NCBI RefSeq assembly: GCF_004664715.2
Contig: NC_051075.1
Location: 28,588,332-28,652,331, forward strand
DNA length: 64,000 bases
Direction of reading: 5' to 3'
Origin: Peromyscus leucopus
Lineage: Eukaryota > Chordata > Mammalia > Rodentia > Cricetidae
Below the pieces are notes generated by a model. The model did no database searches. It saw nothing but the letters and a program-made list of their open reading frames with translations, and was not told where the DNA came from. Numbering within the stretch: the stretch's first letter is position 1; each line of letters begins with the position of its first letter. The position numbers and the translations under genes were made by a program. Of this stretch, positions 1-64,000 are shown piece by piece.

Positions 1-504
1 TCCTAAACTATACTCAACTTAATTAAATTTAAGCAGCTTTTAGGAAAATAATGTACTGTATTTTACTATGCCTTGGACTCCCCACAGGACCAATTTTTAC
101 AAGCTTAGTTAATCCCATAGTTTAATATTACACTGCGTTCACTATCTTTTTCTTATAATCCTACCATGTCACTGACGCGGAATAATGTATATGCCTGTTT
201 GTGAAGTAGTAGTTAGTTATTCATTGGAAGCAGTAAGTTGAAAGCAGCGTTGAAGAGAAAACAAATATTCAAAAAATAATAATGAAAACAATGTGTGGAT
301 ATAGACTGATAACATTTATTTGTGGTTTTGAGTGCTATTCTTTGTCAGTAGGGATCAGTAAATAACTTCCTCTCTTGTAAAAGTCTGTTAAAATTTTCTT
401 TAATAAGGTTCTTCTTCTCTTTTTCATACCATGTTTAATTGTGGTTTTCAATAAATGAAGAGCCTATCCCTTTGTGAGCAAGATGAGACAGAAAACACAG
501 GGTA
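1..504. other. AT-rich sequence, nothing recognised
   Basis: No coding exon, SINE or LINE signature stands out on either strand. Short frames here have no recognisable family features. Confidence 0.4.
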
Positions 505-950
505 ATGTCTTATTAGAATATTATTTAAGGTGTGTTACTTTTGTTTATGTTGTATTGTTTAACTCTGTGAAGCCGTGTTCCTGTGCCTGTCTAAAATATC
601 TGATGGTCTAATAAAGAACTGGCCAATAGCAAGGCAGGAGAAAGGATAGCCAGGGCTGGCAGGCAGAAAGACTATATAGAAGGAGAAATCTGGGAGGAAG
701 AGATGAAGGAACAAGAGGAAAAGAGTACTCCGGACACCGGACACCCAGGTATACAACCAGGGAAGGAGTAACAAAGAAATGTTTACAGGAATAGAAAAGG
801 AAAAACCCAGAGGAAAAAGACAAATGGGATAATTAAAGATAAGAAAAGCAGGTAAGAAACTAAGACAAGATAAGCCTGGGAGGACATTTATAAGTGAGAA
901 TAAACCTCCATGTGTGATTTATTTGGAAGCTGGGTGACACACTCTCCCCC
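505..950 (+). mobile_element. Solo LTR, family D (ERV class II-like)
   Basis: The segment shares its order of motifs with 36018-36500: a TGTTAC-rich start, a CTAATAAAGA block followed by GGCCAAT and AGGCAGG, then a purine-rich GGAGGAAG/AAGAGGAA middle and an AATAAACCTCCATG end. No internal viral region follows, so it is a solo LTR or fragment. A family C LTR abuts it on the right. Boundaries are approximate and I did not find a clear target duplication. Confidence 0.6.
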
Positions 951-957
951 ACCCCCA

Positions 958-1461
958 TGGTGGTATTGTGTTCCCCAAAATATTGTGCACCCTAATAAAC
1001 TTATCTGGGGTCAGAGACAGAACAGCCACTAGATACAAAGGCTAGAAAATGGTGGCACTCACACCTTTAATCCTAGCATTCCAGAGGTAGAAATCCCTCT
1101 GGAACCCTGTGAGTTCAAGGCCACATTGGAAAGAGCCAGGCATGGTGACACACACCTTTAATCCCAATAAGTGAGCCTTTAATCCCAGGGAGTTATGGCA
1201 GATAGCAGAAAGGTATATAAGGCATGAAGACCAGGAACTAGAAGTATTTGGCTGGTTAAGCTTTTAGGCTTCTAGCAGCAGTTCAGCTGAAATCCATTCA
1301 GATATAAGGACTCAGAGGCTTCCAGTCTGAGGAAACAGGATCAGCTGAGGCAAGGTGAGGAAGCTGCGGCCTGTTCTGTCTCTCTGATCTTCCAGCATTC
1401 ACCCCAATACCTGGCTCCATGTGTGTTTTTATTAATAAGAATTTTTAAGATTCCTGCTATA
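958..1461 (+). mobile_element. Solo LTR, family C, with embedded B1-like segments
   Basis: It begins TGGTGGTATTGTGTTCCCC, has AATAAACTTATCTGGGGTCAG near its left edge, two internal stretches that read like B1 SINE 5' halves (GGTGGCACTCACACCTTTAATCC and a second ...CACACACCTTTAATCCC), a TATATAAGG box near 1214, and an AATAAGAATTTTTAAGATTCCTGCTA end. Related copies lie at 39215, 51763, 37684 (minus) and 29913 (minus). No internal region is attached. Confidence 0.75.
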
Positions 1462-1630
1462 CCACCACCAAAACCACCACCCCGAAAAAAAGAGAAAAAA
1501 AAAAAAACACACCAATGAGATGTGAATAGATATATCAGACCTAGCTCATTCTTGTAGGGAGCACTCAGAGGTAGATTCATTTGTTTAATGCACCATTGCC
1601 ACAAGTAACAATAAGAATATATAATATGAT

Positions 1631-1800
1631 GCCGGGCAGTGGTGATGCACACCTTTAAACCCAGCCCTTGGGAGGCAGAGGCAGGCAGATCTCTATGAGT
1701 TTGAGGCCAGCCTGGTTTGCAGAGTAAGATCCAGGAAAGCAGGCACCAAAACTATATAGAGAAACTCTGTCTCAAAAACCCCCCTCCAAAAAAGAAAAAA
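1631..1800 (+). repeat. B1 SINE
   Basis: 7SL-derived SINE: GCCGGGCAGTGGTG start, CACACCTTTAAACCCAGC (RNA polymerase III A-box region), GGGAGGCAGAGGCAGGCAG, TTTGAGGCCAGCCTGG (B-box region) and AGAAACTCTGTCTC before an A-rich tail. Confidence 0.93.
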
Positions 1801-1824
1801 AATATAGTTTGGACATGTTAGCAA

Positions 1825-1908
1825 CATTCACGTATATACATGTATATACATTCACGTATATACATGTATATACATTCACGTATATACATGTATATACATT
1901 CACCTATA
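1825..1908. repeat. 24-bp minisatellite, about 3.5 copies
   Basis: Units start at 1825, 1849, 1873 and 1897 with CATTCACG and continue with alternating TATATAC/ATGTATATA. The first three are identical; the last is partial and mutated (CACC). Confidence 0.92.
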
Positions 1909-2023
1909 TGCACACCTGCTAATGATCTCTTTACATGTAACCATGAGCCTACTCACAAGCATGAAGGCTGTAAAAATTAATTAGTTTCTGTAAACTAATT
2001 TTCTTTTTTTCCCATTCATTAGG

Positions 2024-2039
2024 TGAGCACTGTACTATT
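2024..2039. other. Target-site duplication of the L1, left copy
   Basis: TGAGCACTGTACTATT occurs here directly before the L1 poly(T) and again at 14305-14320, beyond the L1 5' end. The pair brackets the L1 and the provirus nested in it. Confidence 0.85.
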
Positions 2040-2989
2040 TTTTTTTTTAGCTTCCCACAACTTTTATTTTTTTTTTTTTGTGATATATATTTTTTTATTT
2101 TACAATACCATTCAGTTCTACATATCAGCCATGGGTTCCCCTATTCTCCCCCCTCCCACGCCCTCCCCTTACCCCCAGCCCAACCTCCATTCCCACCTCC
2201 TCCAGGACAAGTCCTCCCCCGAGGATTGTGATCAACTTGGTAGACTCAGTCCAGGGAGGTCCAGTCCCTTCTTCCCAGACTAAGCCAAGTGTCCCTGCAT
2301 AAGTTCCTGGTTTCAAACAGCTAACTCATGGAATGAGCACAGGACTTGGTCCCACTGCCTAGGTGCCTCCCAAACTGATCAAGCCAATCAACTGTCTCAC
2401 CTATTCAGAGGGCCTGATCCAGCTGGGAGCCCCTCAGCCTTTGGTTCATAGTTCATGTGTTTCCATTCATTTGGCTATTTTTTTCAATAATTGAGTAAAA
2501 CTGAAATTTATTATATGCCACAGTCGTCCTAGGGACCTCCATGCTATATATATAGCCTCTATGGTTCTATGGGTTGTGGTCTGATTGTTCATTTTATATC
2601 TAGAATCCACCAATGAGTGAGTACATACCATAACTGTCTTTCTGGGTTTGGGTTACCTCACTCAGGATGATTTTTCTAGTTCCATCCATTTGCCTGCAAA
2701 TTTCATGCTTTCATTGTTTTTCTCTGCTGAGTAGTACTCCATTGTGTATATGTACCACATTTTTTTCCATCCATTCTTCCGTTGATGGGCATCTAGGTTG
2801 TTTCCAGGTTCTGGCTATTACAAATAGTGCTGCTATGAACATAGCTGAGCATGTATCTTTATGGTATGAATCAGCATTCTTTGGGTAGATGCCCAAGAGT
2901 GGGATGGCTGGGTCTTGAGGTAGTTCGATTCCTAATTTTCTGAGAAACCGCCATACTGATTTCCACAGTGGTTGTACAAGTTTACATTC

Positions 2990-3280
2990 CTACCAACAGT
3001 GGAGGAGTGTTCCCTTTGCTCCACATCCTCTCCAACATTGGTTGTCATTGGTGTTTTTGATCGTAGCCATTCTAACAGGTGTGAGGTGGTATCTCAGAGT
3101 CATTTTGATTTGCATTTCTCTGATGATTAAGGATGTTGAGCATTTCTTTAAATGTCTTTCAGCCATTTGTAGTTCTTGTTTTGTGAATTCTCTGTTTAGC
3201 TCTTTAGCCCATTTTTTAATTGGACTGTTCAGTGCTTTGATGTCTAGTTTCTTGAGTTCTTTATATATTGTGGAGATCAA
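2990..3280 (-). pseudogene. L1 ORF2 C-terminal fragment
   Basis: A 96-codon minus-strand frame. It contains the conserved ORF2 end segment: IKKWAKELNREFTKQ, HLKKCSTSLIIREMQIK, LRYHLTPVRMATIKN, then CWRGCGAKGTLLHCW. In an intact element this is the C-terminal zinc-knuckle-like region of the LINE endonuclease/reverse transcriptase. Downstream coding is frameshifted and upstream coding is separated by the 9.8-kb provirus, so no functional ORF2 product can be made. Confidence 0.85.
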
Positions 3281-3526
3281 TCCTCTGTCAGATGTGGGGT
3301 TGGTGAAGATCTTTTCCCAATCTGTTGGCTGTCTTTTTGTCTTATTGACTGTGTCTTTTGCCCTGCAAAAGCTTCTCAGTTTCGAGAGGTCCCATTTATT
3401 AATGATTGTGCTCAGGGTCTGTGCTGTCGGTGTTTTATTTAGGAAATGGTCTCCGGTGCCAATGCGTTCAAGAGTGCTTCCTATTTTCTTTTCTATTAAG
3501 TTTAGTGTAACTGGATTTATGTTTAG

Positions 3527-3532
3527 GTCTTT
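3527..3532. other. Provirus 1 target-site duplication, left (GTCTTT)
   Basis: GTCTTT precedes the 5' LTR and recurs at 13325-13330 after the 3' LTR. Six bases is the usual duplication for class II retroviruses. The L1 sequence reads through when one copy and the provirus are removed. Confidence 0.95.
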
Positions 3533-3899
3533 TGCTGTGGGACGGTCTATATGTCAAATTGCTCTGATTGGTCAATAAATAAAACACTGGTTGGCCAGTG
3601 GCCAGGCAGGAAGTAGGTGGGACAAGGAGAGAGGAGAATTGTGGGAAGCAGAAGGCTGAGGCAGAGAGACACTGCAGCCACCGCCAGGAGAAGCAGCATG
3701 TGAAGACGCCGGTAAGCCACCAGCCACGTGGCAAGGTATAGATTTATAGAAATGGGTTAATTTAAGATAAAAGAACAATTAGCAAGAAGCCTGCCACGGC
3801 CATACAGTTTATAAGTGATAAGCGTCTGAGTGATTATTTTATAAGTGGATTGTGGGACTGCGGGGCTTGGGGAACCTGGAGAGAAGCCCTCCAGCAACA
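3533..3899 (+). mobile_element. Provirus 1 5' LTR (family A, 367 bp)
   Basis: It runs from TGCTGTGGGACGG to CCAGCAACA. It matches 12956-13324 except for a missing TA near 3822 and ACA for GCA at the end. Landmarks are a GGTCAATAAATAAAACACTGG block near the left edge, TTGGCCAGTGGCCAGGCAGG, and a T/A-rich GTATAGATTTATAGAAATGGG that could supply the core promoter. Relatives are at 16981, 58858 and 59850. Confidence 0.95.
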
Positions 3900-3901
3900 A
3901 A

Positions 3902-3915
3902 TGGCGCCCAACGTG
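3902..3915 (+). promoter_or_regulatory. Primer binding site 1 (tRNA-Lys type, partial)
   Basis: TGGCGCCCAACGTG follows the LTR after two bases (AA). It matches the first 14 of the 18 bases complementary to the tRNA-Lys(1,2) 3' end, then diverges to ACAAGAATCC exactly as in provirus 2. So the LTR is A-type but the PBS is that of the B family. Confidence 0.88.
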
Positions 3916-4270
3916 ACAAGAATCCATTAAAAACTGCTTGGCTTGGCGGCAGGTCCGCTTTCCCGCAAGGGCGGCAGGCACGCGGCGGCACGCGGCGGCC
4001 GGCGGCGATCGGCTTCTTAGTCCGAGCAGCAGCTTCTTAGCCTGGGTCTAGTTCTGCTTGACCTCAGGCTGGACTATCGGTGAGCTTCTTGCTTAAATCC
4101 TGCTTGCTTAAAGCCGGTGCTACAAACAACTCAGAGTTGCCCTGCCGAACAGGGCCCTGCCTGTAAAGCCAACGCACATGGTCGGAGCTTAAGGAAGCCA
4201 GACCCAAGCCTTGACTCGGCACAAGAGGGAACACGTGGCTGCATTTAAACTTCAGACAGCTACGCTTTCT

Positions 4271-4271
4271 T

Positions 4272-4303
<32 letters not shown>
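4271..4303 (+). repeat. (CT)n tract in leader
   Basis: Alternating CT of about 33 bp. Provirus 2 has a longer CT tract at the same place, so it is a family trait rather than a chance microsatellite. Confidence 0.9.
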
Positions 4304-4311
<8 letters not shown>

Positions 4312-4384
4312 TGGATTTACACCTGGGACACTAGGTGGCTGCTTTGAAAATCCCCTCGGATTTCTACTGTTCTACGCAGATTTG

Positions 4385-4390
4385 GTAAGT
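4385..4390 (+). promoter_or_regulatory. Putative retroviral splice donor
   Basis: CAGATTTG|GTAAGT lies about 70 bp before gag and is kept unchanged at 18971-18976 in provirus 2. It fits the consensus donor, placed where simple betaretroviruses splice to subgenomic mRNAs. Confidence 0.7.
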
Positions 4391-4456
4391 CATAATATAT
4401 CAGATATTTTAAAGGAAACTATCTAAAAGAGAATTTTTTTCCACATTAAAAAACAA

Positions 4457-5776
4457 ATGGGTTTTATGTGTACATTGGAAGAAAATTGGTTTTTGTTCGA
4501 AATTTTAGGCAGTCTGGCAATGGAACAACTATATAATATTAGTATTGGTGGAATTATGCACCTTATCACTATAACAATCCACATTTTAATATTTAAAAAG
4601 ATAGTCAATTTAAGTGCCAGGATAACAGCTTTAGAAGAACTTGTTAAACCTGTAAAAATTCAGACAGAAGAAATTAACAGTGAAGTTGTTTCAAGTCGGG
4701 ATCATAAGGTTGCAGAAAGAAAGCCTGTTTTCACACAGTCACCCTTAATTTATCCTGTAACCGTACAGCAGATGCCTGATCAAATGGCTACACAAAATAC
4801 TTGGGCTCCAATTGAAATGTTGGATTTAAAAAGGTTTAAGGAGGCAATAGTATCTTATGGCATGCATTCCCCATATGTAAAGCAAATGTTAAACTCTTGG
4901 TCAACATATAATAGGATAGTACCACAGGACTGGCGGGACCTCGCACAAGGTGTTCTGGAACCCAGCCAGAGACTTCAATTTCTGACTTGGTTTAAGGAGG
5001 AAGCTAAAAACATAGAAAAACAATGGAGGGATAAAGTAATACAAGTTTGCCAGGATCAGCTTATGGGCGAAGGCCAATATGCTTCAGCACAAACACAATG
5101 TTTATATGATGTCCAAACCCTAATTTTATGTCGAACGGCAGCCTTGAATGCATGGGACAAAGTTGAGGAACCAGGAAAAAAATCTGAGTCATTTACAAAG
5201 GTGAAGCAAGGCCCAAAAGAGTCTTTTACAGATTTTTTACAAAGACTGGCTTCAGCAGTAAAGAGAATGGTCTCGGATTCAGAAGCTAGTAAGGCAATAA
5301 TTGAATCTTTGGCCTTTGAGAATGCGAATGCAGCATGCAAAAGAATAATCAGGCCATTAAGGGCAAGTTCTGCACCTATGGAAGATTGGATTAGAGAAAC
5401 AATTAATGTTGAAGCTGATGAGCATGATGATACATGGGTAGGAGAAGTAATTTCAAAAGGTTTGAGGAGTGTTAGATGTTTTGGATGTGGAAAGCAAGGA
5501 CATTTGAAAAGGGACTGTAGACAGGTCATTCCCAGAAACAATGTTTCTTCAAGGAACAATGGCAACAGAAGGCCCCTTCCTTCTGGAGTATGCAGAAGGT
5601 GTGGTAAGGGAAAACACTGGACCAACGAATGTAGATCAACAAAGGACAGACAGGGTAATCCTTTGCCTCAGTCTTCGGGAAACTCCCAGAGGGGCCTCGC
5701 GCAGGCCCCCAGTGCAAATCCAGTTCAAACCTTTCCTGCAGCCATAGAGGAAATGCCTGCTCTGGAGAGCGATTAA
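4457..5776 (+). CDS. gag: Provirus 1 Gag polyprotein
   Basis: An intact 439-codon Gag. It starts MGF (Gly-2 allows N-myristoylation) with a good context (A at -3, G at +4). Residues about 33-50 form a hydrophobic segment ending in KK, followed by a short LSARITALEEL heptad stretch. There is no matrix-sized domain. Capsid begins near residue 105 (NTWAPIEMLDLKRFKEAIV) and has the major homology region QGPKESFTDFLQRL. Two CX2CX4HX4C zinc knuckles follow (CFGCGKQGHLKRDC and CRRCGKGKHWTNEC), giving nucleocapsid. It ends with TAA at 5774. The G GGA AAC site at 5677 lies in its frame, so some ribosomes would move into pro-pol. It is collinear with Gag of provirus 2, which lacks about eight residues near position 65. 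Confidence 0.93.
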   Translation: MGFMCTLEENWFLFEILGSLAMEQLYNISIGGIMHLITITIHILIFKKIVNLSARITALEELVKPVKIQTEEINSEVVSSRDHKVAERKPVFTQSPLIYPVTVQQMPDQMATQNTWAPIEMLDLKRFKEAIVSYGMHSPYVKQMLNSWSTYNRIVPQDWRDLAQGVLEPSQRLQFLTWFKEEAKNIEKQWRDKVIQVCQDQLMGEGQYASAQTQCLYDVQTLILCRTAALNAWDKVEEPGKKSESFTKVKQGPKESFTDFLQRLASAVKRMVSDSEASKAIIESLAFENANAACKRIIRPLRASSAPMEDWIRETINVEADEHDDTWVGEVISKGLRSVRCFGCGKQGHLKRDCRQVIPRNNVSSRNNGNRRPLPSGVCRRCGKGKHWTNECRSTKDRQGNPLPQSSGNSQRGLAQAPSANPVQTFPAAIEEMPALESD

Positions 5777-7812
5777 ATAACCAAATGCCTATTGGAATAA
5801 ATCATGCTGGTCAGGATGATGAAACAGAGAGAATAGAAAATTCAGGAGAAAACATAAAGAAAATTTTTTGGCAAACTTCTATTAATGAACAAAGACCAAA
5901 ATTAACAATAAAAATAAATGGTGTTTTGTTGTCTGGTCTGGTAGACACAGGTGCGGACGTTACCATAATTGCACCAGAATTTTGGCATCCAACTTGGCCT
6001 CTTCAGGAGGTAAACGTTCAACTGTTAGGAATTGGGACATTATCTCATGTGAAACAGAGTGCAAGATGGCTCGAATGTATAGGTCCAGAAGGACAGAGAG
6101 GAAAATTAAAACCATATGTGGCTAACATAACTATGAACCTGTGGGGTCGAGACTTGTTGCAACAATGGAATACTCAGATTAACATCCCTCCAATCTCAGA
6201 AACAAATCATAAACTAGCACATGTTACTGAGAGAAATATTAGAAGATATTGTTCTAATGAGTGGTCACCAGCCATCCATATTATACAAGAACAGGGCACA
6301 ATAACTGATGATCTTCCAAAGACACCAACAGCTCTTCCTTTAAAATGGTTAACAGACAAGCCTGTATGGGTCCAGCAATGGCCTTTAACAACAGAGAAAC
6401 TCCAGGCTTTAGAAGAGCTGGTAGAAGAACAGTTAAATGCTCAGCATATTGAAGAATCAACCAGCCCTTGGAATTCTCCTGTATTTGTTATTAAAAAGAA
6501 ATCTGGTAAATGGAGAATGGTAACAGACCTTAGAGCAATTAACAAAGTAATTCAGCCAATGGGCTCTCTACAATCTGGGATGCCTTTGCCTACTCTGTTA
6601 CCAAAAGGATGGCCTCTCATAGTTATTGATTTAAAAGACTGTTTCTTTTCAATACCCTTACAAGAAAAAGACAAAGAAAGATTTGCTTTTACAGTGCCTA
6701 CTTATAATAATTCTCAACCGGTTAAAAGATTTCAATGGAGGGTCCTCCCACAGGGAATGTTGAATAGCCCAACTCTGTGCCAGTATTTTGTGCAACAGCC
6801 ATTGGAAGTGATACATAAAAAATTTTCTAAATCTATAATTTATCATTATATGGATGATATTTTACTAGCTGACTCAAATGCAGATACTTTAGAAATAATG
6901 TTTGAAGAAGTAAAGAAAATTTTGCCTTGCTGGGGATTACAAATTGCTCCTGAAAAGATACAAAGAGGAGATTCTATTAATTATTTAGGATATAAAATAG
7001 AGCTACAAAAAATTAGACCCCAAAAAGTGCAAATTCGGAGAGATAGACTACAGACTCTTAATGACTTTCAAAGATTATTTGGAGACATTTCTCATCTACG
7101 AACTATTGTTGGGGTAAAAAATGATGAACTGACTAATTTGTTCAAAACCTTAGAAGGTGACAAGGACTTAAATAGTCCAAGAGAACTATCACCTGAAGCT
7201 GAGAAAGAATTAGCCTTGGTAGAAAAGAAAGTGCATGAAGGACACGTGAATCGTATTGATCCAAAGCTGGATTGCATTTTGGTTATCTTACCTTCTAGGC
7301 GTTCTCCTACTGGAATATTAATGCAGAGGGAAGATATTATATTGGAATGGATATTTTTACCAAATAAACCAAATAAAAAATTAAAAACTTATGTGGAAAA
7401 AATCTCTGACTTGATTTACAAAGGAAAATTGAGACTTCGTCAATTAGCAGGCATAGACCCAGCAGAAATTGTTGTACCATTAACTAAGGAGGACATTGAA
7501 AAATTATGGACAGAAAGTGAACCTTGGCAAAGAGCTTGCAGTAATTTTTTGGGAGAAATTAACAGCAAATATCCCAAAAGCAATAGAATTGATCTTATAA
7601 AGAGAGCTGAATGGATCTTGCCTCGAATTGTACGGCAAAAACCCATATTTGGAGTTCGTACATTTTATACAGATGCCAACAAAGAAGGAAAGGCAGGTTA
7701 CAAATCAGAAAATTTAAGTAAAGTGGTTCAAAGTCCGTATAATTCAGTTCAAAAATCAGAATTGTATGCTATTCTGTTGGTATTAATGGATTTTTCAGAA
7801 CCTCTAACATAG
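5659..7812 (+). pseudogene. pro-pol: Provirus 1 Pro-Pol, first part (protease, RT, partial RNase H)
   Basis: The -1 frame opens at 5659, inside gag; a non-initiating ATG lies at 5785. Counted from that ATG, the aspartic protease active site DTGA is at residues 54-57 and the retropepsin GRDLL near 121. RT has LPQG near 321 and the catalytic YMDD near 355, followed by thumb and connection. RNase H starts with FYTDAN and QKSELY. The frame then stops with TAG at 7810 because one base present in provirus 2 is missing near 7805 (CCTCTAACA against CCTCTCAACA). No second frameshift is needed between pro and pol; they form one frame. dUTPase is absent. The break removes the last RNase H acidic residues and integrase from this product. 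Confidence 0.92.
5677..5709 (+). promoter_or_regulatory. Gag-Pro -1 frameshift signal (slippery site plus hairpin)
   Basis: GGGAAAC at 5677-5683 is phased as G GGA AAC in gag. After a 7-base spacer comes a perfect 7-bp hairpin: GGGGCCT (5691-5697), loop CGCGC, AGGCCCC (5703-5709). The pro frame is -1 to gag and is open from 5659 (after TAA at 5656). The same heptanucleotide is known at the gag-pro junction of Mason-Pfizer/SRV-type betaretroviruses. The hairpin is identical in provirus 2 although the loop differs. Confidence 0.88.
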
Positions 7813-8837
7813 TAACTGACTCTCAGTATGCTGAAAGAGTGGTGTTACATATTGAGACTGCAGAATTTATCCCTGATGCTTCAGAATTAACTTCACTATT
7901 TATTCAATTACAAGATACAATCAGGAAAAGGAATCATCCTTTATATATAACTCACATTCGATCCCATACTGGTCTGCCAGGCCCTCTAGCACAAGGCAAT
8001 GATGAGATTGATAAATTATTGATAGGAAATGTGCTGGAGGCCTCAGAATTTCATAAAAAACATCACGTCAATAGTAAAGGTTTAAAAAAGGATTTTTCCA
8101 TAACCTGGCAACAAGCCAAAGAAATAGTAAAGAAATGTCCTACTTGTTCCTTCTACAATCAGACGCCATTACCAGCAGGATGTAACCCAAAGGGTACTCA
8201 GAGAAATGAGATCTGGCAGATGGACGTGTTTCACTTTGCAGAATTTGGAAAATTGAAATATGTACACCACACTATCGATACTTATTCAGGATTTCAATGG
8301 GCAACTGCTTTGAGTTCTGAAAAAGCTGATTCTGTAATCACTCATTTGCTAGAAGTTATGGCCATCATGGGTATACCTGCACAAATCAAAACTGACAATG
8401 CTCCATCATATGTCTCTGTTAAAATGAAACAGTTTTTTGCTTATTACAATATAAAGCGTATTACAGGCATACCACATAATCCTACAGGTCAAGCAGTTAT
8501 AGAAAGATCAAACAGAACTCTAAAGGATATGCTAAATAAACAGAAATGGGTAACAAAAACCCCCAGAAATAGACTGCATAATGCTCTTCTAACTTTGAAT
8601 TTTCTGAATGCCAATAAGAAAGGAACAACAGCTGCAGAGAGACATTGGATAATAAAAAAAACTACAGAATTAAATCAGCCTATATACTTTAAGGATGTGC
8701 TGACCTCAGAATGGAAACCAGGGTATGTATTACATTGGGGACGGGGTTTTGCTTTTGTTTCTACAGGAGAAGATAAGCTGTGGGTACCATCAAAATTGAT
8801 AAAGGTTCGATTTGAACAAGAGAGACCTCTTAATTGA
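7813..8837 (+). pseudogene. pol: Provirus 1 Pol, second part (RNase H end and integrase), out of frame
   Basis: After the one-base deletion, pol continues in the next frame. The longest ATG-started piece is 7839-8837 (332 codons). It contains the RNase H tail with HIRSHTGLPGP and GNDEIDK, the integrase zinc-binding HKKHH...CPTC, and the catalytic core QMDVFH, KTDNAPSY and VIERSN (the D,D-35-E triad). A C-terminal domain of the GRGFAFVSTGEDKLWVPSKL type follows, ending in TGA at 8835. All catalytic residues are still present, so the lesion is recent. With no frameshift signal here, this part would not be made. Confidence 0.92.
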
Positions 8838-11525
8838 GGAGGTGATAGTTCATCAACCAGCATGAACATCCAATTTAAACTAACTTGTATCAATAACACA
8901 TGCCTTTTCATTTAATCAGATAATAACTTGTCAAAAGGAAACATCCCCAAAATTAGTCTTGGGGAAAGGTTTTTGTTTTTGTCTTTTAGGAGAATGAAGG
9001 TTAAGGAATCTGAAGAACACTGGACAAATGAGACAACTGAAGAAAAGTGACAAATCATCTATCCCAAGAAACAGAGTGAAACGGTGTATGGGTATATATT
9101 ATCTAAAAAAATTTTTATGTCTTCCTAAATGTTTGTTTCTGCTTTTCTCTAAAGATTTAACACTATTGGTCTTCTAACAGTCCCAGTTCAATTAAAATTT
9201 AAAGCTGACTTTGGAGTTGGAGAATGGCTCTCTCCTTCTTTAAAATCAAGCATGTTGTTAAAAGGTAAATGCAAACTCCCTGTATCATGCCAGAATAAGA
9301 GCCATCTTCTGCTATGGTACAGGACAAAAGCAAAATTAATTAAGGGACTATTCTATTACTAATCTCAACTCTTTGATTCTATTCTGATTCTTTAAACTTT
9401 TCTCAAAGTATAAATTTTATATCAAAATTTACAAGATTAATATATATATATACATTTTAAACTTTGTTAAGATATGAATGGTCACATAGAGTACTAACTA
9501 ATTCTAGAAAAAAGGCTAGCTGCATATATATGTTTTTGTGTTCGAGTCTCTTATCAGTTTTCTGCAGGAAATCACGGCCAGGCCTAACATCAACTGAAGT
9601 CTCCAGAAAGAACATGGGGCCCCACAACAACAACAATTCCACGTGGACAATAATAATATCATTAAGCTGACAAACATCATCCACAGATCAGCTTTGAACT
9701 ACAAGGTGCTCAGAGCAATTTTGAGATGACTAGCTGAGATGATCCAGTCTCAAAGACTACTTGAATAAGGACTTGAGATAAACCCTGAACTTTGGCATTA
9801 TACACAGACTGGATAATGAAGGATATAGTTACCTCTCCTAGAATTTGACAATTAACCTAAAATTTTTCTTTCAGGATAAAGAAAACTTCGCCCATACCCA
9901 GCAGGAAGCAATTTTAAGAATACGACGCCCACATTCCCAAAGAGGTGGTGTGGGGCGGGTGGTTTTTTGGTCTTTTTAATGGGTTTTGGGTCTGGGATAA
10001 TTTTCAGTGTTTAGGGGGGTTGGTTACAAGTTATTGTCAAGGGTTAGGAAAAAGGCTAAGCAAAGGAGATTAGATTTAAGGTTCTTGTTTAAAAAAAAAA
10101 AAAGAAAGAAAAGAAAAAGACAATTACTAATTTTAAATACTTTACATTGGATTGGATTGTTTTATATTGTATACAAATTTGAAATTGATATTGTTAGAAA
10201 ATGCTATATGTATATTTCTAATTGTATTTATTCCATCCATTTAACAATGTAATGCAAATTTCTGATCCTTGAATGTTATTATTATCAACTATTAGGATAT
10301 AAAGAAATGAAAGCTAGTAGTTAGACATTATCATAGAACTTGTAGTCATATTAGATATGTTTTAAAATTGAGCAGAGATGTTTTAGACAGGTCATCTTCA
10401 AACCCTTCAGAGATCTACAGAATATGGCATTTAAAATGTTTTAATATCTTAGAAAATTTTTCTTTTTTGAGACATGTCAGCTCCTGGCAGTACTAATCTA
10501 CTTCAGAGAAAATATGGGCATTGAAGAAACTGCATATGGAGTCAACTTTCCTTGTGGCAAAAGTTAGCCACTGGACAACAAAGTATCCTCGAATCAACAG
10601 GACAAAATGGACAGACAGAACACGAAACAAGGGACTACTGATTCTTGCCAAAACAAGTGTGGTTATGGCTTTATCAAAAGGCATCTTCTGAGGCCAGGAC
10701 AATACGGCCCCATCCCTGAAATGGCCTTCGCATCCGGAAAAGGTACGGTGCCCTTTTCTTCAAAGCAGCTTAACAGGCAGAGGGCCGATGGATTCTGTTG
10801 TACAATGGAACAGCAGCTGAAAGCTCATGCCTCTCGAAAGTAGACTGGCATTTAATAGAGGGATGTGGAGAAGAAGGGGATGCTGAGATGAAGCCATATA
10901 TACACAGCCAAGAAGAATGGACAGCTGAAATTAAAAAACTGTCAACAATTTCCAGAATTTAAAATCCTGAATCATGACAGGACACTAGTGGAATTCAGGT
11001 GTTTCTGGTACGTGGACTGCTCTCACCCAATGTGAGGTTGAACTGTTGACCTTGTGTACATCCTTGTGTACATCCTACTTCACAAATGAGTCTGTCAGAT
11101 ACACTAAGCCTATAGGCTGAAGATGATGCCCCAACACTGCGGAGAAACCTCAGGTGACTGCCCAGGCAGCTGGCTGTTTCTGTCAACTCACAAAATTTTT
11201 TGGAAGTTGCTTGCATGCACTTCCTGTTTTTATTTTTGTTAGCTAATATTATTCCCTTCTTGGGTCTCTGAGGGAGTTGAAGATTAGTTAGTTATGGTTG
11301 AAGATTAGTTAGTTATAGTTGAAAATTAATTAGGATAGAAAGTACATTAGATACATCTTGGAATTACCAAAATAGGATAGATAATGGAATTATTTTCTCT
11401 GATTTGTCAAATACCTGTTTAGGTATTTATTACTTGTATATATTGTATATAGTTATTGTACTTTTGTATATAGTTTTTCTTTTGTTAGTTATAACCTTTT
11501 GCTTTTTTTCTTTTTATTAAAATAG
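8838..11525 (+). other. Provirus 1 3' non-coding region (no env)
   Basis: About 2.7 kb between pol and the internal LTR. It is collinear with 23379-25921 of provirus 2 apart from small indels and an extra segment of about 130 bp (10149-10280) that provirus 2 lacks. No env-length frame exists. Conserved items are a TTTTTGTCTTTTAG acceptor-like site (AG 8988-8989) followed by an ATG, a second TTTTTCTTTCAG (AG 9873-9874), and AAGGAGATTAGATTTAAGG near 10064. Fragments may be decayed env, but I cannot show this. Confidence 0.7.
8975..8989 (+). promoter_or_regulatory. Candidate splice acceptor after pol
   Basis: GTTTTTGTCTTTTAG|GAGAATG: a pyrimidine tract, AG, and an ATG four bases later. It is in the position of an env acceptor and is also present at 23515-23529. 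The downstream frame is only 18 codons here. Confidence 0.5.
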
Positions 11526-11536
11526 AAAAGGGGAAA
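11526..11536 (+). promoter_or_regulatory. Polypurine tract of the B-type body
   Basis: AAAAGGGGAAA lies directly against the internal LTR and is identical to 25922-25932 in provirus 2. It is the expected primer for plus-strand DNA. Confidence 0.85.
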
Positions 11537-12036
11537 TGTGGTGGTAATCTAATTGTACTGAAATATTATTTTGATTGTATGTAATAAATAAAGTTGTCTG
11601 GGGGTCAGAGCTATTAGAGCCATAGCAAGAGTGTGGCGGTGGTGGCACATGCCTTTAATCCCATAGATATCTGTGTGTTCAGGGTCAGAGCTATTAGAGC
11701 CATAGCAAGAGTGTGGCGGTGGTGGCACACGCCTTTAATCCCATAAGATCTCTGTGTGTTCAGGGATACAGTCAGCATTGGAGACATATGCCTTTAAGAC
11801 TTAGGGGGCTGTACATTCAGACAGTGACGAGGCAGTCATGTGTTTGGGTTTACAACCAATGAGAAGGCAGAACAACATACTTTAAAAAAACGAACCGACA
11901 GGAGGTAGGTCTCTTTTCGTGAAGCTGGGACAGCAGAAGGAAGGGTGAGATTTAGCTCTGAGCTCTGACCTCTCGGCTTTCTCTTTTACATTGTTTCTGT
12001 GTTCCTTATTTAATAAGACGGTTGGTTACATCTACA
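11537..12036 (+). mobile_element. Internal LTR of family B (500 bp) within provirus 1
   Basis: It runs from TGTGGTGGTAATC to GGTTACATCTACA and is homologous along its length to the 413-bp LTRs of provirus 2 (AATAAATAAAGTTG, GGTCAGAGCTATTAGAGCC, ACCAATGAGAAGGCAGAAC, CTGACCTCTCGGCTTTCTC). The extra length comes mostly from a tandem duplication: 11602-11681 and 11682-11762 repeat the same unit, each holding a B1-like GGTGGCACAYGCCTTTAATCCC. It has no TSD and no partner LTR-B upstream. Confidence 0.9.
11602..11762 (+). repeat. 80-bp tandem duplication inside the internal LTR
   Basis: Two copies begin GGTCAGAGCTATTAGAGCC and end ATCTGTGTGTTCA or CTCTGTGTGTTCA. They differ at only a few bases. Provirus 2 LTRs have a single, shorter version without the B1-like part. 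Confidence 0.9.
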
Positions 12037-12038
12037 TC

Positions 12039-12056
12039 TGGCGCCCAACGTGGGGC
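12039..12056 (+). promoter_or_regulatory. Primer binding site 2 (full tRNA-Lys type)
   Basis: TGGCGCCCAACGTGGGGC, two bases (TC) after the internal LTR, is the full 18-nt complement expected for tRNA-Lys(1,2). It differs after base 14 from PBS 1 and from provirus 2. Confidence 0.92.
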
Positions 12057-12479
12057 AAGAGTTTCCACCTAAAGCCTGAGAAAAGATTCTAAAATGGAGC
12101 TAAAAACAGCTTCCTAATTGTCTCTCTCAAATGAGCAGCAGCTGCCGGTTTGAGTTACTGGCAGGATCCTGGCGTGTGAGCTCAATCTGCAGTATGGCGA
12201 GAATGAGGCCTCTGCAAGTGGCACATTAAGCTGCGTGGTGGATTTAGCCTTTGCTAGTACAAAACAAAAAGAGATTTCTGGGCTACACGCTGCCTTGATA
12301 GAAGCATAGACCCACTATTTCTGAGAGTTGATGGCTCCCAGAGCTGGCAGAAAACGTACCACCGCCATGTTGGGAAGCTGAAGTGGGCGGAGCCAGCAGC
12401 CACAGCACAGTTTCATGCTTAAAAGGCTGCTGATTAAAGCAATAGGCTCAAGGTAATATAAAAAATAAGCCACATAAAG
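12057..12479 (+). other. Second, unrelated leader after PBS 2
   Basis: About 420 bp with no resemblance to the B-family leader. It shows no long frame and no CT tract. By position it is the leader of another element, most simply the LTR-A element. It resembles what a non-autonomous ERV would carry, but no second copy in this window allows a test. Confidence 0.6.
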
Positions 12480-12758
12480 ATGGCTATCACACAGAGAATC
12501 TGGATTATGTTCTCTTTGATATTTGTAACTGAAGAAAAACATTTGATTGCAAAAACTGTTGAGTTATGCCAAAATGTATATTTTAAAGGTACCTTGACTT
12601 CAAAATTTGGATGTAAGGATATGTTGCTTTGGAAAGGAGGCTCTGCTTTTATTTCCACAGAAAGCCAGAGGCTATGGATTTGTTCCAGATTAAGATACAT
12701 CAGGTTTGACCAGCCAAGACCACCTGAAAGGTCTCCGATGACACCATGGCCCAGATGA
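12480..12758 (+). pseudogene. Remnant of a different ERV pol end (integrase C-terminus)
   Basis: A 92-codon frame. From about residue 18 (EEKHLIAKTVELCQNVYFKGTLTSKF) it aligns with the integrase end of the two proviruses. The shared order is YFKxxLTS, then WKGGSAFIST, then LWICSRLRYIRFDQPRPPE. Identity is clearly below that between the two proviruses, so it comes from another lineage. Residues 1-17 (hydrophobic IWIMFSLIFV) do not align. Everything between the leader and this remnant that a full element would carry (gag, pro, RT, integrase core) is missing. Whether the frame is translated is unknown. Confidence 0.75.
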
Positions 12759-12944
12759 TCAAACATCCAGAATCGTTTCAAGTCACGGACTACTCCATGA
12801 TCCTAAAATTTTCTTTGTGTCCCCATAAGATATAGCGACCCCCTCCAGCAGGAAGTAGTAAGAGAAGCTACGCCCAAATTCCCAAATATACCAAGCTGAC
12901 TTTGGAGATGTGTAAAAGTTAAAACCTTCCTTTAAAAAAAAAAA

Positions 12945-12955
12945 GAAAGGGGAAG
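12945..12955 (+). promoter_or_regulatory. Polypurine tract before the 3' LTR-A
   Basis: GAAAGGGGAAG, preceded by an A-rich run, abuts TGCTGTGGG of the 3' LTR. Confidence 0.8.
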
Positions 12956-13324
12956 TGCTGTGGGACGGTCTATATGTCAAATTGCTCTGATTGGTCAATA
13001 AATAAAACACTGGTTGGCCAGTGGCCAGGCAGGAAGTAGGTGGGACAAGGAGAGAGGAGAATTGTGGGAAGCAGAAGGCTGAGGCAGAGAGACACTGCAG
13101 CCACCGCCAGGAGAAGCAGCATGTGAAGACGCCGGTAAGCCACCAGCCACGTGGCAAGGTATAGATTTATAGAAATGGGTTAATTTAAGATAAAAGAACA
13201 ATTAGCAAGAAGCCTGCCACGGCCATACAGTTTATAAGTGATATAAGCGTCTGAGTGATTATTTTATAAGTGGATTGTGGGACTGCGGGGCTTGGGGAAC
13301 CTGGAGAGAAGCCCTCCAGCAGCA
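12956..13324 (+). mobile_element. Provirus 1 3' LTR (family A, 369 bp)
   Basis: TGCTGTGGGACGG to CCAGCAGCA. It matches the 5' LTR except for one substitution and a 2-bp indel. It is followed at once by GTCTTT. Confidence 0.95.
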
Positions 13325-13330
13325 GTCTTT
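13325..13330. other. Provirus 1 target-site duplication, right (GTCTTT)
   Basis: Identical to 3527-3532. The L1 reading resumes with GATCCATTTGGACTTGAG. Confidence 0.95.
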
Positions 13331-14304
13331 GATCCATTTGGACTTGAGTTTTGTGCATGGTGACAGATATGGATCTATTTGTAATCTTTTGCATATTGAC
13401 ATCCAGTTATGCCAGCACCATTTGTTGAAGATACTTTCTTTGTTCCATTGTATAGTTTTGGCTCCTTTGTCAAAAACCAGGTGTTCATATGTGCATGGAT
13501 TAATGTCAGGGTCTTCAATTCGATTCCATTGGTCCGTATGTCAGTTTTTATACCAGTACCAAGCTGTTTTTATTACTATAGCTCTATAGTAGAGTTTGAG
13601 GTCCGGGATGGTGATGCCTCCAAGGGTTGCTTTATCGTATAGGATTCTTTTAGCTATCCTGGTTCTTTTGTTTTTCCATATAAAGTTGAGTATTTTTCTT
13701 TCCAAGTCTGTGAAGAATTGTGTTGGGATTTTGATGGGGATTGCATTGAATCTGTAGATTGCTTTTGGTAAGATTGCCATTTTTACTATGTTAATCCTAC
13801 CTATCCATGAGCATGGGAGATCCTTCCATTTTCTGATATCTTCTTCAATTTCTTTCTTTAGAGATTTAAAGTTCTTATCAAAAAGGTCTTTCACTTGTTT
13901 AGTTAGTGTTATCCCAAGGTATTTTATATTATTTGTGGCTATTGTAAAGGGTGATGTTTCTTTGACTTCTTTCTCAGCCCTTTTATCATTTGTGTATAGG
14001 AGGGCTACTGATTTTTTTGAGTTGATCTTGTATCCTGCCACTTTACTGAAGGAGTTTTTCAGCTGTAGAAGTTCCCTGGTAGAGTTTTTGGGGTCACTTA
14101 TGTATACTATCATATCATCTGCAAATAGTGAAAGTTTGACTTCTTCCTTGCCAATTTGTATCCCTTTGATCTCCTATTGTTGTCTTATTGCTCTAGCTAG
14201 AACTTCTAGTACTATATTGAATAAATATGGGGAGAGTGGACAGCCTTGTCTTGTTCCTGAATTTAGTGGTATCGCTTTGAGTTTCTCTCCGTTTAATTTG
14301 ATGT
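13331..14304 (-). mobile_element. L1 LINE, 5' part of the copy split by provirus 1
   Basis: Minus-strand ORF2 coding continues here from 3532. The element is 5'-truncated within ORF2 at about 14304 and is followed by the right copy of its 16-bp target duplication. Confidence 0.9.
13541..14113 (-). pseudogene. L1 ORF2 reverse-transcriptase end fragment
   Basis: A 190-codon minus-strand frame from the region after the RT palm: [75 protein letters not shown], then [14 protein letters not shown] and [20 protein letters not shown]. It ends at a premature stop. The RT active-site part lies upstream of the truncation and is absent. Confidence 0.9.
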
Positions 14305-14320
14305 TGAGCACTGTACTATT
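14305..14320. other. Target-site duplication of the L1, right copy
   Basis: TGAGCACTGTACTATT, identical to 2024-2039. Confidence 0.85.
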
Positions 14321-14334
14321 AACCTCTCTAGCCA

Positions 14335-14440
14335 ATTATTGGTGTTTTGAGGTAGGGTGTTTCCAAATGTTGCCCATGCTAGCCTCCAGGCTGCAATTCT
14401 TCCTCTTTCTCCTCATAAGTTTTGGGACTTAATTCTATTA
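14335..14440 (-). repeat. Degenerate B1-like fragment
   Basis: TTTTGAGGTAGGGTGTTTCCAAATGTTGCCCATGCTAGCCTCC reads like the 3' half of an old 7SL-derived monomer on the minus strand. Divergence is high. Confidence 0.35.
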
Positions 14441-15480
14441 CCACCTAAAAGCCATGTGTTTATTCAATGTTTTATAATCTGCCACACACAAGAATTATAG
14501 ATCCTAACTTACCTCTCACTTATATTACCATCCTATTTATAAATTTGGAGCTGTTACAGAATAGGAAATGTCAGGTGAGAGATGGATCAAGTCAATATCT
14601 TGTCAAGTCAAGATCAAGTCAAGATGACTACATTTATATGGGAGATATATGAATTCTGAACAGTCACTCTGAAGCTTCTTATTGGTCAGTTAGGAAGTGA
14701 TCCTGGTGTTATCGCAGTTTGAATCTCCATCTAGAGCTAAATAAAGCACACTATTCTCCAGGATTTAAAGATGGAAATTTCATAAACAACTCAGCAATAT
14801 TGTGCATAAGTATCATTACTTTTACTATCCAGGAATGACTGACTCCAGTATTTCTTAAGAGTTTATTTTTATTTCATGGCAAACAGATTGCAGGAATGAA
14901 ATTAAGACTTACATAGTGTTTCTGCAGCAAAAATTTGAAGAGTGTATATCAATCCCCATAATAAATATTTTAATACTTAGCAGGAACAAAAGGAAAGTCA
15001 TCCAACTTGTCTGGTGTCAGTCAGAGATGTCCGTACTACTTAGACAGAAATGACCAAGTGATTCACTACTGCAGAAGAATGGGCTTCACCCATTATAGCC
15101 TTGCCCAAATCTCAGAAAACCAGCACTGCCAGCATCTTCTCAGCATCTTCCCAGCAGTCTCTTTACTGGCTTCTGGGCCTTCAGGGCTACCTCTTCACAG
15201 GAGGTCTTCTAGCCTCTCCCAAGCTCCATACAGAAAAAAAACCCAGTTCACACATTTTGTCTAGGGCTTACACAAGAAATAGAGCACAGGTTAGAGTTTC
15301 ACAAAACCTGGATCATCTCTCTTCCAAATGAAAAGCGAGAGGTTTGATATAGGAGTCACTTTCCATTTAAGTGTGTTTTATTTTGTCTCATTATTTTTTT
15401 TGGTGTAGAAATTATTCTCCTTAATGTATAAGTAATATCACACTGAGATTCATTAAAAAAAAACCAAAACCATTAAACTG
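14441..15480. other. Unassigned sequence
   Basis: No exon or repeat family recognised. The frames at 15007-15264 and 15101-15331 lack family features. Confidence 0.4.
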
Positions 15481-15720
15481 ACAAAAATGATATACCACAC
15501 TTGACCTTAGGAAAGAGCACTGAAAATAGCATGGTATTGGGGGAAAAACTAATATGTTGATCAACAGGATTGAATTGAAGACTCAGTCATAAATCCACAC
15601 AGCTATAAACACATGATTTTTGATAAAGAATCCTGAAACACACACTTGGAAACAGACAGCATCTTAAACAAATGGTGCTAGTGAAGCTGGTTGAAGAAAG
15701 GAATACAGGGAGAGACATCT
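15481..15720 (+). mobile_element. Old L1 ORF2 remnant
   Basis: AAATCCACACAGCTATAAACACATGATTTTTGATAAAGAATCC and ACAGCATCTTAAACAAATGGTGCTAG correspond to the ORF2 segment after the RT domain, with many indels. Confidence 0.6.
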
Positions 15721-15799
15721 AAAATTAAAGGATATTTGAGGAGTAGTATGAGAACCTAATATAGTTGAACCTTCACCATGTATGTACATATATAAAACT

Positions 15800-16480
15800 G
15801 ATCTAAATGAAATTGCCAAATAATGGGAGCAACCTCAAATGTCCATCTCTTGTCACTAAATGAAGCTTCCAGTATAGGGATTAGGTTACACATAACTGAG
15901 TTGTTGGCCAAAGGGCTCCCATGGGTATTCCCAAACAACTCAGGCTATTGCCAAGACAGTAGCTTGCTCTCCATAAACTGACAAAAAGGCTCCCCTGCTG
16001 GAGAAAACACCTGTGCAATTCACTGAATATGGATAAGCTGAACTGGTGCCTATATAGAGTTTTCACCCCTATGTTCCTACATCTTTGGTACAGGAAGCTT
16101 CTCTGCATGCTACCAAAAGAGAAATGGAAACACCAATCCAGCTACATACCCTTTGATTTACAATGGTGCTCTGCCTAGAAGGTATGCTAGTGCAGTGGTG
16201 GTACAAAGCTCACAGGGGTAAACAAAATCAATATCTGATTTGATTTAAAGCCCACTCCATGAGATGTAACCGATACCCAACACTTAATTGGGTGACCAAG
16301 AACCAGAGATTAATAGTCCAGGAGCATAGGTTAAAACCAAATATTATTGCTTTAAAAAAGAAAACATTATAAAATGATTTCTAATGACATTCTGCTATAT
16401 TCATAGATTGTTGCCTTGCTCAGCCATCATCAAAAAAGTTTCCTCTTGCAGCAGATGGGAACTCTGCACCAGGTCCTCTA
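15800..16480 (+). mobile_element. Probable L1/Lx 3' UTR fragments
   Basis: 16390-16460 (TTGCTCAGCCATCATC...CAGCAGATGGGAACT) is the reverse complement of part of 41600-41670, and 16140-16340 has the style of an Lx-type 3' UTR. 15800-16130 is less certain. Confidence 0.4.
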
Positions 16481-16679
16481 TTTATATAGTGTATATTAGG
16501 GCTGATAGTTTAGAACTGCATGTGTGAAGGAGCGAGTCTCTAGCTATTGCACCTTCCTTTGGGCTCTCTTCCTTCTGTTGGTTTGTTGTGTACATCTTTG
16601 ATGTGATAGATTTTGTTTTTTCTCATATTTTATTATTATCTCTTAGAAGCCTGGTCTTTTCTTTTTAAATTTTATACAT

Positions 16680-16980
16680 CTTTTTTTTTTTTAATTGAGA
16701 ATGGATTCTTCACTCGTACAACACATGCCTACCATAGTTTCTCCTCCCTCCACTTTTCCAAGCTTCCTAGACTCTCTGCCTGAGATCCACTCATCCTTTG
16801 TTTCCTCTTCAGAAAGTGTAGGTCTCCAAGAGACAACAATCAAACAGGACAAAATAACATACAACAAGACAAGGCAAAAGCCCTCATATCAAGGTTGGAC
16901 AAAGCAACCCAATAGGAAGAAAAGAGTCCCAGGAGCAGACCAAAAACTCAGAGAAACACATACTCGCACTGTTAGGAATC
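16680..16980 (-). mobile_element. L1 3' UTR fragment, left of a solo LTR
   Basis: A poly(T) start, then ATTGAGAATGGATTCTTCACTCG and AGGCAAAAGCCCTCATATCAAGGTTGG. The same order is found at 38850-39180 and 48960-49270, and it resumes after the LTR at 17363. Confidence 0.75.
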
Positions 16981-17362
16981 TGATGGGGGAATGTCTTTTT
17001 GTATGCTGTGAAAATATGTTGCTCTGATTGGTTGATAAATAAAGCTGTTTGGCCTATGGCAAGGCAGCTTAGAGGCAGGCAGAAAATCCAAACAGATAGA
17101 GGGGAAGGAGAAACATAGGAGACACTGATAGTTGCCACCAAGAGAAGCAAGATGTAAAGGTAGCAGTAAGCCACAAGCCATGTGCCAAGGTATAGATTTA
17201 TAGAAATGGGTTAGTTTAAGATATAAGAGCTAGCTAACAAGAAGACTGCCATGGCCATAGTTTACAAATAATATAAGTCTCTGTGTGTTCTTTTGGGTCT
17301 GAGTGGCTGCAAAACCGTGGGGCCGCAGGAGCAGGGCGGGACAAGGAAAACTTTTAGGTACA
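16981..17362 (+). mobile_element. Solo LTR, family A relative (382 bp)
   Basis: TGATGGGGGAATGTC to TTTTAGGTACA. It has the A-family core (GCTCTGATTGGTTGATAAATAAA, GGTATAGATTTATAGAAATGGGTTA). It is flanked by GGAATC (16975-16980) and GGAGTC (17363-17368), a 6-bp duplication with one mutation, inside an L1 3' UTR. Confidence 0.85.
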
Positions 17363-17780
17363 GGAGTCCCTCAAAAACATCAAGCTAACAACTACTACAA
17401 CATATATTCAGAGAACCTGGTAGAGACTCATGCATGCCTAATCTTGTGGCTTTAATCCCTGTGACCAAAGTGAACTCTGTTTAGACAATTCAGGAGACCA
17501 TATTCTCATGGTATCTTCCATTCCCTCCAACTCCTACAATCTTCTGACCACTTCTTTAGCAGGGTTCCCCTATCTATAAGGTTACAGGCCTGATAGAGAC
17601 CCCAATTTAGATTCTCTCTGCATAATGTTTATTCTTTTCTAATGAGAAACAGAAATTGAATGGATCTGGATGGGAGGGGTGGTAGAGAGGAGCTGGAGGA
17701 GTAGAGGGAGGAGAAATTCTAATCAGGATATATTATGTGGGAAAGAATCTATTTTCAATAAAAGAAACAAAAAGTAAATA
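17363..17780 (-). mobile_element. L1 3' UTR, continuation
   Basis: CATCAAGCTAACAACTACTACAACATATATTCAGAGAACCTGG continues the L1 of 16680-16980 and parallels 49250-49320. From about 17640 a GGATCTGGATGGGAGGGG... segment looks like another L1 3' end in the opposite direction. Confidence 0.6.
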
Positions 17781-17859
17781 CACATTTAAAATCAAATAAT
17801 AAATAAATAATTTAAAAAGTAAAAATAATATTCTTACTATCCTTATTTACTTGTCAACA

Positions 17860-18134
17860 TAATTTATATTGATTTTTGGGAATTTCACATCTATACCCCA
17901 ATCCCACTCATTTCCTAGTCTCTCCATATATACCCTTCACTCTTGTAGCATCCTTCCCCAAGGAAAAATAAAAATATTACTTAAAAGACAAAGAAACAAA
18001 AAGTAAAAAACAAAAAACAGACAAAAAACCAAACACTTCGCTCCTCTGTCTTTCCTGCCTTTCCATCACCTCTTCATTCATCTAAGTGGCATTGGATCTG
18101 CATTGTATCACTCAGTAGACCTTTTTATCCAAAA
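17860..18134 (-). mobile_element. Lx-like L1 3' UTR, left of provirus 2
   Basis: Its CACTCAGTAGACCTTTTTATCC end joins smoothly to ACTTGCAAATGTTCATTGTG at 26352 when provirus 2 and one duplication are removed. The strand is tentative. Confidence 0.6.
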
Positions 18135-18140
18135 GATGTA
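18135..18140. other. Provirus 2 target-site duplication, left (GATGTA)
   Basis: GATGTA precedes the 5' LTR and recurs at 26346-26351. Confidence 0.95.
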
Positions 18141-18553
18141 TATGGTGATATTTTATTTGTACTGAAATGTAATTTTAATTTTATGTTAATAAATAAAGTT
18201 GCCCTGGGGTCAGAGCTATTAGAGCCATAGCAAGAGCATGATGGTTAGAAGAGCTAGGTAGATTTCTGTGTGTTCAGGGATACAGCCAGTATTGGAGACA
18301 TATGCCTTTAAGACCTGGAGGGCAGTACTTACAGGCAGTGATGAGGCAGTCATGTGGTTGGGTTTAGAACCAATGAGAAGGCAGAACAGAAAGACTATTT
18401 AAACATAGACAAACAGGAAGTAGCTCTCTCTCGGGGAAGTTAGGAGCACTGCAGGAGGTAAGATTTTATCTCTGAGCTCTGACCTCTCGGCTTTCTCTCT
18501 TTTACATTGGCTCTGTGTTTTTTATTTTAAAAAAACGATTGGATACATCTACA
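18141..18553 (+). mobile_element. Provirus 2 5' LTR (family B, 413 bp)
   Basis: TATGGTGATATTTT to GATACATCTACA. The first dinucleotide is TA, not TG, in both LTRs. Likely promoter elements are CCAAT (18370-18374) and TATTTAAA (18396-18403). The three differences from the 3' LTR are A for G near 18238 and near 18324, and T for C near 18407; the first two are CpG losses in this copy. Confidence 0.95.
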
Positions 18554-18555
18554 TC

Positions 18556-18569
18556 TGGCGCCCAACGTG
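18556..18569 (+). promoter_or_regulatory. Provirus 2 primer binding site (partial tRNA-Lys match)
   Basis: TGGCGCCCAACGTG then ACAAGAATCC, after a 2-base TC spacer. Only the first 14 bases fit tRNA-Lys(1,2). Confidence 0.88.
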
Positions 18570-18854
18570 ACAAGAATCCATTAAAAACTGCTTGGGGCCG
18601 GCTCCCTAGCCGGAGCAGCCAACTCCCTAGCCCAGGTCTGCTTGGGCTCAGGCTGGACTGTGAGCTGCTTGCTTAAGGCCAGTGCTACAAACAGCTCAGG
18701 CCTGCCCTGCTAAACAGGGCCCCTGCCTGTAGAGCCAAGCCTTGACTCGGCTCAAGAGGGAACAAGTGGCTGGCTTTAAGCTTTAGCCGGCTACCCCTTC
18801 ACTTTCACTTTCGCTTTCTCTCTTGCTTTCTCTCTTGCTTTCTCTCTGTCTCTC

Positions 18855-18901
<47 letters not shown>

Positions 18902-19023
18902 ATTCACACCTAGGACACTAGGTGGCTCTTTTGAAATTCGCTCCGATTTCTACTGTTCTACGCAGATTTGGTAAGTCATAAAGGAAACTATTTAAAAGAC
19001 AATTTTTTTCCACATTTAAAAAA
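18570..19023 (+). other. Provirus 2 leader with long CT tract
   Basis: It contains short GCTCCCTAGC-type repeats, CACTTTC/CTTTCTCT runs and a (CT)n tract (about 18840-18899). The splice donor G|GTAAGT is at 18971-18976 and gag follows. Confidence 0.8.
18971..18976 (+). promoter_or_regulatory. Putative splice donor
   Basis: CAGATTTG|GTAAGT, identical to provirus 1 at 4385. Confidence 0.7.
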
Positions 19024-20319
19024 ATGGGTTTTCTGTGTACATTGGAAGAAAATTGGGTTTTTGAAATTTTAGGCAGTCTGACAATGGAACAGCTATATGA
19101 GAAGATTAATGTTGATCGAATTATGCAGTTTATCACCATGCTTATTCTCATTTTACTATTTAAAAAGATAGTCGATTTAAGTGCCAGGATAACAGCTTTA
19201 GAAAAACCTGTTAATTTTAACAGTGAAGTTGGTTCAAGTCTGGATCATAAGGTTACAGAAAAAAAGCCTGTTTTCACACAGTCACCCTTAATTTATCCTG
19301 TAACCGTACAGCAGATGCCTGATCAAATGGCTACACAAAATACCTGGGCTCCAATTGAAATGTTGGATTTAAAAAGGTTTAAGGAGGCAATAGTATCTTA
19401 TGGCATGCATTCCCCATATGTAAAGCAAATGTTAAACTCTTGGTCAACATATAATAGGATTATACCACAGGACTGGTGGGACCTTGCACAAGCTGTTCTG
19501 GAACCCAGCCAGAGACTTCAATTTCTAACGTGGTTTAAGGAGGAAGCTAGAAACGTAGAACAACAATGGAGGGATAAAGGAATACAAGTTTGTCAGGATC
19601 AGCTTATTGGAGAAGGCCAATATGCTTCAATACAAACACAATGTTTATATGATGTTCAAACCCTAATTTTATGTCAAATGGCAGCCTTGAATGCATGGGA
19701 CAGAGTTGAGGAACCAGGAAAAAAACCTGAGTCATTCACAAAGGTTATGCAAGGCCCAAAAGAATCTTTCACAGATTTTTTAGAAAGACTGGCTTCAGCA
19801 GTAAACAGAATGGTCTCAGGATCAGAAGCTAGTAAGGCAATAATTGAAGCTTTGGCATTTGAGAATGCGAATGCAGCATGCAAAAGAATAATCAGGCCAT
19901 TAAGGGCAAGATCTGCACCTTTGGAAGATTGGATTAGAGAAACAATTAATGTTGAGGTTGATGAGTATGATGATACTTGGGTAGGAGAAGTAATTTCAAA
20001 AGGTTTGAGGAGTGCTAGATGTTTTGGGTGTGGAAAGCAAGGACATTTGAAAAGGGACTGTAAACAGGTCATTCCTAGAAGCAATGTTTCTTCAAGGAAC
20101 AATGGCAACAGAATGCCCCTTCCTTCTGGAGTATGCAGAAGGTGTGGTAAGGGAAAACACTGGACCAACGAATGTAGATCAACAAAGGACAGACAGGGTA
20201 ATCCTTTGCCTCAGTTTTCGGGAAACTCCCGGAGGGGCCTCATGCAGGCCCCCATAGCAAAACCAGTTCAAACCTTTCCTGCAGCTGTAGAGGAAATGCC
20301 TGCTCTGGAGAGCGATTAA
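19024..20319 (+). CDS. gag: Provirus 2 Gag polyprotein (intact)
   Basis: 431 codons starting MGF, with a possible myristoyl glycine. Residues 33-46 (IMQFITMLILILLF) are a strongly hydrophobic segment followed by KK, then LSARITALEK. The N-terminal region before capsid is only about 105 residues, so there is no normal matrix fold. Capsid covers about 106-327 with the major homology region at 243-256 (QGPKESFTDFLERL). Zinc knuckles of the CX2CX4HX4C type are at 333-346 and 371-384, in a basic nucleocapsid. No PPxY or PTAP late motif is visible. It ends TAA at 20317. The slippery site lies at codons GGA-AAC (20221-20226), 30 codons before the stop. Expected role: virus-like particle assembly and RNA packaging; the N-terminal segment suggests membrane insertion (inference). 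Confidence 0.95.
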   Translation: MGFLCTLEENWVFEILGSLTMEQLYEKINVDRIMQFITMLILILLFKKIVDLSARITALEKPVNFNSEVGSSLDHKVTEKKPVFTQSPLIYPVTVQQMPDQMATQNTWAPIEMLDLKRFKEAIVSYGMHSPYVKQMLNSWSTYNRIIPQDWWDLAQAVLEPSQRLQFLTWFKEEARNVEQQWRDKGIQVCQDQLIGEGQYASIQTQCLYDVQTLILCQMAALNAWDRVEEPGKKPESFTKVMQGPKESFTDFLERLASAVNRMVSGSEASKAIIEALAFENANAACKRIIRPLRARSAPLEDWIRETINVEVDEYDDTWVGEVISKGLRSARCFGCGKQGHLKRDCKQVIPRSNVSSRNNGNRMPLPSGVCRRCGKGKHWTNECRSTKDRQGNPLPQFSGNSRRGLMQAPIAKPVQTFPAAVEEMPALESD

Positions 20320-23300
20320 ATAACCAAATGACTATTGGAATAAATCATGCTGGTCAGGATAATGAAACAGAGAGAATAGAAAATTCAGGAGAAAACATAA
20401 AGAAAATTTTTTGGCAAACTTCTATTAATGAACAGAGACCAAAATTAACGATAAAAATAAATGGTGTTTTGTTGTCTGGTCTGGTAGACACAGGTGCGGA
20501 CATTACCATAATTGCACCAGAATTTTGGCATCCAGCTTGGCCTCTTCAGGAGGTAAACGTTCAATTGTTAGGAATTGGGACATTATCTGGAGTGAAACAG
20601 AGTGCAAGATGGCTGGAATGTATAGGTCCAGAAGGACAGAGAGGAAAATTAAAACCATATGTGGCTAACATAGCTATGAACCTGTGGGGTCGAGACTTGT
20701 TGCAACAATGGAATACTCAGATTAACATCCCTCCAATCTCAGAAACAAATCATAAACTAGCACATGTTTCTGAGAGAAATATTAGAAGGCATTATTTTGA
20801 GTGGTCACCAGCCATCCATATTATACAAGAACAGGGCACAACAACTGATAATCTTCCAAAAATACCAACAGCTCTACCTTTAAAATGGTTAACAGACAAG
20901 CCTGTATGGGTTCAGCAATGGCCTTTAACAACAGAGAAACTCCAGGCTTTAGAAGAGCTGGTAGAAGAACAGCTAAATGCTCAGCATATTGAACAGTCAA
21001 CCAGCCCTTGGAATTCTCCTGTATTTGTTATTAAAAAGAAATCTGGTAAATGGAGAATGGTAACAGACCTTAGAGCAATTAACAAAGTAATTCAGCCGAT
21101 GGGCTCTCTACAATCTGGAATTCCTTTGCCTACTCTGTTACCAAAAGGATGGCCTCTCATAGTTATTGATTTAAAAGACTGTTTCTTTTCAATACCCTTA
21201 CAAGAAAAAGACAAAGAAAGATTTGCTTTTACAGTGCCTACTTATAATAATTCTCAACCGGTTAAAAGATTTCAATGGAGGGTCCTCCCACAGGGAATGT
21301 TAAATAGCCCAACTCTGTGCCAATATTTTGTACAACAGCCATTGGAAGTGATACGTAAAAAATTTCCTAAATCTATAATTTATCATTATATGGATGATAT
21401 TTTATTAGCTGACTCAAATGCAGATACTTTAGAAAGAATGTTTGAAGAAGTAAAGAAAATTTTGCCTTGCTGGGGATTACAAATTGCTCCTGAAAAAATA
21501 CAAAGAGGAGATTCTATTAATTATTTAGGATATAAAATAGAGCTGCAAAAAATTAGACCCCAAAAGGTGCAAATTAGGAGAGATAGACTACAGACTCTTA
21601 ATGAGTTTCAAAGATTATTTGGAGATATTTCTCACCTACGAACTATTGTTGGGGTAAAAAATGATGAACTGACTAATTTGTTCAAAACCTTAGAAGGTGA
21701 CAAGGACTTAAATAGTCCAAGAGAATTATCACCTGAAGCTGAGAAAGAATTGGCCTTGGTAGAAAAGAAAGTACATGAAGGGCATGTGGATCGTATTGAT
21801 CCAAAGCTGGATTGCATTTTGGTTATTTTACCTTCTAGGCATTCCCCTACTGGAATATTAATGCAGAGGGAGGATATTATATTGGAATGGATATTTTTAC
21901 CAAATAAACCAAATAAAAAATTAAAAACTTATGGGGAAAAAATCTCTGACTTGATTTGGAAAGGAAAATTGAGACTTCGTCAATTAGCAGGCATAGACCC
22001 AGCAGAAATTGTCGTACCTTTAACTAAGGAGGACATTGAAAAATTATGGACAGAAAGTGAACCTTGGCAAAGAGCTTGCAGTAATTTTTTGGGAGAAATT
22101 AACAGCAAATATCCCAAAAGCAACAGAATTGATTTTATAAAGAGAGCTGATTGGATCTTGCCTCGAATTGTACGGCAAAAACCCATATCTGGAGTTCGTA
22201 CATTTTATACAGATGCCAACAAACAAGGAAAGGCAGGTTACAAATCAGAAAATTTAAGTAAAGTGGTACAAAGTCCTTATAATTCAGTGCAAAAATCAGA
22301 ATTGTATGCTATTATGCTGGTATTAATGGATTTTTCAGAACCTCTCAACATAGTAACTGACTCTCAGTATGCTGAAAGAGTGGTATTACATATTGAGACT
22401 GCAGAATTTATCCCTGATGCTTCAGAATTAACTTCACTATTTATTCAATTACAAGATACAATCAGGAAAAGGAGTCATCCTTTATATATAACTCACATCC
22501 GATCTCATACTGGTCTGCCAGGCCCTTTAGCACAAGGCAATGATGAGATTGATAAATTATTGATAGGAAATGTGCTGGAGGCCTCAGAATTTCATAAAAA
22601 ACATCATGTCAATAGTAAAGGTTTAAAAAAGGATTTTTCCATAACCTGGCAACAAGCCAAAGAAATAGTAAAGAAATGTCCTACTTGTTCCTTCTATAAT
22701 CAAACGCCATTACCAGCAGGATGTAACCCAAAGGGTACTCAGAGGAATGAAATCTGGCAGATGGACGTGTTTCACATTGCAGAATTTGGAAAATTGAAAT
22801 ATGTACACCACACCATCGATACTTTTTCAGGATTTCAATGGGCAACTGCTCTGAGTTCTGAAAAAGCTGATTCTGTAATCACTCATTTGCTAGAAGTTAT
22901 GGCCATCATGGGTATACCTGCACAAATCAAAACTGACAATGCTCCATCATATGTCTCTGTTAAAATGAAACAGTTTTTTGATTATTACAAAATAAAGCAT
23001 ATTACAGGTATACCACATAATCCTACAGGTCAAGCAGTTATAGAAAGATCAAACAGAACTCTAAAGGATATGCTAAATAAACAGAAAGGAGTAACAAAAA
23101 CCCCCAGAAATAGACTGCACAATGCTCTATTAACTTTGAATTTTCTGAATGCCAATGAGAAAGGAACAACAGCTGCAGAGAGACATTGGATAATAGAAAA
23201 AACTACAGAATTAAATCAGCCTATATACTTTAAGGATGTGCTGACCTCAGAATGGAAACCAGGGTATGTATTACGTTGGGGACGAGGTTTTGCTTTTGTT

Positions 23301-23378
23301 TCTACAGGAGAAGATAAGCTGTGGGTACCATCAAAATTGATAAAGGTTCGATTTGAAGAAGATAAACCTCTTAATTAG
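20202..23378 (+). CDS. pro-pol: Provirus 2 Pro-Pol polyprotein (intact)
   Basis: One open frame, -1 to gag, entered by frameshifting. The first ATG is at 20328 and 1016 codons follow; numbering is from there. Protease: DTGA 54-57, GRDLL 121-125. Reverse transcriptase: D281 in VIDLKDCF, LPQG 320-323, YMDD 354-357. RNase H: D629, E658, D678, D739 and HIRSHTG near 723. Integrase: H756/H760 and C784/C787 (zinc-binding), D813, D870, E906 (an exact D,D-35-E triad), and a C-terminal domain ending LWVPSKLIKVRFEEDK. All catalytic residues are present and there is no stop or frameshift. Protease and polymerase share one frame, unlike betaretroviruses with separate pro and pol frames. dUTPase is absent. 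Role: protein processing, cDNA synthesis and integration. Confidence 0.95.
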   Translation, partial: SFASVFGKLPEGPHAGPHSKTSSNLSCSCRGNACSGERLNNQMTIGINHAGQDNETERIENSGENIKKIFWQTSINEQRPKLTIKINGVLLSGLVDTGADITIIAPEFWHPAWPLQEVNVQLLGIGTLSGVKQSARWLECIGPEGQRGKLKPYVANIAMNLWGRDLLQQWNTQINIPPISETNHKLAHVSERNIRRHYFEWSPAIHIIQEQGTTTDNLPKIPTALPLKWLTDKPVWVQQWPLTTEKLQALEELVEEQLNAQHIEQSTSPWNSPVFVIKKKSGKWRMVTDLRAINKVIQPMGSLQSGIPLPTLLPKGWPLIVIDLKDCFFSIPLQEKDKERFAFTVPTYNNSQPVKRFQWRVLPQGMLNSPTLCQYFVQQPLEVIRKKFPKSIIYHYMDDILLADSNADTLERMFEEVKKILPCWGLQIAPEKIQRGDSINYLGYKIELQKIRPQKVQIRRDRLQTLNEFQRLFGDISHLRTIVGVKNDELTNLFKTLEGDKDLNSPRELSPEAEKELALVEKKVHEGHVDRIDPKLDCILVILPSRHSPTGILMQREDIILEWIFLPNKPNKKLKTYGEKISDLIWKGKLRLRQLAGIDPAEIVVPLTKEDIEKLWTESEPWQRACSNFLGEINSKYPKSNRIDFIKRADWILPRIVRQKPISGVRTFYTDANKQGKAGYKSENLSKVVQSPYNSVQKSELYAIMLVLMDFSEPLNIVTDSQYAERVVLHIETAEFIPDASELTSLFIQLQDTIRKRSHPLYITHIRSHTGLPGPLAQGNDEIDKLLIGNVLEASEFHKKHHVNSKGLKKDFSITWQQAKEIVKKCPTCSFYNQTPLPAGCNPKGTQRNEIWQMDVFHIAEFGKLKYVHHTIDTFSGFQWATALSSEKADSVITHLLEVMAIMGIPAQIKTDNAPSYVSVKMKQFFDYYKIKHITGIPHNPTGQAVIERSNRTLKDMLNKQKGVTKTPRNRLHNALLTLNFLNANEKGTTAAERHWIIEKTTELNQPIYFKDVLTSEWKPGYVLRWGRGFAFVSTGEDKLWVPSKLIKVRFEEDKPLN
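20220..20252 (+). promoter_or_regulatory. Gag-Pro -1 frameshift signal
   Basis: G GGA AAC at 20220-20226 in gag phase. A 7-base spacer is followed by hairpin GGGGCCT (20234-20240), loop CATGC, AGGCCCC (20246-20252). The pro frame is open from 20202, after TAA at 20199, giving an overlap of about 118 bases with gag. Confidence 0.9.
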
Positions 23379-25921
23379 AGGAGATGATAGTTCATCAACC
23401 AGCATGAACATCCAATTTAAACTAACTTGTACCAGTAACACGTCTTTTCATTTAACCAGATAATAATTTGCCAAAAAGGAACATCCCCAAAATTAGTCTT
23501 GGGGAAAGGTTTTTGTTTTTGTCTTTTAGGAGAATGATGGTTAAGGAATCTGAAGAACACAAGACAAATGAGACAACTGAAGAAAAGGGACAAATCATCT
23601 ATCCCAGGAAACAAAGTGAAATGGCGTATGGGTATATATAATCTAAAAAAATTTTATGTCTTCCTAAATGTTTGTTTCTGCTTTTCTCTAAAGATTTAAC
23701 ACTATTGGTCTTCTAATAGTCCCAGTTCAATTAAAATTTAAAGCTGACTTTGGAGTTGGAGAATGGCTCTCTCCTTCTTTAAACTCAAGCATGTTGTTAA
23801 AAGGAAAATGCAAACTCCCTGTATCATGCCAGAAAGAGCCATTTTCTGCTATGGGACAGGACAAAAGCCAAATTAATTAAGGGACTATTCTATTACTAAT
23901 CTCAACTCTTTGATTCTATTCTGATTCTTTAAACTTTTCTTAAAGTATAAATTTTATATCAAAATTTACAAGATTAATATATACATATACATTTTAAACT
24001 TTGTTAAGATATGAATGGTCACATAGAGTACTAACTAATTCTAGAAAAAAGGCTTCAATTAGCTGCATATATATGTCTTTGTGTTCGAGTCTCTTATCAG
24101 TTTTCTGCAGGAAATCACGGCCAGGCCTAATATCAACTGAAGTCTCCGGGAAGAAGATGGGGCCCCACCACAACAACAACAACAATTCCACGTGGACAAT
24201 CATAATATCACTGAACTGACAAACATCATCTACAGATCAGCTTTGAACTACAAGGTGCTCAGAGCAATTTTGAGATGACTAGCTGAGATGATCCAGTCTC
24301 AAAGACTACTTGAATAAGGACTTGAGATAAACCCTGAACTTTGGCATTATACACAGACTGGATAATAATGAAGGATATAGTTACCTTTCCTAGAATTTGA
24401 CAATTAACCTAAAATTTTTCTTTCAGGATAAAGATAACTTCGCCCATACCCAGCAGCAAGCAATTTTAAGAATACGACGCCCACATTCCCAAAGAGGTGG
24501 TGTGGGGCGGGTAGTTTTTTTGGTTCTTTTTAATGGGTTTTGGGTCTGGGATAATTTTCATTGTTTAGGGGGGTTGGTTATACGTTGTTGTCAAGGGTTA
24601 GGAAAAAGGCTAAGCAAAGGAGATTAGATTTAAGGTTCTTGTTTAAAAAAAAAAAAGAAAAAGACAATTACTAGTTTTAAATACTTTACATTATTACCAA
24701 CTATTAGGACATAAAGAAACGAAAGATAGTAGTTAGACATTACAATAGAAATTACAGTCATATTAGATATGTTTTAAAAATTGAGCAGATATATTTTAGA
24801 CAGGTCATCTTCAAACCCTTCAGAGATCTACAGAATATGGCATTTAAAATATTTTAATAACTTAGAAATTTTTCTTTTTTGAGACATGTCGGCTCCTGGC
24901 AGTACCAATCTACTTCAGAGAAAATATGGGCATTGAAGAAACTGCATATGGAGTTAATTTTCATTGTGGCAAAAGTTAGCCACTGGACAACAAAGTATCC
25001 TCGAATCAACAGGAAAAAATGGACAGACAGAACACGAAACAAAGGACTACCAATTCCTGCCAAAACAAGTGTGGTTATGGCTTTATCAAAAGGCATCTTC
25101 TGAGGTCAGGACAATATGGCACCATCCTTGAAGTGGCCTTCACAATCTGGAAAAGGTACAGTGTCCTTTTCTTCGAAGACAGCTGAACAGGCAGTGGGCC
25201 GATGGCTTCTGGTGTGCAATGGAACAACAACTGAAAGCTCATGCCTCTCAATAGTAGACTGGCATTTAATAGAGGGATGTGGAGAAAAAGGGGATGCTGA
25301 GATGAAGCCATATATACACAGCCAAGAAGAATGGACAGCTGAATTCAAAAACCATCAACAATTTCCAGAATTTAAAATCCTGAATCATGACATGACAGTA
25401 GTGGAATTCAGGTGTTTCTGGTACATGGACTGCTCTCACCCAATGTGAGGTTGAACTGTTGACCTTGTGTACAACCTACTTCACAAATGAGTCTGTCAGA
25501 TACAATAAGCCTATAGGCTGAAGATGATGCCCCAACACTGCGGAGAAACCTCAGGTGACTGTCCAGGCAGCTGGCTGTTTCTGTCAACTCAAAAAATTTT
25601 TGGAAGTTGCCTTTGTGCACTTCCTGTTTTTATTTTTGTTAGCTAATATTATTTCCTTCTTGGGTCTCTGAGGGAGTTGAAGATTAGTTAGTTATAGTTG
25701 AAGATTAATTAGGATAGAAAGTGAATTAGATACATTTTGGACTTACTAAAATAGGATAGATAAGGGAATTATTTTCTCTGATTTGTCAAATACAAATGGA
25801 CTAGACATCGTTTAGGTATTTGTTACTTGTATATATTGTATATAGTTATTGTACTTTTGTATATAGTTTTTCTTTTGTTAGTTATAACCTTTTGCCTTTT
25901 TTTTTCTTTTTATTAAAATAG
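23379..25921 (+). other. Provirus 2 3' non-coding region (no env)
   Basis: About 2.5 kb with no env-length frame. The longest frame is 110 codons (25116-25448), which I do not recognise. It keeps the acceptor-like TTTTTGTCTTTTAG|GAGAATG (AG 23528-23529), opening a 35-codon frame that begins MMVKESEEH. A second TTTTTCTTTCAG has its AG at 24425-24426. Its right part is also found on the minus strand at 30451-31345. The frame at 24397-24627 has a hydrophobic stretch and a basic tail that might descend from an env membrane anchor; this is weak. Confidence 0.7.
23515..23529 (+). promoter_or_regulatory. Candidate splice acceptor after pol
   Basis: GTTTTTGTCTTTTAG followed by GAGAATG; conserved with provirus 1. 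Confidence 0.5.
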
Positions 25922-25932
25922 AAAAGGGGAAA
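25922..25932 (+). promoter_or_regulatory. Provirus 2 polypurine tract
   Basis: AAAAGGGGAAA directly before the 3' LTR. Confidence 0.88.
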
Positions 25933-26345
25933 TATGGTGATATTTTATTTGTACTGAAATGTAATTTTAATTTTATGTTAATAAATAAAGTTGCCCTGGG
26001 GTCAGAGCTATTAGAGCCATAGCAAGAGCGTGATGGTTAGAAGAGCTAGGTAGATTTCTGTGTGTTCAGGGATACAGCCAGTATTGGAGACATATGCCTT
26101 TAAGACCTGGAGGGCGGTACTTACAGGCAGTGATGAGGCAGTCATGTGGTTGGGTTTAGAACCAATGAGAAGGCAGAACAGAAAGACTATTTAAACACAG
26201 ACAAACAGGAAGTAGCTCTCTCTCGGGGAAGTTAGGAGCACTGCAGGAGGTAAGATTTTATCTCTGAGCTCTGACCTCTCGGCTTTCTCTCTTTTACATT
26301 GGCTCTGTGTTTTTTATTTTAAAAAAACGATTGGATACATCTACA
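25933..26345 (+). mobile_element. Provirus 2 3' LTR (family B, 413 bp)
   Basis: TATGGTGATATTTT to GATACATCTACA; 410 of 413 positions equal the 5' LTR. Confidence 0.95.
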
Positions 26346-26351
26346 GATGTA
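26346..26351. other. Provirus 2 target-site duplication, right (GATGTA)
   Basis: Identical to 18135-18140. Confidence 0.95.
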
Positions 26352-27199
26352 CTTGCAAATGTTCATTGTGTAATGAGTTGTTGATCTGGTTCAAGGCTTC
26401 TGATATACCAGCAGTATTGGACCCTCACTGAAACTCCTCTTGGATGTGCTCTTGTTGCCCCAAGTCATAGAGATCCTGCAGCTATGGTTCTGCAAAACAA
26501 GTTCCTTCAAGTGCTCCAGCAGGTCATAGATGGGAAGATGTTGGGATGGGCCAATTTAAAGCTCTGGATGTTGACCTAAGTGGTAGCAGTGTGGGTCAGT
26601 CCAGGTGACTGCAACCACCTGCCTTCAGGTGAGGGGAGGAACCACCTTTCCCATACCCAGGAAAAGGGGTGGGGTCAGCTTTCCCAAGTGCTAGAGAAGG
26701 GCTAGCTCTCCTGTGAGGGTTGAGACCAGCTTAGCATGGCCCTCATAGTTCAACACATGGTTCAGCGCATGGTTCACATGGGACCCTGTGTTAACATGGG
26801 CAACAGACATCAATACAGACCTCAAAAGCATCAGGACCACAGATTAAGACATGGTCGTCAGCAACACCTTGGGCCCAGATGTCACCATGGTCCTAGATGG
26901 CAGCACAGGCCACTCAGATAGGGATGGTCCCTCTGGTGGCATGGCACTCTGACATCAACATGTCCACAGGTGACAGACTAGACCTCAGGCATCCTTCTGG
27001 CCTTCAGTGGTAACAAGAAGCATAGACAAAGACACAGACCCAGACTGTGGCAGGAACATGGACCCAGACAAGGTCTTTGGCAGCAGTCAGGGCCCTGACA
27101 TCACCATGGCCCCAGGTGGCAAGCAGGCCACCCACATCAGCCCAATCCTCACTGCCTACACACCTCTTCTGATATGCCTCTCTTCCACAACACATGGAC

Positions 27200-27203
<4 letters not shown>

Positions 27204-27269
<66 letters not shown>
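27204..27269. repeat. (CT)n microsatellite
   Basis: About 33 CT units. Arg-Glu and Ser-Leu frames across it are artefacts. Confidence 0.97.
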
Positions 27270-27271
<2 letters not shown>

Positions 27272-27373
27272 ACCATATATATGCTCACCATAATGGCACC
27301 TGATTGCCCGGCTTTGAAAGATGTGCCAGTGGTGGTTGTCTTCTAAACACACAGGTAAAGTGGGATCAGGTAA

Positions 27374-27377
27374 GTGT

Positions 27378-27427
<50 letters not shown>
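27374..27427. repeat. (TG)n microsatellite
   Basis: TG alternation with one TTTG interruption near the left end. Confidence 0.95.
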
Positions 27428-27429
<2 letters not shown>

Positions 27430-27577
27430 TCCATCCACTCTACTTAAACCTTCAGGGAATACCTATGGTGATCTTCTCTAAAAAAGATTCTTAATGTTGT
27501 TAACAGTATCATTAACATTGCAATTACATACATGTTTGGGAAGACAGGTCATAATTAAATATTTATCAAAAATTGTC

Positions 27578-27740
27578 GCCGGGCGTTGGTGGCACACGCC
27601 TTTAATCCCAGCACTCGGGAGGCAGAGCCAGGCGGATCTCTGTGAGTTCGAGGCCAGCCTGGGCTACCAAGTGAGCTCCAGGAAAGGCGCAAAGCTACAC
27701 AGAAAAACCCTGTCTCGAAAAACCAAAAAAAAAAAAAAAA
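27578..27740 (+). repeat. B1 SINE, young
   Basis: Near-consensus GCCGGGCGTTGGTGGCACACG to CCTGTCTCGAAAAACC plus A tail. It is flanked by AAAATTGTC on both sides. The CTCCAGGAAAGGCGCAAAGC variant looks cricetid. Confidence 0.95.
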
Positions 27741-27927
27741 TTGTCTTCATAAGAATAAGAACTTAAAGTAAATAGAAAAAATATGAGGAATATCTATTTA
27801 GCTTTAATATAATTTAAATACATTTTTAACATTTTTAATAATGGCTATACAAATAATAAAGGCAGGATTTACTAACTTTTAAAATATAAAATCTATTAAA
27901 ATACATGATAACTATTTTTAATTTTCA

Positions 27928-28302
27928 GAATTGTTTTCTGTAAATGGAGTCTTCCTGTCCAACAGCCTTTCTCAAATAAACACATTGAGGCTTATATTAA
28001 TTGTAAATGCTCAGTTGATAGCTCAGGCTTAATACTAACTAGCTCTTACAACTTGACCTAGTTCTATTAAACTATGTGCTGTTCTAAGGCTTGCGGCTTT
28101 TTCCTCTATCCAATTTTTGTGTGTCTGACTCATTCTTCATGTGGCTGGCAACTACAGCCTCCATCCTTATTTCTCCCAGTGTTCTCTTAGTCTAGTTCTT
28201 CTGCCTAATCTTATCCTGTTCAATTATTGGCCAATAAGCTTATTTATTAAACTAATCACAGTGACAAATCTTCACAGTGTACAAAAGGATTATTCCACAG
28301 TA
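27928..28302 (-). mobile_element. Solo LTR (minus), distant relative of family A
   Basis: On the minus strand it starts TACTGTGGAATAATCC and has TTAATAAATAAGCTTATTGGCC near its start. It lies between ATTTTCA repeats (27921-27927 and 28303-28309). No internal region is attached. Confidence 0.7.
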
Positions 28303-29900
28303 ATTTTCAACTATATATGAAATTGTTATGACATGGAATTTATGAAGAAACACATACAAGTAACACAATTTCATAGGATAGCCTACATATAAACATAGAC
28401 AAAATAAAATACCAGATGGCCAATAAATATAAAAAAGTATCTAGAATTACAGGTAATCAAGGTACTATCAAGTAAAACAAAACAAAACAATACAAAAAAC
28501 CCAGTAAATTGCAATCTTACACCCATTAGCTTGTAAAAAAGATATAATATGATTACAAAAATTATTGACTGGGGAAAAATGAAGTCTTACATATTGCTAA
28601 TGGTATGATAATTATTGCAAGTTTTGGAGAGCTGTTTAGAAATACTGGGTGGAATTGAGAAATAGGTACCATCATGAAGCAACACATTACAAAGTGCTCT
28701 TTCTGTGAGAAGTTCTTAGATGGATAATTTATGAGATCATAAAGAATGATGCTCATTAAAGCAGTAGGATAATGATAAATGGTGAATGACAGCTTCCCGG
28801 TGGCTGGTGTGGAAATACCTGAGTAAACAAATACTGGTTTCTTAATATAGTAGAATACAGGAGGATTGTTCCAGTGAAGGAAACAGATCTTCACATTGCA
28901 GTTTCATAGAGATAATATTCAATTTTAAAGTCATTTACAGAGAATAATTCTTGTGGTCTTTACATACATTTCAAAGCATCAAAATTATGGCTTTTACCTA
29001 GTAATGATGGGAAAATTAAAATGTTAAAATTAAATATTTGAACAATAATAATGACAACTTTGGCATGAAGAGGATCCACCTCTGTAATTCTCTATTTTTT
29101 TTTAGTGTTCATCTCTAGGTAAAGAGATAATGAAAACAAAAAGTTTAGCACTATTACTGTATATTTAAGTATTTAAAATTTTTATTCAATTGTTATAATA
29201 TAAAACAAAGAAGTCAAGATATTCCAGTAATGTCAAATGAAATATATGTAAATTTATTCACAAATGAAATGAATTTAAATTATTGAAAATATGTTTCCTT
29301 GATATAAATAATAAATTCATATAATTATAATATAAAATATAATTGCTGAAATATATTTGAGTTATTGGTGAAAAACATATGACACCTTCTATAGAAATTG
29401 AGTGAAGATTTAATTTGGTGAAAAGAAGTGTTTTTCAGATAACAGTTTGGAGTGCAATAGAAGGACCTTATTTTAGTTTTTATATATTTAAATAAATATG
29501 TATTTAAACATAAAAATTCTCATTTAAAGTCTGGAAACATGTTTATTCACTTAAAATGTCAATACAGCAATAACCAAACAAGTTTAATAACAGGAACAAA
29601 TTATTCTAACATTGAATGTATTAACTACATTGTCCCAGCTAATTCAATCCAATGTGTATTTGTGTATGTGTACGTACAAGTGTGCAGTCTTTGTGTGGTC
29701 TCTGTAATAAAAAAACTGAGTTGTGTGGTTCTAGAGGCTAGCAAAATACTGAGATCCATGAGGCTTGATTAACATCAGCAGCAAAGGCTCAGATCTTGTG
29801 CAAAGTTTGGCAGGTTCAAGGCTTCCAAAGGGTAAGGAAAAGACAAGTTGATGTTACAGACCATTAGCAACCTGGCATTGTAAGACAAGTTGCTAAACAG
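28303..29900. other. AT-rich unassigned sequence
   Basis: No exon or clear repeat. The minus-strand frame 28562-28894 (110 codons) lacks a start context, domains or family resemblance and lies in low-complexity AT-rich DNA. Confidence 0.45.
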
Positions 29901-29912
29901 TTTTGTGCCAAA

Positions 29913-30450
29913 TGTAGACGAATGTCTAAACAGTCTTATAAATGAAATAACCTGAGTCAGCTATTGGGGTGAATGCTGAAAGATCAGAGAAACAGAACAA
30001 GCCACATCCAACCTCACCTTGCCAATTCCTCAGCTGATCTTGTTTCCTCAGATTGAAAGCCTCTGAGTGTTCATTCAAATGGATATCAGTTGAACTGCTG
30101 CTAAAAAGCCTAAAAGCTTAAAAAGCTTCTAGTTCCTGGTCCTCCCACTTTAATATACCTTTCTGCTTCCTGACATAACTTCCTGGGATTAAAGGCACGT
30201 GTCTTTCCCAAGCTAGACATGAGCTCTCAAATTCTAGGATTAAAGGTGTGTGCCACTATGCCTGGCTGTTTCCAGTGTTGCTTTGAACTCACAGAGATCC
30301 GGATGGATCTCTGTGTCCGGAATGCTAGTATTAAAGGTGTGTGTGCCACCATTTTGTGGCCTCTATGTCTGTCTAGTGGCTATTCTGTTCTCTGACCCTA
30401 GATAAGTTTGTTAGGGTGCACAATATATTTGAGAACACAATGTCACCACA
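29913..30450 (-). mobile_element. 3' LTR, family C, of an ERV fragment (minus)
   Basis: On the minus strand it begins TGTGGTGACATTGTGTTCTC at 30450 and ends near 29913. It has the family C landmarks, including AACTTATCTAGGGTCAGAG and the embedded CACACCTTTAATACTAGC segments. Confidence 0.8.
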
Positions 30451-31345
30451 TTTCCTCTTTTTTGTCTAAATAATAAAAGAAGCTTATAACTAATATAAGA
30501 TAAAGTATATACAATAAGTATGTATAGTCAAGAATTACATCAACAATGTCTAGTCCACTAACATTTGACAGATTCACACAAAAACTCCATTATATAAATT
30601 AATAATGTCCATTCCATTAACATATGACAAATTCAGACAAAAATTTCATTACTTATCCTATTTAAAACAAGTAATTCCTTTTAAAAAGTAGATTCAATAA
30701 TTTACCTTTTATCTTATCATAGCCATGGTCTCTCTTTTTTCTTTTCTGAATAGATTCAAAAGTCTACCTTTTATTTTATCATTTCTACATCTTCCATTTT
30801 TTTTCAAATCTACCTTTTATCTTATTTCTTTTTTTCAGAGTAGATTCAATAATCTATCTCTTATCTATATCCTATTTTCTTTTTCTGTTTTTTTTTTTAA
30901 AACAAGAACCCTGAATCTAATCTCCTTTGTTTAGCTTTCTTTTTTTCTGACCATTAACAATTAACAACTTGTAACCAACCATCATTAACAATGACAATAT
31001 CCATAACTCAAACAACCAAAAACTACCCAACCCATCTCTTGGGAATATGGGCGTCATGTTCTTAAAATTACTTCTTGCTGTCTGGGGGTGAAGGCATCTT
31101 TAGGGTATCCTGAAAAGAAAATTTTGGGATTAATTGTTAAGTCCTCAGATAGTTAGCTATATCATTTCATGTCCAGTCTCTGCATGGCATAAATAATTGT
31201 ATGTTGCCAAAGGAAAGACAGCATTTCTGTTCTTTCACTCAGCTGACTAAATGAAGTCCGTCACATCCAGGAGAGCAATGAGTTTTACTCAGTGTATCAA
31301 TTTTAACTCTTACCCTGTCCAAAATTATCTGTATAGTGACAACCA
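30451..31345 (-). mobile_element. ERV internal 3' region attached to the LTR-C (minus)
   Basis: Read on the minus strand, it is collinear with 9780-10120 of provirus 1. It has TTTTCTTTTCAG|GATA, AGCAAGAAGTAATTTTAAGAAC, GACGCCCATATTCCCAAGAG, TTGGTTACAAGTTGTTA, and AAAGGAGATTAGATTCAGGG. It then runs through an A/G-rich stretch to an AGAGGAAA polypurine tract next to the LTR. Gag and pol are missing. The same 3' module therefore occurs with LTR-B and with LTR-C. Confidence 0.8.
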
Positions 31346-31850
31346 AAACAGTGTTTGTCTATATATCTAGGTGCTTTATTACTCAAAATATCTGACAAAT
31401 AAAATTAATGTATGCTTTACATGAAGTATATTTATAATCTGTACATTATATGATATGTATATTAACATGTGAATTATTTCCCTCAAAATTAAAAGCTAAT
31501 AAAAGATAGAAATATATTTATGTTTTAATGCATTTATATACATAAATTTAAATGTGCTTGTGTAAGTTTTAAGTAAATATACATAATTATATGCAAAAAT
31601 CATGAGGGATGAATTTGAGTTAATAAATGATTTTGGGGTGGATTGATACTTTCATTTAATCAGTAGTCTCTTGAAATGTTTTATTTGTCCTCTGGGAAGA
31701 AGGAAATAAATGATCAAAACTTCATTTCTTGGCTGGTACTTGGGATTAAGATTATGACCTTGTGCAAACTAGTCAAGTACTCTTATACTGAGCAAAACTC
31801 TTTAAGAGGAATAAGCTGTCTGGTAAAAAATAGGAACACAGTCTGAAGCA
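31346..31850. other. Unassigned AT-rich sequence
   Basis: Nothing recognised. Confidence 0.4.
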
Positions 31851-32015
31851 AGAGAGATGGCTCAGTATTTAAGAGCATTGACAGTTCTTCCAGAGGACTT
31901 GGGTTAAACTCACCTACATGGCAGCTCAGGAATGTCAGTAACTCCACTTCCAGGGGCTCTGTCACCCTCACAGAGACACAAATGCAGGTAAAATACTAAT
32001 GCATATAAAATAAAA
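31851..32015 (+). repeat. B2/B3-type SINE
   Basis: Starts AAGAGAGATGGCTCAGTATTTAAGAGCA (tRNA-derived head), GGGTTAAACTCACC (B-box region), CAGTAACTCCA and CTGTCACCCTCACAGAGACAC, then an AT-rich tail. Confidence 0.85.
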
Positions 32016-32135
32016 GCATATATATATATGCATATATATATGTATATATGTATATATGTATATATGTGTGTGTTTAAAGAAAAATATATATATATATAAA
32101 TAAATATAAATAAAAGTAAATATATATTTAAACAA
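32016..32135. repeat. (TATATG)n/(AT)n low-complexity tract
   Basis: Imperfect TATATGTATATA and ATAAATA repeats that probably grew from the SINE tail. Confidence 0.85.
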
Positions 32136-32189
32136 TATACATGTTTTAAAGAACACTATCAAACACAAAATGACAGAACAATGCCACAA

Positions 32190-33700
32190 AAGTTGCTTAT
32201 AGTATGTGTCTCAAATAGTGTATTTATTTATAATCTCAAATACTGAAAAGCTGAGGATCTGAGGGAATACCTGGTATGACCTGTGTGTTCAGGGAACCAT
32301 GAGTACATCCAGTACTTCAACAAATAGAGGGTGAGAGCTTTACCCTCTACTTTATCAATATTCGCTGGATCCCATGTTTTAAGGAATGTAAAGAAGAGAG
32401 TGAGTACCTCCTATTTTCCACCATCTATTAATAGCCACTGACAAAATACCATGGAATCTGAGATAATTATCAATGCATCTATAGAGAGCCACTGTAAGTT
32501 TCAAAACATTATATCCATAGTAACAATGTTATCTTATATTGTTATGAATTGTTGTATAGCTATTTTACTTATTTACTTGGAAGTTTACAGAGCCATACAA
32601 TGTAAATTTGATACTAGAAGAGGGAAACTCAAAAGCAAAATGAATCCATGATTGACCTCATAAGTATTTACAAGATATTTGAATAATTTTTGAGGGTTTT
32701 CTCTACCCATCATTATGAATGAGTGTGGCATGTACACAGATATTATGTATAATAATCATTACATCTGTGCTTACCATAAGTTAGCAATCTGAAAGTGAAA
32801 TTAGTGAGTCCAATCACATCAAAAACAAAATACTCTTATACCCCTCTTCCCGATGATATGACATTTACAATGGGATGTGTAATAAACAAAAATTATGTCA
32901 GTTAGTAGCTTTTATCTAGCATCATTTCAGTGACAGTTTCTTTTTTAATTTGAAATTAGTCTTTTCTCTAATTAGGTTTAATTTGTATTTCATAGAGACA
33001 TGTTTTTATATATGATTTTTAGCTTTCTTTACTGGTTTGAATTTAGTCAAAGTATTACTTAGAAGAACATTTTAGGAACGCATTTTATCATTCTTAATGA
33101 AATGGGAAGTTTACTAAAAGCATAATGATTCAAAGAAGTAGATGGTAGAGGTTGCATTTTTATAAACCTGCAGGTATTTTTATCTCAGCTCTAAAATACA
33201 GCTATCCAAGACTTTCCTTATGCAATATAAATAAATACTATTTCATTGAAAACCCACAAAACCTATGCTTTTATAATATCAGCCACTCCTTTACCAGCAG
33301 TAAGTAACCATTATAAAACAGTCAATAATGATGCTAAGTCACAACATTTTCCCATTTGCCTAATGTTTTGAATAGATCACAGTGGAAAACCCTTCCTCTT
33401 CTGTTACTAAAATACATTTTTTTCTTATGTCACTAGTATGTGATATTCGTGTCTTAAGATACAACCAGTAAATGTAATACCGTACTTCAATAAAGGGGTT
33501 TTGCTTAAGAAAACCAAATGAAGTAACAAAGGATGTCATTATATTTATTTTTAATTTCTGTATAATGAAAGTGATATTTAGGGAGCGAGAAAGAGAGTTT
33601 CATTTTCATTTTCATTTTGTTTTTAGTATGTAGATACTAAGTATGGTATATAAGTGAAACATAAATGATACAGTAAACTTATGAGAAGACAGTTTAAAAA
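32190..33700. other. Unassigned sequence
   Basis: No repeat or exon recognised; the short frame at 32451-32651 has no features. Confidence 0.4.
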
Positions 33701-33710
33701 TGTAAGCCTT

Positions 33711-33860
33711 GGCTAGGCGGTAGTGTTGCACGCCTTTAACCCTAGTGCTCAAGAGGGAGAGGCAGGTGATCTCTGTGAGTTCGAGACCAGCCTGGTCTAC
33801 AAAGTGAGTTCTAGGACAGCCTGTTACACAGAGAAACTCTGTCTCAAAAAAAAAAAAAAA
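33711..33860 (+). repeat. B1 SINE
   Basis: GGCTAGGCGGTAGTGTTGCACGCC to GAGAAACTCTGTCTC, then an A tail that has become a tetranucleotide repeat. Confidence 0.92.
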
Positions 33861-33920
33861 GAAAGAAAGAAAGAAAGGAAGGAAGGAAGGAAGGAAGGAA
33901 GGAAGGAAGGAAGGAAGGAA

Positions 33921-33998
<78 letters not shown>

Positions 33999-33999
33999 A
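33861..33999 (+). repeat. (GAAA)n/(GGAA)n purine tract from a B1 tail
   Basis: GAAA units, then about 13 GGAA units, then GAAA again; uninterrupted purines for about 140 bases. The Lys/Glu/Arg and Phe/Leu/Ser frames over it are artefacts. Confidence 0.95.
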
Positions 34000-35550
34000 A
34001 TGTATCTATTTTGAAATGGTTAATTCTCAAAATTTTGGTCAGAATTCCCTAAGGTTATGTAATCAATTTTGGTGTATTAATTAAATAATCACTTTTCCAA
34101 CACTGAATAAAAATGAGCAAATGCTGTGGCTAATACAGTTTATATTCTGTGAATGGCAGAATCGTGATATACAAGAGCAATCATTTCCTATCTCACAAAG
34201 AGATGTATGTAAGACCTACTATATTTTATTTATATTCATATATCTATTAATCTATAGACAAATATTTTTATATTTTAAGAGCTCCCAAAGAGTGTAAAAA
34301 CTGAGATTACAGTTAAGAAATTGGAGAAGAGAAAGAAAGGAAATATATCAAATAGTGTTACAGGAAGGAAGTTACAACAGTAGAGATGCAAAGATACTAT
34401 TTAATTGCAAATATTATACCTGACATTAATAAATATTGAAAGCAAATTGTTTCCAAAATGTGGGTTAGAAGTGGAGAGGTTACTAGTTTTAATTTTATAA
34501 TCTATTACATCTTTGAATATTATCTGAATGTGCATTTTCTTTTCTTATTTAAAGAATTCTTTAATAGGTACTTAGTATAGACCAAGGTGGGAATGTGTTT
34601 CCATGGCAAATAAAAAGTGCACTTGACTTCTGTTTGGGAGAGATGGATTTTAGTTCTTTGCCTACCTTAACAATACAGAAAATTTGGAAGATATTTATTA
34701 AATTTTTATTCCTCACTCTCCTTATGTGCTCTAACTCTAGAATAATTATCCTCAAGCAACTAAAAAATGACTGCACATTTATTTTCCTATCTAATTTACA
34801 AAGTGATATTCCACAATGACAACTTTGTTATGAAAAATAAGCAGCACTATCTCAATTATGCTTGGTGATGTTTTGCACAATGCCTTTGTCTATTATCATG
34901 CTTTGCTTCATTCTTATAGCTCTATTATACTGACAAATCTTTCATTGTCAAGATTTGCAGCCTAAATAAATTCCTGAGTTCATGTAGTAAAAGGAGCAAA
35001 TGATGATACTATATAAAGCAAGGGAAGCCAGTAATGCTGAGAATACTGACTGAATAAAATATCTTTAGTCCAAATGTAAGATGCCATAAATCACAATAGG
35101 TTTTCAAAATTAGTTTTCAAGTGATAGAGTAGAAATGCATTTTAGGAGAAGTGTGTAAACGTTTCAGCCCCAAACTTTTAAGATAATTTAGGTGCTGTTT
35201 TAGGAACCGACAATAATTTTTCTAATGGTGCAAGTGATAGGCAAAGGACTCATAATATTGACAGATACAAGTGTATTGCTGTCTTAATTGTTAAAATTAA
35301 TTCCTCTAAAATTATATGACACTGACCTTGTGAAGGATAACATTGACTTGAAACCTTCAACTAGAAAATACAAATTTGTTTTGGTTACCATTATTACATT
35401 GTGTTCTATAATTATTATGTTATTTAGTATGTAGCAAATTATCAAAGTATGTACTAAATTACTTACAGATATCACATATATTATTAAATACATTGTATAT
35501 ATAATTATAAATAATATGTGTTCATATGCATTTATCTGTGTGTATCTCTG
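34000..35550. other. AT-rich unassigned sequence
   Basis: Nothing recognised on either strand. Confidence 0.4.
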
Positions 35551-35554
35551 TGTC

Positions 35555-35955
35555 CATGATGTTTAGATGTAATTCAACTTGACATAGCCTAGGATCACTT
35601 GGGAAGAGTCACAGTGAGAACTCATCTTGCTCACTTGGCCTGTGAGCATATGCCCGTCAAGTACGGTTTTGATATTGTTACCTAAATGAGGTGGGGAGAA
35701 ACAGCCCACTGTGGGTGACATCACTCACTAGACTTGTGTTCTAGACTGTACAAAATGGAAAAAAAAAGCAGCTGACTACCTTGCATGCATGCAAACATTC
35801 TTTCTCTGACCTAGACTGATGCTGCTCTAAATTCATGCTGCCTTGATTTCTCTTTAATATTGGACTATAATCTGTAATTATAAACTGAATAAGTCCTTTC
35901 TTCCTCACAGTTGCTATGTCAGAGTGCTTTATCACAGTGACTGGAAAGGACATTA
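35555..35955 (+). repeat. Medium-copy rodent interspersed repeat, family not assigned
   Basis: CAACTTGACATAGCCTAGGATCACTTGGGAAG, ACAGCCCACTGTGGGTGACATCA, TATAAACTGAATAAGTCCTTTCTTCC and GTGCTTTATCACAGTGACTGGAA form an order I know from dispersed rodent repeats. A looser relative is at 62050-62290. Confidence 0.5.
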
Positions 35956-35975
35956 TGACAGTATGCTATTTTTAA

Positions 35976-35978
<3 letters not shown>

Positions 35979-36017
<39 letters not shown>
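35979..36017. repeat. (TG)n microsatellite
   Basis: About 19 units. Confidence 0.95.
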
Positions 36018-36018
<1 letters not shown>

Positions 36019-36500
36019 GGAATATTAGTTTAAGATGTGTTACATTAATATGCTGTAGAATATTTGTTTAATAATTCAAAGATGTGTTGCATTCTTTTAT
36101 GTTGCATTTGTTTAACTCCATAAAGCTGTGTTACTTTGCCTGTCTATAATACCTGCTTGATCTAATAAAGACCTGAATGGCCAATTGCTAAGCAGAGAGA
36201 ATAAATAGGAGGAGAAATCTAAGCTCAGAAGAACAGTAAGAGGGAGGAGCAAGAAAAGGAGAAAGAGAAGAGGACACCAGGGGCCAGCCACTCAGCCACA
36301 TAAACAGACACAGATTAAGAAGGAAAGCAAAATATATGCAATAAAGAGAGGTAAAAAGCCCAGAGGCAAAATGTACTTCAAGAGAAATGGGATAATTTAA
36401 GTTAGAAACACTGCTTATAAACAAGCTAAGCTAAGATTAGGCATTCATAAATAAGAATAAATCTCCATGTACTTATTTGAGAGCTGAGTATCAGGCCTTC
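36018..36500 (+). mobile_element. Solo LTR, family D
   Basis: Collinear with 505-950: TTGCATTTGTTTAACTCCATAAAGCTGTGTTAC, CTAATAAAGACCTGAATGGCCAAT, GGAGGAGAAATCTAAG, and the AATAAATCTCCATG end. Confidence 0.65.
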
Positions 36501-36514
36501 AAAATAAAAAAAAA

Positions 36515-36517
<3 letters not shown>

Positions 36518-36553
<36 letters not shown>
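36518..36553. repeat. (CA)n microsatellite
   Basis: About 18 CA units directly after the LTR's A-rich edge. Confidence 0.95.
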
Positions 36554-36557
<4 letters not shown>

Positions 36558-36914
36558 CAGGGATTATTCCACAGTGTAGCAGTAAAACTTTTGAGGAAAG
36601 GAAAGTACATACTGCAAATATAGACATTTAACCTTACGCATTGATTTACTGGGAGACACATGCTCTTCTATTTAAATGGGGTTTTTGAAAATCTATGCTG
36701 TAAAATCAATAAATTCCTTAGTCCAGATTTGAGATTTTTCTGATTTATGTTGCAATAATTTTATTTGCCATAGCCACAAACCCTTCAGTAAGATAAGCTG
36801 TAATGAAGAGGAAATATTTTTAAAACATCATTTTTTTTTGTACAAGTACTTTCTTACTTCTACTGTTCCTCATTGTAATTTATATACAATGATATTATTG
36901 TTTTCATATTATGA

Positions 36915-37010
36915 TAGTGCCTCAGGCCGGCCTGGAATTTGTGACCTTCCTGCCTCAGCCGACCTGAGTGCTAAGAATAAACATGTGTCCCTCTGCACCT
37001 GGCTTCTTTG
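36915..37010 (-). repeat. B1 5' half fragment
   Basis: CTCAGGCCGGCCTGGAATTTGTGACC, CTGCCTCAGCC, GAGTGCTAAGAATAAACATG and CTGCACCTGGCT match the first part of B1 on the minus strand. Confidence 0.6.
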
Positions 37011-37019
37011 ATACCTTCT

Positions 37020-37680
37020 CAGCAATATTTTTTATGTTTATTTTTATGTTATTTTTCTGCTGTGAATAAAACTACTAGCTTCAAAACACCTTAGCATTGC
37101 CATAACAAATTAAAATTTAGTATTTACAATATACACCATTGTACTTTATATAATCTACATTATGTTTCATGACAAGGCCCATATGGTGCTTTTTCCTCTG
37201 AAATGAAACATTCCCTCTTTAAGAGGCTCAAAAAAGAAACTCTAGAAACTTACCAGGGTCAGAAAGATAATAAATCCACAAAATTCACAAGGCTCCTCCC
37301 CAAGGATTTATAAGTAGTAACCAATTTCTGGGTGAAGAAGACTGTAGTGAAACTGCCTGGAATCATGCAGGGAGCTCTCAGGATGAAGTTTTTATGAACT
37401 GTTGCTTGTGCTGGGTGGGTGTGCTGGGTATAATGAAGTAGCTACTAAGTCACCTGTGCTCCTGTTAGTAACTTCTCACTAATGCTTTTGGAAGCAACCC
37501 AAAAGGACTCATTGGTGCTCTAACTGAACTTGGGTAGAATAATTTTCACGGACTGAAATCCATGTCTTACCTGGGGTGAATATTTTTTAATATTTTGGCC
37601 ATAAAACATAATAAAATATCACTAAATAATTATTAAATGTTTCTGAATTAATAGTTTCCAATAAGTATTCAAAAATGATT
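37020..37680. other. Unassigned sequence
   Basis: Nothing recognised. Confidence 0.35.
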
Positions 37681-37683
37681 GAG

Positions 37684-38204
37684 TGTAGCAGGAATCATAA
37701 AAGTTCTTATTGATAAAATCAAACCCAGAGCCAGGTATTGGGGTGAATACTGGAAGGTCAGAGAGACAGAACAAGCCACAGCTATCTCACCTCACCAGTT
37801 CCTCAGCTGGTCCTGTTTCCTCAGACTGGAAGCCTCTGAGTCCTCATCTAGAATGAATCTCAGCTGAACTGTGCTGCTTCAAAGCCTGAAAGCTTAACCA
37901 GCCAAATGCTTAACCAGCCAAATGCTTCTAGTTTCTGATCCTCACGCCTTATATACCTTTCTGCTTTCTACCATCACTCCCTAGGATTAAAGGCTTGCTT
38001 CCTGGGATTAAAGGCGTGTGTCACCATGCTTGGCTTTTTCCAATGTGGCCTTGAACTCACAGAGATCCAGAGGGATTTCTATCTCTGGAATGCTAGGATT
38101 AAAGGTGTGTACTATCACTGTCTAACTGGTGGCTTTTCTGTTCTCTGACCCCAGATAAGTTTATTAAGGTACACAATATTTTGGGGAACACAATATCACC
38201 ACAT
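37684..38204 (-). mobile_element. Solo LTR, family C (minus)
   Basis: On the minus strand it starts TGTGGTGATATTGTGTTCCCC and ends GATTCCTGCTACA. TTGAG follows at 38205 and the same bases precede at 37679-37683, so a 5-6 bp duplication is visible. Two embedded B1-like segments are present. Confidence 0.88.
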
Positions 38205-38611
38205 TGAGATTAAACCACTGTTCTAAAGGGTTTGTATACTTTTATGTAAATCTTTAGATTAAATATATTTTTAGTCTAAGGCACAAACACATAGTTCATG
38301 GATTTTTCTTATCTCCATGCTATTTTTTTCAATAATTTTTGGGACTTTTCTTTGGCTGCTGGTGGCATGGTATCATGAAAGAAGAGAATGGACACCATTT
38401 AACTCACACAAAAGATTCTTACCTCTAGAATACAATATTATATATTATATATTATATAATGTCAAAAACAATTTTATGTTTCAGACATTTATTGAAAAAT
38501 AAAATACCTAGTATCTATTTTTAACATACTATGTATGTATAATTTCTTTAATTCAGTTAACATTGTGAACAAGTTAAAAAAATTAAAAAAAAAAAAACTT
38601 TCGAAATCCAA

Positions 38612-38795
38612 ACATGAGGTGAGCAGGTTGCCTCAGTAAGTGAAGTTACCATGTCAACTGAAGATCCATGATCCCTCAGGACCACCTGATGGCAAGAGAG
38701 TCAACTGCCTAGAGTTTTTCTCTCACCTTTGTTTTGGCTGTGACATACATCATGTGTGCATGTAAGCATGAACATAGACAAATAAATAATAAGTA
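38612..38795 (+). repeat. Degenerate B2/B3-like SINE
   Basis: GTGAGCAGGTTGCCTCAGTAAGTGAAG head, GACCACCTGATGGCAAGAG, and a CATGTGTGCATGTAAGC...AAATAAATAATAAG tail. Confidence 0.5.
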
Positions 38796-38844
38796 AACAA
38801 AAAAGTATTTTTTCAAAATCTTTTTTTTTCTGCCAACTTTTTTT

Positions 38845-39208
38845 TTCTTTTATTGAAAATGGACTTTTTTTTCTCACATAATAGATCCTGATTACGGTTT
38901 TCCCTTCCTCTAGTCCTCCCAGTTCCTCTTCATATGTCCTTCTATCTGAATCTATACCCTTTCTGGATCATTAGGAAATAAACAGGCTTCTAAGAGAGAA
39001 TAATAAAATAAACTATAAGATGAAATAAAAACCAACACATTCCAATAGGACAAAACAAACTAACTGAAGGGGAAAAGCCCAAGAAAAGGAAAAAGAAACA
39101 TATATAGATGGAGAAATCCACTCATGAGCAACCTCAGGAATCTCATAAAAACATTAAATGTATATATTTACATATATACTTATATGTACACACACACATA
39201 TATACATA
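38845..39208 (-). mobile_element. L1 3' UTR fragment
   Basis: TTTTATTGAAAATGGAC, ATTACGGTTTTCCCTTCC and CAATAGGACAAAACAAACTAAC share order with 16680-16980 and 48960-49270. Confidence 0.7.
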
Positions 39209-39214
39209 TATACA

Positions 39215-39703
39215 TGTGGTGGTATTGTGTTCCCCAAAATATTGTGCACCCTAATAAATTTATCTGGGGTCAAAGACAGAACAGCTACTAGATATAAAGG
39301 CTAGAAAATGGTGGCACTCACACCTTTAATCCTAGCATTCCAGAGGTAGAAATCTTTCTGGATCTCTGTCAGTTCAAGGCCACATTGGAAATAGCCAGGC
39401 ATGGTGACACACGCCTTTAATCCCAGGGAGTGATGGCAAAAACAGAAAGATATGTAAGGCATGAAGACCAGAAACTAGAAGCATTTGGCTGGTTAAGCTT
39501 TTAGGCTTTGAGCAGCACAGTTCAGCTGAGATTCATTCTGGATGAGGACTTAGAAGCTTCCAGTCTGAGGAAACAGGATCAGCTGAGGAAATGGCGAGGT
39601 GAGGTATCTGTGGCTTGTTTTGCTTCTCTGATCTTCCAGTATTCACCCCAATACCTGCCTCCAGGTTTGTTTTTATTAGTAAGTACCTTTAAGATTCATG
39701 CTA
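39215..39703 (+). mobile_element. Solo LTR, family C
   Basis: TGTGGTGGTATTGTGTTCC to TTCATGCTA. The flanks TATACA and AATACA form a probable 6-bp duplication with one change. It is closely related to 958-1461. Confidence 0.85.
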
Positions 39704-39705
39704 AA

Positions 39706-39729
39706 TACATACACACACATATGTATGTA

Positions 39730-39770
<41 letters not shown>
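39706..39770. repeat. (ACAC)/(TATG)/(TG)n compound microsatellite
   Basis: ACACACACAT, TATGTATGTATG, then about 20 TG units. Confidence 0.92.
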
Positions 39771-39771
<1 letters not shown>

Positions 39772-39867
39772 CTTATAGCATACACTCAAAAGACTTATAG
39801 GGTAAAAAGAGAAAAAAATATACAAATGAAACAAAATGAAATGAAAAAATACAAAATAAGATAATTT

Positions 39868-40195
39868 TTATTAAGATTTTTTTTATTCATTTTGCATACC
39901 AATCACAGGTCCTCCTATCTTCCCTCCTCCTGCCCCCTGCTATCTCCTCCAACCCACCACCCATTCCCTTCTATGACAATGTAAGGCCTCCCATGAAGAA
40001 TCAGCAAAGCCTGGTACATTCAGCTGAGGCAGGTTTAAGCCCCTCCCCCTGCTCAAGGTTAGGCGAGGTGTCCCACCATAGGTAATAGGCTCCAAAAAGC
40101 CAGCTCATGCACCAGGGATGGATCCTGATCCTACTGCCAGGGGGCCCCTTAAGCAGATCAAGCTACCCAACTGTCTCACTTATGCAAAGGGCTGA
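39868..40195 (-). mobile_element. L1 3' UTR fragment
   Basis: TTTTTATTCATTTTGCATACC then CCTCCTGCCCCCTGCTATCTCC and CCACCCATTCCCTTCTATGACAATG: a C/T-rich L1 3' UTR on the minus strand, like 2105-2400. Confidence 0.75.
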
Positions 40196-41120
40196 TCTCC
40201 AAAACATATATAGAACTCAAGAAACTACATATCAAAATACCCAACAATCCAGTTAAAAAAATGAGCTACAGAGCTAAACAGAGAATTCTCAACAGAAGAA
40301 TCTCAAATGGCCGAAATACTTTTAAGGAACTGCTCAACATCATTAGTCATCAAGGAAATGCAAATCAAAATGACTCTGAGATTCCATCTTACACCTGTCA
40401 GAATAGCTAAGATCAAAATCACTGATGACAGCTTATATTGGAGAGGATTTGGAGCAAGGGGAACACTCCTCCACTGTTGGTGGGAGTGCAAACTTGTACA
40501 CACACTTTGAAAATCAGTATGGAGGTTTCTCAGAAAATTGAAAATCAATCTACCTCAAGAGTCAATGATACCACTCTTGGGCATATAACCAAGGAATGCT
40601 CAAGCATACCACAAGGACACTTGCTCAACTATGTTCATAGCAGCATTATTTATAATAGCCATAGCCTGGAAACAACCTAGATGCCCCTCAACTGAAGAAT
40701 AGCTAAGAAAATATGATACATATGCACAATGGAGTACTACTCAGCAGTTAAAAAAATGGCATCATGAAATTTACAGGCAAATGGATGGAACTAGAAAATA
40801 TTATCCTGAGTGAGGTAACCCAGACGCAGAAGGACAAACATGGTATGTACTCACTCATAAGTGGATACTAGATGTAAAGCTAAGGATAACCAGACTACAA
40901 CCCATAGCTCCAGAGAAGCTAGCTAACAAGGAGGACCCTAAGAGGGACTCATGGATCACCTTGGGAAGGGGAAACAGATGAGATCTCCATGAGTAAACTT
41001 GGGTGAAGGAGGGCAATAGAGGGTAGAGGATGGAGGATGAGAGCATGAGGAAATGGGATGGTCGAGCAGGAACAGGAAAGGAGTGGGATAGCAATGAAAG
41101 AGATAAAATTTTTAAATAGG
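40196..41120 (+). mobile_element. L1 ORF2 end and 3' UTR
   Basis: Plus-strand ORF2 C-terminal coding in several frames ([44 protein letters not shown] at 40307-40510). It is followed by ACTACTCAGCAGTTAAAAAAATGG, the CACTCATAAGTGGATACTAG end, and 3' UTR. It is a second L1 in head-to-head arrangement with the fragment on its left. Confidence 0.85.
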
Positions 41121-41189
41121 CCTGACAAGAAGGTATGAGACAAGAAACCTCCCAACGTGCCATAGAGTTTATTTTCAGTTGGACATCTC

Positions 41190-42290
41190 CTGTCGGGCAT
41201 GCAATTTACCCTTCAGAGTAGGTTTTTTCCCCAAGTAAGTCTCCCTTGGAGAAAACTAAATTTTCATTTTCTAGTGAATATTAATAGGAGACAGCTTCTG
41301 TATTAGGGATGAGGCGTGTGTTCCATGGCGTCTTTCAGTTCTATGACCCTATCTGATAACAGACTCATTCAGGCCTTGTGCATGTTACCTCAGTGTCTCT
41401 GAGTTTATATGCGCTTGTGTCTTTCTGTTGTGCCTAAAAGACTTTGTTCCCTTGGTGTGCTCCATCCCTTCCAGTTCTTCCATCACCTGCTCCCTTCCAC
41501 AGGATTTCCTGAGGCCTGAGGAGAGGGATTTGATGGAAACACCCCATTCAAGTGCTGACTGTTTCAAGGTCTCTCACTTTCTGCCTACTCTCTAGCTGTG
41601 GGTCTCACTTTGTTCCCATCTGCTGCAGGAGGAGGTGTCTTTGATGACAGCTGAGCAAGGCACTGATGTGTAAATATGGCAGAATGTCATTTTTTTTTTT
41701 TTTTACTGTGTTCATTTAGTAGAACAGTAGCATTTGGTTTTATCGTAGGTCCCTGACTTTTCTAGTCTGGGGTTCGTTGTTACCCAAGCAGTGTCAGTTA
41801 TGACTTACATCTTGTGGACTGGACCTTAAGTCTAACCAGATATTGGTTGGTTATGTTCACAAGCTTTGTACCATCACTGGCTAGTACTTCATGTAGATAG
41901 GACACCATTTCAGCTGGAAGTGTTTGTAGCTGGGTTGGTGTTTAAGGTTTTCTGTTGATAGTGTACAGAGTACCTTCTAGCAGCAGGAACACTAGCTGGT
42001 AGAGGACAAGGCTTTACATAGTGTCTAGACTTCTTTGTATTAAATAAGTTGTTTTGTTGTTGTCTTCAGAAATAAGGTCTTACCATTAACTTGTAGAGAG
42101 CCTTAGGAACAGCCTCAGTTATTCAAGGGTTCCCATGGAACCCCTTTGGTCAAGAATTTTAAACAAATATAACCCATTCCTGGTACTGTAAGCTTCATTT
42201 GATGACAAGAGATATCCAGCTAGGGATCTGTCTCCTCCATTATTTGGCAGTTTAAAACAAAAGTATTTTTTTTAATCTTAAATTTTTCTT
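41190..42290 (-). mobile_element. Lx-like L1 3' UTR
   Basis: Long non-coding stretch (CTCCCTTGGAGAAAACTAAATTTTC, CTTTCAGTTCTATGACCC, TTCCCATCTGCTGCAGGAGG, TGAGCAAGGCACTGATG) in the style of old rodent L1 3' UTR. A short piece recurs inverted at 16390-16460. Confidence 0.55.
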
Positions 42291-42309
42291 TAACTACTTA
42301 GAGCCATCT

Positions 42310-42740
42310 AGGAGTGAAAAAGAATTACCTGAAACTATGGGTATGTCCAGCACATGTTGGGCTACAAAAGCCAAAGGTGGTGCTGAGAGGAAGTGAGCTG
42401 GCTGAGGACGGAACTTGTTTACCAAAAATTTTGATTGGCTCTTGGGATGAGGAGAGATGACGTAGGTACATGGCCTCCTCATGATCAGCATGCTGAACTA
42501 TACCACCCAGAGAGGCTCGTGGATATGTGACCTTTATTGTGATTGGTAGAAGGAAAGCTGGCTTGTGGTTTGGTGCTTTATAAAGGATGCACTGATGCTT
42601 AATAAACAAGTTCATGCTTGACATGCCTCCCTGCTGCATCTGATTGTCTCCAGGTACCAGGAGGCTGGGTGACGGTCCAGTGGCACACTACCCCTCCTCA
42701 GTCAAGGTCTGCTGCTGGCAATGGGCCTAAACCTTTGGTG
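42310..42740 (+). mobile_element. Candidate LTR with promoter-like signals
   Basis: It contains GATTGGCTCTTGG, a TTTATAAAGG box (about 42578-42587), AATAAACAAG 20 bases later, then a pyrimidine/G-rich end. This order is typical of an ERV LTR. No partner, PBS or duplication was found, so the class is open. Confidence 0.4.
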
Positions 42741-42829
42741 GTGTCAGGGGAACCCCACATGAAACAGTGTTATTTGATAAGGCACTGTCAGGGAAGAAGG
42801 TTGAAGGAGAATTAATCATTAAACTTTTA

Positions 42830-43590
42830 AGCAGTGGAAGATCTCTACAGTTGAACATTAAAAAGAAAATATCCACTTATATAATAGTGACAATGATTAT
42901 AGTGCCATTAAGATTTAATCACCTCCAGAACACATAGCCAGAACAGGAGCATACTCACTGTGTCTAGATCTTCCATGGCAGAGGAGGGTTGGATTGATTC
43001 AGCACCGAGCTTTTGCTGAGTAATCACTGATGGCTGTGCACTGCCGACCTCAGCAGGCTGTTCTTAGAAGGCTGGCTGACTTGATGGACTACATAAGAAG
43101 CTGCTGTGAAATTCTTTGGATTAGAGAATTAGATGAATCCCTCTCCTTATAATGCCTATGGTAATACCTTTCCCCTTTCATGGTGTAGCTGATATGTTGG
43201 AATGAGCCATGATGGTTCTATGTTCATGCATCTGGCACATTGTGGTACATTGTAATCTCAGATGACATACTTGCATAGCTTATTCTTCTTCCTACAGATG
43301 GCCTGATATTATTTGTTAGCACAGCACTTTAAAACGAAAGGTATTTCATATAAAATCTACAACCACCAAAACCACCACTGTACAGCCATAAAGAATTAGT
43401 TTCATCATGATAAAGGTATATATACACATATTTCTCTCCTTCCTGAAGCCATAGGAATTGTCAGTTTTGAAGAAGCATGTAAATTAACAAACAATGAAAT
43501 ACAAAGGGCAAACTGGACAGTGAAAAACATGACCTTGAGCCAACAGACTGAATTTAAACAAGATGTAAATATTGGCCAAAGGTCAGATGG
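42830..43590. other. Unassigned sequence
   Basis: Nothing recognised. Confidence 0.35.
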
Positions 43591-43595
43591 AGTGA

Positions 43596-43777
43596 TATTT
43601 GCTCTGCCCATGACCTTGGGCTATATGGCCCAAAGGAGGCAGTGCTTCCTGCCCTTGTATGTGACCTCTGATAGGGAGCAGGGAGAAAGACATGTGACTC
43701 TTCCCCAATCCCTTATAGGGTCAGGAAGCACCACCTCCTTTAGACCATATAGCCCAAGGTTATGGGCAGAGCAAATA
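43596..43777. repeat. Imperfect inverted repeat, 56-bp arms, 70-bp loop
   Basis: Arm 1 (43596-43651, starts TATTTGCTCTGCCCATGACC) pairs with arm 2 (43722-43777, starts CAGGAAGCACCACCTCC) at 51 of 56 positions. It could fold into a long hairpin as RNA or as single-stranded DNA. Family unknown. Confidence 0.9.
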
Positions 43778-43859
43778 CCACTGCAGTCAGAGGTTCATTG
43801 TCCTGAATCCTTACTTGGTACCCAAGGTCATGTATGGTCTGTGGATATCTAGTTGTCAA

Positions 43860-44400
43860 AGCATTATATAGTGGTGCTCTTCTTTCTGTATTGCATTTTC
43901 TTTTTTTCCTTTTGGCTTTTATAAGTAGCATCTCGTGTGCTCAAGGTTGACCTCTAATTAGTCAAGTCAGGACCTGAACTTTTGAACCACTAGACCAAGC
44001 TTTCAATTGTAACTTCTTAGTACACTTAATGTTTCACAGTACTCTGAGTCTCTATATCATTTTTTTCTGATTTTATCTGTTTGCTTAAATATTCTAAGGT
44101 AATGTTTCATTTCATTTATTATATTTTTCAATTCCAAAAGCTCTACTTAATTTCTAAGATGGTATTTGCATATACTGTGCACAGAAGTTCCAAGAAAGAA
44201 ATCAGATCTTCAACTGAACCATCTGCAAGGCTAAGTGACTAATTAGAACTTTAAAAATTGTGCATAAGTTGGAATGCTGTGGGTCCAGACACTAATTACC
44301 ATTTTTTTAGCTTATCTTTTGCTGCACACACTTGATTTTAGACATTCATTTCCCTCCACTGTGTCTGATCTAGCATCGTTTGTACTATTAGGTGAAAACC
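43860..44400. other. Unassigned sequence
   Basis: Nothing recognised apart from low-complexity T-rich runs. Confidence 0.35.
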
Positions 44401-44414
44401 TAAACTTACTAGAA

Positions 44415-45378
44415 ACTGTTGTGCCCAGATCATAACCCCCCGGGAGACCACCAAGGATGAGCATACCAGAATGCAAAAGCAAAGTTTATCTGTTACAAGT
44501 CATGACAGGAAACTCATCTCAAGCCATCTCAAGTGAGGCAGGGAAGAGTTACTCTTTCTTGGGGAAGTTAGTTTTTATAGGCAAAACCCATAAAATTTCT
44601 TAGAGGGGAGGGGGTTAGTACGGATCCATCCTTGATTGATCCAGTTTTTCCCGGGCCTGGACTTTATCTTACTCTAGCTTATCTGTTTGCCCTGTCAGGA
44701 GTTTTACAACTCCTCTCCAGGGTCTAGTCATGTTATCTCCGGAGAGGGGCATCTTGTGGTTAATTGGTTACCATCAGACATCCTGACTCTGTTCTTTTGT
44801 TCCTGGGGCTGGCACCATCATTTCTGGGGACTTGAAACTGGCCTGGGTCTATCTATATTGAGATATCTTTGTCTAAGGCCCTCTTTTTGAGACAATAGAG
44901 TGAGGGTCTTGTTGTGCCTAGATCATGTCCCCAAAGCTGCCACTGGAGACTTTAGGTACAGAATGCAAAAGTAAGGTGTTTTCTAAATTTACAAGCCTCC
45001 AGGGAGGCTCTTCCAAATCTCTCACTCACAGCAGGGAGGTTGGAAGGAATGCTCCCCTTTCTTTGTGAGGCTAGTTCTTAAAGGCACAGACCATATAATT
45101 TATTTTAACCCGCCTCCCTTTTTAGTCTTTTGGTCGAATATCCTGACTGTGTTTTCCAAAGTCCCTGTAGCAGATACAGCCACCTGGGGAAAAAGGGTCT
45201 AAGTTCTTATCTACACTTAGGAATCCTGATGGCCGGGCAGTGGTGGTGCACGCCTTTAATCCCAGCACTCGGGAGGCAGAGGCAGGCAGATCTCTGTGAG
45301 TTCGAGGCCAGCCTGGACTACCAAGTGAGTTCCAGGAAAAGGTGCAAAGCTACACAGAGAAACCCTGTCTCGAAAAAC

Positions 45379-45412
<34 letters not shown>

Positions 45413-45560
45413 AAACAAACAGGAATCCTGGTTTAAGCTTCTCTTTGTCTGTAGGGGATAGAGTGGGGGGTTTTACTGAGGTATCACAGAACCAGCTTCC
45501 ACCAACTAAAAAGCTAAGAATAAGTCAAATAACAACTGAGGCTTATAACAGATTCATCCC
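44415..45560. repeat. Two tandem copies of an unassigned dispersed repeat
   Basis: Copy 1 from about 44420 (TTGTGCCCAGATCATAACCCC ... GAATGCAAAAGCAAAG) and copy 2 from about 44913 (TTGTGCCTAGATCATGTCCCC ... GAATGCAAAAGTAAGG) share an outline: both continue with an aggregate of CTCATC/CTCACTC, AGGCAGGGA/AGCAGGGA, AGTTTTTATAGGCA/AGTTCTTAAAGGCA and ATCCTGACT. A B1 is inserted in copy 2. Confidence 0.6.
45231..45410 (+). repeat. B1 SINE, young
   Basis: GGCCGGGCAGTGGTGGTGCACGCC to CCTGTCTCGAAAAACC with a long A tail. It is flanked by AGGAATCCTG (45219-45228 and 45421-45430). Confidence 0.96.
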
Positions 45561-45944
45561 TTTGCTATGATTTTCGTGTCTGATATTTCAGTCAAGGAAT
45601 TTGAAAAGCTCCTTCATTTATGGCTTTCTCTGCTCTTTTACTGCAAAAATTTCCTGAAACTGCTTCTACATTGGGGCACAAAATTTGGAAGGTCCAAATT
45701 CGGTTTATTTTAAATTATGCTCTCTCATATTTGACTAGAGAATAAGCTCTTTTACTCTCTTTGAGGTCAAAGTTGTGTTTGCATGTTGACACTTCACTCT
45801 ACTTCAGTTTGAAACAAGATCATTCTCTATCTTCCAGGATGTTGTTGAACCTGTGATCCTTCTTCCTTAGCCTTCTAACTTCCTATTCCTATTTGTAGAT
45901 TTATTTAATTTTATATGTTTGGATGCTTGTGTGCCTGTCTGTAC

Positions 45945-45948
<4 letters not shown>

Positions 45949-45991
<43 letters not shown>
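45949..45991. repeat. (TG)n microsatellite
   Basis: About 21 units, continuous with the tail side of the adjoining minus-strand SINE. Confidence 0.95.
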
Positions 45992-45993
<2 letters not shown>

Positions 45994-46123
45994 ATGTGGA
46001 GGCCTGTAGAGGTCATGAGATTGTCCGGGACTAGAGTCTCAGATAGTTATGAGCCATTATGTGCATACTGGGAATCAAGCCTATTTCTTCTACATTACTG
46101 AGCCAAGCTAACCTCTCCAGCCC
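45992..46123 (-). repeat. B3/B2-type SINE
   Basis: GCATGTGGAGGCCTGTAGAGGTCATGAG, TAGTTATGAGCCATTATGTGCATACTGGGAATC and ACTGAGCCAAGCTAACCTCTCCAGCCC are the reverse complement of the tRNA-derived SINE. Confidence 0.85.
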
Positions 46124-46129
46124 AAACAT

Positions 46130-46870
46130 GGTTGAAAAGCCTGCAGTTCTGACACAGGATATGGAGATAATGGGAATGTCTCTCTGACACCCCAGTCTCA
46201 TCTAAAATTTCTGAGCCTGCACAAATGAAACTCCTCCTATGAGCGCTGAACGTCCTCTCTGAAAAAAAAGGATATAGAAGTCTCTTTTCATAATGTACAT
46301 CTTCTGTTAGGCCATGCATGTCCCCTCCTGTCCATTAAACAAATGGTCAGCCTTAATCTGCATCATGACATACATGGGATTTGAAACTACTGGGACAGCT
46401 TGCAGAAAAATATGAAATGTGGTAAACAATTTGGATTAAAAACAAATTGCCAAAATGTAAGTAGAAATGCTAGAGGAAGACAATAACAAATGGCTCAAGA
46501 AACCTGTCCTACTGAAATGGATCTACAGTAGCAACTCTTCATCCATAATACAAGACCACAAACAGATCACCGGAGACTATATGCTCCAGGATTTACTTAT
46601 TCATATATACCTGTGATAACATCTTAATTAAAAAATATGCAAAATGAGACATTAGCAATAATAACTAGTAATAAAACAGTAATTTTTATTGTCAGCATAA
46701 TAAAAGTAGTTTAAAATTTGTAAATTGTTTACTTTGGGGGGTTTTCAATTACTGTTTTCATACTACTGTTGATTGTTGGTAACTGAAATTTGGAAAACAA
46801 AATTACAGGCAAGGGAATGTTAGAGTATACAGCTACTGATTCAGTAACATTTATGTTCCTCCAAATGTCT
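46130..46870. other. Unassigned sequence
   Basis: Nothing recognised. Confidence 0.35.
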
Positions 46871-46873
46871 CAC

Positions 46874-47012
46874 AGGACAGGGTTTCTCTGTGTAGCTTTG
46901 TACCTTTCCTGGATCTTGCTCTATAGACCAGGTTGGCCTTGAACTCACAAAGATCCGCCTGCCTCTGCCTCCCGAGTGCTGGGATTAAAGGCGTGTGCCA
47001 CCACCGCCCAGC
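46874..47012 (-). repeat. B1 SINE
   Basis: GACAGGGTTTCTCTGTGTAGC to GGGATTAAAGGCGTGTGCCACCACCGCCCAGC, near consensus. The poly(T) is missing. Confidence 0.93.
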
Positions 47013-48740
47013 GACAAAGTGTTCTTACAGCCATAAGATTTCCATGTACCAAAGCAGAGTTTCTGCCCATGAGAAGATCAGGGGTTGCTCACCTCCATGA
47101 GTAAGGGCAGATGCTATTATTGGGTTATTGCAAAATAGAATGTAACAGTAACTGTGACAAATCCTAAAGAGATGTAGACCAGGACGCAGTGCTGAACGCC
47201 AAGAGGTAAGTGAGTGTGCCTGTAACAGTAAACAAGAAGACTGTGAAGCTGAGTTTCAGGAACATGGTCAGATGAGAAAGAAAATAAATGAATGTTGGAA
47301 TTTGAATGCATGTGAGAATTTCTAGGCTATATGAATGAAGGGGACTTTATAAATATTAAATTGAAGGAGCTGCTTTTATGTGATAGCATCCAATGCATAT
47401 CTGCTCAGTTTATGAGAGTTTTGTGATAGAGTTAGTCGGTTCCGCAAGTTAAGCTAAGAAGAGCCACAAATATTTCAGGATACTGAGGTGAATGTCTAAA
47501 GTCATGGAGGTTACTCAGGAATCACACAATAATGAATGTAAAAAGAATGTGAACTTGAAACAAGACTATCAGAGGAATGTAACAAAAGTAAAAAATAGCT
47601 AAGCATTTTATGAAAAGTAATTCCTGTCAATTCTGCAACATAAGAGTAGTGGTCAAGTAACAGAAATGCAGAGTAATGGGAAATAAAATATTGAACAGTT
47701 GTTTCAATGTTTACTAAATTGGATAATTAAGGTTTGACTGAAATCAGGCTTTGTTTTATTCATTCAACAAATATTTATTACATGACTATGCACTCCTGTC
47801 ATGATGCCAAGATGTCAATATTGAAACTGCATCTTAAATGGTGATGAGAGGTATAAATTAAAAACCAAATAGTGAGGAGACCCAGGAGGAGGTTTGAATA
47901 CTTAAGAAAGAACTTAGATTTAGAATAAAAATAGTTTTCTCAGATAATACTAGTACAGTGACTGATGCCAAGACTTATAGGAATATATATATATATATAT
48001 ATATACATATATATATTAGACACTTTAAAAACTTTATGAAATATTAAAATGCATATAGAAAAATCCCAATTTGCCTTACCTAGATAATGTACTAAACATT
48101 TGAAAATACAATCCAGGCTTCAAGCAGTACCCAATTTACTAAGTAATCCCTTGTGTTATTATTTATAAGTTTTACATAAACATATATTTAAATCCCACAC
48201 AAAAGTTCTATAATGTGTAAATGTATTTTAAAATTTATATTCAACTCCTATTTCTCAAGGGTTCTGAGTTTACACAGGACACATTTATTCAAGTATAATA
48301 ATAACACATAATCTGGTTACTAGTTATACAAAAGCACTGTTGTTATAAGGAACCAATGTATGAAAGAAACTGTATCAAAGTTAGAAAGAGTGATAACATG
48401 GAATTTGTGGCTTATTAAAGTTAACAATATAGTTTCTAAATTTATGGATATTTCATATATAGTATTAGCTATTGTACTATTATCTAGTGGTACTATATCA
48501 TGAAAGGTTTGTGTAATATCAACTGTGTAACATAATAATGTTCTGTTTATACCTAATATTCATAGGGGCTAAGGTAAGTATATTTTACATAAAATAAACA
48601 AGAAATGAAAAATCAGACTAAATCATGTTGAATAAAGAGCAGAACCATACAGTCCTATCTTATAGCTTCATAGTAAGCGGTCCCTATAGTCCTCCCATTA
48701 ATATTATCTCTAAAGATAAACACTAGGTATTATCTTCTTC
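47013..48740. other. Mostly unassigned; possible ancient L2 end
   Basis: TTCATTCAACAAATATTTATTACATGACTATGCAC (47758-47792) resembles the conserved L2 LINE 3' end on the minus strand. An (AT)n tract lies at 47984-48013. The rest shows nothing. Confidence 0.4.
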
Positions 48741-48742
48741 TT

Positions 48743-48899
48743 CTTTTTTTCCCCTCAAGACTGTATTTCTCTGTGTAGCTTTGGCACCTTTCCTAGAATT
48801 CACTTTGTAGCCCAGGCTGTCCTTTGAAGTAACAGAGATTGACCTGTCTCTGCCCTCTGAGTGCTGGAAATAAAGACATGTGCCTCCACCGCCCAGCTT
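48743..48899 (-). repeat. B1 SINE
   Basis: Poly(T), CTGTATTTCTCTGTGTAGC to CCTCCACCGCCCAGC. TATCTTCTT lies on both sides. Confidence 0.88.
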
Positions 48900-48949
48900 G
48901 ATACTATCTTCTTAAGTAAAGTTTGATTACCAGATAGCAACATTAATTA

Positions 48950-50307
48950 ATATTTGTACAACAGTATTTTCTATTTTTCTCTCATATATTGTATCATGAC
49001 TGAAGTTTCCCCTTCCCCCATTCCTCCCAGTCACCCTCTCACTTCTTCTTTCCCCTAGATTCACTCCTCCTCTATTTCCTGTCAGAAAAGAGCGGGTTTT
49101 CCATTGATATCAACTGAACAAAGCAAAACAAGTTACAACATGACTTAGCACATACCCTCATATCAAGATTGGACTAGGCAACCCAGTAGGAGGAAAAGGG
49201 TCCTGAGAGCAGGCAAAAGAGTCAGAGACACTGCACCTCCACTGTTAGGAGTCCCACAAGAAGACCAAGCTACACAACCATAACATAAATGCAGAGGACC
49301 TAGGTCAGACCCAAATAGACTACCTGATTGCTGCTTCAGGCTCTCTGAGCCACTTATGAGCCCTGCTTAGTTGATTCTGTGGTCTGTGTTCTACTGGTAT
49401 CTGTCTTTCACCCATCTGGCTCATATGATCCTTCACCCCCTTTTTCCACAGGATTCCTTTCCTACTCCCTGTTTTCTATTTACTATTTTTTATTTGCACC
49501 TTAATAATGGCCCCTTACTCATGTTCTGACTCCTATGAGTACCCATATTTAATCATATTTATAAAGATTCAAATCTAGTATCCCACATAGAACATGACAC
49601 ATTTGTCTTTTGGGGTCTAGGTTACCTCACACAGAATCATTGTTAAATCTCCATCCACTTACCCAACATTTTCATTTTTCTTTACACCTGAATAAATTTC
49701 ATTGTGCAAATTTACCACATATTCACTTTGTGCTCATCAGTGATGGGCATGTAGGCTGTTTCCATTTCCTGGCTATTGTAAATAGAAAACATCATGAACA
49801 TGGATGGGTAAGTGTTTTTGTAATAGAATGTAGAGTCCTTTGAGAATATACTCGAGTGGTAAGGGTAGACTATATGGAAATCTATTTTTAACTTTTACTA
49901 GAAACTCCACATTGATTTCCATAGGGCTGAACAAGTTTGTATCACACCAACAGTGAAAAGGCATTTCCATTTCTCTTCTTCACCAACATTTTTTGCCATT
50001 TTATTTTATGTTAGCCATTCTGAGTAGGGTGAGAACAAATTTCAAAGTAGTTTTAACTTGCATTTATTTAGTAGCTAAAGGTGTTGAACACTTAAAAATA
50101 TTTCTTAATTAGTTATTTTTCTTCTTTTCAGAAGTCCATATTTAGTTCCATGAACCATGTTTTAATAATGTTGTTTTCTTGATATTTTTCCCCATTCTTT
50201 GTATATAATGGATGCATTAATGAAAAGGATTTTCTACTCTTTAGGCTGTTTCTTCATCTGAATGATTGTGTCCTTTGCTATATAGAAGCTTTTAGCTTCA
50301 TGATGTC

Positions 50308-50354
<47 letters not shown>

Positions 50355-51026
50355 TTCTCATCAGAAAAGCCAAGAAATATTTTTTTGTTTTGTTTTGGGG
50401 GGTTTAAATTGATCCCAATACATAAATACTTGTGTTCATAGATACAAAATCTATCTTTGGTTATCTCCATTTAGTCAACTTATAAGCATAGGCTTTGAGA
50501 GGTGCAGTGATGTCTCTATTTGAGAACAATGTGTGAGGAGATTTGTGTATAATAACCCATGCCCCTAGTCCAAAGTAAGATCTCAAAACACTCTCCCACT
50601 ATACTCATATATTGATGTATAGCCCAATTGTCATCAGAGAGGCTTTATCCAGCACCTGATAGAAACAGATGCAGAGAACCCCAGCCAAACATTAGCCAGC
50701 ACTTGAGGAATCCTTCAGAAGAGGAAGAGGAAGGATTGTAGGAGATGGAGAGGTCAAGAGGGTCCATTTTTCAAATGTTGATCTTAATGACTGTGCTATT
50801 AGAGTACGATCAAAAGTCTTTTTCTGTGCCTTTTAGTTGAGGTATATTCACTGCCTGTTCCTCTAAAAAATTTAAGGTAACAAGTTTTATGTTGAGGTCC
50901 CTGGTCCATTTGGAGTTGAATTTTGTGCAAGCTGAAAGAAAAGGCTCTAATTTCAATCTTCCACGTGTAGCTATCCACTTGTACTGGCACTCTTTGTTGA
51001 AAATGCTGCTTAAAAAAATCAAGAAG
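48950..51026 (-). mobile_element. L1 LINE, 3' UTR and ORF2 C-terminal part
   Basis: From left to right: poly-pyrimidine 3' UTR (48960-49580), then antisense ORF2 C-terminal coding (GGTCTAGGTTACCTCACACAG, GGGCATGTAGGCTGTTTCC, CCATTCTGAGTAGGGTGAG) to TTGGAGTTGAATTTTGTGC. All frames are broken. A CT tract and a B1 interrupt it; it resumes at 51215. Confidence 0.85.
50310..50349. repeat. (CT)n microsatellite
   Basis: About 20 units inside the L1. Confidence 0.95.
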
Positions 51027-51152
51027 ATCCAGGCAGTGGTGGCACACAACTTTAATCACAGCATTCAGAAAGCAGGGGCAGGCAGATTTCTGTGAGTTTG
51101 AAGCCAGTCTGTTTTATAGCATGAGTTCAAGGACATCAGGGCTGCACAGAGA

Positions 51153-51155
<3 letters not shown>
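51027..51155 (+). repeat. B1 SINE, incomplete 3' end
   Basis: ATCCAGGCAGTGGTGGCACACAAC to CTGCACAGAGAAGC. The usual AAACCCTGTCTC end and A tail are replaced by a T42A17 run. Confidence 0.85.

Positions 51156-51214
<59 letters not shown>
51156..51214. repeat. T42A17 homopolymer palindrome
   Basis: Forty-two T followed directly by seventeen A. The length in the genome may differ, as such runs assemble poorly. Confidence 0.85.
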
Positions 51215-51500
51215 CATAGCGGGGAAGAAATCAAGCAGATTTAAGAGCATGGGTCCTCAGTTCTGTTCCTCTGATCAGTGTACCTGTGTGTACCATGGGG
51301 TTATTACTACTATCACTCTGTAGTATAACATGACACCAGGATATATGATCCTTCCAGTAGTGCTTTTATTGTTTCTGGTATTTTGACAATCTTGCATCTT
51401 CTATGTCTCCATATGAAATTTAAGATAATTTTTAGGTTTCTTTGAATGAATTAATTGCAAGGTAATTTTGGTAGTAATTGCATTGAGCATTAATGTATTT
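51215..51500 (-). mobile_element. L1 ORF2, continuation
   Basis: CTCAGTTCTGTTCCTCTGATCAG, TATCACTCTGTAGTATAACATG and TTGCATTGAGCATTAATG continue the antisense ORF2 of 48950-51026. Confidence 0.75.
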
Positions 51501-51756
51501 GTTATTTATTATTTATTATATTGAGAATGAAAGTGGAGGTCTCATAACTCTTAGGCAATTGCTTTTTCCCCAACAAAATCTCTGTTACTATTTGTTTTTA
51601 AACCTTTGTTAATCTATAAGAAAAAGAGTTGTTGCTATTTAACATAAAGTCCCAACTCATTTAGTAGAACTTATAGAAAGATAACAATTTAATATTTTAG
51701 AAATGAAAATACTTCTGTTATTTAGTTATTTATTCATTGTATAGTTGAAGTAGTAG
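51501..51756. other. Unassigned AT-rich sequence
   Basis: Nothing recognised. Confidence 0.35.
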
Positions 51757-51762
51757 ATCAGA

Positions 51763-52245
51763 TGTGGTGATATTGTGTTTCCCAAAATATTGTGCACCCT
51801 AATAAACTTATCTGGGGTCAGAGAACAGAACAGCCACTAGATATAGAGGCCAGAAAATGGTGGTACAAACGCCTTTAATCCTAGCATTCCAGAGGCAGAG
51901 ATCCATCTGGACATCAGTGAGTTCAAAGCCACACTGGAAACAGCTAGGCATGGTAACAAGAGCCTTTAATCTGAGGAAGTGATGGCAGGAAGCAGAAAGG
52001 TAAAGGCATGAGGACAAGGAACTAGGGCCTGGTTGAGTTTTTAGGCTTTTGAGCAACAGTTCAGCTGAGATCCATCTGGATGAGGACTCAGAAACTTCCA
52101 GTCTGAGGAAACAGGATCAGTTGAGGAATTGGCAAGGTGAGGTGGCTGTGGCTTGCTCTGCTTCTCTGATCTTCCAGCGTTCACCCCAATACCCGGCTTC
52201 AGGTTTGTTTTTTTATTAATAAGACTTTTTAAGATTCATGATGCA
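51763..52245 (+). mobile_element. Solo LTR, family C (483 bp)
   Basis: TGTGGTGATATTGTG to TTCATGATGCA between perfect ATCAGA duplications (51757-51762 and 52246-52251). It is the best-defined family C copy. It has two B1-like segments and AATAAACTTATCTGGGGTCAG. Confidence 0.93.
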
Positions 52246-52251
52246 ATCAGA

Positions 52252-53050
52252 TAAATAAAATTAATCATGCAAGTTTTATAAGTTTAACTAAGACTTACTA
52301 TCCTGATGAGGTTTAGGATATGTGGAACAAAAACATGACATCTTCGCATTTGAGAAAATGTAAGAAACACAAATTTAAACCCACCTTTCCCTTAATCATG
52401 TTCCCCTAAACATTCTCAACAATCTAGCTGACATTTGCCTGTTCTCATCATTTTGGTCAAAGAATCATTTGTATCAGCTATGAAAAATTGAGACTTGAGC
52501 TTCCAAGGATGCTGACCTGAGGAAAATTGCATGAGTATGTCATTATCTTAACACTTGGGCAATTAGAGTTTGCATCAATGTTTTGGATCAATGGGAAGAT
52601 ATTGAAAACAGGTGAAGGTGCATATTGAGAAGACACCATGTTGTGCATTGTGCTTCTGTACTCCATTAGAATGGAATGCCTTTGCCCCAACTCTGAGCAA
52701 AGAATATGGATCTTTTTAAATACTATCAGATTAAGTGGATGTAGAAAGCCCAGATGAAAGCCCAGATCTTTAAAGGATACACTTTATTTGGGGCTGGGTT
52801 TATCTTCAAGTTTTCAAATGAAACAATGTAATATGTTTTTTTTTTCCTAAACTGACATAACATTAAAAATTCTCATATTTTAAGGTAATTTGTCCACATC
52901 AATATTTTCATCAAAGAATATTCTAGATGCAACCAATAAATGTTTTATCATAGAGTTAACTTTTAGACTTTTGAAGACATTAATAGTGAGCAAAAATTGT
53001 GAGGATTTAGTAAAACAAAAAAAAAAAACACTTATTTAGAAAGTGTAAAG
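52252..53050. other. Unassigned sequence
   Basis: Nothing recognised; the minus-strand frame at 52478-52690 has no features. Confidence 0.35.
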
Positions 53051-53225
53051 AGGTTGGAAATGGTAATACATTCGTTTAATCCCAGAACTTGTGAGGCAGA
53101 AACAATCAGATATCTATTAGTTTGAAGCCATTTTTGTTAGCATAGTCATTTCAGAAGAACAGGCATTGCATAGTGAAAACTTTACATACACAGACACCAA
53201 CATTAATAGATAAAGTAAAAGACTT
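53051..53225 (+). repeat. Degenerate B1 SINE
   Basis: GGTTGGAAATGGTAATACATTCGTTTAATCCCAG, GAGGCAGAAACAATCAGA and AGTTTGAAGCCA keep the B1 order at high divergence. Confidence 0.6.
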
Positions 53226-53784
53226 ATTTTAAAAATAAAAGCAGGTTATGAACTATTTTTGTTGGTGCTTTATAAATTGCCAGTATTGTGGATTAAATCC
53301 AAGGTCTTCTACTATACAGTCCAGATTTATATGGTTATAATAACCAAATAAATTAGTGATTTATAATAGCCAAAAAATTTCAGTTTTGAAAGAGTAAGTT
53401 TCTCAAGCATATAGGAAGCCAAAGTACAACTATAAGTATCAGGTGATAGTAGTTTGATAGCAAAATCCCCAGCCGATCAGGAGTTCAAAGTTTCTAAAGA
53501 AATTAAATGAGAAAATCCTCTAAGGAATCTAGCTTGAGTTCCTAATAGAGAGAGTCGTGGTTGAAGTTTCCCCACAAAAGAACATATACTAACAGAAAGC
53601 AATAAAATAAACAAGGCCTTTCAAACATCCAGCAGATAACAACTGAGGAAAAATGGATAAAGTTCTTGTAACTAACAATTATTCTATTCTATAAATTAGT
53701 CTACTAAAAACATCCTTCATATTTGGAAATGTACGCTATTTGGCTTTTTTTTTTTTTTCTCTTCTTTAACCAACAGAGACACAA

Positions 53785-54265
53785 TAAGATTGGTTCAGAG
53801 TCTAAACATGCTTCCTACCAAGCCTGGCAACTTGAGCTCAATCCACTGAAACCACATGGTGACTGTCTTAGTTAGGGTTTCTATTCGATGAAGAGACACC
53901 ATAACCACGGCAACTCTTACAATGAAAACATTTAACTGGCTTGCATATAGTTTCAGAGGGTCAGCCCATTATCATGGCAAGGAGGATGGTGGTGTGCAGG
54001 CAGAATCCTGCTGGCTACATGTTGGCTTATAGAGAACAGGAAGTCAACTAAATCACTGGGTGATATGCTGAATGTAGGAAACCTCAAAGCATGCCTCCAC
54101 AGTGACATGCTTCCTACAACAAGGCCATATCCATTCCAACAAAGTCACACCTCCTAATAATGACACTTCCTATGATATTATGGGGGCCAATTAATTTCAC
54201 ACTACCACAGTGACAATGCAACATTCCCTTCCACCAAGTATACACACTAATAAATAAATGTAAAC
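53785..54265 (+). repeat. B3-type SINE split by another repeat
   Basis: The head and middle (AAGCCTGGCAACTTGAGCTCAATCC, CCACATGGTGAC) end at about 53868. The tail (ACACACTAATAAATAAATGTAA) lies after 54206. The interrupting element is described separately. Confidence 0.6.
53869..54205 (+). mobile_element. RMER-type rodent repeat inserted in the SINE
   Basis: TCTTAGTTAGGGTTTCTATTCG, AGAGACACCATAACCACGGCAAC, TTTCAGAGGGTCAGCCCATTATCATGG and GGGGGCCAATTAATTTCACACTACC match a common rodent medium-copy repeat. Its exact name is uncertain. GGTGAC/AGTGAC flank it. Confidence 0.65.
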
Positions 54266-54404
54266 AATGAGACTCTATTAATGAAAAATAAATGTATTAA
54301 ATTAATACTTAGTGAAGGTATCAATATAGTTTCACTAAATATTAATTTAATTAATTTCCAAATGGTGAAAGTGTTTAAGAGTGAAGCCATGTTGGAGGAA
54401 GTAT

Positions 54405-55380
54405 GTCATTGGATGTAGATTTTGAGAGTTCAAAGCCTCACTATATTTTCAGTTCACGCTCTCTGTTTTATGATATCAATATGGCTTCACTAAGTATTAA
54501 TTTAATTTTTTTTTGTAAAAAATGTAAAGAATAATTAAGTTATACTTATAAACTATAGAAGTAAAATTATGTAAATTGACTATGTTTTATCATCACAAGG
54601 CCTGTTTGTGCAAGAATGGCCAATATATCCAACAGAACTTCTTCTAGATTCAGGTTCTCTTTTTGCTGAATTGTTTGAATAATAGTGGTGATGGATGGAA
54701 AATTGAGATTTTTCTGTAAAATCAGTTTTTTTTTACTTTAATAATTAAATCAAAATCTACAAGGAATAGCTGGAAATATTTGTTAAATCTGCATTGTGAT
54801 ATAGAGCTATCAGATGTTTGAACTTACTTTCCAAACATCCATGTGTCCCTTGATTTAGGCACATTTTGATTCAGTTTGTCTCATTTTCAGACCTATTTAT
54901 CTCTTCCCTTGATAGTTTTAGGAGTTAATAATGCATTCTGGTCTTCAAGGGATGATAGGCTATGCATCCTTCTTTAACAATTCAAACTGACTTTTCTATG
55001 GAGTTGCGTTGCAGTACTTAAAACTAGACATACTGTAGTGGTTTAAGTGAAATGTGGTCCTCATAGGTTCATGCACTTGAACATGCAGTTCTCAATTGGT
55101 GACAATGTTTGGGAGTGAGGCCATGTTGGAGGAAGTATATCGTTGGAATTATATTTTCAGAATTCATAGCCTCACCATCTTTTCAGTTCACTTTCTCTGT
55201 TTTATGATTGCTGAAGAAAGTCTGATTTCCCAGCTTCCACATCCTGCAGTCTAGCTTGCAACATCCTGCTGTGTGTAGTCCATTGACATGATAGAATCTT
55301 ACTCCTCTGAAACTCTAAGCCAAAATAAACTTTTTCATTCATAAGTCAGTTTGGTCAAGGTGTGTTATCACATTAACAAA
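54405..55380 (+). repeat. Two copies of a dispersed rodent repeat
   Basis: 55028-55380 is the longer copy (GAGGCCATGTTGGAGGAAGTATATCG, CTTTCTCTGTTTTATGATTGC, AAGCCAAAATAAAC). 54400-54480 is a short copy of its middle. 54480-55027 between them is unassigned. Confidence 0.55.
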
Positions 55381-57500
55381 GAAATAGCTAATATATTTAC
55401 CTATTGAATTCATAAAAATGGTTTTATAGGGCAAAACAAGCACAAGCTATTCGAATAATGGTGTTTAGCCTAACTTAACAATATAGCTACAATTTACTAG
55501 ACCCGTTTCTTACATGGGTTATATAAGGAAATCTGTAGCTGGTCTACTTCAGTAAAATAGTCTACTCACTTGTAATCTGGTGATACCACATTTTGTATTA
55601 CTACCTGCAGCACCACAGATCCTCATAGGACTAAAAATGAGACCATGTGTATCTAGAGGGAAGAAATGTTTGAAATTACTTTCAACTATGTATTGGGTAA
55701 AATAAGTCACCCATATGTCTAAAAATATACACAGGGACAATTATGCCTCAGAAGAATTTCCACTGTTATTAAATAGGGTCAAGATATACAAGTGGAAACA
55801 TTTAAAAATAAAAATACTAACATGTTTGCAGAAACATGACAGACAATAAAAGATAATTAAAAAGTAGAGTAAAAATTAACTTGCATTTGAAGTGGTATTT
55901 GTATCTTTTATCCATTCTGTATAAATTTTCTTACTTTATATTTTGAATTCATTATTTTCATAAGTACTGTAGTGTCTGAAACAAAGACACCTATTTTTGA
56001 TAATAAATAAACATTGTGTTTTCTTTTTAACTTATGAGGCTCTTTTTCTGATATTAAATAAGAATGATTTTGAAAAAAATAAAGTTTGATGTTTATTCAA
56101 ACCTTGAATTTATCTTTTTCTTATTTGTCAAATGTATTTCCATACCATTTTAGGCAACTAAGTAAATTTTTAGTAATCAGATACTTGACTTTCTATATTA
56201 GTTCAATTTCTTTTCTCTATGCCTCAATATCTGACAGAAAGTAACTTATGAGAGGAAAGGGTTATTGTGCATTTGGGTTTGAAGTTTGGATTTTCCCAAC
56301 TAGACAGATCAGGAGAAAGAGAAAGAAAAATACTTCCCACTTGGCCATTCATCTAGTTTTCTCCTTTTATTCACTAGAAGAACAAAGCCCCAGAATTGAG
56401 ATGCCCACACTAAGATTGTGCTTCCTCTCTGATATTCCTCTCTGGAAAAGAACCTGAAGTACACACGAAAAATATTTCTCACTAGTGCCCTAGATGTTTC
56501 CAAATCCAATCAAGATGACAACTGGCAGTAACCACTCAACTCTCATATCTTCAATTTAATCATTTACTTGATTTAACTAACCTTTTAGATGTTTGTAACA
56601 TTAATGTGGAAATAGCAGCAGATTTTACATGGTAATAGTTAGTTTTAATGTAAATTTTCAGCTATTTCTATAGTAATATTTTCACTCTGAATTAATAAAT
56701 TACCTCACATTTTAATATTAAAATTAAAACTTTAAATCATAAACATTTAAAATGTTAATCCATGCTATTCTCCATGTTAATAAAATAATCCAGTTTTAAT
56801 AATATTGTTTTCTTCATGGCTTCTTTGAAATTTTCTATTATCTAGATTCTCTATGATTCTCTTAAAGCCACACTGATTTTTTCAGTGGTCAGCATTACAG
56901 ACATATCAAGGTCACATAGTCTGATTTTTATTGATTTTCAAATTTGTGCTACTCAGGAAACCACAAGAACTGGTTTCCTTTAGGTTTACATCTTTACTTG
57001 AAAGAAGCATGATTGCAAATTCTCTCAAGTGTAATGAGAAAACTGAGATAATAGCAGTGAGCAAAAAGAGAAGGGCTTGTCCAACATGAACTTGGATTAT
57101 GCTTTTCAAATATAAATAAGGTGAAAGCTCACTGCTACAGCACCTGTTTGTTAGAGTATGATAAGAAATAAATATCATCATTCATTAGTATCTTATGAAT
57201 TTAAAGGAATCTTCATAAATTTATCATTTTGATAAGAGAACATTTTGCCTAAGGGAAATCTTCTTGTCACTTGAATATCATTAGAATATCTAACATTTAC
57301 AGACCATTTTAACTGACCTCTTCAACAGTAGTGTGTTTAATAATCTCCAAATCATGTCTGCATTTAGGTAAGTATGTTTTTTTTTTTCTGTTTAGGAACT
57401 TTATATTAACTTCGTACACAAACTTTATATTCCCTGTGCTTTGGAATGAGTAAAGGTATCAAGAAACATGCCATAAGACAAATGTCTGCAGAATTGAATT
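55381..57500. other. Unassigned AT-rich sequence
   Basis: No exon, RNA gene or repeat family recognised over about 2.1 kb. The frame at 56248-56457 is featureless. Confidence 0.4.
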
Positions 57501-57705
57501 TCTTTATACACAAGGACAGGCTACTGGCCTAAGTAAAAAGACACTGACAAGAGTCCCCAGCACCCCCCACCTATCACTGGCCGAATTGCCAGTCAGCAGG
57601 AAGACTCCTATGGGCTGGCTCCCCCACCAAAACTCCCACCAGACCCTGAAGTATACAAGACCCATGTCCTACCCCAAACATACCCATTTGTTTGCTACAC
57701 TAGTA

Positions 57706-57965
57706 GCTTCCTGAGACACAGAATCCTGCAGCTTTCATTGGACCAAGAGTGGCTTCCTGAGACACAGGATTTGTCAGTTCTGATTGGACCAAGAGCCCTG
57801 ATAAGACCAAGAGCAGCTCCCAGAGACACAGAATCCATCAGCTCCAATTAGACCAAGAGCTAAGATTGGACTCAGGGTGGCCCCCTGGGACACAGACACA
57901 AAAAGCACAGATTGGACTAATAGCAGCTTGCTCATACACAGGCACATCTTGCACCAATTGGAGAA
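57706..57965 (+). repeat. Degenerate tandem repeats in the L1 5' region
   Basis: Five units beginning GCTTCCTGAGACACAG or a variant, near 57706, 57753, 57816, 57879 and 57925. Each continues with ATTGGACCAAGAG-like text. Unit lengths alternate between about 46 and 63 bp. They lie directly before the ORF1 start. Confidence 0.8.
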
Positions 57966-58857
57966 AGAGATGAGAAGATGCCAGTGCAAAAATACGTACA
58001 ACAACATAAAGAGCAATATGACATCACCAGAAACTAGCAGTTCTACAACAGCAAGACTGTAGAAGAAGCAGAAGAAAATGAACTTAAAAATAACTCTATG
58101 AACATGATAGAGGTCTTTAAAGAGGAAATGAAAAATTCCCTTAAAGCAATTGAGGAAAAGACAAACAAAGTGAAAGAAATCAATAAATCCCCTAAAGAAA
58201 GCCAAGAAAACCACGAACAAGCAATTAAACAAGTGAAGGAAACAGTTCAAAACTTGAAAACTGAAATAGAAACAAAGAGGAAGACACAAACTGAAAGAAA
58301 GCTGGAAATCGAAAATCTGAATAAATGAACAAGAACTTCAGATGCAAGCATAACCAACAGAATACAAGAGATGAAGAGAGAATCTCTGGTGTAGAGGATA
58401 CAGTAGAGGAAATATTCATCAGTCAAAGAAAACACCAAAGCCAAAAAAGTCATAACACAAAATGTCTAGGCAATCTGGGACACCATGAAAAGGTTGAATC
58501 TAAGAATAATAGGGATAGAAGAACAATACCAACTCAAGGCACAGAAAATATATTCAACAAAATCATGGAAGAGAACTTTCCCAACTTAAAGAAGGAAATA
58601 CCTATGAAGATACAAGAAGCTTATAGAACACCAAATAGACTAGACCTCCCAAAATGTTCACTCACCACAAAGTAATTAAACCACGAAACATACAGAATAA
58701 AGAAAGAATATTAAGAACCGCAAAGGAAAAAGGCCAAGTGACTTATAAGAGCAGACCCATTAGAATAACACTTCACTTCTCAATGAAGACTCTGAAAGCC
58801 AGAAGGTACTGGACAGATGTAATGCAGATACTAAGAGACACAGAAGCCAGGCTAGAC

Positions 58858-59227
58858 TACTGTGGGATGTTTTGTATGCTGTGAATATTTGTTGCTCTGG
58901 TTGGTTGAGAAATAAAACACTGATTGGCCAGTAGCCAGGCAGGAAATATAGGTGGGACAAACAGAAGAGGAGAATTCTGAGAAGAGGAGGGCTGAGCAAG
59001 GAATTGCCAGCCAGACACAGAGGAAGAAAGATGTGAAGGCAGAAACGAGAAAAGGTACCAAGCCACATGGCTAAACACAGGTAAGAATTATGGGTTAATT
59101 TATATGTAAGAGCTAGTCAGTATAAGCCTGAGCAAATGGCCAAGCAGTTCTAATTAATTAAGCCTCTGTGTTTACTTGGTTCTGAGCAGCTGTGGACCAG
59201 GTGGGGTACAGGAGAACTTCAGCTACA
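58858..59227 (+). mobile_element. Solo LTR, family A relative (370 bp)
   Basis: TACTGTGGGATGTTTTG to CTTCAGCTACA. It is flanked by CTAGAC (58852-58857) and CTGGAC (59228-59233), a 6-bp duplication with one change. The A-family core is present (AGAAATAAAACACTGATTGGCCAGTAGCCAGGCAGG). It sits inside L1 ORF1. Confidence 0.85.
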
Positions 59228-59300
59228 CTGGACTAATACACCAGCAATACTTCCAATCACTGTAGAAAGAGTGAATAAGACATTCTAAGGCAAAACCAGA

Positions 59301-59499
59301 TTTTTTTTTTCGAGACAGGGTTTCTCCATGTAGCTTTGTGCCTTTCCTGGAACTCACTCTGTAGTCCAGGCTGGCCTCGAACTTACAGAGATCTGCCTGC
59401 CTCTGCCTCCTGAGTGTTGGAATTAAAGGCGTGTGCCACCACTGCCCAGCTGGAGAGATGGCTAAGTTGTTAAAGGCTAGGCTTACAACCAAAAATAAG
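59301..59499 (-). repeat. Chimeric SINE: B1 with an inverted B3-like head
   Basis: On the minus strand: a 50-bp antisense SINE head (CTTAGCCATCTCTCCAGC) joined to a complete B1 with an A tail (poly(T) 59301-59310). A 15-bp duplication GGCAAAACCAGATTT (59289-59303 and 59500-59514) encloses both parts, so they inserted together. Confidence 0.85.
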
Positions 59500-59849
59500 G
59501 GCAAAACCAGATTTCAACAATACCTATCCACAAATGCAGCCCTACAGAAAGCACTAGAAGGAAAACTCCAACCCAAGGAAGTCAGATGCACACATGAAAA
59601 CACAAGCAATAGATAACCCCACAATAGTAAATCCCAAAGAAGGGAAATGGACACACACTACCACCAAAAGATAACAGGAATTAACAATCACTGGTCATTA
59701 ATATTCCTTAATATCAATGGTCTCGATTCACCTATAAAAAAACACAGGCTAACAGAATGGATACAAAAACAGGATCCATCCTTCTGCTGTATACAAGAAA
59801 CATATCTCAACTTCAAAGACAGATACTACCTCAGAGGAAAAGACGTTTT

Positions 59850-60237
59850 TGTAGCTAGAGTTTTCCTGCCTTGCCCACAGTCAGGACAAATCTCTGTCAC
59901 CGGCCAGTCCCACAGCCACTCAGACCCAACCAAGTAAACACAGAGACTTATATTGCATACAAACCGTATGGCCATGGCAGGCTTCTTGCTAACTGTTGTT
60001 GTATCTTAAATTAACCCATTTCTATAAATCTATACCTTGCCACGTGGCTCGTGGCTTACTGGCATCTTCACATGCTGCTTGTCATGGTGGCGGCTGGCAG
60101 TGTCTTCTTCCACCTTCCTGTTCTCTCAATTCTCTTCTCTGTTAGTCCCACCTATACTTCTTGCCTGGCCACTGGCCAATCAGTGTTTTATTTACTGACC
60201 AATCAGAGCAATTTGACATACAGACCATTCCACAGCA
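59850..60237 (-). mobile_element. Solo LTR, family A (minus, 388 bp)
   Basis: On the minus strand: TGCTGTGGAATGGTC to CTAGCTACA, collinear with the provirus 1 LTRs (GCTCTGATTGGTCAGTAAATAAAACACTG, GGTATAGATTTATAGAAATGGG). It has a longer right end (GACTGGCCGGTGACAGAGATTTGTCC) that provirus 1 lacks. It splits the L1 endonuclease coding. The duplication is unclear (AAAGAC/AAAAAC possible). Confidence 0.9.
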
Positions 60238-61165
60238 AAAAACTTTCCAATCAAATAGATTTAAGAAACAAGCTCCTAATATTTAACAAAATAGACTTCA
60301 AATTAAAATCAATCAAAAGAGATTGGAAAGGACACTACATCTTCATCACAGGAAAGATCCACCAGGATGAAGTCTCAATTCTGAACATTTATGCCCCAAA
60401 TACAAAGGAACCCAAATATGTAAGAGAAACATTACTAAAGCTTAAATCAAACATCACACCCCACACATTAACAGTGGGAGACTTCAACACCCCACTCCCA
60501 CCAATGAACAGATCTAACAGACTGAAACTTAACAGAGAAATAAGGGACTTAACAGAAGTTATGACCCAAATCGATTTAATAGATATCTATAGAATTTCAC
60601 TTAACAAAAAAGAATACACCTTCTCAGCACCCCATGGAACCTTCCCAAAAATCAACCACATACTCAGTCACAAAACAAATCTCAACAGATACAAAAAAAA
60701 AAAATGAAATAACCTCCTATATTTTATCAGACCACCATGCCTTAAAGTTAGATTTCAACAACAACAAAAATTACAGAAAGCCTATAATCTCATGGAAACT
60801 GGATACTTCTCAACTGAATCACCCACGGGTCAAAGAAGAAATAAAGAAAGAAATTAAAGACTTCATAGAATTCAATGAAAATGAGTGTACTACATACCCA
60901 AACTTATGGGACGCCATGAAAGCAGTGATGAGAAGAAAATTTATAACACTAAATTCTCACATAAAGAAGTTGGAGAAATCTCATACTAGTGACTTAATAG
61001 CACACATAAAAGCTGTAGAACAAAAAGAAGCAAAGTCACCCAGAAGGAATTAAGAGTTGAAATCAATTTAATAGAAACAAAGAGAATAATACAAAGGATC
61101 AATGAAACAAAGAATTGGTTCTTTGAGAAAATCAAGAAGATAGACAAGCCCTTGTCCAAACTAAC

Positions 61166-61205
61166 CAAAAGACAGAGAAAGAGAGACAGAGAGACAGAGA
61201 GAGAT

Positions 61206-61267
<62 letters not shown>
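61166..61267. repeat. (GA)n microsatellite within L1 ORF2
   Basis: GACAGA-type units grading into GA repeats; it has replaced part of the ORF2 coding. Confidence 0.95.
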
Positions 61268-61690
61268 CATTCAAATCAACAAAATCAGAAATGAAAAGGA
61301 GACAGACAATGAGGAAATCCAAAAAATCATTAGGTCATACTTCAAAAAAGTATACGCCACAAAATTGGAAAATCTAAATGAAATGGACAATTTTCTGTAT
61401 AGGTAACACATACCAAAGTTAAACCAAGACCAATTTAAATATACCAATAACCCCTAAGGAAATAGAAACAGTCATTAAAAGTCTCCCAACCCCCCCAAAA
61501 AAAGCCCAGGACCAAATTGTTTTAGCATAGAATTATACCAGATTTTCAAAGAAGCACCATTATCAATACTCTTCAAATTGTTCCACACAATAGAATCAGA
61601 GGAACATTACCCAACTCTTTTTATGAGGCTACAGTTACACTGATACCCAACCACACAAATATGCATCAAAGAAAGAGAATTAAAAAGACA

Positions 61691-62040
61691 CTGACAGAAA
61701 GTATGAGGTCTTGAAATATTGGTAATGTTGGTGGGAGAGGTATAGGCTAGTAGCATAGTTGCCTGCTGGCACCTACATCTGTCTGAAGAGCTCTTACAGA
61801 AAACCCCATTCGAAGGTAGTACACTTTGTCACAGAAAAGAATTTCAGGATAAGTCCCTGTGAAGCAGTCATGGGAAGTACCATACGCATATAAATTAATA
61901 GAAAGCATGGAAATTAGGAAAAGGAAAGCACACCTAAGAGCCTAGGCAGGGATTTCTCAAGAAGATATGCAACTGGCAATTAATGGATTCTATGATAACA
62001 ATGGACTATTTGTATGCAGTAACCATAGCTTCTGAAGTTA
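61691..62040. other. Unassigned sequence
   Basis: Nothing recognised. Confidence 0.35.
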
Positions 62041-62044
62041 CACC

Positions 62045-62295
62045 TTGTGTTGACTAGTTTGGCCTCAATTTGAAACAAATTAGAGCTATTTTGAGAAGTG
62101 AAAACCTTTAGTGAGAAATTGCCTCCAATCTGATTGGCCTGTACATAAATGTGGAAGGCATTCTCTTGACTGAAGTGGAAGGGCCCAGCTCACTGAAAGT
62201 GGTTCCCACCCTGAATATGTGGTTCTGGAATGATAAATATGGTTCTGTATAAGAGCAGGAAACACCGTTAACTGCTGAGCCATTTTCCCACGTTC
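62045..62295 (+). repeat. Dispersed rodent repeat, family not assigned
   Basis: GTGTTGACTAGTTTGGCC, GAGAAATTGCCTCCAATCTGATTGG, GGAAGGCATTCTCTTGACTG and TATAAGAGCAGGAAAC resemble a common rodent medium-copy repeat. Confidence 0.45.
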
Positions 62296-62299
62296 TTTA

Positions 62300-64000
62300 T
62301 CTTCCTTTAAAAAATTTTATAATTGGTTATGTATTTCTGTTTTTCCTATCCTTTTGGTTCTGTTCCCCACTAAAAATAAAGTAAATTTTATAAAATGAAT
62401 TTTATAAAATAAGACAAAGCAAGGTCTGAGTTAAGTGTAGGGTCTATTCTGAGGATTTAAAGCATATGCATATATGTATAAGGGGTGGAGATGACAGGCA
62501 ATGCCAAAACACTCCTTACTGATATTATTTTTCAATATTATTGAGATTTTAAAGTTTTCCTGTACTATCATTTCATATTCTAAAGAAGTCATCTTTGGCA
62601 CATGTTATTTCTTTTTGTGCTCATTACTTTTTTGGTCTCTTCTGAGGAACCTTTTGTGTGAGTGTATTAGGAAGATTCAGGACAGCTGCAATACTTTTTT
62701 GATGGGGTAAAGAAGGCATACCTTTATTTTACTGTTACTCTTTGAGAATAGTAAAATTAAGGAAAATGAGTGTTATTCTCTTTCAAGATTTACTGATGAA
62801 TTCTATCTGGTGTAGGAGATATGAATCAACTTTAGGAAAATTGGAGAAGAGGCTGCTTGAAAAAGTAAAGAATCTAAAATGTAAGAGCAGACACTAGGAA
62901 ACAGTGCTGTTTATTTCTTCCCAAGAGCTTTGTAACAATAGCTTCAAAATAATAACTAGTGAGAATCATCTCACTCATGCCCACTGTCAAGAAAATCACC
63001 AATATTGTTTCTCTTCCAAAGGTGACTGACAGCAAATCGGTCTGTGAGCTTTGGATGCTAGCTTAATTGATAATTAATGGTAATTTACTTGATAATTAGA
63101 TCATGTTAACAACACAATAGATTTTCTGTATCCTCATGATTTCTAAGAAAATATTAAAGATGTTTTATCTCTGAATCTCAAAGGGATATGCAGATATCCA
63201 CCCCATAAGATGGCATCAGTATGCCACTGAACTGAGGGACATAATGTGACTCTGTGAGAAAATGTCTCATAAGGACTTTCCTGTCATGCCAAATCTTACT
63301 CTGCTTTTAAATGATAAAAGGAAAAAGCAGATGGAATATAGGAAGCAATAAATAATAGAAAATAAGTGTTATAATGAGAGCCATGTATACCAGATACATC
63401 TCCAGAAGGAACAGTTTGTAATCATGTTCTCAGGAGAAGAAAAGGGACAATCATCTTTCCAGAGAGAATATAATTTTTTTTCTGTAAAGCATGTCATTGA
63501 GAGCAATCTATGCTTATGCTTTCAACATACAGTACAGTCACAACATGAGGAAGAGGCAGTATGCATGTGAGCTTTACAGAGGCATCACTAAGCTGATAGG
63601 ATGTCAAAGAACAAACATGGGAAGAATCATGTATGCATCCACAATAAACAACATACAATGTTAATTACTATGGGAGTAAGATTGTATGGAGGCAAAATTA
63701 GGCAATCAGGATAATACAGCAGCATTGCAGTATTAAGGGAGCAGTAAGAGTCACTGGAGTTAAATAGCACAACATTTAAAAATAGACTTTTTACTGTTTC
63801 TTTCTTATTGGGGGGACCACAGAGATAATTGTTGCAAAAATATAAATAGAAGAGAAGGAACAAATAGCAAATATTCACCATGACTTTACATAGCTCATAG
63901 TTATGCAATGATACCTCAGAAGTCTAAAACCCATAACTGGTGAAATTCATAAGATAATTCAAAATGCAATGGTTAATCATGAGTATTATTCCTCCAGGTT
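62300..64000. other. Unassigned AT-rich sequence
   Basis: No exon, RNA gene or repeat recognised. The minus-strand frame at 63627-63908 has a leucine/phenylalanine-rich start but no family features. Confidence 0.4.

What the first reader, a model, noticed from the sequence alone, without database searches (positions are those of the whole stretch)
3533..13324. Provirus 1 is a chimera of two ERV families carrying an internal LTR and two primer binding sites
Seen: LTR-A, PBS, a body collinear with provirus 2 (which has LTR-B), polypurine tract, one LTR-B, a second and full PBS, a foreign leader, a foreign integrase-end remnant, polypurine tract, LTR-A. Outer LTRs are nearly identical and the 6-bp duplication is perfect. 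Inference: the whole 9.8-kb composite was reverse-transcribed and integrated as one unit. A non-autonomous LTR-A element may thus have captured an entire gag-pro-pol of another family. I know of no described element with this order.
Basis: partly seen in the sequence, partly recalled or inferred. Interest (0 to 1): 0.88.

Follow-up and report, generated by a model that had tools for sequence, protein, structure and literature searches.

The report
Primer-site chimera of two endogenous retroelements
A 9.8-kb insertion in a rodent genome (likely a deer mouse) holds a coding retrovirus-like element joined into a short non-coding one exactly at the site where copying starts, and at least ten simpler hybrids of the same two elements, with mismatched ends and the footprint of a single insertion, lie elsewhere in that genome, likely because the copying enzyme jumped between two different elements packed in one particle.

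Summary
In detail: LTR-A, PBS, B-family gag-pro-pol body, one LTR-B, a full PBS, A-family interior, LTR-A, with a perfect 6-bp target duplication and nearly identical outer LTRs. The 'foreign' leader and integrase end are the interior of a short (~1.65 kb) non-coding A element with at least 40 copies. Both A/B joins lie at the PBS. The window's own genome showed more. Elements with 5' LTR-B and 3' LTR-A recur: 10 of 11 tested carry perfect, different 6-bp duplications. One further locus is LTR-B, B, LTR-B, A, LTR-A with a perfect duplication; another is a deleted LTR-A-to-LTR-B element. The best single explanation is transfer of plus-strand DNA between co-packaged A and B cDNAs through their shared PBS: one jump gives the hybrids, two jumps the window's element. 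No second copy of the window's order was found in capped genome searches, so it looks like a one-off, not a mobile composite family. Precedents are template-switch complexes in cereals and recKoRV in koalas: a new variant of a known kind, with good natural evidence for intermolecular plus-strand transfer.

The parts
3527..3532 (.). target-site duplication, left copy (GTCTTT)
3533..3899 (+). 5' LTR-A (367 nt)
3900..3901 (+). A-type spacer AA (AA in 28 of 30 A loci opened)
3902..3915 (+). PBS 1, 14-nt core shared by A and B; join 1 lies here
   Evidence: census: 34 of 40 hits stop at 3911-3915, 2 of 40 start at 3902
3916..4426 (+). B-type leader; the 40 nt 3902-3941 are identical to provirus 2
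4427..5776 (+). B gag, open from stop to stop (449 codons)
5659..8837 (+). B pro-pol, broken by one frame change (open 5659-7812 and 7743-8837)
8838..11525 (+). B region after pol; no env family in the short open frames tested (four from here, two from the same region of provirus 2)
11526..11536 (+). B polypurine tract
11537..12036 (+). inner LTR-B (500 nt, with an internal 80-nt repeat)
12037..12038 (+). B-type spacer TC
12039..12056 (+). PBS 2, full 18-nt complement of tRNA-Lys1,2; join 2 lies here
   Evidence: PBS sequence in PMC8775094 and PMC1084362 (passages)
12057..12460 (+). A leader
12480..12758 (+). short A open frame, integrase-end remnant
12759..12955 (+). A 3' region ending in the A polypurine tract
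12956..13324 (+). 3' LTR-A (369 nt)
13325..13330 (.). target-site duplication, right copy (GTCTTT)
18141..26345 (+). provirus 2: ordinary B element with two LTR-Bs and duplication GATGTA (comparison)

Best explanation
The window's element is an A element that carries a whole B unit (interior plus one LTR-B) at its primer-binding site, and it was likely made in one reverse-transcription event in which plus-strand DNA jumped from A to B and back to A through the PBS that both families share. Inferred steps: B (autonomous, mysTR-like) particles package one A RNA and one B RNA, and both are copied into minus-strand DNA. The plus strand started at the A polypurine tract copies LTR-A and PBS and anneals to the B minus strand. 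It runs through B, LTR-B and 18 nt of the tRNA still attached, then anneals again by its new PBS to the A minus strand and finishes in LTR-A. Integrase inserts the 9.8-kb DNA once and makes the 6-bp duplication. Shown: the anatomy, the positions of the joins, the duplications, and elsewhere in the genome the structures that one such jump would leave.
For: (1) Perfect duplication and near-identical outer LTRs. (2) Join 1 is bracketed to 12-14 nt: 34 of 40 scored genome hits stop at 3911-3915 and 2 of 40 start at 3902. (3) LTR-A and LTR-B share no exact word over 10 nt, so transfer through R is unlikely, while the PBS core gives 14. (4) Structures expected from one jump exist. All 12 loci opened (of 40) from the join-2 census carry LTR-B 5' and LTR-A 3'; of the 10 with two LTRs, 9 could be tested and 8 have perfect duplications. 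C7 and C19 add two more perfect ones; in both, the two LTRs show no similarity to each other. (5) C8 is LTR-B, B, LTR-B, A, LTR-A with perfect TTTTAG (middle of the body not fetched). (6) C17 is LTR-A joined to a deleted B ending in an LTR-B tail, with CCACGT/CCATGT read by eye. (7) Of 15 LTR-B/A joins, 7 of the 8 with the B spacer TC carry the exact tRNA PBS, against 1 of 5 with the A spacer AA (Fisher p 0.03) and 4 of 27 ordinary A elements (p 0.0003), as expected if the plus strand copied the tRNA. The test was chosen after seeing the pattern. (8) LTR-B and A divergences are uncorrelated over 14 joins (r 0.04, p 0.40), as for separate events.
Against: Several joins (C7, C17, some AA cases) lie a few bases upstream of the PBS, at the LTR end, and need a heteroduplex repaired the other way. 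L064 has both spacers and C19 a damaged PBS. L059 has no duplication, and C15 has a 44-nt one with a cut-off 5' end. The reciprocal join (LTR-A to B) is rare: the window and C17 clearly, C22 arguably. A swap at the 3' side also exists at least once (C13:38235646), and the second 3'-side control did not complete. 26 of the 40 join-2 hits were not opened. Co-packaging was not observed. A minus-strand route fits the window's element equally well; it is the one-jump hybrids that favour the plus strand.
Confidence: 0.72

Rival explanations
1. Minus-strand route: minus-strand DNA made on A RNA reads into the PBS, switches to the 5' PBS of a B RNA, copies U5 and R of B, jumps to the 3' R of B, copies the B body to its PBS, and the A plus-strand strong-stop DNA then closes the molecule.
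For: Gives the same order and the same joins for the window's element; intermolecular minus-strand transfer is documented (PMC3187697, passages).
Against: It does not readily give the two-LTR hybrids, whose 5' end is the exact start of LTR-B, expected of a strand primed at the B polypurine tract (inference). It does not predict the link of the TC spacer with the exact tRNA PBS.
Confidence: 0.15
2. DNA-level recombination: a one-LTR B circle, or a neighbouring B provirus, recombined at the PBS into an A provirus that was already integrated.
For: Would also keep the A duplication and the matching A LTRs; one-LTR circles are discussed as a source of tandems in plants (PMC11899658, Discussion read).
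Against: Only 14 nt are shared at the join. It cannot readily make the LTR-B/A/LTR-A hybrids, where the outer LTRs differ yet the duplication is perfect in 10 of 11 tested.
Confidence: 0.06
3. Hybrid or composite lineage: LTR-B/A/LTR-A (and the composite) is a mobile family that copies itself, and the window's element includes such a member.
For: The join-2 sequence is common (40 of 40 scored hits span it); recKoRV, with an internal foreign LTR, is at 15 loci of one assembly, variants included (PMC5696478, passages).
Against: An RNA with different R at its two ends should not complete reverse transcription normally, and new copies should have matching LTRs (inference). The joins differ in kind (TC, AA, TCAA, TA spacers; several PBS forms), and LTR-B and A divergence are uncorrelated. 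Only 40 hits were scored, so subfamilies may be hidden.
Confidence: 0.06
4. Assembly error joining repeats.
For: Both families are high-copy repeats.
Against: No N in the window; join 1 sits on 14 shared nt, short for a false overlap; perfect duplications at other hybrid loci.
Confidence: 0.01

Closest known systems
Template-switch complex LTR retrotransposons of cereals (Sabot and Schulman 2007, PMC1950507)
   Same: Three LTRs, two interiors, one target duplication, outer LTRs alike, explained by switching between co-packaged RNAs (sections 3-5 read).
   Different: There the units are closely related and the switch is through homologous R regions, giving chimeric LTRs; here the families share no R homology that I could find, the LTRs are pure, and the joins are at the PBS.
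recKoRV1 (KoRV x PhER) of koalas (PMC5696478 passages; PMC11703332 passages)
   Same: A mammalian two-family composite with an internal foreign LTR between two LTRs of the other family.
   Different: Its joins are in gag and env (7-11 nt microhomology reported at 5' junctions), the captured part is non-coding, there is no whole second unit, and it is mobile at many loci.
mysTR-related ERVK elements and their non-autonomous partners in deer mouse (PMC10089650, section 7 read; passages)
   Same: B looks like the autonomous mysTR type (gag and pro-pol, no env). A looks like a non-autonomous partner that keeps the end of pol and the region after it.
   Different: The section and passages I read describe no heterologous-LTR hybrids or three-LTR composites.
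HERV mosaics (Vargiu 2016, PMC4724089 passages)
   Same: Recombinant and internal-LTR chains are common in human ERVs.
   Different: There an internal unrelated LTR is taken as secondary integration; here it is part of one insertion.

Membership tests
Template-switch complex (cereal type) | three LTRs around two interiors | tested here: met
Template-switch complex (cereal type) | flanking target duplication | tested here: met
   GTCTTT
Template-switch complex (cereal type) | outer LTRs highly alike | tested here: met
   365 of 366 aligned bases plus one 2-nt indel; not met at C8, whose outer LTRs are B and A
Template-switch complex (cereal type) | switch through homologous R, chimeric LTRs, closely related units | tested here: not met
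   longest word shared by LTR-A and inner LTR-B is 10 nt; the inner LTR matches B over its whole length
Complex made by DNA recombination of neighbours | no target duplication, chimeric inner LTR | tested here: not met
Nested insertion of B into A | two LTR-Bs and a B duplication inside A | tested here: not met
   one inner LTR-B, followed by the B spacer and PBS
recKoRV-like mobile composite | same composite at several loci | tested here: not met
   the order LTR-A/B/LTR-B/A/LTR-A was seen only in the window among the hits (capped at 40 scored); C8 and C15 carry join 2 behind B sequence but not join 1
mysTR (B) | rodent ERVK with gag and pro-pol and without env | tested here: met
   gag, RVP, RT, RNase H and integrase families; no env family in six short frames after pol; gag 98% to an unnamed record and 88% to a Peromyscus californicus protein
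mysTR (B) | about 90% identity to the published mysTR pro-pol record | not tested
   the record was not available in the tools

The most novel reading that the evidence does not exclude
In this genome a coding ERV and its non-coding passenger routinely swap plus-strand DNA through a shared primer-binding site, leaving a whole series of single-insertion products: LTR-B/A/LTR-A, LTR-A/B/LTR-B, LTR-B/B/LTR-B/A/LTR-A, and the two-jump LTR-A/B/LTR-B/A/LTR-A. Proviruses with two unrelated LTRs would be a natural class, and a direct fossil record of intermolecular plus-strand transfer.
Probability: 0.6. Interest if true: 0.75.

Novelty: new variant of a known kind. Interest (0 to 1): 0.63.

Why it matters
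ERV LTRs are taken to be identical upon insertion (stated in PMC10089650), and that rule is used to date insertions and to call chimeras. Here single insertions carry unrelated LTRs at their two ends, so LTR-pair dating and 'secondary integration' labels would go wrong for them. If the mechanism holds, the second (plus-strand) transfer of reverse transcription, usually drawn within one molecule (recalled), can be studied from natural products by the dozen, with the spacer and PBS recording which strand was kept. It also shows how a non-coding passenger can come to carry its helper's genes.

Tried and rejected
Rejected: nested insertion (one inner LTR-B with its own spacer and PBS); recombination between neighbours (duplication present); R-mediated switching (no R homology); a third source for the leader and integrase remnant (they are the A interior). 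My early view that join 2 was a rare event like join 1 was wrong: 40 of 40 scored hits span it.

Led nowhere: Rfam and tRNA scans (nothing); four viral-contig scans (no confirmed relative); a protein search with a frame across join 1 (none at E 0.01); Pfam on a 1.5-kb stretch (nothing); literature search for an internal LTR with PBS switching in ERVs (0 papers). One search gave two below-cut-off Pfam hits in short frames after pol (COX15-CtaA, PfNDH2 insertion), which I take as chance. The 3'-side swap control was half done: B 3' end to LTR-A gave 2 loci, reversed control 0, one of them clear and one A-like by eye and not opened; A 3' end to LTR-B did not complete. The C13 swap locus lacks an intact 5' end. 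Whole-genome counts are lower bounds, because the tool scores only 40 candidates.
Full report
OBSERVATION. LTR-A (3533-3899 and 12956-13324) differs between its two copies by one substitution and one 2-nt indel, and the flanks are GTCTTT on both sides. Between them lie: spacer AA; a PBS matching tRNA-Lys1,2 at 14 of 18 positions; a B body collinear with provirus 2 (94.5% over 5.9 kb, then 88.8% over 1.45 kb); a PPT; one LTR-B (11537-12036); spacer TC; a PBS matching at 18 of 18 (PBS sequence from passages of PMC8775094 and PMC1084362); a leader; a short integrase-end frame; a PPT; LTR-A. The B gag frame is open; pro-pol is interrupted by one frame change, whereas provirus 2's is open. Domains are gag p24 and zinc knuckles, protease, RT, RNase H and integrase; no env family was found in six short frames after pol. 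dN/dS between the two B copies is 0.56 for gag and about 0.2 for pro-RT and integrase pieces, so B has been a coding family.

HOST. The gag protein is 98% identical to an unnamed record and 88% to a Peromyscus californicus protein, so the host is likely a Peromyscus. In deer mouse, autonomous mysTR-related ERVKs and many non-autonomous partners that share the region after pol are described (PMC10089650, section 7 read). B fits the former and A the latter; that assignment is by description, since I could not align to the published mysTR record.

THE A ELEMENT. It gave 40 scored matches, each covering at least 909 of 917 bases and the window's own among them, of 5,465 first-look candidates. Of the 30 loci opened (the window's included), 27 have LTR-A upstream, 2 have LTR-B (window and C7), and 1 has neither. 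The spacer is AA in 28, TC in 1 (window) and TA in 1. A 6-bp duplication was found in 21 of 24 tested loci; the three misses are L033, L038 and the window's own entry, a formal miss because its upstream flank is B body. So A is a short non-coding element of about 1.65 kb, and the window's composite is a whole A element with a whole one-LTR B unit at its PBS.

JOIN 1. A 316-base query across LTR-A/PBS/B leader was run over the genome: 40 of 2,011 candidates were scored. Three span it at length (the window; C22, 1-284; C17, 1-223), one reaches base 177, 34 stop at 162-166 (window 3911-3915), and 2 start at 153 (window 3902). Ordinary A copies thus end, and ordinary B copies begin, inside the PBS core. 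A pattern search (38 bases, up to 3 mismatches) gave 4 loci, reversed control 0. C22 is an A element with a B-type leader, LTR-A at both ends and duplication CTGGTC. C14 is an A relative with another leader and no duplication. C17 is LTR-A, TC, B PBS and 57 nt of B leader, a deletion, then the tail of LTR-B, with CCACGT/CCATGT by eye. None repeats the window's order.

JOIN 2 AND THE HYBRIDS. The same census across LTR-B/PBS/A leader gave 40 of 40 scored hits (of 4,838 candidates) spanning the join at 89-100%. Two of these, the window and C7, I already held. I opened 12 more, 11 from the top of the list plus C3, which I chose because one search had shown LTR-A beside it; 26 were not opened. All 12 have LTR-B 5' and LTR-A 3'. 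Ten are two-LTR hybrids: one could not be tested (LTR-B cut), 8 have perfect and different 6-bp duplications, 1 has none (L059). C7 and C19, found earlier, add CCACAG and GCCAGG; in each, the two LTRs show no similarity to each other. The other two of the 12 have B sequence upstream. C8 has LTR-B, B leader and the start of gag at its 5' end, then the B 3' end, LTR-B, A interior and LTR-A, with TTTTAG on both sides (the middle of its body was not fetched). C15 starts inside the B region after pol and has a 44-nt host duplication, an aberrant end.

MECHANISM. In reverse transcription the plus strand starts at the PPT, copies U3-R-U5 and part of the tRNA, and moves by that PBS to the minus strand (established; passages of PMC3187697). 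A DNA that begins exactly at the start of LTR-B and ends exactly at the end of LTR-A pairs a plus strand primed on B with a minus strand primed on A (inference). One such move gives LTR-B/A/LTR-A. If the B plus strand has first run its whole length, it gives LTR-B/B/LTR-B/A/LTR-A (C8). A move from A to B gives LTR-A/B/LTR-B (C17, deleted). Two moves, A to B to A, give the window. The joins also record the strand: among 15 LTR-B/A joins (12 opened, C7, C19, window), 8 have the B spacer TC and 7 of these have the exact tRNA PBS (not C19); 5 have AA and 1 of these has it; two have other spacers, TCAA with an A-type PBS and TA with the exact one. Ordinary A elements have the exact PBS in 4 of 27. 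The Fisher values are 0.03 and 0.0003 (post hoc). LTR-A and LTR-B share at most 10 nt, so the R-to-R switch proposed for cereals is unlikely here.

INDEPENDENT EVENTS OR ONE LINEAGE. Over 14 joins (12 opened, C7, window; C19 left out) the pairwise divergence of the last 300 nt of LTR-B and of the A interior is uncorrelated (Mantel r 0.04, p 0.40). The joins are of several kinds, and the duplications differ. This favours many separate events, but n is small and LTR divergence after insertion adds noise.

COMPARISON. The nearest relatives are the cereal template-switch complexes (PMC1950507) and, in mammals, recKoRV1 (PMC5696478 passages). I made ten literature searches. Those aimed at this point listed no paper whose title or abstract start names PBS-joined or heterologous-LTR ERVs; they cover open-licence PMC only, and most listed papers were not opened.

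LIMITS. The genome tool answered 6 of 46 requests and scores only 40 hits each, so counts are lower bounds. I could not test allele states, packaging, or the full 3'-side control. The route (plus or minus strand) for the window's element itself is inferred from its sister structures.

Noticed in passing
window 12480-12758: The integrase-end remnant of A is an open frame. Seven database proteins of 82-114 aa share its short form, most of them with a similar start (44-69% identity), which may mean a kept small protein; the search admits only proteins of similar length and databases hold only open frames, so this is biased.
   Followed up: partly
L072 (C15:38685201-38688600) and L065: A 5'-truncated B/LTR-B/A/LTR-A insertion flanked by a 44-nt host duplication: an aberrant integration with one proper LTR end.
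   Followed up: partly
L049 (C22:2143500-2146700): An A element whose first ~340 nt of leader are B-type, with LTR-A at both ends and a perfect duplication CTGGTC: an A/B leader recombinant.
   Followed up: partly
window 3902-3919 and 18556-18573: Both B copies keep a PBS tail that does not match tRNA-Lys1,2 beyond 14 nt, although tRNA copying should overwrite it; another tRNA or strand bias is possible.
   Followed up: no
window 11537-12036: The inner LTR-B is about 79% identical to provirus 2's LTR-B while the bodies are 94.5% identical, and it carries an ~80-nt repeat that also shows in L058, L059, L061 and L062 among the 12 opened hybrids.
   Followed up: partly
window 18141 and 25933: Both LTRs of provirus 2 begin TATGG, not TG.
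   Followed up: no
C13:38235646: A B 3' region joined at the polypurine tract to an LTR-A variant: a 3'-side swap, 5' end not found.
   Followed up: partly
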